Shown here in pieces: positions 1-64,000 of a DNA stretch of 64,000 nt. The DNA is from Pseudoips prasinana (taxonomy: Eukaryota; Arthropoda; Insecta; Lepidoptera; Nolidae). Under the pieces are notes generated by a model. The model did no database searches, was not told the origin of the DNA, and saw only the letters and a list, made by a program, of their open reading frames with translations. Positions within the stretch are counted from its first letter, which is position 1. The number at the start of each line of letters is the position of its first letter. The translations under genes were made by a program, and so were the position numbers. The stretch is taken from assembly GCA_951640165.1 (NCBI GenBank), contig OX621256.1, positions 7,502,001 through 7,566,000 on the forward strand. Reading direction: 5' to 3'.

Positions 1-162
1 ATTTAGCTATTAGCAGAAATTCTAATGAGCAAATTATATTTTCCCTGTATTGTTATAATATGACATTAGATTAACCTAGCGAGTCCTTCAATAACTTATT
101 TGCTATCATTTTTAATAATATTTTGAATATATTGTTTTAGGTCCAAGTCATCTCCATCTTCA

Positions 163-714
163 ATGCCTCAATTGTTCTCATCTGGAGAAGAATCAGATAC
201 CGAGCAACAGCCGATGCAGCAGAAAACGGCATCATCGCATCGGGTTGAGAAATCTGCTGCAAACAAGCGTTCCAAAGCGTCTGCCGGATGTGGATCTAAG
301 CCTCGCGGATCGAAGAAGCCTCGAATAAATCCGATACCGTTGACTGGTAATAAGTTAACGGCACGAGACCTGTTCGGCAGTGAAAGCGAAGAGGATGATT
401 CACTGAAGCCGTCCACATCAGCCGGTAAAACATCGCCTCCTCTTTATTCTTACTATACTAAGAAAGTTGAGAAAGGCTATGCTCGAAAAATCAGCGAGAC
501 AAAACAAGGACCGTATTACGTTGAAGTAAAGGTCTATAATTGTGAGGAGATCGCAAGTGTACCACCGGTAAATAGGTGGCGTCACTCAATCGTTACGATC
601 AAAACAAAAACTGATACGGATACGGAGATGTGGCGCCATCTAAAAGCATTTACGTCCTCAGTCGACAAAGATTTTAAAAACTGTCCAGTGACTTTAATAA
701 ATTCTTATTATTAA
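163..714 (+). CDS. Unknown 183-aa protein, acidic/basic N-terminal half
   Basis: I do not recognise this protein. Residues 1-75 are low-complexity, with acidic serine patches (SSGEESDTE, GSESEEDD) around a lysine/arginine-rich stretch that could be a nuclear localisation signal. Residues 95-183 look folded, with alternating hydrophobic strands and two WRH motifs. Base composition in the first half is more GC-rich than in the following genes. The frame stays open upstream of the ATG back to a pyrimidine-rich tract ending in AG at 140, so this may be the 3' exon of a gene that begins outside the window. It could be a Polinton accessory protein or a captured host exon; position and strand favour membership in the element. 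Confidence 0.5.
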   Translation: MPQLFSSGEESDTEQQPMQQKTASSHRVEKSAANKRSKASAGCGSKPRGSKKPRINPIPLTGNKLTARDLFGSESEEDDSLKPSTSAGKTSPPLYSYYTKKVEKGYARKISETKQGPYYVEVKVYNCEEIASVPPVNRWRHSIVTIKTKTDTDTEMWRHLKAFTSSVDKDFKNCPVTLINSYY

Positions 715-860
715 GTTTTAATTTGTCATTATGTTAATATAATAATCCTAGTAATTTCCGGTAACCTTCTTTAATAAATTCTTACTTTAACGTTTTTATT
801 ATAGTATTGTTTAATTTGTCTGTATGCTATGCAATGTGATCCTAATAATTACATGTAAAA
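691..860 (+). repeat. Degenerate tandem duplication in the 3' flank of the first gene
   Basis: The segment starting CTTTAATAAATTCTTA near 694 recurs near 771, and the following TTTAATTTGTC...ATCCTA(G/A)TAATT segment recurs about 80 bases later. A third weaker copy lies near 873. Each unit carries an AATAAA-like signal, so the duplication multiplies possible polyadenylation sites. The rest of 715-984 is AT-rich. A pyrimidine tract ending in CAG at 931 ahead of the polymerase ATG could be a splice acceptor. Confidence 0.45.
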
Positions 861-984
861 AAGTGTAGTCAATTTAATAAATTAAATAATATATAGGTAT
901 TCTACTTATATCGTATGTTTTTATTTCACAGTTGTACAGTCCAGAGAACACAGAACACCATTCACAAGATCATGTAGTACAATT

Positions 985-3900
985 ATGACTTGTGCACAAT
1001 GTAAAACTGAAATACCACGAAATCAGTATGCATATCATATGAGAACTAATATACACAAGACTAATAGTTTATTGAGAACTGAATTCAAAAATATTTTTAT
1101 TGTAGCAACAGCATTTAAAAACAGAATTGTAACTTTTCGTCTGAACTTAACTCAGGATGACGAGCACCTCACTTGTGAGGCGATCCCGAGTAAAACTCAG
1201 ACATATAAAACTCGGGATGACGAGCACCTCACTTGTGAGGCGATCCCGAGTAAAACTCAGACAGATAAAACTCGGGATGACGAACATCTCACATGCGAGG
1301 CGATCCCTAGTAATACTCAGGTATATGAAAAAAGACAGGATGCCGAGCACCTCACACCGGAGGCGATTCTGAATTCAGTGCTTCCAGATGTTAATAAATT
1401 AATTACTATGATACTGAACAAGTATGATTGCATAAAAGTAAATTTTGAGCTTTTTGTTAAGTTTATTTTACTAAAATCTGACCATGAACAACTAGAATTG
1501 AAATCTTTCAACACTAAGTATGATATTATCTATAAAAATACTGATATAAATGACTTTTTTTTAAATAAAATTGATATCTTGATACGGAAGATGTCTGAAT
1601 TTGAACACGTGCAGTCAGGTTGGACATATCTTTCGCTAAGTTATATTGAGATAAATATAAGTAAATATTGTCCCATGAGTGGTGGCACGTACTTAAAGTT
1701 GCCATCAGTTATAAAAAATACTAAAAGTTGTTTGAATTTACGTAATAATGATGAGTGTTGTTTCTTATGGTGCGTTGTAGCTGCATTATTTCCTCGTACA
1801 AATAATGTGTGCAGAACGGCGTCTTATCCTCATTATAGTGAAGTTCTTAATATCCAAGGAATGTCATTACCTCCTTCTTATAATGATATCAAACTTTTCG
1901 AATTGATAAATCCTACAATAAGTATTACCATATATGGGTTAGACAACAAATACGTTGTCACTGGACCTTTATATATGACAAATAAGAAAAAGGAAAATCA
2001 TATTAATTTATTATATATTGAACAGAATGGAAAAGGACATTACTGTTTAATAAAAGATCTCATACGTTTAGTGCGACGTCAGATTACTCGTCATCATGGC
2101 AAAGTTTTCTTATGTGATTCATGTTTACAGTTTTTTACAAATGAAAATAAGTACACATCTCATTCTTGTTCTAAAATATTGACTATATTACCAGAAAAAA
2201 ATACCATATTGAAATTTAAACACTATGAAAGACAACTTAAAATTAATTTTATTATTTATGCTGATTTTGAGAGCTTGTTAATAAATTGTAATGAGAATAG
2301 CTCTAAAAATACTACAACGCTAAAAATGCATCAGCCGTCAAGTTTCGCATACTACATATGCTGTTTGCATGATAATAAACTTAACAAGTTTGTCACGTAC
2401 AGAGGCATAGATTGTGTCAAAGTATTTTTAAAACGTTTAGTAAAAGATGTTAAACGAATAAACAAAATTATGTCCACTCATTTATCAATGAAACCTTTAA
2501 CTTATAATCAAGAACGAGAATATCAAAATGCAACTAAGTGTCATATATGTAATCAGTTATTGGCCGGAGACAAAGTTCACGATCATGATCATATTACTTC
2601 CGAGTATAGAGGGGCAGCTCACTCACATTGTAATTTGATGTACAAAGTGTGTCCATTCATACCAGTGGTATTTCATAATCTAAGTGGTTATGACTCGCAT
2701 ATATTTATTAGAGAGTTGGCTAATTATGAAGGTTCAGTTAAAATAATACCAAAAACAAAAGAAAAATATCTTACAATAACCAAGTTAATAATGACAAAAA
2801 AAGGTACTCGCTCAGTACAGATTAAGTTTATTGATTCATTTCATTTTCTTAGCTCAAGCTTAGATTCGTTAAGTAAAAGCTTGTCAGAAAAAGATTTTGT
2901 TTATTTGTCAAGAGAATTTACCGACATAACTAAACTTAATTTATTATGTAAGAAAGGTATTTATCCATATGATTATATGGACGATTGGTCAAAATTTAAT
3001 GAAAATCAACTACCTCCAAAATCCAGTTTTTATAATAGTTTAACTATGGAATCTCTATCAGATGACGAATATGCTCACGCTCAAGATATTTGGAACAATT
3101 TTAAGATAACAACGCTTGGTGAATACAGTGATCAGTATTTGAAATGTGATGTTTTGTTGTTATGCGACATATTTGAAAAATTCAGAGACACAAGTTTAAA
3201 TTTTTACAAACTGGATCCCGCTCACTATGTGACTTCACCTAGTTTGAGCTGGGACGCTATGCTTCTGTACACTAACGCTGAATTAGAGCTCATTAGTGAC
3301 TTCGAAATTTATACATTTATTGAAAAAGGTATACGAGGGGGCTTGGCACAATGTTTCCTCCGTCATGTTAAGGCAAATAATAAGTATTTACCTCATTATA
3401 ATGATTTAAAACCCTCGAGTTATTTGATATATCTAGATTGCAATAATCTTTACGGTTATGCAATGACTAAAAAATTGCCTGTTTCAGAGTTCAGATTTTT
3501 AACTCAGCATGAAATTGATAGCTTTAATGTATTGCATGTATCAGATGACAGTTTGTATGGTTTTATTTTAGAAGTAGATTTATATTACCCGGATTGTATT
3601 CATGATCAGCATAAAGACTTACCATTTGCTGCAGAGAAATGTATACCCCCAGGAGGGAAATCAGCTAAGTTAATTGCTAATCTGTATGATAAATCAAATT
3701 ATGTTATTCATTACGTACATTTAAAACAATGCATAAAAAATGGTTTGATTTTAAAAAAAGTTCATCGCATACTAACCTTTAGACAAGATGATTTCTTAAA
3801 GAAATATATAGATCTTAATACTAATCGACGTATGGCATCTAAAACTTCTTTTGAAAAAGATTTTTTTAAACTTCTAAATAATGCAATATTTGGTAAAACT

Positions 3901-4671
3901 ATAGAAAATAAAAGGAAACAAGTTGATATAAAACTGGTAACCAAATGGGATGATAAAACAAACTTCACGAATAAGAAACTATGTGCACAAAAATTGATTT
4001 CGAAACCTAATTTAAAAAGTGTGTCAATATTTGCAGAAGATTTTGTAGCTATACAATTGAATCGTGATAAAATAATATTAGACCGACCAATTTACATCGG
4101 ATTTACAGTTCTGGAGTACGCCAAACAGCACCTTTATCAGTTTCACTATGATTTTATAAAAAAGAAATATGGAGATAAAGTTGAATTATGTTATACAGAT
4201 ACCGATAGTTTACTTTATGTAATCCATACAGACGACTTTTATTATGATATACACGAAAATATAACACAATTTGATTCTAGTAATTTCCCAGTAGATAATC
4301 AATATGGCATACCTAGAATCAACTCAAAAATCCCTGGCCTTTTTAAAGATGAAATGGGGGGTGATGTGATTACAGAATTGATAGGCTTAAGAGCAAAACT
4401 CTATTGTATTGAAAGTTTGAAGACAAAAATAGCAAAAGCGAAAGGTATGTCTAAGTCTGTCACAAAGCATTTAAAACTAACAGATTATAGCGACTCTTTG
4501 TTATTAGATAAAAGTCAATCCTTAAACATGAATATGATAAGATCTATCAAACATATATTGTACTCACAACAAGTTAGTAAACAAGTATTAAATAGAAACG
4601 ATGACAAGATTCAGATACTTTCAGATGGCATCCACACCTTGCCTTGGGGGTATTGTGATGCGATGATCTAA
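985..4671 (+). CDS. Protein-primed family B DNA polymerase (pPolB)
   Basis: Replicates the linear element by protein priming; a defining Polinton gene. The 1,228 residues fit the family. The N terminus has a C2H2-like finger (CAQC ... H x5 H). Residues 519-551 form an HNH/endonuclease VII-like cysteine-histidine module (CHIC ... DHDH ... HCN). Exo I is YADFES at about 425-430. Polymerase motif A is LDCNNLYGY with Asp at 818, motif B is K962xxxNxxFG, and motif C is YTDTD at 1070-1074. All catalytic aspartates seen are present and the frame has no breaks, so the enzyme may be functional. The ATG at 985 is the first in frame and gives the zinc-finger N terminus. An internal 20-residue repeat occupies residues about 58-130. 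Confidence 0.95.
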   Translation: MTCAQCKTEIPRNQYAYHMRTNIHKTNSLLRTEFKNIFIVATAFKNRIVTFRLNLTQDDEHLTCEAIPSKTQTYKTRDDEHLTCEAIPSKTQTDKTRDDEHLTCEAIPSNTQVYEKRQDAEHLTPEAILNSVLPDVNKLITMILNKYDCIKVNFELFVKFILLKSDHEQLELKSFNTKYDIIYKNTDINDFFLNKIDILIRKMSEFEHVQSGWTYLSLSYIEINISKYCPMSGGTYLKLPSVIKNTKSCLNLRNNDECCFLWCVVAALFPRTNNVCRTASYPHYSEVLNIQGMSLPPSYNDIKLFELINPTISITIYGLDNKYVVTGPLYMTNKKKENHINLLYIEQNGKGHYCLIKDLIRLVRRQITRHHGKVFLCDSCLQFFTNENKYTSHSCSKILTILPEKNTILKFKHYERQLKINFIIYADFESLLINCNENSSKNTTTLKMHQPSSFAYYICCLHDNKLNKFVTYRGIDCVKVFLKRLVKDVKRINKIMSTHLSMKPLTYNQEREYQNATKCHICNQLLAGDKVHDHDHITSEYRGAAHSHCNLMYKVCPFIPVVFHNLSGYDSHIFIRELANYEGSVKIIPKTKEKYLTITKLIMTKKGTRSVQIKFIDSFHFLSSSLDSLSKSLSEKDFVYLSREFTDITKLNLLCKKGIYPYDYMDDWSKFNENQLPPKSSFYNSLTMESLSDDEYAHAQDIWNNFKITTLGEYSDQYLKCDVLLLCDIFEKFRDTSLNFYKLDPAHYVTSPSLSWDAMLLYTNAELELISDFEIYTFIEKGIRGGLAQCFLRHVKANNKYLPHYNDLKPSSYLIYLDCNNLYGYAMTKKLPVSEFRFLTQHEIDSFNVLHVSDDSLYGFILEVDLYYPDCIHDQHKDLPFAAEKCIPPGGKSAKLIANLYDKSNYVIHYVHLKQCIKNGLILKKVHRILTFRQDDFLKKYIDLNTNRRMASKTSFEKDFFKLLNNAIFGKTIENKRKQVDIKLVTKWDDKTNFTNKKLCAQKLISKPNLKSVSIFAEDFVAIQLNRDKIILDRPIYIGFTVLEYAKQHLYQFHYDFIKKKYGDKVELCYTDTDSLLYVIHTDDFYYDIHENITQFDSSNFPVDNQYGIPRINSKIPGLFKDEMGGDVITELIGLRAKLYCIESLKTKIAKAKGMSKSVTKHLKLTDYSDSLLLDKSQSLNMNMIRSIKHILYSQQVSKQVLNRNDDKIQILSDGIHTLPWGYCDAMI
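1156..1377 (+). repeat. In-frame 60-bp tandem repeat inside the polymerase gene
   Basis: Three close copies start at 1157, 1217 and 1277, and a diverged fourth at 1340 (63-bp step). Each encodes about 20 residues around DDEHLTCEAIPS. Copies one and two differ at very few bases, which suggests recent expansion. The repeat lies between the N-terminal finger and the conserved polymerase body, so length change there should be tolerated. Confidence 0.9.
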
Positions 4672-5111
4672 ACCAGTGTTCGTTAAACTTGTTTTTTTTT
4701 TGTTCTTATTACGTTTAAATTAAGAACCAATTAATATGTAATCCACCTGTTCTAAATTATATTTATTTATAGCAGCAACACAGTTCATAATACTATTGCT
4801 GTTATCTTCGTTTTAAGTAATATTGTTATGTATGTTTTTGTTCCACAATAAACTATTATTATTATTATTTGAAAATATGATATAAAATACTAGAATAAGA
4901 ATAAATTAATGTATTGTATAGAAATGATGTATGATAATTACTTTAGAATAAGGTATGTACTATAAATAAATATATTAGCCTACTATTACTATGAACTTAT
5001 AATAAAATGTTATGTCTCAAACAATGGACTTTTATTCCTAAACATCATCTTCATCATCAAATTTAAGTTCATGCTTGCTTTATGATGAGGTTGATGTACT
5101 CGTAGTAACGA
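4672..5111. other. AT-rich spacer between polymerase and ATPase genes
   Basis: About 440 bases without a convincing ORF on either strand. It contains T runs, several AATAAA-like signals (near 4848, 4970 and 5000) that could end the polymerase transcript, and a TCATCATC stretch near 5050. Confidence 0.6.
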
Positions 5112-5120
5112 GTATATAAG
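5112..5120 (+). promoter_or_regulatory. TATA box candidate for the ATPase gene
   Basis: GTATATAAG lies 35-43 bases ahead of the ATG at 5155. No clear TCAGT initiator follows, so the start of transcription is unresolved. Confidence 0.45.
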
Positions 5121-5154
5121 TGTACTATAAGTGGTAATAAGGTTAATATACACT

Positions 5155-5841
5155 ATGAAGTTGATCAAACAACCCATATCTCTCAGTGTTAATAATATAA
5201 GATTAAGTGACTGTTATCAACACATCAGACATAGCGCTTTATTGCCAAATATCGTGCGCTGTATAATATGCGGTCCATCAAACTGTGGTAAAACGAATGT
5301 TATGATTAGTTTACTACTGCATGAAAATGGACTCAAATTTAAAAATCTTTATCTTTACTCGAAAACTTCTTTTCAACCGAAATATCGTTTCTTGACCGAA
5401 GTATTAAAAAGAGTGCCACAGATTAACTTTTACGAGTTCAATGATGATAAAGATGTCATATCTCCGAGTGAAGCTTTAACAAATTCTGTATTTATTTTCG
5501 ATGATGTTGCTTGTGAAAATCAAATAAATATCCGCAATTATTTCTGCATGGGTAGACATAAACAAATAGATTGTTTCTATTTATCTCAAACTTATTCTAA
5601 AATTCCGAAGCAATTGTTACGTGATAATGTTAATTTTCTTATTATATTCAAACAAGATGATGTGAATTTAAAGCATATTTATGAAGAGCATGTTAGTTCT
5701 GATTTACAATGGAAAGAGTTCAGAAATCTTTGTCAAACTGTTTGGAGTAAACCTTATAATTTTCTACTTATTAATAAAGAATCGTCATTAAATAATGGGA
5801 GGTACAGACAGAATTTTGATATGTTTTTTAAATTTGACTGA
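5155..5841 (+). CDS. FtsK/HerA (A32-like) genome-packaging ATPase
   Basis: Predicted to hydrolyse ATP to pump element DNA into a capsid; a standard member of the Polinton morphogenesis module. 228 residues from the ATG at 5155; an in-frame GTG at 5131 is less likely. Walker A is GPSNCGKT at residues 40-47, and Walker B is VFIFDD at 112-117 after a hydrophobic strand. A polar SQTYSKIP segment further on fits the sensor region. Length is typical and the frame is intact. It sits between polymerase and the conserved 273-residue protein, separated from both by promoter-like DNA, so it is probably transcribed alone. Confidence 0.9.
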   Translation: MKLIKQPISLSVNNIRLSDCYQHIRHSALLPNIVRCIICGPSNCGKTNVMISLLLHENGLKFKNLYLYSKTSFQPKYRFLTEVLKRVPQINFYEFNDDKDVISPSEALTNSVFIFDDVACENQINIRNYFCMGRHKQIDCFYLSQTYSKIPKQLLRDNVNFLIIFKQDDVNLKHIYEEHVSSDLQWKEFRNLCQTVWSKPYNFLLINKESSLNNGRYRQNFDMFFKFD

Positions 5842-5853
5842 CTGATATGTACA

Positions 5854-5886
5854 TATAAGTAATTAACATGCAAAGTCAAATTCAGT
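5854..5886 (+). promoter_or_regulatory. TATA-initiator core promoter
   Basis: TATAAG at 5854-5859 and TCAGT at 5882-5886 are 30 bases apart (TATA first T to initiator A), the usual arthropod core-promoter spacing. The ATG follows at 5932, giving a leader of about 48 bases. Confidence 0.6.
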
Positions 5887-5931
5887 ATAATTTGTTCTTT
5901 AGCTTCATACAGTTGTTATAATAGGCACAAC

Positions 5932-6753
5932 ATGGAGAAAAATATTAAAATAGAATTAATGAAGTCTGTAGACTCCATAAAGAATAAAATAAAGCAAATT
6001 AAAAACCAGGAACACTCAATGAACTTGTCACTTAACAAAATGTTAAAACCTGTCACAGATCCCCTTAAAACCCTAGTTGATTCGAACAAAACAATAGAAA
6101 AAATACAAAATTTAGAAAATACACGCTCTAATTTTGAAGACATGGAATTGGATGACATTAATACTAGCTCATCTACAAAGTTTGAAGAATGCTGCGATCC
6201 AGAACTGAATTCTGTACAGTTCGTTAAAAAGTCTCCCCAGACAGAATTACTGAAAGATTTAGAAATGTCATTAGAGGGCTGTGATATCCATGATATTTAT
6301 GATGGGGTAAATATACCATTTGGAATAAGGAGTGCAAACAAAAAATTACTAATGGGTAATTCAATGGTTTCATTTTCTAAAATAGATAGCGTGAATGATG
6401 ACAATGTCATTTTAATTAAAGTTGGTGACAAAAGCTACAATTTAACCCCTGGTTTAAAAGAACTTTTACTTCGAAGAAAACCTGATTTGAAACTAATATC
6501 GAGCAAAGATAAGCTTGTCTATAAAGACATGTTGCATTATACAAATGCTCATAAGAGAGATTTCAATTCTAATGGACAAATTAGAGGCGATAAAGGTATA
6601 AAATATCGTGAAATAATTAGACCATTGTTTTCTGAATCGTTAAACAATAATATTATCACTAAATTTGGAGGAGACTTACCAACGCTAAAGAAATACAAAA
6701 ATAACACAGACTTGGTATATTGGGATGATCCTAACGAACTGGTTGACAGATAG
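5932..6753 (+). CDS. Conserved Polinton protein of unknown role (DUF8207-like), shortened by a stop
   Basis: 273 residues. The N-terminal 110 residues are lysine/glutamate-rich with heptad-like leucines and are probably coiled coil. The C-terminal half, from about residue 120, carries a block with LTPGLKELLLRRKPDL followed by a tyrosine/arginine-rich stretch that I recall from proteins beside arthropod Polinton ATPase and integrase genes; the family name is from memory. Function is unknown; a virion or DNA-packaging role is only inferred from position. The TAG at 6751 looks premature: the same frame runs on for 32 codons of similar composition to a TAA at 6850-6852. So the gene is either lightly broken, read through, or miscalled at one base. 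Confidence 0.7.
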   Translation: MEKNIKIELMKSVDSIKNKIKQIKNQEHSMNLSLNKMLKPVTDPLKTLVDSNKTIEKIQNLENTRSNFEDMELDDINTSSSTKFEECCDPELNSVQFVKKSPQTELLKDLEMSLEGCDIHDIYDGVNIPFGIRSANKKLLMGNSMVSFSKIDSVNDDNVILIKVGDKSYNLTPGLKELLLRRKPDLKLISSKDKLVYKDMLHYTNAHKRDFNSNGQIRGDKGIKYREIIRPLFSESLNNNIITKFGGDLPTLKKYKNNTDLVYWDDPNELVDR

Positions 6754-6852
6754 AAATTATTAATTGCTTCCCGAGATGCTGGTAATACAAACCATGATAA
6801 TGAAATTTTATCAATAATCGAAGAATTAAAAGAAGCTGATATAATTAAATAA
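6754..6852 (+). other. Same-frame continuation after the TAG of the preceding gene
   Basis: Thirty-two sense codons and a TAA directly follow the TAG in the same frame. The segment is charged and helix-like, as expected for the natural C terminus of this family. No ATG of its own makes sense. The bases around the TAG do not match the CARYYA readthrough consensus. Confidence 0.65.
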
Positions 6853-6885
6853 TAAATAGTCATAATAACATGCTTTTTATTCAGT
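6851..6885 (+). promoter_or_regulatory. Weak TATA plus TCAGT initiator ahead of integrase
   Basis: AATAAATA at 6851 and TCAGT at 6881-6885 have about 30-base spacing. The same TTCAGTATAAT string occurs at 5881. The integrase ATG is at 6926. Confidence 0.45.
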
Positions 6886-6925
6886 ATAATAGCTGAGTTC
6901 AAGACAAGTATACTGAATTGTGAAC

Positions 6926-7855
6926 ATGAGCAAAGCTGACGTGGTAAACGAAATTCATAAAAATGCGAGGGTGAACTATCCACGAAGACATGTTATCACG
7001 AAAGATATAGATGACTTGTGGCAAGCAGACTTAATTGATATGCAGTCAATTTCAAAAGAAAATAAAAATTACAGATATATTCTTGCCATTATTGATACAT
7101 TTTCGAAATATGCTTGGGCCTTTCCAATGAGAAGTAAAACCAAAGAAGATGTGTGTAACTCTTTCAAAACTTTGTTGGATAAAGGGCGTGTTCCTAAAAA
7201 TCTGCAAACGGATAATGGAGCAGAATTTTATAATAACAAATTTCAGAAGCTTATGAAATCATATAATATTAACCATTATTCAACCTTCTCAACAAAAAAG
7301 GCTTCAATAGTTGAACGATTTATCAGGACACTGAAATCTAAAGTTTATAAGGAATTTAGTTTAAAAGGCAATTACAATTGGATAAATAATACTCTAAATG
7401 ATGTTATTTACAAATACAATCACACTCACCATCGCACTATTAATGAAATCCCTGCTAATGTGGACAATATTAATAAAAAAAATATATTAGAAAGGTATTT
7501 AAAGTTGCTAAAAAAATATAATTTAAAAAGCAAATACAAAGTAGGTGATTATGTGCGTATCAGTAAATACAAAGGAACATTTGAAAAAGGTTACACTCCC
7601 AACTGGTCAACAGAAATATTTAAAATTCGTAAAATACAAAAAACAACTCCCATAACTTACTTAATTGAAGATACTATCAGAGGTCACCCTATTTTAGGCG
7701 CATTTTATACACAAGAACTTCAAAAAACAAAACATCCCAATGTATATCTAGTTGAGAAAGTTCTTAGAAGAAAAGGTAACAGAGTTTTAGTAAAATGGTT
7801 GGGGTTGTCTTCAGCTGAAAGCAGTTGGATTGATAAATCGAATGTAATATTATAA
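6926..7855 (+). CDS. Retroviral-type integrase with C-terminal chromodomain
   Basis: Would join element ends to chromosomal DNA. 309 residues from the ATG at 6926 (a GTG lies two codons upstream). The catalytic core has Asp35 in LWQADLIDM, Asp96 in QTDNGAEF and Glu130 in SIVERF, the DDE pattern with 33 residues between the last two. An SH3-like region (about 200-250, YKVGDYVRISK) follows. A chromodomain occupies about residues 272-309 with YLVEKVLRRK and the aromatic W of VKWLG. The chromodomain may tether integration to methylated histone tails. All catalytic residues are present and the frame is intact. Confidence 0.93.
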   Translation: MSKADVVNEIHKNARVNYPRRHVITKDIDDLWQADLIDMQSISKENKNYRYILAIIDTFSKYAWAFPMRSKTKEDVCNSFKTLLDKGRVPKNLQTDNGAEFYNNKFQKLMKSYNINHYSTFSTKKASIVERFIRTLKSKVYKEFSLKGNYNWINNTLNDVIYKYNHTHHRTINEIPANVDNINKKNILERYLKLLKKYNLKSKYKVGDYVRISKYKGTFEKGYTPNWSTEIFKIRKIQKTTPITYLIEDTIRGHPILGAFYTQELQKTKHPNVYLVEKVLRRKGNRVLVKWLGLSSAESSWIDKSNVIL

Positions 7856-7888
7856 ATAATATTAACAACAAACTCGAATCGCATAACT

Positions 7889-7921
7889 ATTTATTAAAGT
7901 ATTCAAACCGGAATCATCAGT
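7889..7921 (+). promoter_or_regulatory. TATA-like plus TCAGT initiator ahead of the PLA2 gene
   Basis: TTTATTAA near 7889 and TCAGT at 7917-7921 are about 30 bases apart. The ATG at 7928 would leave a leader of under 10 bases, so the true start may be a little upstream. Confidence 0.4.
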
Positions 7922-7927
7922 CTTATA

Positions 7928-8704
7928 ATGTGTTTTGGAGAGAGTAGTCTTCTCAATTGGCTTATTAATAATTTACCATTTGAATTGCACTTACCAGGAT
8001 ATAATTACTGCGGTCCTGGTACTAAATTAATAAAAAGACTTGCACAAGGAGATAACGGTGTAAATAAGTTGGACGAATTTTGCAAAGATCACGATATTGC
8101 ATATCACAAGTCATCAAACTTGAAAGATCGACATAAGGCTGACTTAATTTTGTTAAAAATGGCAAAACAGCGAGCGGTTGCTTCCGATGCTAGTATGGGC
8201 GAAAAACTCGCGGCACGCTTAGTAAGCAAGGCTATGTCGGCAAAAATTAAAACTGGTTCTGGTTTGAGGAAAAGGCGTTCTCCAAAAGTTACATCTGGAA
8301 AAGGATTAAAAAGTAAATTAAAAACTGTTATTACAAAAGCAAAAAGACACATGAAAAAATTAAAACCTAAGAGTAAGAAAATGGCTATAGAATTAGCTAT
8401 TGCCGCTACTAGAGAATTAGCTAATGATTCATCGATTAAGCTCCCTCGTGTTATTCCTATTCCAAAAACTGGGGGAGTACTACCTTTGATTCCTATTTTT
8501 GCGGGATTATCAGCAGCGGGAGCTTTAGCAGGCGGTGTAGCTGGTATTGCCAAAACCATAAATGAATTCAAAATGGCTAAAAAGCTGTATGAGGAATCGA
8601 GGAGACACAATAATAAAATGGAAGCTCTATGTATTGGGAAAGGACTACACCTTAAACCACATAAGGGCGGCCTTGGAATTTTCATATCAAAAGAAAAAAA
8701 CTAA
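7928..8704 (+). CDS. PLA2-domain minor virion protein with C-terminal hydrophobic/basic region
   Basis: 258 residues. Residues about 19-62 match the parvovirus-VP1-like phospholipase A2 fold: YCGPG is the calcium-loop motif and CKDHDIAY carries the catalytic His-Asp pair. In parvoviruses this enzyme opens endosomal membrane; a membrane-breaching role here is inference. Residues about 100-150 are very basic (nuclear targeting or DNA binding). A glycine/alanine-rich hydrophobic segment at about 180-205 could insert in membrane, and the end is conserved-looking (glycine-rich, charged). The stop at 8702 is preceded directly by the slippery heptamer A AAA AAC, and the protease frame continues in -1. 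Confidence 0.85.
   Translation: MCFGESSLLNWLINNLPFELHLPGYNYCGPGTKLIKRLAQGDNGVNKLDEFCKDHDIAYHKSSNLKDRHKADLILLKMAKQRAVASDASMGEKLAARLVSKAMSAKIKTGSGLRKRRSPKVTSGKGLKSKLKTVITKAKRHMKKLKPKSKKMAIELAIAATRELANDSSIKLPRVIPIPKTGGVLPLIPIFAGLSAAGALAGGVAGIAKTINEFKMAKKLYEESRRHNNKMEALCIGKGLHLKPHKGGLGIFISKEKN
8695..8704 (+). promoter_or_regulatory. Candidate -1 ribosomal frameshift site (A AAA AAC, then TAA)
   Basis: In the PLA2 frame the last bases read A AAA AAC TAA, a canonical X XXY YYZ heptamer touching the stop. A one-base backward slip enters frame 1, which is open from 8665 through the protease to its stop at 9073-9075. That frame has no ATG between 8665 and 8788. I see no strong stem or pseudoknot just downstream, only weak GC pairing around 8710-8727, so efficiency cannot be judged. 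Confidence 0.6.
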
Positions 8705-9075
8705 GATATCGGCTACCCAAACGGGCCTTAACTAACTTTGACATTTTAAAGTATGGAAATAGAATACCTTATTTTAGAGGTGTCTTTATGAGAGATGAGC
8801 TCCCTAAATATCCATATAAAAAAGAATGCGGGGTTATTAATTTAGATAGTTCTAAAAATCCTGGTTCTCATTGGGTAGCCTATGCAAAATATAATGATTA
8901 TGTCGAGTATTTCGACAGTTATGGAAATCTTAAACCTCCAAAGGAATTTATAAAATATGTAGGTTCTAACATTCAATATAATTATGAAAATATACAACGT
9001 GATCACCCCTTCAACTGTGGACATCTATGTTTAAATTTCTTAAAGAACTTTTGGTATAATCAAGAAATAAAATAA
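8701..9075 (+). CDS. Adenain-like (Ulp1/C5) cysteine protease, probably made as a -1 frameshift fusion
   Basis: Would mature capsid proteins. Counting from the first ATG (8788), His28 in SHWVAY, Asp43 in YFDSYG, Gln70 and Cys77 in FNCGHLC form the adenovirus-protease pattern of His, acidic, oxyanion Gln and Cys. The first in-frame ATG gives only 95 residues and omits an N-terminal block that the family normally has. That block (ALTNFDI, then FRGVF) is encoded just upstream in the open frame from 8701 but has no ATG. The simplest reading is translation by -1 slippage from the PLA2 gene, about 382 residues in total. Alternatives are a lost start codon, a non-AUG start, or use of the 8788 ATG. 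Confidence 0.8.
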   Translation, partial: LRYRLPKRALTNFDILKYGNRIPYFRGVFMRDELPKYPYKKECGVINLDSSKNPGSHWVAYAKYNDYVEYFDSYGNLKPPKEFIKYVGSNIQYNYENIQRDHPFNCGHLCLNFLKNFWYNQEIK

Positions 9076-9100
9076 ACAGGATCATTTAAAAGAGTTCAGT
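9066..9100 (+). promoter_or_regulatory. TATA-like plus TCAGT initiator ahead of the capsid operon
   Basis: An A/T box (AATAAAATAAA) at about 9066 and TCAGT at 9096-9100 precede the ATG at 9109. This would drive the four overlapping genes that follow. Confidence 0.45.
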
Positions 9101-9108
9101 ATGCAAGC

Positions 9109-9519
9109 ATGTCTACAACGGTTACCATCTCTGGAAATAAATCAGAACTGGTCTCGTATTTTCAACCACCTCTTCATTTATCTGATCAATACGAGTGCGG
9201 TTTACTATACTTTTCAGTAAAAACAAGACCGAATGTGCCCGTTAATAACAGCAGTTTAACAGCTGTAATCAGAATCGAATGTGATCTTGTGCACGGTTCA
9301 TATTACAACGGATTACCGACTCATTTTGTTCATGAATTCATATCTGAAACTGCTTCAAGTCACGGCTACACAGAAATACCCCAGAACGTTATTTACTTCC
9401 CAGTGAACAAAAATATAATTCCATCTATATCTGTTAAGATTGTTGATCAACTTGGTAACTGTATTAACTTTGGTGAAGAACATATTCAATTACGCCTTCA
9501 TTTACGAAAATCAAAATGA
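9109..9519 (+). CDS. Minor capsid (penton-like, single jelly-roll) protein
   Basis: 136 residues. The order of a short N-terminal strand with GNKSELVSYF, a PPLHL turn and a YECGLLYF strand matches my memory of Polinton penton proteins, which lie just ahead of the major capsid gene. Alternating hydrophobic strands through the rest fit a jelly roll. It would occupy capsid vertices. It begins the unit of four genes joined by ATGA overlaps: its TGA at 9517-9519 overlaps the next ATG at 9516. Family assignment rests on position and pattern; no structure search was possible. Confidence 0.7.
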   Translation: MSTTVTISGNKSELVSYFQPPLHLSDQYECGLLYFSVKTRPNVPVNNSSLTAVIRIECDLVHGSYYNGLPTHFVHEFISETASSHGYTEIPQNVIYFPVNKNIIPSISVKIVDQLGNCINFGEEHIQLRLHLRKSK

Positions 9520-9662
9520 TAGTATATTATAAAAACACTCCTGTGAAAATCAAACGTCTTATTCCATCTACGACCATTAAGGAGCATAGACGTAAGAAAA
9601 AAGTGAAGAAATTGAGTGAAGCAAATAAAGCTTTTCTTAAAACTTTAGGTTTTAAAGTATGA
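9516..9662 (+). CDS. 48-residue basic protein between the capsid genes
   Basis: A small gene. It overlaps both neighbours by ATGA: its ATG lies in the stop of the penton gene and its TGA at 9660-9662 overlaps the MCP ATG at 9659. It is strongly basic (HRRKKKVKK) with a conserved-looking end (ANKAFLKTLGFKV). Small basic proteins at this place recur in Polintons and may be virion or DNA-condensing components like adenovirus core peptides, which is inference. Exact overlap on both sides argues that it is translated. Confidence 0.75.
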   Translation: MIVYYKNTPVKIKRLIPSTTIKEHRRKKKVKKLSEANKAFLKTLGFKV

Positions 9663-10864
9663 ATATACTACAAATTACTGAATTACCTCACTTCGATAGT
9701 TCGATTGAAAGCTATGAAGTCCACACATACAATCCCTACACTAACAGCTTTAGAGAAAACGATGAAATCAGAATTCCCATACACCAACAAGACATATACG
9801 TGTTACCATCAGCCAGTTCAATTTACGTCGAGGGTCAAGCAAAGTTCTTCGACAAAGATGGAAAACCGATTAAGAAAAATATTACGTTCAGTAACAACCC
9901 TGTTATGTTTTTGTTTCAAGATATCAGATACGAAATAAATGGCATTGAAATAGATCGCATTAAAAATTCTGGAATAACATCGACAATAAAGTCATACGTT
10001 TCAATGAATGATGGAGAAAATAAAGTTGCTGCTTTGTGGGGTTGGAACATAGATGGATTCAAAAGTGATGATCATTTTAGTGCTATTGTACCTCTTAATA
10101 AGATTTTAGGATTTGCGGAGGATTACAATAAAATTGTGATAAATTGTAAACATGAACTTATTTTGAATAGAAGTAACTCTAATTTAAACAGTATCATAGC
10201 AACTGATGATATTGCGCATTTTCAAATAGACATACAAAGATTGCAATGGCGTGTACCACATATAAAAGTGTCAGACCGTGAACGACTGACACTACTAAAA
10301 CACTTGGAAAGAGATAAACCTATTCAAATAGCGTTTCGAAATTGGGATTTATATGAGTATCCTTTGCTCCCTAAAACTACAAAACATTCTTGGTCAGTTA
10401 AGACTGCATCGCAATTAGAGAAACCTCGGTATGTAATTTTTTGCTTGCAAACCAACAGAAAAAATAATAAAACCAAAGACAGTTCTTTGTTTGATCACTG
10501 TGGGGTTACTAACGTAACACTATTTTTGAATTCACAGTATTATCCTTACGAGCCTCTAAGCTTAAATTTTTCTGAGAACAAATACAATATATTATATGAA
10601 ATGTACGTGAAATTTCGTCAGTCGTATTACAACTGTCCTGCAGACCCCTTGCTTAATTTGATTGATTTCAAGGAGAAGGCCCCTCTCTTTATTATAGACT
10701 GTTCAAGACAAAACGATAGTTTGAAAACAGGCCCCGTAGATGTACGGTTGGAGATTGAATGTTCAGCGCCAATACCAGATCACACAACTGGATATTGTTT
10801 AATTATTAACGATCGGCTTGTGGAATATAAACCTTTAAGTAACATAGTGCGCAGATTATCATGA
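9659..10864 (+). CDS. Major capsid protein (double jelly-roll)
   Basis: Would form pseudo-hexameric capsomers of an icosahedral shell. 401 residues, somewhat short but within the range I know for arthropod Polintons. The N terminus has the family signature of FDSSIESYE then a tyrosine/asparagine turn and DEIRIPIHQQD, followed by LPSASSIYVEG. The remainder is strand-rich with NPVMFLFQDIRYEINGIE. The frame is intact. It starts in the stop of the 48-residue gene and ends overlapping the next ATG (ATGA at 10861), so translation by termination-reinitiation is likely. Confidence 0.85.
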   Translation: MNILQITELPHFDSSIESYEVHTYNPYTNSFRENDEIRIPIHQQDIYVLPSASSIYVEGQAKFFDKDGKPIKKNITFSNNPVMFLFQDIRYEINGIEIDRIKNSGITSTIKSYVSMNDGENKVAALWGWNIDGFKSDDHFSAIVPLNKILGFAEDYNKIVINCKHELILNRSNSNLNSIIATDDIAHFQIDIQRLQWRVPHIKVSDRERLTLLKHLERDKPIQIAFRNWDLYEYPLLPKTTKHSWSVKTASQLEKPRYVIFCLQTNRKNNKTKDSSLFDHCGVTNVTLFLNSQYYPYEPLSLNFSENKYNILYEMYVKFRQSYYNCPADPLLNLIDFKEKAPLFIIDCSRQNDSLKTGPVDVRLEIECSAPIPDHTTGYCLIINDRLVEYKPLSNIVRRLS

Positions 10865-11259
10865 CAGCCATTGTAGATGTTCAAGGTTTCAAAACAGAAA
10901 CAAATGAATTTATCGTTAAAGAATTTGCTGTAATATTGAATGAAAAAATTCAGGTGTTTTTAATTAAGCCACCATTTCCATTTTACGATTTGACGAAACC
11001 AGAAAAACGACAAGTCAGTTGGATTGAACGTAATAGAAGGATATACTGGAGAGACGGATTTGTACCCTACTCAAATCATCAAAATTTGATTGTAGATATT
11101 TTAAGAGATAAAAGTGTTTACACCAAAGGTTTAGAAAAAGTGTTATGGTTAAAAAATATTTTGAATAATAATAATATAAATAATTTAGAAGATGAAGGTT
11201 GTCCTAATTTATTAAGCTTATACAATAAATGTTCATATTTATTGTATAAGCTTAATTAA
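10861..11259 (+). CDS. Small conserved Polinton protein of unknown function
   Basis: 132 residues, last gene of the ATGA-linked block. A DVQGFKTE start, KPPFPF, and a WIERNRRIYWRDG motif are features I recall from unannotated genes beside Polinton capsid genes. The DxxGF start could belong to an RNase H-like fold, but no catalytic set is evident. The gene ends in leucine/asparagine-rich sequence, and its last codons form one arm of a long hairpin. Confidence 0.6.
   Translation: MTAIVDVQGFKTETNEFIVKEFAVILNEKIQVFLIKPPFPFYDLTKPEKRQVSWIERNRRIYWRDGFVPYSNHQNLIVDILRDKSVYTKGLEKVLWLKNILNNNNINNLEDEGCPNLLSLYNKCSYLLYKLN
11212..11255. repeat. 19-bp perfect inverted repeat at the end of the capsid operon
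   Basis: Arms 11212-11230 and 11237-11255 pair without mismatch around a 6-base loop, and cover the last codons of the preceding gene. AATAAA-like sequences follow near 11327. It could stabilise or end the transcript. Confidence 0.85.
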
Positions 11260-11427
11260 TTATTCTCATGATGTGTATAGTTGTATTTATCATGATAAAA
11301 TATGTGCTTTAAAAAATGTAATATGTTTAAATAAATGGTGTATAGATAATAAATTTTTGAAATAAATATTTGCTTGTTTAATTTTCAAATCCTCTATCCC
11401 TACCAATCCCATCAAATGTTAATCATT

Positions 11428-11461
11428 ATAAATTGCTGGCTACCGCAGTACGATATCATTT
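11428..11461 (+). promoter_or_regulatory. TATA-initiator core promoter ahead of the BIR gene
   Basis: TATAAA at 11428-11433 and TCATTT at 11456-11461 (matching the arthropod TCAKTY initiator) are 30 bases apart. The ATG lies at 11522. This separate promoter suggests control independent of the capsid block. Confidence 0.55.
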
Positions 11462-11521
11462 CACCTTTATATTTATCTGTATGAAGAACTTTAGTATAGT
11501 TATATATTGAGTGAACAGAAC

Positions 11522-11842
11522 ATGTCTCTAAATAAATGTAGCCCTCGTTATGACATGTATAATGCGTATAAAATGCGTGAAATTTCGTTTAGACATTATT
11601 GGGCAACGACTAATTCAAGGAGAAGGTTGGTGATGGAAATGGCTGAAGCCGGTTTTTTTTATTATGGAAATAGTGTAAATGATAAAGCAGCGTGTTTCTC
11701 ATGTGGAGGTGTTATAGAAGATTGGGAGATTTACGACGATCCTTGGATGCAACATGCTATACATTTTCCTCAATGTCTTTATTTGAATGCTGTGAAAGGA
11801 ATATATTATATTAATAACTGTCTAAAACATATGGGTAAATAG
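11522..11842 (+). CDS. Single-BIR (IAP-like) protein
   Basis: 106 residues from the ATG at 11522. One complete BIR zinc module: Cys58-x2-Cys61-x16-His78-x6-Cys85, preceded by the aromatic-glycine segment FFYYGN and containing DPW and HFPQC, as in inhibitor-of-apoptosis proteins. There is no RING domain and only one BIR, so it is not a full IAP. BIR proteins bind caspases or pro-apoptotic peptides, and large insect DNA viruses carry them to delay cell death. A similar accessory role here is inference. It has its own promoter and lies at the element's right margin, typical for captured cargo. Confidence 0.85.
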   Translation: MSLNKCSPRYDMYNAYKMREISFRHYWATTNSRRRLVMEMAEAGFFYYGNSVNDKAACFSCGGVIEDWEIYDDPWMQHAIHFPQCLYLNAVKGIYYINNCLKHMGK

Positions 11843-12085
11843 GCATAAAGTCGACTACCAAAAAAAATTGATATTTACGTGTACATTTAAATTTCTTGTG
11901 ATATCTATTACATTAAAATAGTTAAATATTAAAGACCACTCAATAGTCAAGTCAGAATATTTTGCAGGTACTATTTAAAAACAATGAATGATGGTTATAA
12001 TTGGGTGTTTCTGGATCTAAAATGATTCTATAATGAATGGTGAAAATTGTGGGTTTCCAGATCTTGAATATTGATGAAATGAATA

Positions 12086-12135
12086 GTAAAATTGGGGTGA
12101 CCTGGATCTCCTTGATCCAGGTCCCCCAATTTTAC
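12086..12135. repeat. 22-bp-stem hairpin
   Basis: Arms starting GTAAAATTGGGG and ending CCCCAATTTTAC pair almost perfectly around a short loop. Diverged partial copies of the same segment lie just upstream (about 11,990-12,060). It may mark the end of an unidentified mobile element. Confidence 0.7.
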
Positions 12136-12205
12136 TCTACTGTAGCTCTGCTTAGTTTGGGATCAGATGGCCGTGTGTGAATAGTGTCCCAGGATATAAT
12201 AATTA
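12136..12205 (+). mobile_element. SINE-B 3' tail fragment
   Basis: Carries the CTTAGTTTGGGATCAGAT and GGCCGTGTGTG body shared with copies at 14,340, 25,590 and 33,870, ending in a TAAT-rich tail. Confidence 0.7.
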
Positions 12206-12893
12206 TTATCCATGAACTCAAAGGTAACTAAATGTATAACAGGGTTGCCTAGTTTAGCGGTCAGATGGTTATCGTTATCTACTGCTCCACCATTACATAT
12301 TTGTACATCATGCCTTTAGGTACAGAGCCGAGTCGGGGTGAGCCCCTCTCTGCTCGTAACACAGGTTAATTCCTAGCACGGGAGAGAGGTGTTTGTTCTC
12401 TCTGACTTACGGTTGTACCACTATGCAGTAGAAACTAATTTATTATAGTATAGACACTTTTTATTGCAAATAAAGAATTATTATTATAACATTTTCTCTA
12501 ATCAAAATCTTTGTTCCAAACCGCCAGGTCAGCATAAAATAGTTACGAAGTTAGTTTAGTAATGTGAAGACATCTTGTACAAAAGGAACATAACGACTCG
12601 CCAAGGGACATGTCAATCTTGAATCATTATAAAATATACAAAAAGCCTTTATTATGAGCGTGTAATTTAACATTTATTCCGAAAACATGTCCGTCATATA
12701 ATAAAAGAATCTTTTGATCTCCAAGTTTCCTTACAACTTCATAATTAACTTAATATGAGACAGTAAAAACAACTTGCTGTTGACATGTGAGTTGTGTACG
12801 ACGACATATTAAATATTTAGATGCCGAGGAGCTTATCGCAATAATGCGTTAGCCTTCGTCAAATGTGAAAATAATCATTTTTCTCACATTATA
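12206..12893. other. Unassigned AT-rich stretch
   Basis: No ORF of interest. Around 12,300-12,420 a GC-richer part with AATAAA-type sequence at 12,470 resembles a retroelement 3' end, but I cannot name the family. Confidence 0.4.
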
Positions 12894-12895
12894 TA

Positions 12896-13031
12896 CAGAC
12901 GCCAGCACATCCAACTACCCCAATCTGTCAAATTTCTTTATATAGATTTTTAACTTTATCTCAAAAGAATAAAGTTCATTTTCAAATGGGGAAATTTGGC
13001 AGATTGGGGTAGCTTGATGTGCTGGTGTCTG
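12896..13031. mobile_element. MITE-1 copy (TA-flanked, CAGACGCCAGCACA ends)
   Basis: 136 bp with inverted ends of about 40 bp and TA on both sides. One of seven copies in the window. Ends and TA duplication indicate a Tc1/mariner-type (possibly pogo) non-autonomous element. Confidence 0.9.
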
Positions 13032-13160
13032 TACATAAAAAATACAAGGAAGCGAGAAAGTAATGCGGGTAATAATAATAATAATTTATTTATTTCAAGT
13101 AACATGACTCATATTTGTTAGTAACAATAATTCTTAGATGTATATTAGTATACCTAAAAC

Positions 13161-13180
13161 AACACACACACACACACAAT
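13161..13180. repeat. (CA)n microsatellite
   Basis: Short run of CA dinucleotides. Confidence 0.9.
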
Positions 13181-13359
13181 CACTGCCACCATCCCAACAC
13201 TGAGGTGGACAGCTTGCAGCAGCGACTCACGTACAGACAATCGAGTCTGCTGGCCACACAGCTCATGATAATGTTGGGGCTGACCCGTACGCGGCGCACC
13301 AGGGAAGCGCATCGTTTTCTCATAAAATGTCTTCTATTTAAAATTATACGAATAATAGG

Positions 13360-13715
13360 TAGCTCCTAGCCGAATTTCGGCCACGGCGGCCAGTCTCAAT
13401 AGAGACTAGCCATCTGCACGGGACATATTATAGTGCACAAGTATGTTCGCAAACACAGGGGCACTTTTTATTCCATCACGTATAGCGCCAAGACCAGAAA
13501 GAGGGGTACAGGACCGATTACTCTACGTGCTCTCCGAGGTACGAGTGTATATTACCGCTAACGCCCAGACATTGGGCTGATACTGAGTAATTTTTCTTTT
13601 TATTGAAATATCCCAAAATGACTTGAACCGACCCGGTATTGAATCCACGACCTCGTTGTCTGCGGTTGAAATTGCTACCGGTAGACCAACGAAGCAATTA
13701 TAATATGAGACGTCA
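13360..13715 (-). mobile_element. SINE-D, near full length
   Basis: Reverse orientation of the tRNA-headed SINE seen complete at 46,305. The head with diverged A and B boxes lies at 13,620-13,715 and the GGCGGCC(A/T)GTCTCAATAG body at 13,385. The flanking 13,250-13,320 segment (MLGLTRTRR in frame) weakly resembles a reverse-transcriptase C-terminal piece. Confidence 0.75.
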
Positions 13716-14010
13716 TGTGTTGTTGGGTGGTCTCCGGTTAGATTTGCCATTATATCCGAAAGACTCCTAGTACCACTTTTATGTGAGTTATGGTTCTAAG
13801 GAGGTAAGTTAAGGTTTTCGAAAAACAAGAATACTTTTTAATGACGTCACTATAATTGTGGAACACACCATTAGCTTGATATCGGCCACTGTTGTGGACA
13901 AAGCCAAATGATGTGCACAATTCCACCCTGGAGATCTTTGTCCAGCTGTGGACGTCATTCGGCTTACTCATGTCACATCACGCCCTGTCCTGAGTATGGG
14001 TGTAGGTAAT

Positions 14011-14261
14011 TAATAATAATAATATCTAGGGACAATGTCACACAGATCATCCTAGCCCCAAACTAAGCAAAGCTTGTACTATGGGTACCAGGTGACGATA
14101 TACATACTTATATAGATAGATAAATACTTAAATACATAGAAAACATCCATGACTCAGAAACAAATATTCGTGCTCATCACACAAATATTTGCACTTACCG
14201 GGATTCGAACCCAGGACCACCAGCTTCGTAGGCAGGAGCACTACCAACTACGGTGACCGTA
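14011..14261 (-). mobile_element. SINE-A copy
   Basis: tRNA-derived head with B box GGTTCGAATCC (reverse strand), body with TTGCTTAGTTTGGGGCTAGG, and a TTATTATTAT tail. A few bases of the A-box region are missing compared with the copy at 21,341. Confidence 0.85.
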
Positions 14262-14334
14262 ATCTATGTATGTATGTGAATTATCTATGTAAGTATGTAA
14301 TTAGAAGAAAAGTAGTAATCGTAAATGTAGAATA

Positions 14335-14428
14335 TCAGTTATCTGGTTTCTACAATACAAGCTTTGCTTAGTTTGGGATCAAATGGCCGTGTGTGAATGA
14401 TGTCCCGGGATATTATTATATTATACTA
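14335..14428 (+). mobile_element. SINE-B 3' fragment
   Basis: Body TTAGTTTGGGATCAAATGG and tail GATATTATTATATTAT; the head is missing. Confidence 0.65.
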
Positions 14429-14660
14429 ATTACATTCACGAGCCTATTAACTGGCCAAATATTCGGCAATGCCATTGTCAAATAAGCATACTAGTTCTAA
14501 GAAGTCACTCGATTCATGTATAGATCGAACTCTATAGATTATTTATTTGTGTTTTGGTTGTCTATAAAATCGTGAAATCGGTCGTGCACGACCGTCTCAA
14601 CCTGTTTTCACTCCCTTAGTAGATGCTTAGTGACTTTCTCTTTATCTTCATTCCTTTGTA

Positions 14661-14796
14661 CAGACGCCAGCACATCAAGCTACCCCAATCTATCAAATTT
14701 CCCCGAATTGAAAGTGAACCTTATGCTTGTGTGATAAAGTTGGAAATCTATAAAAGAAATTCGACAGATTGGGGTAGCTATGTGTGCTGGCGTTTG
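14661..14796. mobile_element. MITE-1 copy
   Basis: 136 bp, TA on both sides, inverted ends as in the 12,896 copy. The middle carries the AAAGTGAACCTTATG segment shared by most copies. Confidence 0.9.
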
Positions 14797-14933
14797 TACT
14801 ACACAACCAATTTCGTTAATGTCTTTCATCACGACTCTCATAAAATAAAGACCGTTTTAAAGCACGCCGTGAACAATTCCCTCGATTTTAATACACATAA
14901 CATTCTCTGATGAAGGTTTACCATTTTTAGGGA

Positions 14934-15272
14934 TCCGTACCCAAAGGGTAAAATGGGACCCAGACTTCGCTGTCTGTCTATCCGTTTGTCACCAGGCGGC
15001 GGTGTCTCATGTACCGTGACAATTAGACAGTTGTTGATTTTCACAGATGATGTATTTCTGTTGCCGCTATAACACCAAATAGATACTAAAAACCAAAATA
15101 AAATAAATATTTAAGAGGGCTCCCATACAACAAACGTGAGATTTCTGTTCGTTTTTATAGATACCTACGGAACCCTTCGTGAGCGAGTCCAACTCGCACT
15201 TGGCCGGTTTTTAAGATAATGGTACGGAACCCTTCGTGCGCGTGTCCGGCTCGCACTTGGCCAGTTTTTGTT
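14934..15272 (+). repeat. AGGGTTCC...GGCCGGTTTTT interspersed repeat, internally deleted, with duplicated end
   Basis: Starts TTTTTAGGGATCCGTA and ends at the CTCGCACTTGGCCGGTTTTT motif (15,213), then repeats that end motif a second time (to about 15,272). A longer copy is at 25,965. It is a common insect dispersed repeat without clear inverted ends. Confidence 0.7.
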
Positions 15273-15899
15273 TTTTTTTTCAGTAAATCAGTCAACATTT
15301 TTAGAGAAAAATTACGAGAATATAAATTCTGATCAATTTGCAATCTCTCTTCGGCTTGTTCGAAAGCGGATTTCCAACTTTGCCGTTCGTTTCCAACCAT
15401 ATTTTTGGTGTGAAACTTTGGGTGGAAATATTTGTAGATGTTTAACAGATTTTGCAATAAAATCTATTAAAGTTAGGATCTACGTTTGGAAACTTCGCGT
15501 CAATTTGAATAAATTGACTGAACTATAAGCTAGGTTGCTAACTTGCAAATATATTTATTACTTGCTTGAGTACAAAATAACACTTTGGTACCCATTCCGA
15601 TATCTGTTTCAGTACTTAAACCCTTCATCTGTATTCATTTAATACATAAATTTAATTATTTTATTGTTAGTTTTAATCTTTATATCAACAACTATTCTTA
15701 TTGAAGCCTAAACTAAATTTATTCACTTCAGCACATTTGGACAATATACTTGCATAAATGAATATTCATATCATAACAATTCACATTTATTAATATATTA
15801 TTCTGACAAGTCTAGTTTAAGTAGAATCATAAATATTTATGCTTTTTATCCATATCCAAATGCTTGTAAAGTCCCCTGGATTCCCCTTTTATACTTACA
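15273..15899. other. Unassigned AT-rich stretch
   Basis: Short chance ORFs only; no homology recognised on either strand. Confidence 0.5.
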
Positions 15900-16217
15900 A
15901 CCCCTTACGGATCAATTGTTGTATGAAGAGGTTGTCGTGTTTAATGGGGTTAAGGCTCCGCGCTGGCCAATCCTAAAGACGAATACTAAGTTCTTGCAAA
16001 TAAGCATCTATGTGACCAAAACGGTAAGCTCGAGCATTATCGTCCATGTGAAATCGGATATTGAGAGTGAGCGAATAGAGAGTGCCCCTGTGTTTATGCC
16101 CAAACCTGCATTGCATCATGCCCCGTGCAGATGGCAAATCTCTATTGAGAAGGCCGCCAGAACCGAAATTGCACCATGAGAAATAATTATTTTCATTATA
16201 TCTCAACAATATATGAG
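15900..16217 (-). pseudogene. Tc1-like transposase fragment (reverse strand)
   Basis: The minus strand encodes FHMDDNARAYR followed by a DWPAR...LNPI segment, the second catalytic Asp and the C-terminal signature of Tc1/mariner transposases, with stops and gaps. Upstream of FHMDD the bases match the SINE-D body, so the copy is chimeric. It forms an inverted pair with the + strand copy at 17,040-17,330. Confidence 0.7.
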
Positions 16218-16875
16218 TATAGCTAAATATTCTTTCAAAATACCTCGACTTAAATTCAAGAATATTATAGTATGCACATTATTTTACATGCTTTCATAAT
16301 AAGTTATTTAATTGTAAATGTAAACCTATCAAAAAGTTAATTGTGTGACATATCTCGGAATAAAAATAGAGGAAAACTTCTCATGGATCCATCATATCAG
16401 TTATATTTGTTAATCGTAGAACATAAATTACAATTCGGATACTCCTACATAATAAAGTATCTAAATTTTGCATTTGAATGTCAACTCCTCGCCCACTCTG
16501 TATTATGAACATCATAAATAACATGCCACATTTTCAAAATATACTGCATTCAAACTATTCCTTACATTTCCTCCAAAACAAATATAATATGCAGGATTTA
16601 CTGCAAAAAAGATATTTCATAAACAAATCCGACCTTTCTGGCTCCCCCTTTGGCTGTAAGAAGAACCGTCAGAGCCAAATTAAAAAAAAAGTCTTTTGAA
16701 CACATCGCCTGGGGTTGTGTTTGTAAGGGAACGCGTTAAAAGTAAATATTTGTGATGTGTACTCCACAAACATTTCATAGCATGTCCTATGGTTTTTTAA
16801 ATTATTTTTGAGAAGTATTCTTGAATTTAAGTCGAGTTATTTTGAAAGAATATTTGGTTATTCTCATATATTGTT
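16210..16875. repeat. Inner inverted repeat pair between the two Tc1-like fragments
   Basis: About 60 bases at 16,205-16,265 (around ACTTAAATTCAAGAATA) recur inverted at 16,817-16,877. Together with the outer Tc1 pair this makes a nested inverted structure. The loop contains AT-rich DNA and a short chance ORF. Confidence 0.75.
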
Positions 16876-17039
16876 TTCTTCATTTTCTTTTTCATGCTAT
16901 TTTTATTTGTAAATTGTTTTCTTTTTAAGTAGAATTGTACCTAGAATGAAAAATTATCTATATAAATATGTATTTCTGTGTGCAATAAAGAAAAAAGTCA
17001 TATATTGTTGAGATATAATTAAAGTAATAATGTTCTCAT

Positions 17040-17345
17040 GGTGAAATTTCGGTGCTGGCGGCCTTCTTAAAGGAGATTTGCCATCTGCACGGGGCATGCT
17101 ATAATGCAGAAGTATGGGCACTCTCTATTCGCTCACTTTCGATTTCACATGGACCATAATGCTCGAGCCCAGCGTTCTGGTGACAAAAGAAAGAAGAAGA
17201 AAGAAGTCGGTATTCGTCGTTTCAATTGGCCAGCGGGGCACCCCCATCTTAAACGCATTGAGCACGTCTGGGATCTCCTAAAAAGGCGACTACAATCTGT
17301 CCAATCACCTCCACAACACTACCCCTCTGGGAAACAGGCGTGAGT
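17040..17345 (+). pseudogene. Tc1-like transposase C-terminal fragment joined to a LINE tail
   Basis: Frame at 17,104 reads FHMDHNARAQR, then IRRFNWPAGHPHLKRIEHVW, the Tc1 DDE region with the NPIEHVW-like end. A KKKKK-type insertion interrupts it. From about 17,315 the sequence switches to the CCCTCTGGGAAACAGGCGTG 3' end of the LINE family seen at 43,775 and 47,650. Confidence 0.75.
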
Positions 17346-17419
17346 CTATGTATGTAATAAGAATTTCTTTATCATTTATGCTAATGACATACTAAAAATA
17401 TTAATATTATCCATCGAAA

Positions 17420-18072
17420 AGTGAATTACTGTCAGTTGGCCTTTTTTTGCAAAGGAGTGTACACATTTTTTACATTACTGAATATGGGTACTATCCATTT
17501 TTATATCCGTCCATGTTTGTATCTGGAATGGTCGGGCTTGATACTCTACGACTCAGGCGTGAGCTTACGCACATTATACATTATTTTATGTTGCTCTCAA
17601 ATAAAGTTGACAACCCCGCGGTACGTGAATGTATTTATCTCTTTGCACCTAGTCAATACATTCGCGGCAGTGGCAGGCGCCAACATAGACTCCTCTCCTG
17701 TCCGCCAACATGGCGCCCTCAACAAAGAGAGAACTGTCCAACGGCTAGAGCCATTAAGCTTATTAACGGTTTCCTGCAATCAAATCCACATGCAGACATA
17801 TTTTTTGACGCAGTTGGTACAACATTTAGAAATGTATTGGATTATTTAAATAGCGCCAAATCTTAATATCAATGTAGCTTTTTGTGTGTTTGTGTTTGTG
17901 TTTGTCTTGATTATTGTTTAATTTCGTATTTCATTTGACATATAGTTTAAAAATATAGTTATAGAATTTTAATGTATCGCAATCATAATCATAATCTTTA
18001 GTTCTTAAGTATAAATTATAAGCACTTTGGTGTTAACTGTAAGCTTATATTTTTATCAATAAATAAAATAAA
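17420..18072 (+). pseudogene. Non-LTR retrotransposon 3' end (reverse transcriptase C terminus)
   Basis: The frame from 17,447 shows SMFVSGMVGLDTLRLRREL and a following HYFMLL...NPAV region, then NPHADIFFDAV, which matches C-terminal parts of insect jockey/RTE-like LINE polyproteins. A frame switch near 17,420-17,500 and two overlapping frames show decay. An A/T-rich tail with AATAAATAAAATAAA ends it near 18,072. Confidence 0.65.
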
Positions 18073-19049
18073 TTACTATTAGAATGTAAAAAAATGGGTT
18101 TGGATGAAAACTTGAATGAATTAATCTGGTATCGTGAATACACACAGGGGTGCTGTGATCAATTTCCCGAGTCAGTTTCCCAACATCTGCCGTATCAACT
18201 TGTAAATAATAATAATCGTAAGGCAGCAATTATCGGAACGGCGCGCATTGTAAGAAGATTCCTTACTTTTGCCCTGACTACCGGCGGCCTAGGGCGTCAA
18301 AGCCCGCCGCATGAGGAACTCTATTTTTTTTATTATTTTTATTTTATGTAATTTGGTAAGAAACAAACGGTCACACAGGACCTATAGTTTCCTCATTGAT
18401 CATGAAATTTAAAAAGGTTACACTAAAGACAAAAACATTTTTTTAATGATGTTACTGTACAACAGAAAACATCAATGTCTGCTAGTATTTTGCTATTCTT
18501 ATAAAGTTCACAGGTACGCCTTACAAAAATATTCTTACAAAACAGGTTCTACTTTTGGGGATAGAAAATAAATCCTTTTTACGGCATTGACGCTCTTGTC
18601 CACGAGGTACTCTAAAAGAAATGCTATGCAGAAGCGAAGGGGCATCATCATTTTTCCATATTTATTTATGTATTTTTTCTTTCGTTATATACATTACATA
18701 AGTATAATATGCAAAAAATAAGAATTAAAATGAATGTTGTGCACATTCACACTGCCGTCTGACAGTTAGGGCCTTAAGCAGGGCTCGTACTGTGGAAACC
18801 AACCAAATAACTTTAAATAAAGGAAAGCACGACGCGAATACGTAATTTTAATAATAAGTAAGTAGTTAAGAACGAAATTCAGCAAATTACTAACGAAATC
18901 GCGTGATAGTATGTTCAGGAGTGCATATTTTGTACTTTATAAGTCTAGCTGAAGCACGCAGAGCCTTTAAAGCTATAATTACCATTAATTAAGAAACTAT
19001 TAAGGAGTCATTGGCTCTTAGTATCCAGAGTTTTACCTTCAGCACAAAA
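18073..19049. other. Unassigned stretch
   Basis: A GC-richer patch at 18,230-18,320 (in frame: RIVRRFLTFALTTGGLG) may be a retroelement scrap. The remainder is AT-rich with nothing recognised. Confidence 0.35.
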
Positions 19050-19182
19050 ATAGGGCTATTTGTTTTACCCATAAATAGTTGTCCTAAGTCTGGATGTTCT
19101 TTGTGTCCATCAATTATATGTTTGTAAAGTACCCCGCGACACAGGGTTTAATTTATATAGTGCGGTCGATGTCTTTAAAAAC
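19050..19182 (+). mobile_element. SINE-C, 5' truncated
   Basis: Contains ATGTTTGTAAAGTACCCCG and GACACAGGG and the GTGCGG...GATGTCTTT end found in copies at 22,508 and 55,960. The tRNA-like head is absent. Confidence 0.75.
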
Positions 19183-19494
19183 AATTATATCTCCCAAACT
19201 GTGAAACCCGCTTGACATTGGGGTTTTACATCGAAATATTATTTCAATTGAGGCTTAAGATTGACTTACAGTAGACAATTTTATCTTGTATCGCTAATCC
19301 CACCCGTAAGCAAGCTCAAAAACTAGCTTCAAAGTAGATAGAACAGAAAACTATCAAAACGAGTAAAGAACAAGGTTAAATTAAACGAATTCATTAATAA
19401 CAGGAAAAAAAGTATTTATAAGACCATAAAGGCTTTTCTAATCACAAAACGAAATACATATATTTATATTATATATTAAGGAAATCTTACTTAT

Positions 19495-19752
19495 CGTATG
19501 GGCAGGGGTCACTCTGGTGCCCAGTAGGCCTCCGACATGTCTTAACGACTGTCGTCTAGTGACTACAACTGGGACCGATAGGTTAACGTCCCTCCAAAGC
19601 ACGGAGACGCTCAGAAATTAAGCCACTTTGGCGGTTACCCATCTATGGACTGACCGCGAGCCTAGTTGCTTAACCTCGCCAATCACTTGCGGACCGGTGA
19701 GAGCATCTAGCTATGAGCGCCTTTTGATTAAGTATGTAGAAGAAGAAGAAGT
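19495..19752 (+). repeat. Dispersed repeat E (about 230 bp) with (GAA)n tail
   Basis: Shares the ordered blocks GGGACCG, AACGTGCC(T/C)...AAGCACG, CGCTCAGAAAT and CGGTGAGAGC with copies at 29,150 (-), 43,430 (+) and 47,300 (+) and a partial at 21,825 (-). Ends in AGAAGAAGAAGAAG. Probably a SINE or LINE tail. Confidence 0.65.
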
Positions 19753-19754
19753 AC

Positions 19755-20615
19755 ACTTTATTGCATAAAGAATATACAAATTACACTATGCATAGAACAT
19801 TATTTTTGCAATTGGCGGCCTTATCACTAAAAGCGATCTCTTCCAGGCAACCTATTTGCGTTGGATGGACCAGAATTTAATATCAATGGATAATGGTAGC
19901 AAAAGGTGTACGAATTTATTGGAAATAAGAAAAGATAGCTTACGTATATACATATACGTAAGAATAATACTTATATACAGTAATAGTACATAAAAGTACA
20001 TACACAACATATTATATACATAAATATACATACATATAAAAATAAATTTATATACCTAATTATACACACATAAAAACTAATATGGAAACTTGCATGCTTT
20101 CAGCTGATTCAAGTAAAGTCTCGGCGGCAACTAGATAAGTTTAAATAATGTTCTTTGACCATACATTTAAAATTTCTAAGTGACTGGGCGCGTCTTATTT
20201 TGATAGGTAATGCATTCCACAATCGGACAGCTTGTATACTGAAAGATTTGCCAGTAAAATTTGTAGAATGACATGGCATTTTAAGTCGTAAGTTTTCTGA
20301 TGACCGCAAAAATCGTGAATTATTTGTGTGAAGAAAATTAAATAGTTTTTTGAGATAATGTGGAGTAGATGGGATGAACAAAATACTGTATAGAAGTGAT
20401 ACGATATGAGTATTCCGACGAAGACGTATTGGTAGCCACTTGAGTTTATTGTGAAATTTTGATATATGATCATATTTGCGCAAACCAAATATGAAACGTA
20501 TGCATAAAAGCAAAGCAAAGTATGTAATGTTTTCTTATTTTCTTTTTTTAACAGTTTAAATCTATTGAAAATCATTTCACTAGATATAAGTACTAATGGT
20601 AGCATGGTAAATAAA
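19755..20615 (-). pseudogene. CR1/jockey-like LINE 3' end
   Basis: Two overlapping minus-strand frames encode the C-terminal region of a LINE polyprotein: CIRFIFGLRKYDHISKF, KLKWLPIRLRRN, then SIQAVRLWNALPIKIRRAQS, a standard closing block. A frameshift near 20,510 splits it. The 3' untranslated part runs down to a TTTATTGCA-type tail at about 19,755. Confidence 0.75.
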
Positions 20616-20702
20616 CTAAGTATTTTTTCTATCGGATTATCTGTGCTCGCTACTTCGTTGATGTATCCATAGATATATTAAATAGATATAATAAAGTAGG
20701 TA

Positions 20703-20826
20703 GTAACAAGTTATTTAACTAATACTACATATTTTTACATTAAGTACTTTATCATAATGTATGGTACATTATGATATAGTACTTAATGTAAAAAATATGT
20801 AGTATTAGTTAAATAACTTGTTACTT
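20703..20826. repeat. Near-perfect 120-bp palindrome
   Basis: Two arms of about 60 bases meet at 20,763 with only a few mismatches and almost no loop. Ends read AGTAACAAG and CTTGTTACT. Either a palindromic MITE or a local hairpin duplication. Confidence 0.9.
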
Positions 20827-20829
20827 ACT

Positions 20830-21340
20830 CAAGGATAACATACAATATGTATTAAAACAGCCCGCACAGAGGGACTGGGCCATAGGCTTAAATCTAGTTG
20901 CTTGATTAATATTGTATAAGACTCGCCTCTTAATTCTGAACTTGGCAAGTACAATTGTATGTTAATACCCAATAGCTAAATAAATTACAATATTATTGCA
21001 GCTTGATAAATGCTCATCTTGTTCAAAAACTCTATTCCTCGCCGTTCCACGTTATTAGGTTAGATTTGGGGTCAACCCTAATAAACCAGTCCGAATAATT
21101 AAGTAGTAAAAATAATCAAGCAATTTTCATCTCACCTTGAAACCAGTAGCCAAGTTGGTTAGATCAGACGTCTGATTTAAATAGGATTCTGACTAATTGT
21201 AACCATACAATAGGTTCTCTGAATCCTTAATTGAATTTAACGATTTTTATATAGTGTCACTGATCTCGCTTCTCGAGTTTAAAAAATATATATATAGTGT
21301 ACTTAAAGTTAACCTTGTTACATCAGTGGTAGTTTCTATA
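20830..21340. other. Unassigned AT-rich stretch
   Basis: No ORF or known repeat recognised; a short TA repeat lies at about 21,282-21,295. Confidence 0.5.
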
Positions 21341-21592
21341 TAATAATAATATCTAGGGACAATGTCACACAGATCATCCTAGCCCCAAACTAAGCAAAGC
21401 TTGTACTATAGGTACCAGGCGACGATATACATACTTATATAGATAGAGAAATACTTATATACATAGAAAACATCCATAACACAGAAACAAATATTCGTGC
21501 TCATCACACAAATATTTGCACATACCGGGATTCGAACCCAGGACCACCAGCTTCGTAGGCAGGAGCACTACCAACTAGGCTACGGTGACCGT
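21341..21592 (-). mobile_element. SINE-A, full length
   Basis: Complete reverse-strand copy: head GGTCACCGTAGCCTAGTTGG with intact A and B boxes at the right, TTATTATTAT tail at the left. Confidence 0.9.
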
Positions 21593-21824
21593 CAAAGATT
21601 TAACTTAAGACCAAATTTTAGGAAATATAGGGTTTGTAACTTTTATTTTGTAAGAATATTGTAAGTGTTGTATGCACCCGTAAAGGCAAATCATACTGAA
21701 CTATTTAAACATGAATAAATTGTTAAGTTGCATTGTGAAATCGATGGTGTATTGTTTATATATTAATAAATACATCTCAGGGAGTCCGTCCATCAAGTAA
21801 ATATTATGATACTAGTCTTCTGTC

Positions 21825-22080
21825 CATTGATTGTGTCTCCTTGCTTCGGAGGGCACCTTAACCTGTCAGTCCCGGTTGTTGTCAGAGACCTACTGGGTTG
21901 CTTGAACAACTCTGACACCAGGGTAAACACTGCATTGGATAAAGAAAAAGAAGAACTATTCTTCTTTTTAAATAAATAATGTTCGGTGTTAGATTGGCGA
22001 CCTAGGTTCAAGTTCAACCGGACCAAGAGGTCATAATTCTGTCGAATAGCATATTTATTTCTCCGACAAAACTTGAATAA
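21825..22080 (-). repeat. Partial copy of repeat E and flank
   Basis: Reverse match to the GGACTGACAGGTTAAGGTGC-type block of repeat E. The part from 21,960 is tRNA-head-like but diverged. Confidence 0.45.
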
Positions 22081-22507
22081 CATGCCGTCGAACATTTTGA
22101 ATCAGGAAATTTGGCTCAGTTATTGGGCCAATTATGGAGTTGGAGTAAAATTGCCAAATTGTGAGTTTCTGACAGTTTCCAATAAGGGCGCGATATCGAC
22201 TCTCATTAGAAGAACTTACAAGCAGGAAGATATTTGATAAATTGGTACATTGTGCAGTTAACTTTGGAGTAGAGAGTTGTTTTTGTTATTGGGAAGATAC
22301 CAGATAACAAGTGTAAGTCGTAAAACTTTAGTCCCTATTTAGTTCGTCTGGATGGAGCAGAACTTATAATAAAATCTGTAACCATTATTCAACGCAATTT
22401 GTATACTCTAATCATGATAAACGTTAATTTTCATTTAATGAATGTGTTTGAAATTTTTTTTTTGGTTAATAAGAAAAGCTAATGTATATTATATTATAAA
22501 TAATTGA

Positions 22508-22692
22508 CTGCACGTGTGGCGCAGCGTCTACGACAGTCGCCTCGCCGTTACGAGTTGCGGGTTCAAGTATTTGTGTGACCCTTAAATAGTTGTTCTGAGT
22601 CAGTATGTAATTTGTGTCCGTCTGTTATATGTTTGTAAAGTACCCCACGACAAAGGAATTCGATTCCTTAGTGCGGATGTTGTCTTTTAAAA
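22508..22692 (+). mobile_element. SINE-C copy
   Basis: Head GTGTGGCGCAGCGTCTACG (A-box-like), a degraded B box near GCGGGTTCAAG, body with ATGTTTGTAAAGTACCCC and the GTGCGGATGTTGTCTTTT end. Confidence 0.8.
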
Positions 22693-22784
22693 AATTAATA
22701 AAATAGATAAATAGATAATTATTTTTATTTTGTGTTAAAAAGCCCTGACTAGATAAGGTATTCCTTGATATTTAGCTGTACAAT

Positions 22785-22960
22785 GAAGATGGCGATAGCA
22801 GATGGATTGGCGATGGCACTGGTTGGCGATAGCAGAATGGTTGGCGATGGCTGACGGATCGATGATATCCGTCAGCTATCGCCAACCATTGATAGAGTCA
22901 TTGATAACTCAATGGTCCTAAGAGTCATTGAGTTATCAATGACTTTTACTAAAAACCATC
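22785..22960. repeat. Cluster of short tandem and inverted repeats (two adjacent hairpins)
   Basis: GGCGATAGCAGA / TTGGCGATGG units repeat, then two back-to-back hairpins: one centred near 22,865 (arms TTGGCGATGGCTGACGGAT / ATCCGTCAGCTATCGCCAA) and one near 22,919 (arms AGTCATTGATAACTCA / TGAGTTATCAATGACT). Confidence 0.85.
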
Positions 22961-23820
22961 GTCTCGAAATAAGCGACGTGTTGACAAAAAAAAATAATAT
23001 TATAACTGTATTTGTCAGCAATATTAAAGCTCGAAGTTATCAAGTTCCACGATCGGAAACGAATATTGGGATGTTGCAGTAAAGAAAATTAATTTTATTT
23101 TTTAGCACTGCTGCGAACTGTTTTACATTTGCATACAATTCTCATATACCTACATATGAGTCCGAATTATTGCAACGAAATAATGATGTGTGTACTGTTT
23201 TATTATTATAATTTATAATGGACGATACGACTGACCTAAATAGCAATCGAAAATGGTTGGGAATTTCATGATGATTACAGTAGACGACACGATAGTGCAC
23301 GTTTAACAGAAATAGTATTTATTGGACTTTTCTTACTACATGTACTTATGAGACCAATGTAAAAAGACGCTTCGTTTGTGGCCTTATATTAAGCTTTATT
23401 TACGACGATTAAAAAGAAAAGAAATCATTTTAATCATGGATATATATTTGATATGTTTGACGTGTGGCGGCACTTCATATTAGTTTACATGATAACGGCC
23501 TAAAAGTACTAAATTTAAAATGGTGTTAAAATTTATTCTAGTATTTTTCGATTTATTACAATAATATATTATTTTGTTAAGAGTTAGTTTTGTTTACTAA
23601 TGAATATTAATTTTGGGTTGGGATTTCCCCCGTTTAAACAATAATAGGCAGCGCCTAAAAATAAAGATGAACATTGCTATTTTATATTTCTGTGATTTGA
23701 TTTGATAAACAAGAAATTTCAAAACTTATGTTTGACAACGATCAAATATTTTTTTCTGTTTTGGTTATATAATAAATAACAAAAAAATTGATCGGTCTAT
23801 CTGTGTTATTATAATTTTTT
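22961..23820. other. Unassigned AT-rich stretch
   Basis: No ORF over 60 codons and no repeat of this window recognised. Confidence 0.5.
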
Positions 23821-24215
23821 TTAAGTCTGGACGATGCCTACGCATGCCACTCGCAAAAAGTGTCTGCGGGTGGGTATGTCGGACTCGCACCGACTAAACC
23901 TAAACTTCCGTGGACTTCTCTTGGCGCCTGATGGGGGGAGTCCCGGGAACGCGGGTATGCTGCTCCGGTGCTCCCCTTTTGCACCAAGTCCCAGATGGAC
24001 GGGACACGTACCCTGGGAGGGCTCTGGATTGCCCTCCCCTATTGCCGACTCCTGCCAGTCCGGCACAGCGACTGCGCCACAAACAGATCGCTGTCTTCCC
24101 GGAGCTGCTTTCACTTGGTGTCAGTGTCAGAGGACACTTCTCATACTGCCACCGCAGCTCATCTGTGATATATCTGAATTACAATTTACATTCATATTTA
24201 ATATGTTGATTACAG
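23821..24215 (+). other. GC-rich island of unknown origin
   Basis: About 330 bases much more GC-rich than the surroundings, open in several frames on both strands because of composition. No domain is recognisable. Sharp edges and composition suggest a fragment of a retroelement 5' region or a captured exon. Confidence 0.4.
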
Positions 24216-24369
24216 GTTAAATACAAGTCGTGGTTCAATTTCACAAACATATACTCAGTTCGATCGATAGCTAATCTCAACGCCGCGAGTTCCTTTCTGA
24301 TTAAATGTCAATTGGCATACGGCATTTTGAACTTTTCTTTCTTTTCTACTGTCTAAAGACTCGACAGAT

Positions 24370-24482
24370 TTATTATAAAACATAAGGGCATACTTGCCAT
24401 TCACGCCGCAGGTCGTGGGTTCGATTCCCACCGAGGACAGATATTTGTGTGCATGAACATGTCCTGAGTCTGGATGAAATTA
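24370..24482 (+). mobile_element. SINE-B head fragment
   Basis: Contains B box GGTTCGATTCC in GTCGTGGGTTCGATTCCCAC, followed by GACAGATATTTGTGTGCATG as in the 33,345 and 33,770 pieces. Confidence 0.75.
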
Positions 24483-24484
24483 TA

Positions 24485-25530
24485 TATTTTTTTTATTTGT
24501 TTATTCAATATATTATTTCATTACACATTACATTTAACAGGCCGAACCGCAGAAACCTCTAAGGGTTTATGTGGTAAGCGGCGAATCGTTCACATATTTA
24601 CATTTATTTAAGAATTTACAATAGAATATTATTAAAATTCATTAGTGATAAAATTCTAATACAATATAATACAATATTTTTTTAAGATAGTATGCTTCTA
24701 ACTTGATCTTATAACCTTTCGACCCCTCTTTATATAAATTTTTGTAGTTCTTCGGGAATGTTATTTATAAACTTCGGAATTAAGTATTCTGCAACTCTCG
24801 TGCCCTACAAGTTATTTGTTTTGGGTAAGGTGAATTTATTTGTAGGTAGATTTTGTCTTAAAAAGTCAGGTCGAGTATTTTTTACTAATAAATGTGATTG
24901 ATTAGTTTCAATTAAATTCAAATACTGAGTTTTGACATATATATTCATGATTTTGCAGTGCTTAAACAAACCGGTTTCGTTATCCTTTTTTTTCGGTTTA
25001 TATATATATATATAGATATATATATATATATGTGTTTTTAATATGATTTGTAGTGATTATTTTTAGTAGCTTCAACTGTAATTTATATGGCGGCTAAGTA
25101 TGTTGTGTAGGTTCTTCCGTAACTACTTAATCCGTAGCTTATTACAGAATCTGCTAAGGCCATATATAGCATCCGAACTATTTTAAACGGCCGTTTATGT
25201 TTTAACACACTGAACTTATCTATGATGGCTCTAAGTTTGTTACATACATACATTGCAAAAACGGCTATCAATAATCAGGCCTATGCACATATGGCTATGT
25301 ACTACCTCTAAGGTCGGACGTTTACAATCGATGTTGTTAGAACTGTGTAGACATGTGTGTTCGTGAGCTTTCGTACTTGAAGGCGCCCAGGCGTCAATTG
25401 TTGGGCCATGGGAATACTGTTTATATGTCAATGATATGCCTAATATTATAAAGTCCGGGTCCCTGTATCAATTCGCTGATGATACATGTATTTTAGTGGC
25501 ACACAAAAATATATATGAGGCTGATAAAAT
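24485..25530 (-). pseudogene. LINE fragment with 5' inversion (twin-priming structure)
   Basis: Minus strand 25,330 to 25,083 encodes a reverse-transcriptase thumb-side region (GLIIDSRF, CNKLRAIIDKFSVLKH, VRMLYMALADSVISYG). Its 3' untranslated part runs down to an A-rich tail with AATAAA-like signals at about 24,485-24,520. Directly upstream of its 5' edge, 25,385-25,530 encodes on the + strand the more N-terminal RT piece with LYVNDMP and QFADDT. A 5' segment inverted relative to the 3' part is the twin-priming signature. Confidence 0.7.
25000..25032. repeat. (TA)n microsatellite
   Basis: TA run with one GA interruption, inside the LINE 3' region. Confidence 0.9.
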
Positions 25531-25532
25531 AT

Positions 25533-25650
25533 AAGTATGTATTTACAAAATAAAAGTAGTATATCAGTTATTTGGTTTCCATAGTAAAATTTATGCTTAG
25601 TTTGGGCTCAGATGGCCGTGTGTGTATATTGGATATTATAGGATATTACT
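25533..25650 (+). mobile_element. SINE-B 3' part
   Basis: AAGTATGTATTTACAAA and TTAGTTTGGGCTCAGATGG match the 33,840 copy. Confidence 0.7.
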
Positions 25651-25964
25651 ATAATATTATAACTAACGAACTTTATAGCCATACTCGTTCATTAGTGTCG
25701 GAGGATAAACTATACGATTTATCGTATCATATAACATAGCTCCCGCAAATATTCATATACTCTTTCGAAATTATTACAACAAGTGCATACAAAATGTTTG
25801 CGCAAAGTAAAATTGTCGTTATCGAAATACATTGCATAGTTATTTTTATGCAGAATTGTCAAAAGCACTGTTTAAATTATGAGTTTGCAGAACAAAATAA
25901 AAGAGTATTACTAAATTGGATTTTTGTGAAATAACTTCGTCATTTTTTTTCAATTACTACGTCC

Positions 25965-26513
25965 TTTTTAGGGTTCCATAGCCAAATGGCAAAAAACGGA
26001 AGCCTTATAGATTCGTCATGTCTGTCTGTCCGTCCGTATGTCACAGCCACTTTTTTCCGAAACTATAAGAGCTGTACTGTTGAAACTTGGTAAGTAGATG
26101 TATTCTGTGATCCGCATTAAGATTTTCACACAAAAATAGAAAAGAAAACAATAATTTTGGGGGTTCCCCATGCATAGAACTGAAACTCAATTTTTTTTTC
26201 ATCGTACCCATACATGTGTGGTCTATGGATAGCTCTTCAAAAATGATATTGAGGTTTCTAATATCATTCCAAAGTGTTAAAATTACTCCCCCCCCCCCCC
26301 CCTGTAACTTCTAAAATAAGAGAATGATAAAACTAAAAAAAATATATACGATGTACATTACCATGCAAACTAACAACGAAAATTGGTTTGAACGGGATAT
26401 AGCAAGTTTAAAACGCCATAAATCGTGAATTTACCTTTCATTTAATCAACTGAAATACTTACTGCTACGGAACCCTTCATGGGCAAGTCCGACTTGCACT
26501 TGGCTGGTTTTTA
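25965..26513 (+). repeat. AGGGTTCC...GGCTGGTTTTT interspersed repeat, about 550 bp
   Basis: Begins TTTTTAGGGTTCCATAGCC and ends at CTTGCACTTGGCTGGTTTTT, the longer counterpart of the 14,934 copy. A run of about 15 C lies at 26,288. Transposition class is not evident; no inverted ends or coding capacity. Confidence 0.75.
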
Positions 26514-26734
26514 AAGTTGCTGATCAAACAGTAGTTTTTAACCCTTAGGTTTCAGTTTTAAACGCCCTTTCCGTAATCCCTGGTTGGTACTTAATATTAA
26601 AGTGAGTTAATACACAGCGCTTTCTTACTTCTAGAGCAGCACGACTAGGGAAACATCTCCGCTTTTGATTATACACTGCATTATTACATCAATCTTGGAG
26701 TCTTGGTCCAGATACACCGTGGTCGTGGGTGCGA

Positions 26735-27042
26735 TTCCTACCCGCACCAAAATTTATACAACTCGTTTTAAATATGAACTTATCCCTCCTTCCACCTTTT
26801 TTCACCGGACTACTAGGCGTCGGGAGGGTTTTGACCGCTTTGTTGTTGACATCCCATTCTGCCGTACGAAGCGCTTTCCTTCCTCCTTTATCATACGCAC
26901 GGCTAAGCAGTGGAACACCCTCCCGAACGACGTGTTTCCAGACTCATACAACATGGGTTTATTCAAGGCCAGTGTGAACAGGCATCTTATGGGTACACGC
27001 GGTCCTTCTTCGACCACATCTTCAGTTACCAAGCAGAAATAA
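26735..27042 (+). pseudogene. LINE polyprotein C-terminal fragment
   Basis: Frame ending at 27,042 has ELIPPSTFFHRTTRRREG, a VVDIP...RTKRFPSSF block and TAKQWNTLPNDVFP, the closing block of a very common lepidopteran LINE. The 5' end is truncated near 26,735. Confidence 0.8.
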
Positions 27043-27164
27043 AAATAAATGTCAGCATCTTGGTTTTAGTATAGCATGTTTAAAATGTTAAAAGTATAGA
27101 TGAAATCACAGTTCATTAAAAGAACTATGATCTTCTTCTTAGCGTGTCGATGGCAATTATTTGG

Positions 27165-27353
27165 CGATTTATTTGTGTGATGAGCACGAATATTTGTTTC
27201 TGAGTCATGGATGTTTTCTATGTATATAAGTATTTATCTATCTATATAAGTGTATATCGTCGCCTGGTACTCATAGTACAAGCTTTGCTTAGTTTGGGGC
27301 TAGGATGATCTGTGTGAAATTGTCCCTAGATTTATATTTATATTATTATATAA
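27165..27353 (+). mobile_element. SINE-A, head altered
   Basis: From TGTGTGATGAGCACGAATAT through TTGCTTAGTTTGGGGCTAGG to the ATTATTATA tail. The tRNA-like head is replaced or lost. Confidence 0.8.
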
Positions 27354-27742
27354 TCTAAATTAAGTCAGCCCAGAATTCAGCTACGCGTTGAGCGTTGTCA
27401 GTACCGTTACAAGAACTATGATATAAGAATTAATCAAAAATAATAATGTCAAACGCGCCATCTGTTGGTAACGGTCAAACCTAAGTATTGCATACCAGTG
27501 TTAATCGTGCAGGTTTCAGTGAAATGGCGTTAAGTGTCTTCATTGCGTTAAGACTTAAGATAATGGAGCATCGAATGAATTATGTAAAGCCCTAACAGCA
27601 TGCTGCGGTACGGTGGCGGAGCGGTTTACCTATATGGGACCGAATACCCAGTACTCGTGGGTTCATTTATACAACTCATTTTATTGATGTAATTTAGTAG
27701 TAAGGTTGTCAGAGTTTATCAAGGATGATTACTGATGGTAAC

Positions 27743-27947
27743 ATGCTAGTGATAGCTCATTTCTAACTCCTCCTTTTTTTCTTTCTGATTAAATTCGTTG
27801 CGGGATCCAAGACAGTTAAAGCCATTCCCCGGGACATGCCTGAGCCTCACCGCTCAGTGTCATTTCATTGTGTGCCACTGTTGATCCTGGCTTACAGGAG
27901 TTGCAGTGGTGGGTAAGAGGGAGGGACTAGTCCCTATGCTAGTGATA
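27743..27947 (+). mobile_element. 5'-truncated 3' end of the R1-like LINE, with target duplication
   Basis: Positions 27,755-27,935 match the last part of the complete LINE (39,390-39,573) nearly base for base. The flanks repeat ATGCTAGTGATA at 27,743-27,754 and 27,936-27,947. No A tail is present. Confidence 0.9.
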
Positions 27948-28149
27948 CCATGCATATTCCAAGCGATATAAGCTATGGTTACTGCTTAAATGAGACCAGA
28001 TAATTCTAACTTTCTTTTGTAAACACAATAACCAGGATAAACAGACATGTTCCTGCGCCCACGACCTGCGGCGTGAAAGGCGAGTGTCCACCGACCACGG
28101 CAGCCAGCCCGTCAGAACTAGAGTTGAACTAAAGTATATTAAGGCTATT

Positions 28150-28255
28150 ATTCTTTAAAATTACACAAATATCTGTCCTGGATAGGAACCGAATCCACGA
28201 CCTCCGGAGTGTAAAGCAAGCATTTGTCAACCACGCCAACAGGCCGTCATATTTT
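28150..28255 (-). mobile_element. SINE-B head fragment
   Basis: Reverse-strand tRNA-like head with GTCGTGGATTCGGTTCC and the ACAGATATTTGTGT following block. Confidence 0.6.
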
Positions 28256-28439
28256 CTATGCAACAATCCGGTTATTTCAAACGGTATTCTATTCAATATA
28301 AGATCTAGTCTCTTCCTTGTCTGTACATGCACGTGACAATTATTTTTGTCAGCTTAAGCAAAGATCTCTTTGTGAGTTTGAAGAGTAAAAGACTCAGGAT
28401 TAAAGTATGCATACCATTACACAAGACAGCACTTTTTGA

Positions 28440-28980
28440 TAAATATGTATTCTGCGTGGCGCCAAGAATTTATTAAAAAGGAATGTTTGTCTGTATGGCC
28501 TTTATAGAATCGTAAACTATGCATTTGGTCATGTGATGATCTTCAGCAAAGTGTTGTGCATGAGCCCACGAAGGTTTCTGAGTTGGTACGACTAATTACT
28601 ACCCGTCTCCACAAAATAAGTAACTCTTTTATGGGGCAATGTATAAGATTCTATAACACACTTCCCAATGATATTAGAGAATGGTCTACGAATAAGTTTA
28701 AAAGAATTATTAAAGCCAAATTGTGTAGCAGACCATATTACAAAATTTCTGATTATTTAAGTGATAAAAGTGCTTGGAATTGAGTTGTTCTGAGTCAACA
28801 CACATGATTGTAATTAATCTTAAGTATATTTTATTTAAAAAAAGGATTCCTACTGAGTTTTCAAGCAGTGTTTCTCAGTAGCTGCCACGTCATGCACTGC
28901 ACGGTAGGGTAAAAAAATGACGATTCCACATAAATGTATTTTTTTTACGGAATAAATCATTGTGGACTTTGACTTTGACC
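28440..28980 (+). pseudogene. LINE 3' end (C-terminal block and tail)
   Basis: Frame 28,556-28,783 ends with FMGQCIRFYNTLPNDIRE and a following KAKLCSRPYYKISDYL block, the final residues of a jockey-like polyprotein. The 3' part ends in the GACTTTGACTTTGACC short repeat at 28,966-28,980, a typical LINE terminus. Confidence 0.7.
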
Positions 28981-29149
28981 AATCTTCGATAGATGGCGCC
29001 ACTATCATTCCAAAGCTTCGAGCATTTAGCAGCTAAATGCTCAAAGTTCCAAAGGTACCGCCAGTTATTTATAATAATATGTTACCTAACCTGATGGATA
29101 TTGAAGACGTAAACATGCTAGAAAAATATTTGTAATCAAGCACTCATAG

Positions 29150-29395
29150 CTGGATGTGGTCCGTAAAGGATCGGTGAGGTTACGCAATTAAGATCGCGGT
29201 TAGTCCATAGATCGGTGACCGTAAAAGTGGTTTAATTTCTGAGCGTCTTCATGCTTCAAAAGGCACGTTAAGCTGTCGGTCCTGTTTTTATTCATTAGAC
29301 AACAGTCGCTAAGCCTTTTCAGGTGCCTATTGGCCGGCTTATATCACTCTGACTCTAGGGTAACCATTGCCCACGATAGTAGATAAGTAAGTAAG
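29150..29395 (-). repeat. Repeat E copy
   Basis: Reverse match to the 19,495 and 47,300 copies, including TTTCTGAGCG and CACGTTAAGC-type blocks and an end near AGTAAGTAAG. Confidence 0.65.
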
Positions 29396-30005
29396 CTGTA
29401 TATGTAGGGATGAGATGAGGTGGTGATATTCGCCACTCAGTATTTATACAACATGTAACGTTATTAACGCACACCCTCAAACACCCTAATTAGTATATTA
29501 TGTTGTAATCATAATACACACACTGCATTTTTAATTTGCCATGTAATGCATTGTTATTTACTAAATTAGTTTCTTGGAATAAAGTTTATTTTTCTTTATT
29601 CTGTATTGAATGATGCAATTTGTTTGAATACAAATAAAACTGCGATTTTAAAGTCTTATTAGTCTGACTTACCGTCGATTTCAATTTGTGTTGAGTGTAT
29701 AGGGTTAATATGACAATAATTTCCGTAGTTTTAATTATTTTGGAATAAAAAAATACCTATATTAAAAATGATATAAAGCGATTCAGTAAACGATTCTGAA
29801 CAAACTATTTTCTAGAAGTGCGTTAATTAAGTTACATGTTGTACAAGAAACAATACATGGAGAGAAATTAAACGACTTATTACAGTACAATGGGCGGCCT
29901 TATCACAAGAGGTAACCTAAGTATTAGCATTGAGAAAGTTTTAGAGATGGGAGATAAATATTTGTATAGTGTTTATATAAGTACAGTTGATGAATTTATA
30001 AATTA
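29396..30005. other. Unassigned AT-rich stretch
   Basis: Only chance ORFs; a GGCGGCCTTATCAC block at 29,891 is shared with 19,812 (LINE 3' region). Confidence 0.45.
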
Positions 30006-30188
30006 CTAACTGTGGCCCGCGTTAAACTTTATAAATTATAGCCTATGTGTTATTTGGATATAAGCTATATTATTACAAAGTTTCTTGAAAATCCGTTCGG
30101 TAGTTTTGTCGTGAAGGAGTAAAAAGCATCCATACATCTATACATATGGACCCGCAAACATTCACTTTTATAATATTAGTAAGATAAA
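30006..30188 (-). mobile_element. Helitron-like non-autonomous element, reverse
   Basis: Reverse copy of the element at 50,624: starts (minus strand) TCTTACTAATATTATAA and ends in a GCGGG hairpin remnant near ACTAACTG. Confidence 0.6.
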
Positions 30189-30644
30189 ATAGGGACTTTA
30201 AAATCCCCGCGATACACTAACCAATGCCGGCGTTGTATTTGGTAGTTTAAAAAAACATATAAACACATAAACAAAAGTAGTATGTAATATTGTATAATAA
30301 AATTATATACTTAATAATGACATGTAATTGGCATTAATTAAGGATTTCAATATTAATTAACACATGAATGATTAATTACATTTCAATGCAAATTATATAA
30401 ATACACATTGACTATATAATATTAAAATAAAGCAACCACACCACTGATACAATCAAATTACAAAACTATAATATTTGAATATTGATGAAAAATTTGTATT
30501 GATAAATATGTATTTGCATACCCAAAAGGCTAATATGGAGCTAACTCTGTAATATTTTATAAGACAATTTAAAAAAACACTCATATTTGTGTTTAGATAT
30601 ATCTATTTTTTGCAATGGTATATTGTCATTGGGTGGAAAAAATA
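30189..30644. other. Unassigned AT-rich stretch
   Basis: Very AT-rich, no ORF and no repeat recognised. Confidence 0.5.
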
Positions 30645-30826
30645 ATATGTGAGTTTTATTATTAAAGTGAAAGTTTGGGAGTTTATATGTTTGTTACTTC
30701 TTCACGTCTAAACGGCTGGAGCGATTTTAATAAAATTTGGTATAGCGTTAGCTGCTACCATGGATTAACACATAGGCTATAATTAATAAACTTTGACGCG
30801 GGTAAAACCGCGGGGCACAGCTAGTT
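30645..30826 (+). mobile_element. Helitron-like non-autonomous element
   Basis: The 3' end has the stem GCGGGT-AAAA-ACCGC about 10 bases before CTAG, followed by T, the Helitron end rule. The 5' end is diverged. Shares the GTTACT(C/T)(T/C)TTCACGT block with copies at 30,006, 50,624 and 53,229. Confidence 0.65.
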
Positions 30827-30835
30827 ATAGATAAG

Positions 30836-31250
30836 AATGAAGAAAAGAAAATGACGAAAGAAGTGTACCTGGCCTGAGTGAATGTTAGAACCGGAAGGGC
30901 AAAACCTCATGGAACATTCTCTGGTCAAGTCGGAAATGTACTCAAGAAGTACTTAAGAATAGCCAGGTCAAAAGTACAGGCGCCAGCACATCAAGCTTCC
31001 CCGATCTGTCTAATTTCCCCAATTGAAAGTGAACCTTATGCTTATGTGATAAAGATGAAAATCGCTAAAAGAAATATGACAGATTGGGGTAGCTGGTTGA
31101 TTGCTGGCGTCTGTACATTAACACGCGAGCATTTGAAGAATATAATAAGAGTAATCAAGGCAAAAGAGGGGTACAAAGTTCGTGACAAATGGAAATCTGT
31201 GTCTCTTCCTATCTCCCTGGGAAACAGGCGTGGGTATATATAAGTTTGTA
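30836..31250 (+). pseudogene. LINE tail (MLRW family) split by a MITE
   Basis: The decayed end of the same LINE family as 43,775 and 47,650 (GTCAAGTCGGAAATGTACTC, then GACAAATGGAAATCTGTGTC and the GGGAAACAGGCGTG end). MITE-1 interrupts it at 30,977-31,113. Confidence 0.8.
30977..31113. mobile_element. MITE-1 copy inside a LINE tail
   Basis: 137 bp flanked by TA at 30,975-30,976 and 31,114-31,115. Comparison with the uninterrupted LINE (AAGTACCC, at 43,910 on the other strand) shows TA as the duplicated target. Confidence 0.92.
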
Positions 31251-31620
31251 TGTATAAATGATATAATTACTATATTTATTGTAAACATTTATTTTAGAAT
31301 CACTTCCATATAGGAGTTCAACCGCAGTGAGGTTCAAACTCTGGGTCGGGGTAAAAAGTGAGATTGGGATTTTCTGTTAAGAAAAGGGGAATGCCCAAGT
31401 GACTATGGAACTTAGTATCGGTGCAAATATTATTGTGCCTAGATGAAAACTACTGTTCTATGTTGGGATTAAAATATACTTTCAATTAAAATTAACATGA
31501 TTTATGTAATTTGCCGGGTTTCATGGAAATAGATGGGTGAACATGGAACATCTTAAGTAAAGAAACATTGGTTGCCGACTAGTTTATAGGCAAATTATGA
31601 CTTAAGTAATATTATGGGGA
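31251..31620. other. Unassigned stretch
   Basis: No ORF of note or repeat recognised. Confidence 0.45.
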
Positions 31621-31621
31621 A

Positions 31622-31800
31622 TAGGCGGCCAATCTCAACGGAATCTAGCCTACTAAGCAGGATATATTGTAGTTCATGTGCAATCGTAGGTGCACTTCTA
31701 TTTCATCGCTCTGATTGTCTAATGGAGCAGCGATCCAACATGACCTGAGACAGCTTAGGCACAGGATAGACGGCTTCATATGCTTTCGAGACACGTTGGT
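31622..31800 (-). mobile_element. SINE-D fragment
   Basis: Blocks GGCGGCCAATCTCAACGG, GGCACAGGATAGACGGCTTC and TTTCGAGACACG match the SINE-D body in reverse. Confidence 0.6.
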
Positions 31801-32929
31801 ATCATACCAGCACCTTCCTGCCTCCGGACTACTGAGGATTCACTTCATTGGAGTTTTTGTAATCTGCTTCATCTTTTTAAATAAAACAAAGCCTATACTT
31901 AGGTGAAAGAATTGTGTAAATTGGTCCAGTAGTCTTGAGATTTTACTTCATATACAAAACATAGCAATTGTCATATATTCTCTTTATAATATTAGTTTGG
32001 GTTGACAATTGAAAGAAATACTCATTTCAGTGAATGTGTAATTTTTATTTACAACAAAAATACAGGGAATGATTACATAGATTTTAGTAGTAACGAAATC
32101 CAAGTAACTAGAATGTAGATATTATCATTGACTTCGCACAATCACTACCAACTTCCATGCCGCAGTCGGAGTGAAAAGGTGAACTGTACTATCCATAATG
32201 AAGTGATGATATTAGTCTCCCGTCTCAAAATCACATTTCACACTGAGGAGTCTCCGTCTCAGATTACAATTATTAGCGTAATGGAGCCTCTTTCTCAAAG
32301 TCACTCGAGTTGTTACGAATAATCCACAACTGCACACACAAGAAATATCAAAAAATTCGCCAAAGCCTATGATAAAATCCAGTTGTGACTTGCGCTGGCA
32401 GATAACGTCAAAGATCACTTAAGTGTTGCCAAAAATATTATCAGATATCGATGTTTTTATCGATTTGCTTATCATGTGTCATTAATTTTATATGTTCGTG
32501 TTTTTATATTCGAGCATTTACAAAATAAAAGAAATTAATAGTAAAAGAAATAATGGTAATAAATCTTTGATTAGTTTAGGTTGAACAGAAATAATGTTTT
32601 AGTACGAATATAGCTATTTTATTGCGTAGGAACATCACTAATTTGGCTGAAATAAATCTTCTTTTTTGTCAATCGATTATTGACTTTAAATATTGCGAGT
32701 GAATTTATTTTCATTTGCGGCAACATTTTGTTAATGGCGCCGCTTGTTTATAATGCAAAAACAATAAAAAGACTTATAATTGTTTTTTCTTTTATCCGGC
32801 AAATGTGAAACTCCATATTATAGTACTAAATTATGATAATTAAAAATAGGATTTTTACTTATAATGTTCATGTGGCACAACTTAGTTTTAAACGATACTG
32901 TCTATAGGCATTTGCCTTTCTCAGTATTA
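31801..32929. other. Unassigned stretch
   Basis: No convincing ORF. At 32,440-32,465 two ATCGAT elements lie close together (ATATCGATG, TATCGATTT), similar to insect DRE promoter motifs; with no gene beside them this is weak. Confidence 0.35.
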
Positions 32930-33176
32930 GCTTAAAGTCTCGGACTTGGCGGTATTTCACCCCCGTGCCTCGAAGACCATGTAGAGCCATCGGTCCTGTA
33001 CCTGACCTCTTTCCGGTCGTGTCGCTAGTCGTCCCGTCGGATCACAAGTGTGGTGGGATACAAAGTGCCCGTGTGTCTGAGCACACACTTGTGCACTATA
33101 ACATGTCCATGTATAACACTTGTGCACAGATGGCTGAAATACAGCTGGGACGACGTTATTATTATTAGCCAATAGC
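32930..33176 (+). mobile_element. SINE-D, 5' truncated
   Basis: CCCCCGTGCCTCG, GACCTCTTTCCGGTCGTGTC, and CACACTTGTGCACTATAACA match 46,455-46,610. Ends in TTATTATTAT after GGGACGACG. Confidence 0.75.
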
Positions 33177-33347
33177 CAATAAACAGTTAAGCCGACTCAG
33201 TTCTATAAGAGGAAAAACCTCAAAGAAAATTAAAAAAAATTAAAAAAATTAAGCTAGGAAATGAAAACATAGTATGCTAGCTGTTGATTTGTTTATAAAA
33301 AAAGATAGAAAAAATATAATGTAACCTATACGGGTCTGTTGGCGTGG

Positions 33348-33715
33348 TTGAAAATGCTTGGTTTTCACGTCGGAGGTCGTGGGTTCGATTCCCACCCAGG
33401 GGCTCTACCGTCTAAGTCGCCTAACATCGATTTTAAATGGCGTTCAAATAAGTGAAGGTTAAAAATGACTTCTAAATTTATTTACTTTACTAACTTATTT
33501 TTAAAAAATGACTAAAAAGTCGGTCCGACCATTTATTTTATGCCATTTTTGTACCATTGTGCTCATGGAAGCCAATTTAACGATTGATTAAGTCATTTTT
33601 AAACTTTACTTATTTGAACGCCATTTAAGAATTCGATGTTCGGTGACTTAGCCGGTAGAGCCCCTAGGTGGGAATCGAACCCACGACCTCCGGCGTGAAA
33701 ACCAAGCATTCCCAA
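33348..33715. repeat. Inverted repeat with SINE-B heads on both arms
   Basis: Arms 33,348-33,470 and 33,591-33,715 pair with few mismatches around a 120-base spacer. Each arm contains a SINE-B tRNA-like head (B box GGTTCGATTCC) joined to GGGGCTCTACCG and a unique block. The SINE-B body resumes at 33,770, as if a GGGGCTC...GAGCCCC element had split it. Confidence 0.85.
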
Positions 33716-33769
33716 CTACTACCTACTACTATATGTTACTTTATATTTTTTCTCCCCAGCTTCTTGAGC

Positions 33770-33932
33770 CCCAGGACAGATATTTGTGTGCATGAACACG
33801 TCTGTTTGTCCTGAGTCTGGGTGTAATTATCTATTATAAGTATGTATTTACAAATGAAAAGTAGTATTTCTGCTTAGTTTAGGATCAGATGGCCGTGTGT
33901 AAATAATGTCCCAGGATATTATTATTATTGTA
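33770..33932 (+). mobile_element. SINE-B body and tail
   Basis: Continues from AGGACAGATATTTGTGTGC to TTAGGATCAGATGGCCGTG and the GATATTATTATTATT tail. Its head is probably the piece ending at 33,400. Confidence 0.75.
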
Positions 33933-34177
33933 TAGCAAAAGAGCGAGCAAATTTTAGCATCGACAATTTCACTCTTCCACTCTTTCATTTTTATTTGAAC
34001 TTTGTCAGTAAAACTGGCCTGAAAGAAGTTACAGATATCTTTTTTAAAAAAGCGTATTAAAATTTATTTATTTAATATTCCCAATATTAAAGCGTATGCG
34101 TATGTAATTGCAGTTGGCACTCAAACCAACTCTATATCTATACGTCTATGTATGTGTTAGAGTCGTATTTTTATTTT

Positions 34178-34345
34178 TTATTTTTAGACAACGCCCGCAC
34201 AATGGAAACGAGTCCCTACGTCACGGGGTACTTTCAAAACATATAATAGACGGACGCAAGGTGCATCCAGATTTAAAACAACTATTTGTGGGTCACGCAA
34301 ATAGTTGTCCCGCGTGGGAATCGACCACGAAACACGAAGCGATGA
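34178..34345 (-). mobile_element. SINE-C copy
   Basis: Reverse match: GGGGTACTTTCAAAACATAT, GGTGCATCCAG and the GTCGCCTCATCGC head side. Confidence 0.75.
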
Positions 34346-34863
34346 GGCGACGTCTTAATTCGAATCGAATTTATTTATACAAGTTATTCGATGGTCGGTA
34401 TCGTGCTAAACGTAATAATAATATGGTAATTATTAAAACAGAATAGAAACTTTTACAAAACAAAATACATAACTAATAGCTACGATGTTAACATAAATTT
34501 GGCTGATGCCTGATCTCCCCAAGTTTTCTTCCCTTTCAACTTTCACTTCCCTTCCCGCTACGCTACGGCTCAGTGCGTCGGAGGTTCGCTGTGAAATAAT
34601 ATTATTTTTCTGCTATTTCGTGATTGTTTTGTGACCTGTGTTTTGTTTCTAGCTTTAGTGTTAGTGCTAAATACTACAATCTGTAAGTTTTTTAAGTGTT
34701 TTAATAAGTAATATCTGGATTTTTGTTCAAATTATCGTTCGGTGAGTAAGTTTAACTTTTTTCTTGTGAGGGTACCGCGTCATAGTCACAGTTACTTGTT
34801 ATCGTGCTAAATTAGTTATCGTGCTGTTTACATTAAAGCGCTTGCTTATTTCGTGTGAATAAC

Positions 34864-36174
34864 ATGTCAAAAATGAATGATGTCCCCCCCGATAGAGGGC
34901 GAAACGCATTTGGGAGAAGTAAACAGACTCCCAGAACGCCCCCTTCAGGCTTCAACAAACGAGTGTTAGACGATGCGTCACCGACGTTTTGTACTCTCGA
35001 TGGTCAACAGGAATCGGACATAAAACGTTTTCGGGGATCTCAATCCGATTATTCGTCTTCATTAAATATTAGCGATACAAACAGTGCGGAATATAATTAT
35101 TGCGATCTTGTGACACAAGCTTCCGTTTATCTGTCAAAGGTTAACGAATTAGTCAGTGATTCCAACTCGGGTATGAATATCGCGAATAAGCTATCGGTGA
35201 TGGATTGTACGCAGCGCCTTACCAGTATTATTTCATTACTTGCGCTTAAATCTTCATGCAATGAAACTAAATTGGCGAACGCAGAACGTCAGTTAGATCT
35301 TTGCGTAAATAAAACCAATTCTGAGATTCCTACGTACGCGGAACAATTAAAACTGCGTTTACCGAAAAAAACCGCCGCCCCCATAGTACAGACGCGAAAA
35401 CCGGTTCCTTCAATTATTGCGTATCCCACCGCTGAGCGATCAGCGAAGTACGCGACTTCGTCTGCGACCAAGGAAGCGCTTATGAAGGCTATAAAACCCG
35501 CGGACGACGGTTTTCAAATAGTAGGCGTTAAAAAAACTTCCAATTCTGGCGTTGTACTCCGAGTGGCAAATGAAACCCAACTCAATAAAATTCGCTCCGT
35601 CGAGGCCATTCGTTCGGCGGGTTTAAAACTTCAAACTCCATCCGGGCGACGACCGCGCATACTTATAAAAGATATACCGTCGTCAATGGACGACCAGGTC
35701 TTTTTAACGGCGTTATACAGGCAAAATATCAAAGATAGTGATCTTAAAGTCAGCAAAGACGATTTTACGTGTAAAACTAAAATTGTGCGCAAGCGTAACG
35801 TAGCTAATGGGCGCAAGTGGGTGGGAATTGAGCTCGAACCGGAGATTAGAAAACATTTAGTCAGCACTAAAGAAAAACTTTTCATCGACTGGGCTACATG
35901 CCGCTTTATTGATGATTTAGAGGTAGTTCGGTGTTTAAACTGCCAGCAATATGGGCATGTTTTCAAGTACTGTAGTAATAAATTACCTACCTGTGCCTTA
36001 TGCGCAGAAGCACATCCCACAAAATCATGTAAGCACCACAATGACCCAGAATTTAAACCAGTTTGTGCATCGTGTAAAACATATAAAAAACCTCACGACC
36101 ACAAATGCGGCTCGGACAACTGCCCCACATTTAAGCATAAACTTGAGCAGTTAGTGCTAAATACCAAATATTAA
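34864..36174 (+). CDS. LINE ORF1, gag-like zinc-knuckle protein
   Basis: 436 residues from the ATG at 34,864 (an in-frame GTG lies three codons upstream). The N-terminal third is polar and probably disordered; residues about 65-150 look helical. Residues about 255-345 fit the RRM-like domain of jockey/R1 gag proteins (GRRPRILIKDIPSSM). Three cysteine-histidine knuckles follow at the end: CLNCQQYGHVFKYC, CALCAEAHPTKSC and CASCKTYKKPHDHKC. It would coat the RNA as a ribonucleoprotein. It ends TAA, then one base, then the ORF2 ATG. Confidence 0.93.
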   Translation: MSKMNDVPPDRGRNAFGRSKQTPRTPPSGFNKRVLDDASPTFCTLDGQQESDIKRFRGSQSDYSSSLNISDTNSAEYNYCDLVTQASVYLSKVNELVSDSNSGMNIANKLSVMDCTQRLTSIISLLALKSSCNETKLANAERQLDLCVNKTNSEIPTYAEQLKLRLPKKTAAPIVQTRKPVPSIIAYPTAERSAKYATSSATKEALMKAIKPADDGFQIVGVKKTSNSGVVLRVANETQLNKIRSVEAIRSAGLKLQTPSGRRPRILIKDIPSSMDDQVFLTALYRQNIKDSDLKVSKDDFTCKTKIVRKRNVANGRKWVGIELEPEIRKHLVSTKEKLFIDWATCRFIDDLEVVRCLNCQQYGHVFKYCSNKLPTCALCAEAHPTKSCKHHNDPEFKPVCASCKTYKKPHDHKCGSDNCPTFKHKLEQLVLNTKY

Positions 36175-36175
36175 T

Positions 36176-39100
36176 ATGGCTTACTTAAAAATAGGGCAGC
36201 TAAATCTTCACAACGATAGGGTTGCGACATCAGAGTTGGAAACTTTAGTCAATGAATACAGCTTAGATATAGTGCTTGTACAAGAACAATATCAATATGC
36301 GCGTTTAAAAAATAAATTGGTGCAGCTAGACAACAAATCACGGGCTGCTATTTACGTAACGCGTACTAATTTTACGGTAAGCGCTATGCGAAACCTCATG
36401 ACGTCACACTGTGCTGTCGCTGAAATATCATCCCCATCCTGGAAAGTTTACGTAGTGAGCTGTTATTTTCAGTATTCAGATCCTGTCGGTCCCCATTTAC
36501 ATCACTTGCGCCATGTTTTGATGTCCCTCAAAGGACACAAAATTATTATTGGCGCAGATGTTAACGCATCCTCTACGTTATGGTATGGCAAATACCGTTC
36601 AAGCGATACAGAACGGCGGAACGCCGTCGAAGATTTCGTCGCTGAGATGAATCTATCAATACATAACACTCCTGATGCACCGCCTACTTATTGTAGCCCT
36701 ACTGGCGAATCTTTTATTGACGTCACTTTTTCAAGCTCAGACGTCCGAATAGATGGATGGCGTGTTTTGCCTGACGCTTCATCCAGTGATCACCGCTTAA
36801 TCGTGTACGAGTTTGTTCCTCGGTTGGCACAAAGACCTACGGCTATTTACGGTAACTATAGATATCGGCTCAAAGGGGCCGATTGGGATTTTTTCAGAGC
36901 TCTTTTTGCCGCGCATGCCAGGGATTTCACCCGGGATGAACTAACAACAGAGGAATGTGCTGTAATGATGTCGGACACTTTTACCTACTGTGCCGATATT
37001 GCCATAGGCCGCGCCCCTATCACTAATATTCGAAGATGCGATTGGTGGAATAACTACTTAATTAAAGTTCGATGTGAATTTCGGAGAGCACGTAAAAAAT
37101 ATAATAAACTAAAAAAACGTAAAATTGTAGGCGATGTTTTAAATAATGCATATATAAATCTCAAAATAGCTCGTTCACGTTACCGCTCGTCAATAGAGAA
37201 ATCCAAAGGCAATCTTATTAGAAAAATAGTCGATAAATTAGATAAAGAAGGCCCGTGGTCGCCCCTATACCATGAGTTTAAAGCAAATAGGTCTATAGAT
37301 TTAGCTTATATTCAAAACATAAAAATCAATAATACCTACACCAGTGGCATAGAGGAGACCACGGAATCCTTACTTAATTCGCTCATACCTGATGATAGTT
37401 CCTTGAACGATAATGACTACCATAAGCAGATTAGACAGTGGGCAAACAATCCACCCGCTACCTATATGTCTAGTCTTCCTACAATTAATGAGTTTATGAA
37501 TACTGTGAAATCGCTACCTGTTAACAAAGCTTCAGGTGAAGATAAAATATCCAACAAAATGATAATAGAAGCCACAAAACAATCCGGTGATTCAATACTA
37601 AAAGTTTTTAATCGTTGCATATCTGAAGGGACTTTTCCGCGTTCTTGGCGCAGCGGTTTTATTCGTATTATACCAAAAAATGGCGATAAACTGCCTGAAG
37701 ACCCTAAGTCATACCGACCAATAACGTTACTGCCTTCCTTAGGCAAGCTTCTAGAACGACTTATTGTACCGCGATTGCTGCCGGGAGGACCAAAATTTCA
37801 CGGAAATCAATTTGGTTTTACTGCGGGTAAATCGACAGTGGACGCAGCTATCTCAGTGAGGAAAGCTGTAAACTCGTCCGAATGTAAATACGTTTTGGCC
37901 ATATTCCTAGATATTTCAGGGGCGTTTGATAATACTTGGTGGCCAATTTTGTTACAAAAACTTAAGTTACGCGGTTGTTACAGTAATATATATTCGATAA
38001 TAACATCTTATTTCGTACATGGCTCTGCAACTCTTAAGCTTGGTCACTTCAGAGTCACTAAATCGTTAACCATGGGTTGCCCCCAGGGCTCAGTGCTCGC
38101 GCCGTATCTCTGGAACTTGGGTTTTGATGACTTCTTGACATTACCCTTGCCATCACGCTGCTCTCTAACGGCATATGCTGACGATGGCCTCTTACTTATA
38201 CAGGGTAACTCCAGGAGAGAGTTGGAAAATCTGGCTCAAACTTGTTTAAGTATGATAAGTGAATGGGGTAAAAGAAATCGCCTTACATTTGCTCCTCATA
38301 AAACCTACCAACTCCTTCTTAAAGGTGAACTAAAATCCCCCCCGGGCGTAAAACTTAATAATGTTACTGTAAAACGCAAAATATCAACCTGTTATTTGGG
38401 TTTAGTTTTAGAAAAGAATTTCTCGTTTATAGAACATATTAAATCAGTTGGGGAAAAAGCTAAGCGAAACTTTTTTGCACTTACAAGGATATCGACGGCA
38501 ACCTGGGGCCTCTCTTTTAATACTCTTAAAATCATTTACGGGGCAACCTATCTTGGGTGTATATGCTACGGCTCGCCTGTGTGGGCTGATAGGGCTACCA
38601 TCGGAGCTGCTCGCCGTAAATTACTACAAAGCCAGAGGTTGGCGTTGATATTTCTGTGTAAAGCCTATAGAACAGTGAGCACAGAGGCCCTACCTGTCCT
38701 AGCGGGTGTACTACCGGTTGATCTTGAAGTACAAAGACGAGCAGCAATGTATTATTCTACGCGCGATAATTTAGAAAATGATTTCTTATCATTACGCGAC
38801 CGTGCGAAAATAACCAGGCTATTTATGCCAATAGCTGACTTAAATAACGAACTACTAAATGAATGGCAATGTAGATGGAATACGTCAACCAAGGGTCGCC
38901 ATCTGCACCAGTTCTTTCCGGACGTACGCGAACGGTTAAATAAAACTTGGCTAATCATAGACCATTGTGTTGCACAATTTCTTACCGGACACGGCAATTT
39001 TAAAAGTAAATTGTATAGTTTCAAATTAGTATCTTCACCAATCTGTCTGTGCTCAACATCCAGTAACGAATATGAACAAACTGCTCACCACATCCTGTGG

Positions 39101-39253
39101 GAGTGTGATCTCTGGCAAAATCAGCGTCATATTATGTTAAACAGCTTGCAACCAATATCTGGAGTAGTTTATTATACGGATCTTGTAGCAACAAGGAACA
39201 ACTTCCGTGCGTTTAAGCGTTTCTGCCATACCTACTATTGGAATCAAATATAA
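36176..39253 (+). CDS. LINE ORF2, endonuclease-reverse transcriptase
   Basis: 1,025 residues that nick target DNA and copy element RNA in place. Apurinic-like endonuclease at about 1-220: N9 in GQLNLH, Glu in LVQEQYQ, GADVNASS, and SSDHR at about 203-206. Reverse transcriptase at about 420-740: LDISGAFDNTWWP, GCPQGSVLAP and YADD at 667-670. A C-terminal C-x-C...H...C finger (CLCSTSS...HHILWEC) lies near 980. All catalytic residues are present and the frame is unbroken. ORF2 starts one base after the ORF1 stop, so it is probably translated by reinitiation. Confidence 0.95.
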   Translation: MAYLKIGQLNLHNDRVATSELETLVNEYSLDIVLVQEQYQYARLKNKLVQLDNKSRAAIYVTRTNFTVSAMRNLMTSHCAVAEISSPSWKVYVVSCYFQYSDPVGPHLHHLRHVLMSLKGHKIIIGADVNASSTLWYGKYRSSDTERRNAVEDFVAEMNLSIHNTPDAPPTYCSPTGESFIDVTFSSSDVRIDGWRVLPDASSSDHRLIVYEFVPRLAQRPTAIYGNYRYRLKGADWDFFRALFAAHARDFTRDELTTEECAVMMSDTFTYCADIAIGRAPITNIRRCDWWNNYLIKVRCEFRRARKKYNKLKKRKIVGDVLNNAYINLKIARSRYRSSIEKSKGNLIRKIVDKLDKEGPWSPLYHEFKANRSIDLAYIQNIKINNTYTSGIEETTESLLNSLIPDDSSLNDNDYHKQIRQWANNPPATYMSSLPTINEFMNTVKSLPVNKASGEDKISNKMIIEATKQSGDSILKVFNRCISEGTFPRSWRSGFIRIIPKNGDKLPEDPKSYRPITLLPSLGKLLERLIVPRLLPGGPKFHGNQFGFTAGKSTVDAAISVRKAVNSSECKYVLAIFLDISGAFDNTWWPILLQKLKLRGCYSNIYSIITSYFVHGSATLKLGHFRVTKSLTMGCPQGSVLAPYLWNLGFDDFLTLPLPSRCSLTAYADDGLLLIQGNSRRELENLAQTCLSMISEWGKRNRLTFAPHKTYQLLLKGELKSPPGVKLNNVTVKRKISTCYLGLVLEKNFSFIEHIKSVGEKAKRNFFALTRISTATWGLSFNTLKIIYGATYLGCICYGSPVWADRATIGAARRKLLQSQRLALIFLCKAYRTVSTEALPVLAGVLPVDLEVQRRAAMYYSTRDNLENDFLSLRDRAKITRLFMPIADLNNELLNEWQCRWNTSTKGRHLHQFFPDVRERLNKTWLIIDHCVAQFLTGHGNFKSKLYSFKLVSSPICLCSTSSNEYEQTAHHILWECDLWQNQRHIMLNSLQPISGVVYYTDLVATRNNFRAFKRFCHTYYWNQI

Positions 39254-39597
39254 CAGCTCACTTAGGACCCTTAAATTGATCCTCGGTGCTTTTGCAGCTG
39301 GCTTCTCTAGTTGCAAATCTCTCATTTTATGAGGCTATAGCCTCTTTACATCATTCTGTCTCCCGCTTTGCTCTGGAGGGAAGTGGAACTATTCATTTTC
39401 TAACTCCTCCTTTTTTCTGTTTCTGATTAAATTCGTTGCGGGATCCAAGACAGTTAAAGCGATTCCCCGGGACATGCCTGAGCTTCACCGCTCAGTGTCA
39501 TTTCATTGTGTGCCACTGTTGATCCTGGCTTACAGGAGTTGCAGTGGTGGGTAAGAGGGAGGGACTAGTCCCGTAAAAAAAAAAATCTCCCCAAGTT

Positions 39598-40399
39598 ACA
39601 AGTTTCCTAAAATTATTTTTCATAAATTCATTCCCAACGTCCCCAAAATGTAAAAATAATTTGTTTGTAAAGTTCACACATGACCATTCCTATCCTGACT
39701 TCTCCAAAAGCGTTACAATGAAATAAAATCAGTACCTATTCCAAATTAAGCTTAATTTGGAAGATATAATATCTTCTCTGCGTATAATTTGTACTACAAT
39801 GACAGAATCAAATTTAAAAAGTACTGGTAACTTTGTAATATTCCCAATACTTTTCATTTGAAGTGGTCTCAGCTATTGGGTGGTTAACCGCTTACAGGTA
39901 TCAGGTAAGGTAGGTATTTGCTTTTTTGTTGACTTGGTTCTATAACAACAGACAGTATCAGAAAGCTCTTTGACTTTTGTCTTCTCGCTTTAAGCCCCAA
40001 ATGTTTACAGGAAATTCTAGCCTGCATTATTTTATACAATCATACTACATATTATTACTGTAAATTTTAATTGCAGTAATTATTTTACTCCCAGTTATGC
40101 TCAATTGAATTCAAAGTGCTCTTTTTTAAGAGGTCAGCATCACCTATTAGCCCATAAAATAACCACTTAGAATTATTTTGATAACACATTAAATTAAATT
40201 CTCAAAATAAATTATTCGAAACCGATTACTCAAACTCAATTTCGCAGAAGTTCTCGACACTTAATTGACATTTTGGACGACGTGAAAAGTTTCGTTTTAA
40301 TGCTGGCTTTGTTATGGTTATAAGGGTGTAGGGATGCTTGGTAACGAACTTGTAAATATACTTAAATTTTCATGTTTACAAGCAGTCAATTGAAAAGCG
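39598..40399. other. Unassigned AT-rich stretch
   Basis: Nothing recognised on either strand. Confidence 0.5.
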
Positions 40400-40700
40400 A
40401 TCTTTCTAGAATTTGCTAAAGCATTTAATGTAATTTATTCTCAATGAGTATAAAAAAAGGTATTTTTTATCCTTATTGAGAAGATGGTAAGCATTAAAAT
40501 AAAATCTACTCAGCCTTATATTGTTCAATACTGACTTAGTAGGCGTACACTGAAAGTGAAGTATTTCGTAAGCACAGAACAATAAATCTTATATGGCGTA
40601 CCACAGGGCGGTATAATGGGTTCAAACCTACTTATATTTTATATCCAAAACCTGTGTGCAATCGCTCACAGATTTTTGATATTCGACATTTGAGTGTCAG
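40400..40700 (+). pseudogene. Ancient LINE reverse-transcriptase fragment
   Basis: A + strand frame shows (L)AKAFNVIYS, several stops, then LYGVPQGGIMGSNLLIFYI, the RT motif A and B region with the catalytic Asp of motif A replaced by Asn. Much more decayed than the other LINE pieces. Confidence 0.55.
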
Positions 40701-41088
40701 TTTAAAGGAAAAACAAAATGCGCTTATACCTTGGCAGCTCAAACCACCCTAACTAAAATGTGTTAAAACAAACGATTTATGCGTCTAGTATTTACGAAGC
40801 GATCAAGGCGTGTACAAATCTTTTCATATTCATAAATATTAAACGCAATTCCGCAATTAGGTACATTTGATTTAAGCTCTTCTTTTGTGATGATCTGACG
40901 AGTAATCTTTCCTGACACATTATCTACACAGGATGCAGTATAAATAGCAAAAATAAAACGCTTAACATCATTTGACGGTTATAAACCTAGTCATAGACTT
41001 TATAACATAACTGTGACGACGACGTGAAAATAAATCAAGATACATATATACTGAATAACCGATTTGAATTGACTAATAACGTAAGCTT

Positions 41089-41142
41089 GGCCTGGTACGT
41101 TTGTATAAAGAGCCGAGTGTACGCTTTATACAAACGTACCAG
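41089..41142. repeat. 20-bp perfect-stem hairpin
   Basis: CCTGGTACGTTTGTATAAAG is followed after 13 bases by its exact reverse complement. Confidence 0.9.
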
Positions 41143-41314
41143 GGACGATTCGTGCATTTGTATAACGTCAATATTATCAAAGGTGTGTTAGGTATATAAA
41201 GTTGAAAGTAGTAGGTGGTAATTATATCTAAGGATAAGTGCTACAAATTCTTCCACCCGTGTGTTCAAGAGTACTTAGACTTCTTGTTTCCGTCTGTAGT
41301 GCTAGGCACTTATC

Positions 41315-41355
41315 ATGAGTTTTTTCATAGACTGGCGTCGATGAAAAAACTCATT
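41315..41355. repeat. 12-bp-stem hairpin
   Basis: GAGTTTTTTCAT and ATGAAAAAACTC flank a 12-base loop. Confidence 0.8.
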
Positions 41356-42789
41356 CCCTTAACGTTAAAATTTAAATTTGCGTAGTTCGTATTTCTGTTG
41401 CATGGTTTTTCAGGTTGTTATTTCTAATCTCTAGTTTAAATTTGAAATATGATTCTAGTTAAAAATTGTTTGCACTAAAACAAATTCAAGAAATAAATAT
41501 AGGTAAGTTTAAAGATAAAATTAAACAACGACGTCGGATAGAAAAACCATAAAGGTAATGTAAGTATATTACAAACAGATAACTTACAACTAAATACAGA
41601 AGTGTTTCTCCAAATGTAGGCCATGAGAAAAAGTACCCAAAAGGCTGGCAGCAATACCACGTTGAAAAATCATACCGATTCTTAACCAAAAGAAAAAACC
41701 AGCCTTAAAGCCACGGGAGGAGCAAACCAAGCGCTTTGAAATGAAATAAAAAGTGCACGCACTTGGTCCACATGCTTTAACCATTTTGACCGCAAATTGT
41801 TCAATGTTTATCCATAAAAACCATTTAGAAAGCTTTACGTATAATGAATAAATTAATTTATTTATTCATTAAATTAATTTCAGATAAAATAAATTTCATA
41901 TTAAATATATTCACATTAAGCTCAAGAAATACAAACAGAAATCGTATACCTTCACAACAATTAAAATCTTCGTTAAAGATAGATACACCCATCAAGTTCC
42001 GAAAATGAAATTGTACCCAATTAATTTAATTCATTATAACAGTAAAGATACACGATACTAATATTTTTTATGGTATAAAATTGAATGACAAAATATCACT
42101 CACACACACATATGAAAAGGTAAGCCTGCATCTGAAATTGAGCAAACTGAATTGAAATAAAATATACAAATACTTTTACATTTTCTCAAACGTCATTGGC
42201 AACGAATGTAAATAGGTGCTTAGTAAGCAATAAACAAAACCTAATAAATTACCGTAGACGGCGCCCGTACAAATTAAGAATTGTAATTTATAGTTTTCAC
42301 GCCTTCCTAACTAATTAAAGGGCGTAAGAAAAAACATACGCCCCAAAATCGTGGAGACGTAACAGAGCTAAAACTTTCCAAAATCAATAAACTGAATAAA
42401 CATTCTAAGCAGACATTAATGTTTCTTTCGCCGTGACGCACACACGCGCGTCCACGTTTATTTCAAACGCGTGTTCAATGTAAACGTACCTTTACACACA
42501 CGTTTTTAGCGTGCAAAAGGCGCGATTCCTTATATATTAATAAAACTATCATATTATCTACTTACATCATTATTGTTATTAAATAATATTAGCTAGTTAT
42601 AGTTCATTTACATTCTAATACTCACAATTAGTTAATCGTGGCTGCAATCCAGATAAATCCAATTACCCAGCAGCTTATGAGTCCACCTCAATTAGAAAAC
42701 ACAAGACGCGGCACCGCGGCAATATATTCAAGTCACAATAACACAGAAACACAGATATTATAAGGTTCTCAGATCATCCAGGTCGGAAA

Positions 42790-42912
42790 ATAAAGCTTCG
42801 CAAGGGGGCGAAGGATACGCGCGACTCGGCGGCGTCAATACGCGGACTGAGCGGCCATGACAGTTTTTGCTGGGGTGCGTGACGCATGCGCGCTGCGCCC
42901 ATCCACCTTAAG
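42790..42912. promoter_or_regulatory. CpG-rich block, possible host promoter
   Basis: A GC- and CpG-rich block in AT-rich surroundings with GCATGCGC (NRF1-like) at about 42,882, followed downstream by two AAAATGGC start-like contexts. No gene could be attached, so this is tentative. Confidence 0.25.
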
Positions 42913-43429
42913 GTCATTTCCCATTGTTCACCTCTGATGAGGGTACGAAATTGATGCCAGCTTCAATTCAAACCGAAGAAACCTTTTCGAATTCCAAATC
43001 CGGTTATAAAATGGCTGATTTAAAATTTCTCTTAAAATGGCGGCTCGTTACGCAGAACCTTCTAAGTAATCTGTTCTTTAAATGTCATTGTTCAGTATTA
43101 AACCGCTTTATTCGTTATTAGATTTTATGGCATTGAACTTTTCCGTAGTTCAGCCCTTATATTACAGTAGAGTGATTCGTTACATAGTTATGTCCGTCAA
43201 ACTGATTTTGGGGTAGATGCGCAATCACCATTAGGCACTGCCCCTTAGTTTTGGGGAAAATGCCAAGCTGTTTGGCATTAGAACAATATTATATTAAGGA
43301 TATGAGTGTAATAATAATAGGGTAAAGCATAGCGTTCTTTCGCTCTATGTTCAGCTAGACTAGGTAGTACTTCCGCCATACAATTTACGGGTATACGGTA
43401 TGGACAGTGGTTATCTAAGTGCAAGAGTT

Positions 43430-43535
43430 GTTCATGCAAGCCAGTAGGTCTCTAAAAAGACCTCACGACTACAATCGGGACCGAAAGCTTAACGTGCCTT
43501 CCGAAGCCTGGTAAAGCTCAGAAATTAATCAACTT
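43430..43535 (+). repeat. Repeat E, partial
   Basis: Shares CTACAATCGGGACCG, AACGTGCCTTCCGAAGC and CTCAGAAATTAA with the other copies. Confidence 0.6.
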
Positions 43536-43774
43536 TGTCCGTATCTATAACTTCTCTAAAGAAATATAATATATGCATAAATAATACAACGTACGCTGAC
43601 TTATATATATTATTATTGACTATAATTTTTATTTTACCCAAAGATAGGTACATACATATGAATCAGACTAGTTTGGATAGGGACTGGATGAGAACATTCA
43701 GTAGGTGGAGAGTGCAGGAGAGTAGGGCTCTAATGTGCTGTCTAAGCGATTTTGAGCTAACAAAGAAATTGTAC

Positions 43775-44145
43775 ATACATACATAGACTCACGCCTGTTT
43801 CCCAGAGGGGTAGGCAGAGACAACGGATTTCCATTTGTCACGATATTTGCATACTTCTTTTGCCTCGATTACTGTCATTATATTCTTCATACATGCTCGC
43901 CGGTTTAGGGTACTTCTGACCTGCCCTTTCTTGAGTACATCTCCAATTTGGTCAGAGAATGTTCGACGTGGTCTTCCCCTTCCGGTTGTCCCATTCACAC
44001 AGGCCAGGTATACTTCTTTTGTCAATCTTCTTTCATTCATCCTTTCTAAATGGCCAAACCATCTCAGCATGCCTTTTTCAATCTTTGTGACTACATCCTC
44101 TTTCACACCACAACGCTCTCTTACATCAGTATTTCGAAGAAAGAA
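43775..44145 (-). pseudogene. LINE 3' end ([11 protein letters not shown] family)
   Basis: The minus strand encodes [28 protein letters not shown] and [18 protein letters not shown], the C terminus of a common insect endonuclease/reverse-transcriptase LINE, open over 105 codons. The 5' end is truncated at about 44,145 and the 3' end lies at the TACATACATAGACTCACGCC junction. Confidence 0.85.
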
Positions 44146-45937
44146 ATTGTAGGTTCTAGATTACAGTAATAAGTGGATTACGTTCACTATTTTATGTCAT
44201 ACTTTCACTTATTTACCGGATATTGGAAATTATGAGCATGGTAAGGAAATTTATGGGCGACTTAGAATCGTAACTTTTATTTGACGTTTACGGTTAGCTT
44301 TGGAGGCCGTGACTGCTTTACCGGCCAATGGTGTCAAAAAGTCGGGGGGTGACAAAAAGTCATTACTTATGTGTGTAATGACATGTGGTAATATTTGCCT
44401 TTTCAATGGGGTTAATCTCTGTAATCAATGTACTCTTATCCCCTAGCCATAAGTTCACGTTTAAGATCTGTCTTGAAATATAAGTTGTTATAAGACCTAA
44501 TAAAATTTACTAAAAATAATAATTTATGCGTTTTGCTGACTCTTAAGCCTCGCATTGCTAGTCTGTCTTTATTCATTGTATTTATGTTATGCAGTTCACT
44601 TATTTTCTCTTTTTGTCTATATATTTTCTTACATACATTATTCCCATCGCCTCCCATTACCTATAAGGACATGAAATAATGAAATTTATTCAGCACTTGG
44701 GTATTAACATACACTTGTACTTGTCAAGCTCACAATGCATAACATAAACATAGTAGAATATAGTATAAACGTAACAAAAAAAATATTAATTAGTCCCTCC
44801 GTGCGGTCTGTCCTATCACATATATATTTTTATTCCTTAAATAAATAACAAGTTACTAACAATTATTTTTAAATTTAGTACAACTATATTAAAATTAAAG
44901 AATTAAGTACAACGAGCAGTTGGCCAGCGCAGAAGGTTCTCAGCCAGTAACTTAATTTAGGCGACTAATAACTGAGGGCACCCTTATGGGATTCGGGCCA
45001 TAGCACTGGGGGCCTTCAGCGGCCGTAAAAAGACGGGATTCTAAATGAGGGGGTGATCACTTGCACGGTATAACCGATCACGTGTTAAGGGGTCCTGAGG
45101 TCGCTGAGGAACCTACCCTAGCTATTCTGCGGCTTTATTTAGCTGTCTAGGTGGACGACCCGGAGAAGAAAGCCACAAAGAAACTCCGGGCTTACTTTTT
45201 TGTCTTCTTTAGCTTTTGTTATCGATATTTTTTAATTTCTTGTATTTCACTTACATCGTGATTGGCTGGAGTTAATAAAACAATCACATTCAATTTCACT
45301 CAAGCAATTAGAATAACCTCTTGCAAGACGAACAAACGGTAGGTGCATCCGCGCACATTTTCAAAATTAACAAGTCACACGAAGTCTACCAGAGACTGCA
45401 ACGAATGTATCAGAAAAAAAGGAATGAGTATCCAAAAAGCAGTTCGACCACTAACCGCAAGCAACACCCGTTCATATGTATCATACAATTATCATATGTA
45501 TCAAATAAAACGAGCCACAGCAGTCTAGCCATTTAACCCAAAAAGAACTTGGAAGGCTAACGAACGGCTAAGTTCTTTTTCTAAACCAGGCAACCCTGAA
45601 ACGTATTTTAATTTGGATAGAGATTTATTTGTTACGGGGATTGAAACTACGTCCTCCACAATCCTTCCACAGCAGCGCAATCTGACAGCTTACAGCTCTC
45701 GGACACGCAGGATGTCTTTGTTTGTTGAAATTAATAATTTATTTGTTTGATATTAATCCAATTTTTTATTGAATATACAACTAAATATTCACAGAATATT
45801 TCAAGCGTCTACCTTTCACCTGTTGCCCTTTTAAATATAAAGCAAAAACGAGCATGAATATCATCGTTTGTTATATGGAAGCCAACTTATATATTTATTT
45901 TATTCCATTTTTAGGGTTTGTCGGTGAATTTTTTTAC
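44146..45937. other. Unassigned stretch
   Basis: Only chance ORFs. GC-richer 44,930-45,190 and the block near 45,620-45,720 may be unrecognised repeats. Confidence 0.4.
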
Positions 45938-46172
45938 GGTCACCGTAGCCTAGTTGGTAGTGGTCCTGCCTACGAAGCTGGTGGCCCTGGGTTCGAATCC
46001 CGGTAAGTGCAAATAGTTGTGTGATGAGCACGAATATTTGTTTCTGAGTCATGGATGTTTTCTATGTCTATAAGTATTTATCTATCTATATAAGTATGTA
46101 TATCGTCGCCTGGTACCCATAGTACCAGCTTTGCTTAGTTTGGGGCTAGGATGATCTGTGTGTCATAATAGT
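45938..46172 (+). mobile_element. SINE-A, full length
   Basis: Head GGTCACCGTAGCCTAGTTGG (A box), B box GGTTCGAATCC at about 45,990, body to TTGCTTAGTTTGGGGCTAGG. Confidence 0.9.
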
Positions 46173-46304
46173 CCAAGAAAAAAAAAATGTGCGTGGCAAG
46201 CGGTATAGGCTACGGTAGGTAACCTACCTAATCTAACCAGCGGGTACGCCGTATACCTACGTGTTGGATGACATGGTATTATAAAAACCATGTCATTGAA
46301 TACG

Positions 46305-46685
46305 TAGCCTCGTTGGTCTAGCGGTAGCGTATTCACCCGCAGATAACGAGGTCCTGGGTTCAAATCCCGGGTCGGACCAAAAGTGATTTTGGGACTTATG
46401 CGCAAAAAGAAAAATTTCTCAGCATCAGCCCGAAGTCTGGGAGTTGGCGGTATTATACCCCCGTGCCTCGGAGAGCACGTAAAGCCGTCGGTCCTGTGCC
46501 TGACCTCTTTCCGGTCTTGTCGCTAGGCGGCCCATCGGATTATGTGAGTGATGGAATTGAAAGTGCTCCTGTGTTTACGCACACACTTGAGCACTATAAT
46601 ATGTCCCTCGCAGATGACTAATCTCTATTGAGACTGGCCGCCGTGGCCGAACTTCGGCTAGGAGGACATTATTATTATTATTATA
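46305..46685 (+). mobile_element. SINE-D, full length
   Basis: tRNA-like head (GCCTCGTTGGTCTAGCGG, B box GGTTCAAATCC at about 46,358), body of about 280 bases, GGAGGACATTATTATTATTA end. A short hairpin GACATGGT/ACCATGTC lies just upstream at about 46,270-46,295. The tRNA-like head has no fold beyond that of a SINE promoter. Confidence 0.88.
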
Positions 46686-46739
46686 AAAACGGAAGACTAC
46701 ACTGACAGAATGCAGTATATTTTGTAAAGTTTAACTTGG

Positions 46740-47290
46740 GCTGCAGTTTATGGAATTTACAGTTTATGCAATTACATTTTATTTGGTTACAGTCTAATAG
46801 AATAATATGACATGTGAAACGTGAAACAATACTTATTTACTATATATAAATATAAAAACTATAATATTTTAAATATAAGATATAAATTAAGTAAATAGAA
46901 AATACTAATTCCATAGATGGACATAATTTTGGGCCGAATAGAAATAAGTTACACGTATTTATTAATTTATTTATTACGAGTAGAATTATTTGACATATTT
47001 GACAATTTTATATAATGGGATAGGTACTTAATAGTAAATATAATTATAAATGTCTTAAAAATTATTAAAACTTATGAAATGGCTGTGCCTAAATAGATTG
47101 ATTATAGATAAGTATGTAAACACTGTAATTATAATGTAGACATGTAATTATGGTAATCAATAGGCGTAGACTTAATTATTAACACATATTTTTTTGCATG
47201 CTATTATATAGTGAATTGTACAGCACCATTTAAATAACAACACCTGTAATGTATACTACAATTCTGGCAAAATAAACAATTCATTCATTC
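46740..47290 (+). other. Probable LINE 3' untranslated region
   Basis: AT-rich DNA ending in GGCAAAATAAACAATTCATT and a CATTCATTCAT repeat, as LINE 3' ends do. No coding remnant identified. Confidence 0.4.
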
Positions 47291-47299
47291 ATACTTACT

Positions 47300-47550
47300 T
47301 GTAGTATGGGCAGTGATTGGTTACCCTAGAGCCAAATTTGTTTAAGCCGCCTATTAGGCTTCTGACATGACCCGACGACTGTGGCCTAATGGCTACAACC
47401 GGGACCGTCAGCTTAACGTGCCCTACGAAGCACGAAGACGCTCAGAAATGAAACCACTTTGACGGTCACCGATCTATGGACTGAGTGTGTGAGTTGTTGC
47501 TTGACCTCACCAATCACTTTCAGACCGGTGAAAGCAACTGATATGAACGC
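47300..47550 (+). repeat. Repeat E, best copy
   Basis: Full set of blocks from ATGGGCAGTGATTGG to GACCGGTGAAAGCAACTG; the reference for the other copies. Confidence 0.7.
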
Positions 47551-47649
47551 ATATAATATGACAAGTGAAACGTAAAACGATACTGTATGTCTGTATCCCG
47601 AAAGAGCACATCTCTTTTTACATAAAAATACGCTCCTAATGTTATTTAC

Positions 47650-48165
47650 ATACATACATACATAGACTCACGCCTGTTTCCCAGAGGGGTAGGCAGAGAC
47701 TGCGGATTTCCATTTGTCACGATCTTTGCATACTTGTTTTGCCTCGATTACTGTCATTATATTCTTCATACATGCTCGCCGGTTTAGGGTACTTCTGACC
47801 TGCCCTTTCTTGAGAACATCTCCAATTTGGTCAGAGAATGTTCGACGTGGCCTTCCCCTTCCGGTAACCCATTCACACAGGCCAGGTATACTTCTTTTGT
47901 CAATCTTCTTTCATTCATCCTTTCTAAATAGCCAACCCATCTCAGCATGCCTTTTTCAATCTTTATGACTACATCCTCTTCCACACCACTACACTCTCTT
48001 ACATCAGTATTTCGAATTCTGTCTCTCAAAGTTACACCACACATACTTCTCAGAGCTCTCATTTCCACTGCATTTATTTTACTTTCATTCTTTTTCTGCC
48101 ATACCCAACTTTCACTTCCATACATTAAAGTGGGCACTAACACTCCATCGCGCACGGCTAGTTAA
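47650..48165 (-). pseudogene. LINE 3' end, longer copy (MLRW family)
   Basis: The minus strand encodes RDGVLVPTLMYGSESWVWQ, a KINAVEMRALRSMCG block and [17 protein letters not shown], then frameshifts near 47,870. This is the region C-terminal to the RT core. It extends the 43,775 copy by about 150 bases on its 5' side. Confidence 0.85.
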
Positions 48166-48457
48166 GCCTTCTAATGTTATTGACACATTAAAAATATAAC
48201 AGAGGAGCTAATAAGGCTTCATAACAGCTATAAGTCATGTCACGGCAAATAACGAGCAATGACAAATATCGGGACAATCAATCAAGCTTGAGTTACACCT
48301 TGCTATGGCGGCTCTGTGTCTGGTTAGTCACACAACTCGTCGAACAGGCATTAAATAAAATAAAGTAAAAACGGTTTATATTCACAAAGACTTTATAAAG
48401 CGCTTTTAAATAGTCAAAACAAGAGTTTAGTATTCCAAATCATCGGTATATCATTAT

Positions 48458-48690
48458 AATAATAATAATATCTGGGGACAATGTCACACAGATCATCCTA
48501 GCCCCAAACTAAGTAAAGCTTGTACTATGGGTACCAGGCGACAATATACATACTTATATAGATAGATAAATACTTAAATACATACATACATTCGTGCTCA
48601 TCGCACAAATATTTGCACTTACCGGGATTCGAACCCAGGACCACAAGCTTCGTAGGCAGGAGCACTACCAACTAGGCTACGGTGACCGTC
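48458..48690 (-). mobile_element. SINE-A, internally deleted
   Basis: Reverse copy with intact head boxes; about 25 bases around the ACATAGAAAACATCCATGAC block are missing. Confidence 0.88.
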
Positions 48691-48807
48691 AAATCATATC
48701 AGCTAAAAGACGTCTACTGCTGGAAAAAGGCCTCCCCGAAAGATCTCCACATAGCTCATAGACCCGACGGCAATTGGGGCAGAAAGGTAAAGCATCTTCT
48801 ACACGGT

Positions 48808-49192
48808 TGCAAACCAACGCCCCAAAATAGGTCACCCAGGTGGTTGCCATCCATCTAGACTTCAAACCAACGCCCCAACAGAGGTCACCCTGGTGGTTGC
48901 CATCCATCTAGACTTCAAACCAACGCCCCAACAGAGGTCACCCAGGTGGTTGCCATCCATCTAGACTTCAAACCAACGCCCCAACAGAGGTCACCCTGGT
49001 GGTTGCCATCCATCTAGACTTCAAACCAACGCCCCAACAGAGGTCACCCTGGTGGTTGCCATCCATCTAGACTGCAAACCAACGCCCCAACAGAGGTCAC
49101 CCTGGTGGTTGCCATCCATCTAGACTGCAGCTGCACAGTCTAGATGGATGGCAACCACCAGGGTGACCTATTTGGGGACATTGGTTTCCAAA
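48808..49192. repeat. 53-bp minisatellite (6 units) ending in an inverted unit
   Basis: Units begin at 48,808, 48,861, 48,914, 48,967, 49,020 and 49,073, each exactly 53 bases, with AACGCCCCAACAGAGGTCAC and GGTTGCCATCCATCTAGAC. The middle units are almost identical. At 49,126 the array meets an inverted copy (49,138-49,192) across AGACTGCAGCTGCACAGTCT. Flanks match repeats near 53,640 and 63,640. Confidence 0.95.
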
Positions 49193-49626
49193 CGTGTAGA
49201 AGATGCTTAACGACCACGAACTGGAACACGCAGCATGAGCAGGTCCCCTACAAGATGGGCCGATGATCTTGTGCTACCAGCATCCAGCAGCTTACTACGA
49301 CCCTGTAAGCCGCCGGATGCGGTTAGCGCAAAGCCGGCAACTATATACATAATATTTAAAGTCTCAAACTGGCCTCGGTTGCCTGCCTGGTATATTTGTA
49401 GTTTTAGTTTTTCTATCCAATGTAGTTAATTAAGTTTTTCAGATTAAGAAGTTATTTAGTTTTAAAATGATTATAATATAATCACGACGTTATTTTACAA
49501 GAAGTTAATTCTTAAAAATATAAACGAAACCTATCAAATATATTATATACAGAAAGTACTATCCCTGTCAGTAACCTTAAGCACCAAAGTATTTGTCCGT
49601 ACTGTCATCCATCGGCAATGTAGGCA

Positions 49627-49739
49627 CAGACGCCAGCACATCAAGCTACCCCAATCTGTCAAATTTCCCCAATTTAAAGTGAACCTTAAGTTGAAAATCT
49701 ATAAAAGAAATTTGATTTAGTTGGATGTGCTGGCGTCTG
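49627..49739. mobile_element. MITE-1, internally deleted copy
   Basis: 113 bp; right TA intact, left flank CA instead of TA. About 20 inner bases are missing and part of the right arm is changed. Confidence 0.85.
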
Positions 49740-49741
49740 TA

Positions 49742-50623
49742 CCCAGAAGACTAACGGCGGTGTTTTCACGCTGGATTTCAATACTTATTATTTGTCCGAA
49801 GTATGGACTACTTCGGACACCCTTTAGTCAGATGTAGGAATTTGTCTCAGTATACTAGCTGAGCCAACTTCAGAAGCAGCTCAAATGCTTTTTAGTTTAG
49901 CTTAGTATGTAATATTATTGTATTTTTATTCACGGAGCTGATATATCTGTGGACAAAAAGCTCCTTAAATGAATTAAATAAAAAAAAAAAAACCCTTTAG
50001 TCATGAGTTGTGTCGACCAAGCGTTGTGATATTTCAAGGAATAAAACTCGCGAGTTTTATTTCGCTCCCAGGCGTCTCAACCCAAACAGCTCAAATACAT
50101 AATCTCTTTGCAGATTTGTATTCATATCTACAGAAAAAAAATCATTAACCTTGAAAAGTCTTATTCAAAAGTAAAATATCTACGGTCTACACACGCGAAA
50201 TAACAAACTTCTTATAAAGATAATAGAGTAATTTCAATTAAAGTGAGAATTCATATTCAGGTCGCAATCAGAGGCCCACAACAATACGCCTAGAGAGCAG
50301 ACTACATTTTCTATACGATTTTTTAAATTCCAAGCTGGCAACCCCACCTGTCTGGTCCTTTGTGTTTAAACAAAAGGCAGTGATGAAGGAAGCAGTCGTC
50401 AAAAAGGGCTGAGAACGTCAAATTGCAACTATCTAGCTGTAATTATGCACTCTTATGCCACTCGTACATTAGTCCACAGAATATTTAACTATTGGGGTAA
50501 AGCAAGTTTAATAATATGTGTAAAAGTAATTACTAGCAGCAATTTTCCCATGAAATGAAATGACTTATAACACATGAATTTTAACCACTCTAAGGGTGTC
50601 CTCGGGTCTCTTAAATTATCTTA
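49742..50623. other. Unassigned AT-rich stretch
   Basis: An A-rich tract near 49,980 may be a retroelement tail; nothing else recognised. Confidence 0.4.
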
Positions 50624-50797
50624 TCTTACTAATATTATAAATGCGACAGTTTTTAAGTATGGATGGATGTTTGTTACTCTTTCACGTAAAAACTACCGAA
50701 TGGATTTTAATGAAACTTTAAAATAATATCGCTTATAAATCGGAATAACACATAGGCTATAATTTATAAAGATTAACGCGGGTGAAACCGCGCGGCA
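50624..50797 (+). mobile_element. Helitron-like non-autonomous element
   Basis: 5' end TCTTACTAATATTATAAATG after an A, then GTTACTCTTTCACGTAAAAA, and the 3' hairpin GCGGGT-GAAACCGCG. The CTAG end is degraded. Confidence 0.6.
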
Positions 50798-51190
50798 GTC
50801 AACAGTAGCCTTATTAATAGTAGCCTTATTAAGGCAAGGTAGTCTTATTAATAAAGTAGTTGAGATTAGGGATGTTGCGTATATTCGCATCTGCATCCGC
50901 AAATGCGGAACTTCCGCATCAATTCAGACATCCGCAACCACTTCCGCATCCGCAATAATCGATGCGGAGTTGCATGCAAATGCAGATGTCGCCCAAGTAG
51001 CTACAAGAAAGAAATTCGGTGGGGCCGGCGATTGGTGCGTACTCATTGACCAATAGGAGCGAAGTTTTGTTCGATGACAAGTTTGTTATTGTGTATCATT
51101 TGTTTACCGTCAATTAAACATTATGTTTTGCGCTCCGCTCATCGCTATCTGCGAGCATTGTTTGTTAAGGGAGACTTAGTTGATAAAAAT

Positions 51191-51373
51191 CCTCTAAAAT
51201 AGTGGAGTGCCCACCGAGAAGAATTCAAACTGTTGTCACAAAAAGCTTGCAGATTTTTGTTGACACTACCAGACAGTGTTCCTTGTGAACAATTTTTCAG
51301 TGGTGCGGGTTTTATTTACGAACCTCTGCGTTACAGTCTTGACCCTGAGAAAGCGGCAATATCACTTTCATAG
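51191..51373 (+). pseudogene. hAT transposase dimerisation-domain remnant (outer element)
   Basis: The frame reads WSAHREEFKLLSQKACRFLL, then VPCEQFFSGAGFIYEPLRY and LDPEKA, the C-terminal hATC signature, with an in-frame TAG just before the W. The rest of the transposase is missing, so the copy is non-autonomous. Confidence 0.8.
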
Positions 51374-51476
51374 AAATTGCTCCAATTTTTATTTTTGCTA
51401 CTTATTAATAAAAATATGAAAAACCTATTCTATTCTTCTAACTTTATTTCTGCACCTATATATTTTTTTGTAAAAA

Positions 51477-53011
51477 CACCTACCCAGGGTGGGCTGCCAG
51501 GGGGCAGTAATTGAATTACTTGTAAATAAAATACAAATACGTATGTGGTTCTTGTATTTCAATAACTTCTTAACCGCTCGATTGCTTTCTGCAACCACAG
51601 TTGCAAAATTTCAAATGCCTACCGTGCTCGCTACAACCGTGGTTGCATTTTGACATTTTATTTTTAAATCATTATGATCCTTATTACAATAGCTTAGAGC
51701 TCTATTTAAACGTATCCAAAACAATTCTAATACTAAGAGCATAGACAAAACGTATTATTACCAACTTCACGGAACAAAAATAGTCTAATATTGATAGTTG
51801 AATCTCAGTGAGCGACTTTTAAAATTTGTGTATTCTTTTCGTTCCTTGTTTTTTTTTCATTCTTCCACATGAACAATATTCAAATGTGCATGATCATATC
51901 AAGTAATTCATCTAGTTTATGGATATATTAAATATATATGCACTTTTTAATTTAAATTTTCTGTAATTTTGATTTAGAACTCACACACTAACATTTACTC
52001 GCACCTCTAGTTTTAACGCTAATGGAATATTGTTTATTTGAGCTTAAATAACCTAACATATACACTTTTGTACCTTATTTTACTGGCTATACAGAACAGT
52101 CAAAACCTTCAAAATGCACTTTTTAGGAAAACCATAAATCAAGTTTTAGTTGAGGCGGCGGGTTGAACGCTCGCCGTGCACCGAGAGCAGCTAGCACTCG
52201 AGGGCAAAAAAAAATATTTTGAAGCAATTGAGCGGTTAACAATGTAATTTGTAATTCGTATTTCAAATACCTGACGCCGATGTATTTTGTAATTAGTATT
52301 TCAAATACTTGAGGCTTCAAAATATATTACAACATCAAAATACCCTTAACCATTTTTTAGTTTTTTCGCGGAATATATAATTTATTCTGTTTAAAATAGA
52401 TATTCTACACAGAACGGCACGATGTGAGGCAAAGAATTCAAAACCTTGCCATTCATGCCTTAGAGATAAGTTACAAAAACATGAAATAATGCCTGAAAGC
52501 TACGGGAGTAGCACCGCTAATAAAGAAGATGATGATTTTATAGTTTTTGAGAACCGATACAGTAATCAACCACAGAAATGTAAAATGGAGTTAGAGTTGG
52601 TCAGCTTCCTAAATAATAGAAGCAAAGAGCTTTCATTTCTTGAGAGCTAAAAGAAATATGTTCATACAATTTAAAACAAGTTTGTGCTCATCAGGAGCTG
52701 TGGAAACATTGTTTACTTTAGCAGGTTTTATCCAATCTCCAACAATAGGCTGTTTGTCTGACAGTACATTTAAAAATCTAGTCATGAAAGGAAACTCTGG
52801 TTTTCCTGATTAATTAATCTCGTTTTCCTCTACTTTTGAAATTTGTATTTCGTATTTCAATTAAAAATAGCTAAAATACTGTATTTTATATTTCAAAAAC
52901 CTTACTTAAAGGTATTTTGAATTTGGTATTTTAATTACTTGCAATACAGTATTTTTTAATTTGTATTTCAATTAAAGCAAAGCATGTATTTTGTCAAGCC
53001 CTGCACCTACC
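51477..53011. mobile_element. Nested hAT element (inner), with 8-bp target duplication
   Basis: Positions 51,485-53,003 start CAGGGTGGGC and end AAGCCCTG; CACCTACC flanks both sides (51,477-51,484; 53,004-53,011). GTATTTCAAATA-type subterminal repeats are numerous near both ends. It lies wholly inside the outer hAT, so it came later. Confidence 0.9.
52433..52815 (+). pseudogene. hAT transposase remnant (inner element)
   Basis: The frame includes SSGAVETLFTLAGFIQSPT followed by a CLSDSTFKNLVM block, the hATC dimerisation end, preceded by KNSKPCHSC. Stops and frame changes are present. It belongs to a different hAT lineage from the outer remnant. Confidence 0.7.
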
Positions 53012-53228
53012 ACATCCGCATCCGCATCCGCATCTGCAATGTGAACGCAATAAAATCCGCATCCGCATTCGCATCCGCGGATGTGAAAAAATTAGCATCC
53101 GCAACATCCCTAGTTGAGATAAGGATGCGGTTGCCACATGGGCGGCGTCGCCAAGGAAGTGTAAATTTTAAAAATATGCAGAAGCAAAATACAGTGAACT
53201 TTTTAAAGGGTAACAAACGTAGGTACTA

Positions 53229-53300
53229 TAATCCTACTAATATTATAAATACGAAAGTTTGTGAGTATGGATGGTTGTTACTCTTTCACGCAGAAATTCA
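53229..53300 (+). mobile_element. Helitron-like 5' fragment
   Basis: CCTACTAATATTATAAATAC and GTTACTCTTTCACGCAGAAA match the 5' half of the 50,624 copy; the 3' half is missing. Confidence 0.55.
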
Positions 53301-53354
53301 TATTCTGGCTGACGGCATAGAATATTGCCACCTCATTTGATCCCATTAGGGGGC

Positions 53355-53800
53355 GTAAAAGTCGACCCGAGAGTATATCTCCGAGACAACGAGCAGCAGT
53401 CTTCGTCTCTCTGTACACTATGACCATCATACTGCGATCGCCAACTCGTCTGCCAAGCGTGACTATTATGGCATATTCCCCTAAGTTATGGATACAACTC
53501 CATTGTGGAAATCTTTTGGGGAACAGTGAACAGTTTTGTCCAACACTGCACATCATTAGGTTGATATGATGACGCATTGCAAACCTTATAGTCGGCTCGT
53601 AATCACACATTTTAATTAGTCTTCATCATCATATCAGCCGAAAGATGCCCACTGCTGGACAAAGGCCTCCCCCAAAGATCTTTGAGATCTGCCATAATCG
53701 CCACGCTTGGCAGACGGGTTGGCGATCGCAATAAGATGGACATCGTACTCAGGAGAACGCTGCTGCCCGTTCTCTGGTGTATATTCCCTCGAGACGACTT
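53355..53800. repeat. Inverted pair of a dispersed repeat
   Basis: Arms near 53,355-53,475 and 53,690-53,800 share ATAATCGCCACGCTTGGCAG and the GGCGATCGCA block in opposite orientation. A third copy of the block is at 63,648. Confidence 0.65.
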
Positions 53801-54274
53801 CTACGTCCCTCACGGGATGAGAGGGGGTGTCGATATTATTTATGGCCGTCATTTACACAGCCAATTTAAAAAAAATAGTAGCTTTACTTAACAACCCTTG
53901 TAGTCGCTATGTGATGACGTCATAGGTTTAATTATTATGGCGTGGTAATACCGAATGAGGGCCGAACAGCGCGATAATAAACGGTCGGGAATTGTGGACA
54001 TTCAACATTAGTGTCATGTGAAGTGCACTTTACTTGTAATTTGAGTGAGTGGGCGTTATTATTGTCTATTATATAGTCAATATATTCTACGCTACCGTAC
54101 TTTAAAAACTATATTTTATTTAGTATCAATTTGAATTAGAGACTTGAGAGTGTTTTAAACACGCCGTCGCGTCGACGCGTGTTTTAGAAACGCGTGTCGA
54201 CGGCGCGCAGCGCGCTTTTATCCTACAGACCTGTGTCGCCTGTTTTTTGAGTAAATACCCAAATACAGATGGTA

Positions 54275-54408
54275 CAGACGCCAGCACATCCAGCTACCCC
54301 AACCTGCAATTTTCTTTTATAGATTTTCAACTTTATCACATAAGCATAAGGTTCCCTTTCAATTGGGGAAATTTGACAGATTGGAGTAGCTGGATGTGCT
54401 GGCGTCTG
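54275..54408. mobile_element. MITE-1 copy
   Basis: 134 bp, TA on both sides (54,273-54,274; 54,409-54,410). Confidence 0.92.
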
Positions 54409-54567
54409 TACATAAGTGTCGCAGTATTTTTTTTCATTTGGATAAATAAAAATAAAGCTAGTCTTCAGCCATCTTGTTTTATTTCTGTTCCAAACGGAGA
54501 CAGTTGACAAAACCACATATCCCGGTGCTGCCACTGTCACAACATTTAGTTTAATAATGCTTCACAT

Positions 54568-54613
54568 GTGTTACCAAAATTGGCGTACTATTGTTTCTAG
54601 TACGCCAATTTCA
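54568..54613. repeat. 13-bp-stem hairpin
   Basis: AATTGGCGTACTA and TAGTACGCCAATT around a 7-base loop. Confidence 0.8.
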
Positions 54614-54714
54614 TAGTTCTCCATAATTAATTTTCCTTAGTTTCTAAACGCAATATTGTTAAGTCAATGACAACTGTCGCGGTGTCGTTGTCACGATGAC
54701 TTTCTTGTCTCTTA

Positions 54715-55461
54715 GGCCCACTTGCACCAAAAGCTAGGCTAAAATAAACTAACTCGAGTTAAGTAACTTCGGGTTAATTCTTTAAAATTTTAACTCAACA
54801 TTATGTTGCCCCAATGAAAAATAACACCGAGTCAACTAACTCCGTGTTTTTCTATTTTACGTTGGTATCATTAAAAAGGTTTTGTTCCGTAATGTAATCC
54901 AACCAAATATGAATGAATGAACAATGAGTGAAATATTTATACACCTCTTTTTGTCACTAGAAAACTTTGTATGATATGATATATGATATGACTATCGCAT
55001 GTGTCAAATTTTTTCAAAGACATTTCAATTTGATCGTTTGTGTTTGAAACCAATCTGTCAATTTCGAATCGTTCAAATATTATCATGGCAACGTTGACAT
55101 GATCGACCTTTCTGCTACTCTTCTTTTATAAAAGTCCGAGCTAATATTATTCTCGACGATTTCTTCATCATCATCAGACAATAAAAATCACTCATAATTG
55201 TTTAGGACAAATACGGGTATGTTTTAATATCTCTGACATTCACTTCTGCAACCCAACATCACCTCTCAAACGAAACAAATTTGACATTACTAATCCAGAG
55301 TTAGTTATTTAACCCACCAAAATAGCTGGGTTAAAATTTTAATAAAATATCCCAAGGTTAGTTCTGAACTCTTGGTGGTTCAAGACGTAATTGTAATTTA
55401 ACTCCATATTAGCCACTAACTCTGAGTTAATGCATTTAACCTGGGGTGGCGCAAGTGGGCC
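54715..55461. mobile_element. Harbinger-like non-autonomous element
   Basis: Ends GGCCCACTTGCACCA and its inverted counterpart TGGCGCAAGTGGGCC, with TTA on the left and TTT on the right (Harbinger targets TTA or TWA). Further inward both ends carry AACTC(A/G)AGTTA-type repeats. No transposase seen. Length 747 bp. Confidence 0.65.
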
Positions 55462-55818
55462 TTTAACCGATTTGTTCTCATGTTGCATATTGTCTGTGTT
55501 ACATTATTATAATATCTGTTAATCTTGTTTAATTGCATGTCCCTACTACATCACATAACAAAATACCCATTATACCGGTCATTATTGCGTTATTTGCAAC
55601 CTTTATTATGATTATTATATACCAACCACACAAAGGCGGAACCTTATATATTTTTTAAACTGGTCTACAAGATGGAAGGAGGTTAACTCCAAATATATTT
55701 CCAATGCCTGACAGAATGAGAGGAGTGTAACAAGTTTGAAACCAATTTATATCTGTATCGTAGCTCTGAAAAGGTAAACCGTTTTATTTTTCTAGAAATA
55801 ACTTTCAGCAGTTTAATT
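55462..55818. other. Unassigned AT-rich stretch
   Basis: Nothing recognised. Confidence 0.5.
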
Positions 55819-55944
55819 CAGACCGCAGCACATCCAGCTACCCCAATCTGTCAAATTTATTTTATAGATTTTCAACTTTATCACATGACCATAAGGTTCA
55901 CTTTCAATTGAGGAAATTTGACAGAGTGGGGTAGCTGGGTGTGC
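55819..55944. mobile_element. MITE-1, right end truncated
   Basis: Lacks about the last 12 bases. The interior (ATCACATGACCATAAGG) is almost identical to the MITE at the centre of the large palindrome, making these the closest pair of the family. Confidence 0.85.
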
Positions 55945-55959
55945 AACTATAAATTTCAG

Positions 55960-56132
55960 TGGTCGCCAATCCTCACCACTTCGTGTCCCAGGTTCAATTC
56001 CCGCGTAGGACAACTATTTGTGTGACCCATAAGTCATCATCGTACTTTGTGTCCATGAATTCTATGTTTGTAAAGTACCCCGCGACACAGGGATTAATTT
56101 CCCCAGTGCAAGAGATGTCTTTTAAGAAAAAA
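55960..56132 (+). mobile_element. SINE-C copy
   Basis: B-box-like GGTTCAATTCCC, ATGTTTGTAAAGTACCCCGC and the GAGATGTCTTTT end. Confidence 0.8.
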
Positions 56133-56689
56133 ATCTGTAATGCTAGTAATGCTTAGAAATATGAATAGGAGACTTAACGCTTAAATACGTGTTAGTGGTT
56201 TATTCACTTAATAATACTGAGGGTACGAGGGGCTGACCACGTGGGGAGCTTATTGGTTTCATAATAACACGGCGTGGGGCCGTCAACGTATATTGCAGCG
56301 CCGTTAATATAAATAGCCTGCTCTCCTTGTTTTAATAAGGTGCTGCACTCCCGCCTGGTGGAAATGAACATGATGCTATGTAGTTTTTGTAGCAAACCAA
56401 AGCAGCTACAACTATTTATGTCCTCATTTTAGAATAATAGCCCACTAAAAACAAATATGGTACCTAATTCCTTCAGAGTAATACATTTTTATCGAAGTTT
56501 ATGATCTTCACAAATTAATAAAATATCCTTTTTATAGTAATAATAAACGTTTATTCTAAGTTTCAGTACTTAACTCATAATTGTTAGTAAAACTTAACCT
56601 AAGTGTTAGTAATAAAATGTAATAGTTATCTAAATTTCGCCGCTGCGACATGCATGTCGCAGCATCATCTTATAAACAGTCTATCCTAT

Positions 56690-56780
56690 CCGCGATAATT
56701 TTCAGCACTATGTTGGGACTAGCCCGCACCCTGCGCACCAATGTTGTATAAAAACAATCAGTTCGCGCTTCAGTGAATAT
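56690..56780 (+). pseudogene. Possible reverse-transcriptase scrap in the palindrome arm
   Basis: The frame reads MLGLARTLRTN, similar to the 13,255 scrap and to C-terminal LINE blocks. Mirrored in the right arm at about 61,130-61,220. Weak. Confidence 0.3.
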
Positions 56781-57289
56781 AGCTGAGGCACTGCAGTAGC
56801 GAGGTAGTCCGAACCAAAGATATTATAATATAACAAGATTGCGAACTCCAAGATTTAGTTCAAAGTAAAATGAACTCAAAGTTTTTACGTTACAGTCCAT
56901 TTCTCTTTGTAGTGTACCAATAGGAAAAAACGGACCACTTGAGAGGCTCAGGTTAAGGATTCTGTCCCTGTCTAACAGATGGCCAGCCTAAAAATAACTT
57001 ACTTGACGTATAAAATAGTAGAATTTTTGGTCAAACTCCTAGGATTATGTTTTCATATAACTATAATTAAATAATTTTTATTTATTTAAGACGTACACAA
57101 CGTTTTTTTAAACTACGTCTTATTCTTTGATAGCTTTTTAAATACATTTAATTTGGGGTTAGTAAATTCAATAGCAGTATTTATAAGAAATGACCTTTAC
57201 CACACTCAATTTGTAAACAAATATGGCGAATGTTTAGTTTGAAAATATTTATCGTATTGTGTTCCAATCCAGTTCAAATTTGGTTAAAA

Positions 57290-57904
57290 ATGGTTTTAAC
57301 TTGTTGCGTGTAAGGGTGTAAAAGCGAGAGTCATTTGGGGAGTGGTATGTCTTTTCACAAGTAAGTGTTATCGTGTAATATTTATATATTTTGGCTAAGT
57401 TCAGCAACAGGGTAACCATTCGTTACGTATTTAATGGTATTGTTCTTCTAGATTTCCCAAAATCGAGGAATTAAAACAAAAATGGATGAATATTGTTCCC
57501 GGTAAAGTCACCAAATATGCGGTAGTTTGTGGCTTACATTTTAAACAAGAAGATTGTGTAAGTGTTTCTGGTGCATTCAAGAAACGGCTAAATATAGATG
57601 CTATATTATTGTTTTATTACATTATCTATGTTTATCGTCAAAGAAATCGTTAATTTATTTAATTTTAAAATATTTGTTTTAGTTTTTTTTTATAAATAGA
57701 AGATTTCAGAATATACTTAATTGTTTAGAGTTTACTGTATATTTATTAAACATAATCTGATATAGCAATTAACTGTTTTATTACAAATAACATTCACATT
57801 TGTTTCAGAGTTTTTGTACATTGACACAAAATACTATTGCCACTAAGCATACCTACTCGAGATTGTTGCCTCCTACAACAAACGCTTTTTCCAACCTGTC
57901 GTAA
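57290..57904 (+). pseudogene. THAP-domain gene remnant, left arm
   Basis: Three exons with proper GT-AG introns build a THAP zinc finger: exon 1 57,290-57,360 (CCV.GC, MSFHK), exon 2 57,452-57,557 (W in KQKWMN, then VVCGLHF with the C-x2-H pair), exon 3 57,809-57,904 (LLPPTTNAF, the closing proline region). Exon 1-2 and 2-3 joins keep frame. A TAA at 57,311-57,313, between the two N-terminal cysteines, breaks exon 1. THAP domains bind DNA and head P-element transposases and some host factors; no transposase catalytic part is seen, so the origin is open. Confidence 0.75.
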
Positions 57905-58886
57905 TGTATATTAGGTATTTTCTTCCTACCTAATAATTGTCTATTTCACTATATCTAACACTAAAACGAGGCTACTGTTTCCTCGTGCCAGTGTTTGTTA
58001 TGAGTAAATAGGTAAGAAATAGACAATTGCTACACTCTTATTAATAACAAAAGATATAAAATTATCTCAGTTGTTTAGATTAAGCCATTTAGAAGATATT
58101 TTCAATTAAGGAAATGAGTATAGTACTATCCGTGGAATAATTATTAAAATCGGGCCTGTAGTTTATTAGGGTTACCTGATTTTCACAATCTAATCTATAT
58201 TGAATATGTGTATTACAATAATTATCCTAGAATACTATAGCCCACTGACACAAAACACTAGTTGCGAAAAAGAATATAAGTAAATAAAACATATAATATA
58301 CTTGAAAACTATTTGGATACATTACGAATATATAATATTTGGAAAGTCTACTGCCTTTGTCCAAAGTATCTATCACTACTCACACTCACATTAAGCGGGA
58401 ATTGTACTGTAAATAATTATATAATTTCCTAAACGTTTAAAAAATCTACAAATAGTCTTGGTATAATTTAATTTATATTACTTGCAGAGAGACATACAAA
58501 ATAAAGAAAGTATAAGTAACGAAAACATCTCGAATACGTATACCTAGGTAGGTATGCAGTGGGGCGAACAGTAACTTTATAAGCACTGCACAGGTAGTAT
58601 GATTATACTTCAGAAGTAAGTTTATTGATTCTAATAAAAACAAAATTTTAAATTTAGTGCGTTAAAACATTCGCATATTTCCACGACGCATGGTCACTCT
58701 ATTAGAAGGAGATGCCATCCAGTACAGCGACTTCTTGCTCGGGCCGTTTTTGCTCCCTCAGTGCGCAATCTTGTTATAATCTTTGGTCCTAACATAGCCC
58801 TGAACGCATTGTTGAACTGTACGCGGAGGGCACTGTCCGATTTTAGAGCGAACTTGATCCATAGACTGCAGGTGTAAAGTGAAGTA

Positions 58887-59021
58887 CAGACACCAGCACA
58901 CCCAGCTACCCTAATCTGTCAAATTTATTTTATAGATTTTCAACTTTATCACATGACCATAAGGTTCACTTTCAATTGAGGAAATTTGACAGAGTGGGGT
59001 AGCTGGGTGTGCTGGTGTCTG
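58887..59021. mobile_element. MITE-1 at the palindrome centre
   Basis: 135 bp, TA on both sides, and itself the spacer and turning point of the palindrome. Its own ends continue seamlessly into the arm symmetry. Confidence 0.95.
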
Positions 59022-59044
59022 TACTTCACTTTACACCTGCAGTC

Positions 59045-59215
59045 TATGGATCAAGTTCGCTCTAAAATCGGACAGTGCCCTCCGCGTACAGTTCAACAAT
59101 GCGTTCAGGGCTATGTTAGGACCAAAGATTATAACAAGATTGCGCACTGAGGGAGCAAAAACGGCCCGAGCAAGAAGTCGCTGTACTGGATGGCATCTCC
59201 TTCTAATAGAGTGAC
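59045..59215 (+). pseudogene. Possible reverse-transcriptase C-terminal scrap
   Basis: The frame reads FALKSDSALRVQFNNAFRAM and LRTEGAKTARARS; the FNNAFRAMLG block resembles LINE polyproteins C-terminal to RT. Mirrored on the minus strand of the left arm at 58,693-58,863. Confidence 0.4.
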
Positions 59216-60003
59216 CATGCGTCGTGGAAATATGCGAATGTTTTAACGCACTAAATTTAAAATTTTGTTTTTATTAGAATCAATAAACTTACTTCTGAAG
59301 TATAATCATACTACCTGTGCAGTGCTTATAAAGTTACTGTTCGCCCCACTGCATACCTACCTAGGTATACGTATTCGAGATGTTTTCGTTACTTATACTT
59401 TCTTTATTTTGTATGTCTCTCTGCAAGTAATATAAATTAAATTATACCAAGACTATTTGTAGATTTTTTAAACGTTTAGGAAATTATATAATTATTTACA
59501 GTACAATTCCCGCTTAATGTGAGTGTGAGTAGTGATAGATACTTTGGACAAAGGCAGTAGACTTTCCAAATATTATATATTCGTAATGTATCCAAATAGT
59601 TTTCAAGTATATTATATGTTTTATTTACTTATATTCTTTTTCGCAACTAGTGTTTTGTGTCAGTGGGCTATAGTATTCTAGGATAATTATTGTAATACAC
59701 ATATTCAATATAGATTAGATTGTGAAAATCAGGTAACCCTAATAAACTACAGGCCCGATTTTAATAATTATTCCACGGATAGTACTATACTCATTTCCTT
59801 AATTGAAAATATCTTCTAAATGGCTTAATCTAAACAACTGAGATAATTTTATATCTTTTGTTATTAATAAGAGTGTAGCAATTGTCTATTTCTTACCTAT
59901 TTACTCATAACAAACACTGGCACGAGGAAACAGTAGCCTCGTTTTAGTGTTAGATATAGTGAAATAGACAATTATTAGGTAGGAAGAAAATACCTAATAT
60001 ACA

Positions 60004-60618
60004 TTACGACAGGTTGGAAAAAGCGTTTGTTGTAGGAGGCAACAATCTCGAGTAGGTATGCTTAGTGGCAATAGTATTTTGTGTCAATGTACAAAAACTC
60101 TGAAACAAATGTGAATGTTATTTGTAATAAAACAGTTAATTGCTATATCAGATTATGTTTAATAAATATACAGTAAACTCTAAACAATTAAGTATATTCT
60201 GAAATCTTCTATTTATAAAAAAAAACTAAAACAAATATTTTAAAATTAAATAAATTAACGATTTCTTTGACGATAAACATAGATAATGTAATAAAACAAT
60301 AATATAGCATCTATATTTAGCCGTTTCTTGAATGCACCAGAAACACTTACACAATCTTCTTGTTTAAAATGTAAGCCACAAACTACCGCATATTTGGTGA
60401 CTTTACCGGGAACAATATTCATCCATTTTTGTTTTAATTCCTCGATTTTGGGAAATCTAGAAGAACAATACCATTAAATACGTAACGAATGGTTACCCTG
60501 TTGCTGAACTTAGCCAAAATATATAAATATTACACGATAACACTTACTTGTGAAAAGACATACCACTCCCCAAATGACTCTCGCTTTTACACCCTTACAC
60601 GCAACAAGTTAAAACCAT
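60004..60618 (-). pseudogene. THAP-domain gene remnant, right arm (mirror copy)
   Basis: Exact mirror of the left-arm gene: exon 1 60,548-60,618, exon 2 60,351-60,456, exon 3 60,004-60,099. It carries the same TAA (60,595-60,597), so the break predates the duplication or was spread by conversion. Confidence 0.75.
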
Positions 60619-61423
60619 TTTTAACCAAATTTGAACTGGATTGGAACACAATACGATAAATATTTTCAAACTAAACATTCGCCATATTTGTTTACAAATT
60701 GAGTGTGGTAAAGGTCATTTCTTATAAATACTGCTATTGAATTTACTAACCCCAAATTAAATGTATTTAAAAAGCTATCAAAGAATAAGACGTAGTTTAA
60801 AAAAACGTTGTGTACGTCTTAAATAAATAAAAATTATTTAATTATAGTTATATGAAAACATAATCCTAGGAGTTTGACCAAAAATTCTACTATTTTATAC
60901 GTCAAGTAAGTTATTTTTAGGCTGGCCATCTGTTAGACAGGGACAGAATCCTTAACCTGAGCCTCTCAAGTGGTCCGTTTTTTCCTATTGGTACACTACA
61001 AAGAGAAATGGACTGTAACGTAAAAACTTTGAGTTCATTTTACTTTGAACTAAATCTTGGAGTTCGCAATCTTGTTATATTATAATATCTTTGGTTCGGA
61101 CTACCTCGCTACTGCAGTGCCTCAGCTATATTCACTGAAGCGCGAACTGATTGTTTTTATACAACATTGGTGCGCAGGGTGCGGGCTAGTCCCAACATAG
61201 TGCTGAAAATTATCGCGGATAGGATAGACTGTTTATAAGATGATGCTGCGACATGCATGTCGCAGCGGCGAAATTTAGATAACTATTACATTTTATTACT
61301 AACACTTAGGCTAAGTTTTACTAACAATTATGAGTTACTGAAACTTAGAATAAACGTTTATTATTACTATAAAAAGGATATTTTATTAATTTGTGAAGAT
61401 CATAAACTTCGATAAAAATGTAT

Positions 61424-63111
61424 TAGGGGAAACCTAGGAGATTAGTGACAGAGGTGAGTTGTGACAGTCGCGTTTTCTCCCTACCTATGAAAGTGAGCGT
61501 GCTGGTAAAAACGCTAGATTGACGCTTTAGAGACGCGCTATTTCACTCAATTCCCACCGGCGGTGCACGCGAAGCGGTTGCGAAGTTATGACGTCCAAGT
61601 GCAAAAAAATGCGATAAGTAAGTATTTCGTCAAAACTTTGATTGAATTTATATCATATCTTATTACGTGTGCGTTGTTGTGTTATTTTTTCTTACGTTGC
61701 GTGGTTATTTAAGTTTCAAAACGTATCATTGATTTGTTGTGTTTCCATCAGGTTTAGAAAATTTAAATTATTATTCGGACCAAGTCGTAATTTTGAGCAC
61801 CTAGGAGAGTTGTGACAGCCTGTCACAACTCTCCTATTTGACTTCATTTTCTGCTGGGTTATTGTAACTGGGTTATTTTTATTCATTTGCCATGTCTGTG
61901 TGTGTGTTTGTACATTAGTATATTAAAGGCAAATCTTGCAAGTACATTCCACAATAAGGCTTGCATCGAAAAAGTAATTTTCGATAAAAATTATACTCGG
62001 TTGGTGGTGTGATGTTACATACAGAATGCCTAATAAGTACATACGAAAAACTGATATTGGAGATATATTATATTTGGAGACACCGATTTCCTGCCAAGTC
62101 GAGTGACTGATTGTCCCAAGCCAGAACTAGAGCAATCCGTTTCAGAAATTGTGGACAATCCAGCAGAAATAACCATAACTCCAAATCACAACACCGGCAC
62201 AGTTGATAACGAGTCTAGGTTCATCTATTGAACATACCATGCCATCTAGAAACTCATAAGTCGTGAACAATAATGCCAATGAACCTGTTGCCTTCACGTC
62301 TACAGCTCATACCCTGGTTCAGAATAAAAATGCCATTTAACCTGTTCTTACTGATACACCTTCTAAGGACAAAATAGCTGCTATAGAGCCAATAGGAAGG
62401 CGAAGAATGTGAAAAGCGTCTCTTAAGCGAAGATAAGAAGAAACTTAAAAAGCCAAGAAGAAGAAGAGAACAGGATGACGAATGAGAGGCAGAAAATAAT
62501 TGTTTTTGCTTGGTTTGCCCTGAAACCTATTCAAACAGCAGATCGAATGAGGAGTGGGTGCAGTGCCTAGAATGGAGTGGCTGGTCACACGCAGATTGTA
62601 CTGGAGGCAAGCTGCAATACGTTTGCCATTATTGCCTATCAGATTAGATTGAAATTTTTGACTAATTATAATATGATTGATCTCTAAACGATCCCATAAT
62701 CACTTGTCACAATGTTATGGAAAGGTTAAACGCTGTGTTTATTGGAAATCGAAGTGCTAAAAGATGATTAAACTACTTTTTGCAAAAAAGAAACATATTT
62801 CATGTATTTATAATATTGTATGTGTAATGGTATCTTTAATACTCAAACAGTCTAAATACATAGCTGTCACAACTTTCCTCGGTACCTGTCACATCTTACC
62901 TCGGTGGTAGGCGAGTTGTGACAAATGGAGTAGTCTTCCTTTTTGTTGATTTTTTCGGAAACCGTATTATTTTACTTATTTTTGATGATTGTTTTGGAAA
63001 GGGAAGGAATGGTGCTAGATTTATTCACATAGGTCGTAACCGAGGAATGTTTCTGGAGCGAGATATTCCCCCAAAATTAAAAATTGTCACAACTGTCCTA
63101 GGTCTCCCCTA
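61424..63111 (+). mobile_element. pogo-like deletion derivative inserted at TA in the right arm
   Basis: Positions 61,426-63,109 (1,684 bp) with ends GGGGAAACCTAGGA and TCCTAGGTCTCCCC (one mismatch over 14) and TA duplicated on both sides. The left arm shows the empty site at 56,479-56,480. GAG(T/A)TTGTGACA-type repeats recur inside the ends and near 61,800, 62,870 and 62,910. Confidence 0.93.
62026..62647 (+). pseudogene. pogo/DDE_1 transposase remnant
   Basis: Begins MPNKYIRKTDIGDI at 62,026, the typical start of insect pogo/Tigger-like transposases, then jumps to C-terminal sequence: a lysine/arginine-rich stretch with stops, then from 62,501 a PHD-like cysteine cluster (CLVCPETY, EEWVQC, WSHADC, YVCHYC). 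The DNA-binding and DDE parts are deleted. It would need an outside transposase to move. Confidence 0.75.
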
Positions 63112-63647
63112 CTCTGAAGGAATTAGGTACCATATTTGTTTTTAGTGGGCTATTATTCTAAAGTGAGGACATAAATAGTTGTAGCTACTTTCGTTTGCTA
63201 CAATACTACATAGCATCATGTTCATTTCCACCAGGCGGGAGTGCAGCACCTTATTAAAACAAGGAGAGCAGGCTATTTATATTAACGGCCCTGCAATATA
63301 CTCTGACGGCCCCCACGCCGTGTTATTATGAAACCAATAAGCTCCCCACGTGGTCAGCCCCTCGTACCCTCAGTATTATTAAGTGAATAAACCACTAACA
63401 CGTACTTAAGCGTTAAGTCTGTTAGTAATATTTATCTGAATTAAAGTGATATTTCATGAATTTTCTTGCCTTAAGCGGCAGAACAGTTTGTGCTCTATAA
63501 AACATGTGCCGCGCAGATAGCTGGTCTCCATTGAGCTTGGCCACCCTAAACGAAATTCGACCTGGACATAATAATAACTTAGACAAACTTATTTTAGTTG
63601 TGTCCATGATTTGTCATCTGCGTGGTGGTTATGGCAGATCCCCGCCA

Positions 63648-63700
63648 TAATCGCCACGCTTGGCAGACGGGTTAGCGATTGTAGAAAGATATATGTAGAT
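63648..63700 (+). repeat. Copy of the CGCCACGCTTGGCAGACGGG repeat
   Basis: Matches 53,690-53,740, with the 63,720 block matching the 49,240 region (AGGTCCCCTACAAGATGGGC-like). Part of one dispersed family. Confidence 0.6.
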
Positions 63701-63779
63701 GGTACTCATGAGAACAGCGTAGGCAGGCCCCCTACAAGACGGACCGATGATCTTGTGATGGTCGCTGGAAATCGATTTT

Positions 63780-63985
63780 TTCTTAAAAAACAACTCTCAC
63801 ACTATGGAAATGAATCCCTGCGTCGCGGGGTTCCTTACAAACATAGAATTGATGAACACAAAGTACATCCAGACTCACAACATCTACTTATGGGTCACAC
63901 AAATAGATGTCCTACGCGAGAATTGAACCTAGGACACGAAGTGGTGAGGCGACTGTCTTAAACTGCGCCGCACATGCTGTCAAAA
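63780..63985 (-). mobile_element. SINE-C copy
   Basis: Reverse copy with CGCGGGGTTCCTTACAAACA, GGTCACACAAATAGATGTCC, and the GGCGACTGTC...GCGCCGCACATGC head, the best-preserved head of this family here. Confidence 0.82.
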
Positions 63986-64000
63986 AGTACGACGTGAAAC

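What the first reader, a model, noticed from the sequence alone, without database searches (positions are those of the whole stretch)
8695..9075. Polinton protease may be expressed by -1 ribosomal frameshifting from the PLA2 gene
Seen directly: the PLA2 gene ends A AAA AAC TAA, a textbook slippery heptamer abutting the stop. The protease frame is exactly -1 to it. That frame is open from 8665, has no ATG until 8788, and the family-typical N-terminal block lies between the heptamer and 8788. Retroviruses use the same design to make gag-pro. I do not know of a report of it in Polintons. It would yield a PLA2-protease fusion in limited amount, fitting packaged protease.
Basis: partly seen in the sequence, partly recalled or inferred. 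Interest (0 to 1): 0.88.

Follow-up and report, generated by a model that had tools for sequence, protein, structure and literature searches.

The report
Moth virus protease made by frameshifting
In virus-like elements scattered through a moth genome, the capsid-maturing protease has no start codon of its own and sits just behind a conserved 'slippery' sequence that ends the phospholipase gene, so it is most likely made when ribosomes slip back one base, the trick retroviruses use to make gag-protease.

Summary
PLA2X ends A AAA AAC TAA (8695-8704). The adenain-type protease lies in the -1 frame with no ATG before 8788. The window is one of many Polinton/adintovirus copies in a 1.13 Gb genome, by its relatives a moth. 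Of 141 junctions in nine subfamilies (protease identity down to about 55%), 134 keep heptamer plus stop at the same distance from the protease. The last PLA2X codon is AAC in 9 of 9 representatives although AAC is the minority Asn codon. The 29 codons between heptamer and first downstream ATG show purifying selection in the -1 frame only. Of 205 listed database PLA2X proteins, 186 end Lys-Asn; in 0 of 186 is the preceding residue one whose codons cannot end in A. I judge -1 ribosomal frameshifting about 82% likely. Against: no conserved stimulatory structure, no RNA or protein data, and 31 of 120 listed protease relatives may have their own start. A 2024 preprint already predicted -1 frameshifting in adintovirus Penton and a Hexon-Adenain fusion; my searches found no report of this site.

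The parts
7928..8704 (+). PLA2X gene (PLA2-like domain plus C-terminal part), 258 aa; the zero frame
   Evidence: Pfam Phospholip_A2_4 E 3e-14; 91% identical to 'PLA2X [Spodoptera moth adintovirus 2]'
8695..8701 (+). slippery heptamer A AAA AAC, in phase with PLA2X, the last two sense codons
   Evidence: conserved with the stop at the same place in 134 of 141 copies
8702..8704 (+). PLA2X stop TAA directly behind the heptamer (TAA in F1-F7, TGA in F8 and F9)
8665..9075 (+). open frame of the adenain-type protease, -1 to PLA2X; the part expected to be translated after the shift runs from 8701
   Evidence: adenain by profile (E 4e-05) and fold (1nln_A E 3.1e-06)
8701..8787 (+). 29 codons between heptamer and first ATG of the protease frame: conserved N-terminal block without start codon
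   Evidence: pN/pS 0.30 in the -1 frame, no stop in that frame in 9 of 9 subfamilies; helix 24-31 and strand 37-42 of the model
8788..8790 (+). first ATG of the protease frame, inside the conserved block (Met42 of P0001)

Best explanation
The junction is a -1 ribosomal frameshift site. Most ribosomes finish PLA2X at the stop. A minority, with AAA and AAC in the P and A sites, slip back one base on A AAA AAC and continue into the protease frame, giving a PLA2X-protease fusion in limited amount. Shown here by sequence: heptamer, phase, stop, frame relation, missing ATG, their conservation, and selection on the -1 frame. Inferred: that the slip happens, that the fusion is carried into particles with the PLA2X protein, and that the protease is later released or acts from the fusion.
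For: (1) Heptamer plus stop at the fixed place in 134 of 141 junctions; 123 of 141 also have a PLA2X frame open for at least 100 codons into it. (2) A AAA AAC in phase once per PLA2X and only there, 9 of 9 representatives; AAC is the minority Asn codon (25 AAC to 86 AAT over eight representatives, 17 to 86 without the terminal ones). (3) 29 codons without ATG under purifying selection in the -1 frame: pN/pS 0.30, against 1.4 and 1.77 in the other frames. (4) The -1 frame opens 0 nt (F6) and 6 nt (F8) upstream of the heptamer, so ribosomes from PLA2X can enter it only there. (5) 186 of 205 listed PLA2X relatives end Lys-Asn and 11 of the other 19 keep Lys-Asn 1-12 residues before their end; residue -3 is never one of F Y C H N D W M (0 of 186, against 49, 45 and 16 of 186 at -4, -5, -6). 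(6) 89 of 120 listed protease relatives have predicted starts only inside the conserved block; the 9 whose predicted start lies well upstream all read KKL at the place where the -1 frame would read the heptamer. (7) No listed PLA2X relative is long enough to be an in-frame fusion (205 proteins, 180-279 aa). (8) Several subfamilies have many copies with identical protease, e.g. 16 of 150 rows at 100%, so the arrangement belongs to recently spreading copies.
Against: No conserved RNA structure at the usual 5-9 nt spacing: consensus fold only -2.8 kcal/mol over nine subfamilies, window z near -1; a review says levels above 1% almost always need a stimulator (passage of PMC7618472). F4 and F5 do fold better than shuffles (z down to -3.85 and -2.85) through a hairpin some 50-80 nt away that F6-F9 lack. 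No transcript, ribosome-profiling or peptide data. 31 of 120 protease relatives may start upstream of the block on their own. 8 of 205 PLA2X relatives lack Lys-Asn at the site (6 of these end in runs of Lys). Met42 is invariant in 34 of 34 aligned proteases, as a start codon would be. Three F3 copies carry a length change in the A run that puts both genes in one open frame.
Confidence: 0.82

Rival explanations
1. Transcriptional slippage: RNA polymerase stutters on the A run, so a fraction of mRNAs carry both genes in one frame.
For: The site is an A run, of 10 in most F3 copies (31 of 36) and 7-8 in F1, F2, F4-F7; natural length variants exist in the genome.
Against: F8 and F9 have a run of only six A in 23 copies. 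What is constant is the phase and the AAC codon followed by a stop, which polymerase stuttering does not need.
Confidence: 0.07
2. Internal or re-initiation: ribosomes stop at PLA2X and restart in the protease frame, at the ATG at 8788 or a near-cognate codon; relatives with an ATG by the PLA2X stop would be the clear cases.
For: Met42 is invariant in 34 of 34 aligned sequences. Downstream genes of the same cassette begin at 4-nt ATGA overlaps in 15 of 18 junctions scored. 22 of 120 relatives have a predicted start within about three codons of the LP motif.
Against: A start at 8788 loses the helix and most of the strand modelled at residues 24-42, and the 29 lost codons are under selection. 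No near-cognate codon is shared in place by the nine subfamilies; the window has only ATC upstream of the block. The 11 paired relatives with a candidate start still keep Lys-Asn.
Confidence: 0.06
3. Splicing joins a leader exon with ATG to the protease frame.
For: Adenovirus late genes are spliced (recalled). AG dinucleotides lie just upstream of the heptamer in eight of nine representatives.
Against: F6 has no AG between the -1 frame's upstream stop and the block, though only some F6 copies are intact. Splicing would not conserve AAA AAC stop in PLA2X.
Confidence: 0.04
4. Decay or a sequencing error; no functional site.
For: Polintons are often decayed: 96% of vertebrate Maverick loci are eroded (passage of PMC8097293). 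A runs are error-prone.
Against: Same arrangement in 134 of 141 copies and nine subfamilies, with selection on the orphan block.
Confidence: 0.01

Closest known systems
Retroviral gag-pro -1 frameshifting at A AAA AAC, e.g. mouse mammary tumour virus, HTLV (recalled, not tested)
   Same: Same heptamer, virion protein in the zero frame, protease in the -1 frame, no separate start
   Different: Here a dsDNA element with a cysteine protease of the adenain kind; the stop follows the heptamer directly; no conserved pseudoknot or stem-loop found
Predicted -1 frameshifts in adintoviruses: Penton isoforms and Hexon-Adenain ('Hexain') fusions, PMC11071296 (section 16 read in full)
   Same: Same virus group, same mechanism proposed, adenain as one target
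   Different: There a KnotInFrame prediction at the Penton and Hexon genes; here the PLA2X-protease junction with codon-level and multi-subfamily conservation
Sf Maverick 1 and 2 of Spodoptera frugiperda cells, PMC5803895 (passages)
   Same: Same gene kinds, CAP being the PLA2 protein and PRO the protease; described as transcribed; the database CAP protein P0294 ends Lys-Asn
   Different: The passages I saw treat PRO as an ordinary ORF and mention no frameshifting for it
Adenovirus protease (adenain) with pVI cofactor peptide, PDB 1nln
   Same: Fold and profile match
   Different: Adenovirus makes the protease from its own start codon (recalled); the cofactor comes from another protein in trans

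Membership tests
canonical -1 programmed ribosomal frameshifting | X XXY YYZ heptamer in phase with the upstream gene | tested here: met
   A AAA AAC, 9 of 9 representatives
canonical -1 programmed ribosomal frameshifting | downstream frame is -1, overlaps the site, and has no own start | tested here: met
   Met in 9 of 9 representatives (first ATG lies downstream of the start of the conserved block) and in the window. 5 of 141 copies have an upstream ATG, through A-run length changes or damage
canonical -1 programmed ribosomal frameshifting | conservation beyond what the protein needs | tested here: met
   Minority codon AAC kept; residue -3 pattern 0 of 186
canonical -1 programmed ribosomal frameshifting | stimulatory RNA structure 5-9 nt downstream | tested here: not met
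   No conserved structure; no Rfam match. Pseudoknots and long-range pairing were not modelled
canonical -1 programmed ribosomal frameshifting | measured fusion product | not testable with these tools
   No RNA, ribosome or peptide data
Polinton/adintovirus (Eupolintoviridae) | double jelly-roll capsid protein, A32-like ATPase, rve integrase | tested here: met
   PF21738 390 bits, PF04665 27.7 and PF00665 56.0, each above its cut-off
Polinton/adintovirus (Eupolintoviridae) | protein-primed PolB | tested here: inconclusive
   1228-aa ORF 985-4671 gives only Endonuclease_7 below its cut-off and no polymerase family at E 0.01
Polinton/adintovirus (Eupolintoviridae) | chromodomain at the integrase C terminus | tested here: inconclusive
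   Chromo 21.6 bits, under its cut-off of 25.1
Polinton/adintovirus (Eupolintoviridae) | terminal inverted repeats | tested here: inconclusive
   None flanking the genes in 1-16000 at 40 nt or more; the left end may lie outside the window
adenain (adenovirus-type cysteine protease) | sequence profile and fold | tested here: met
   1avp_A E 4e-05; 1nln_A E 3.1e-06, TM 0.64. Pfam gives no peptidase hit for P0001
adenain (adenovirus-type cysteine protease) | catalytic His, acidic residue, Gln, Cys | tested here: met
   H69, Q111, C118 invariant and D84 nearly invariant in 34 sequences, placed by the alignment; that these are the catalytic positions is recalled

The most novel reading that the evidence does not exclude
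A conserved family of animal dsDNA viruses doses and packages its maturation protease by -1 frameshifting from the end of a membrane-lytic capsid protein, convergent with retroviral gag-pro. Because the fusion puts the conserved PLA2X C-terminal peptide directly ahead of the protease, the shift may also supply in cis what adenovirus supplies in trans as the pVI cofactor peptide. It may work without a downstream RNA structure, aided by the following stop, the nascent peptide or a bound protein.
Probability: 0.3. Interest if true: 0.88.

Novelty: new variant of a known kind. Interest (0 to 1): 0.73.

Why it matters
If true, it says how these elements make their protease, which by its annotated start would be a truncated enzyme, and corrects gene models across many insect elements (89 of 120 listed relatives have predicted starts inside the conserved block). 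It adds a well-conserved frameshift site to eukaryotic dsDNA viruses, where I know of few (recalled), and a convergent route to the gag-pro logic with an unrelated protease. Spodoptera cell lines reported to transcribe such elements (PMC5803895, passages) make it testable.

Tried and rejected
Viral and genome contig collections: single-sequence and alignment queries found no relative by tblastn. Rfam: nothing. In-frame PLA2X-protease fusion as the normal state: rejected (no listed PLA2X relative longer than 279 aa; three F3 copies only). Penton to small basic ORF as a second -1 site in the window: rejected, that ORF has its own ATG in an ATGA overlap. GCTACC, 10 nt after the heptamer in eight of nine representatives (GCTGCC in F9), as a stimulator: left open, because another invariant Leu codon (L116) is equally fixed. 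P0098 as query gave no new subfamily among the 150 rows shown.

Dropped rows and choices: 141 junctions = window + 120 of the 149 other places + 20 chosen; the rest were not fetched, and itself scored 150 of 302 candidates. First choices for F7, F8 and F9 (L085, L147, L133) were replaced by copies with longer PLA2X frames after one search failed part-way; F7 was left out of the PLA2X codon alignment because its PLA2X is truncated. F6 copies are partly decayed. In one search, four F3 copies whose A run has changed length still count as having heptamer and stop in place. Database PLA2X lists are the best 120 of 1275 and the best 120 of 2538. Starrett et al. 2021, the adintovirus paper, is not held: nothing of it was read.

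Full report
What is there. The window lies in a 1.13 Gb genome of 56 contigs at C22:7502001-7566000. The host is a moth by inference: the closest PLA2X proteins are named from Spodoptera moth adintovirus 2, Trichoplusia ni and Helicoverpa armigera. The first 11 kb hold a Polinton/adintovirus cassette: A32-like ATPase, rve integrase, PLA2X, adenain-type protease, double jelly-roll capsid protein. PLA2X ends A AAA AAC TAA at 8695-8704; the protease frame 8665-9075 is -1 to it, and its first ATG is at 8788, inside a conserved N-terminal block.

Conservation in the same genome. One search scored 150 protease places of 302 candidates; 16 encode a protease identical to the window's. I took 120 of the other 149 places, 20 more, and the window: 141 junctions. 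They fall into nine groups, F1-F9, whose protease identity to the window runs from 100% to about 55%. Heptamer plus stop stands at the fixed distance in 134 of 141: F1 26 of 27, F2 21 of 23, F3 35 of 36, F4 6 of 6, F5 3 of 3, F6 4 of 5, F7 16 of 17, F8 14 of 15, F9 9 of 9. The stop is TAA in F1-F7 and TGA in F8 and F9. The A run varies from 6 to 11, so what is constant is A AAA AAC in phase. In three F3 copies the run length puts both genes in one frame; whether these are mutations or assembly errors I cannot say.

Codon evidence. Between F1 and F8 or F9, 53-57% of codons for unchanged PLA2X residues differ, so synonymous sites are well mixed. Yet in-phase A AAA AAC occurs exactly once in each of the nine PLA2X representatives, always at the end, although AAT outnumbers AAC 86 to 17 elsewhere in eight representatives. 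F1-F5 are related, so nine is not nine independent trials; with three independent lineages the chance of AAC alone is about 0.004 and of the full site about 0.0001.

The protease block without a start. The 29 codons from heptamer to first conserved ATG have pN/pS 0.30 in the -1 frame and no stops there in 9 of 9, but 1.4 and 1.77 with 1-4 stops per subfamily in the other two frames (all 36 pairs pooled, so not independent; single contrasts gave 0.17-0.42). In the model of P0001 (mean pLDDT 84.5) this block forms a helix at 24-31 and a strand at 37-42. The fold matches adenovirus protease (1nln_A, E 3.1e-06, TM 0.64).

How ribosomes can get in. In F6 the -1 frame's upstream stop abuts the heptamer, and in F8 it lies 6 nt before it. 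F6 has no AG between that stop and the block, so a normal splice acceptor cannot serve there; some F6 copies are decayed, which weakens this point. No near-cognate start codon is shared in place by the nine.

Evidence from other species at protein level. Of 205 listed PLA2X relatives (best 120 of 1275 and best 120 of 2538), 186 end Lys-Asn, and 11 more keep Lys-Asn within 12 residues of the end. If the base before AAA must be A, residue -3 cannot be F, Y, C, H, N, D, W or M. It is one of these in 0 of 186, against 49, 45 and 16 of 186 at -4, -5 and -6, and 22% over whole proteins. Among 120 listed protease relatives, 65 have predicted starts at or after the GVFM Met, 24 inside the block, 22 just before LP and 9 further upstream. 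The predictor's start codons are unknown to me. In 11 of the 31 with an upstream start, a PLA2X with the same longest-contig length could be paired: 9 end Lys-Asn, 2 have Lys-Asn-Phe plus one residue.

What does not fit. No conserved RNA structure lies at the usual spacing. The nine-way consensus fold is -2.8 kcal/mol. The window's z-scores lie between -0.3 and -1.2. F4 (z -3.85) and F5 (z -2.85) fold well through a hairpin some 50-80 nt downstream that F6-F9 lack. A review passage says that frameshifting above 1% almost always needs a stimulator (PMC7618472). The shift may therefore be modest, or helped by the stop, the nascent peptide, a protein or a pseudoknot that I did not model. A few molecules of protease per particle would suffice; that is an argument, not a result.

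Mechanism and odds. I put -1 ribosomal frameshifting at 0.82, transcriptional slippage at 0.07, re-initiation or internal start at 0.06, splicing at 0.04, decay or error at 0.01. Slippage is disfavoured because F8 and F9 keep only six A (23 copies) and because phase and stop are constant. Packaging, processing and a cofactor role of the PLA2X C terminus are inference.

What is known. PMC11071296 (section 16 read in full; passages) predicts -1 frameshifting at adintovirus Penton and says a similar relationship was seen for potential Hexon-Adenain fusions. PMC5803895 (passages) describes transcribed Spodoptera Mavericks with CAP (the PLA2 protein) and PRO; no frameshifting of PRO is mentioned in those passages. 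My searches for frameshifting together with Polinton, Maverick, adintovirus, adenain or PLA2 (an open-licence library only) showed no report of this site in their listings or in the passages I opened. Starrett et al. 2021 is not held.

Noticed in passing
window 9516-9519, 9659-9662, 10861-10864: Three successive 4-nt ATGA stop-start overlaps: penton-like to small basic ORF, small ORF to capsid protein, capsid protein to next ORF. Such overlaps stand at 15 of 18 junctions scored in F1-F5, F8 and F9 (no hits in F6 and F7; F9 lacks its one). Suggests coupled translation from a polycistronic message.
   Followed up: partly
L061, L062, L063 (G000 C21, C28, C29): Three F3 copies have an A run of another length, so that PLA2X and protease share one open frame of 416 codons.
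   Followed up: partly
8711-8717 and the same place in F1-F9: GCTACC begins 10 nt after the heptamer in eight of nine representatives, GCTGCC in F9.
   Followed up: partly
downstream of the site in F1-F5: Hairpin some 50-80 nt after the heptamer, strong in F3-F5, absent in F6-F9.
   Followed up: no
PLA2X C terminus, window about 8630-8690: Strongly conserved motif of the form IGKGLxLKPxKxGxG before the variable tail; perhaps a cleavage site or protease cofactor peptide.
   Followed up: no
L086-L100 (F7): F7 copies have a PLA2X frame of at most 162 codons, so the N-terminal half is missing or broken, while the protease stays open.
   Followed up: no
G000, and rows: Many elements with identical protease: 16 rows at 100% and 16 rows at 88% with equal score, about 50 at 83%; signs of recent bursts.
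   Followed up: no
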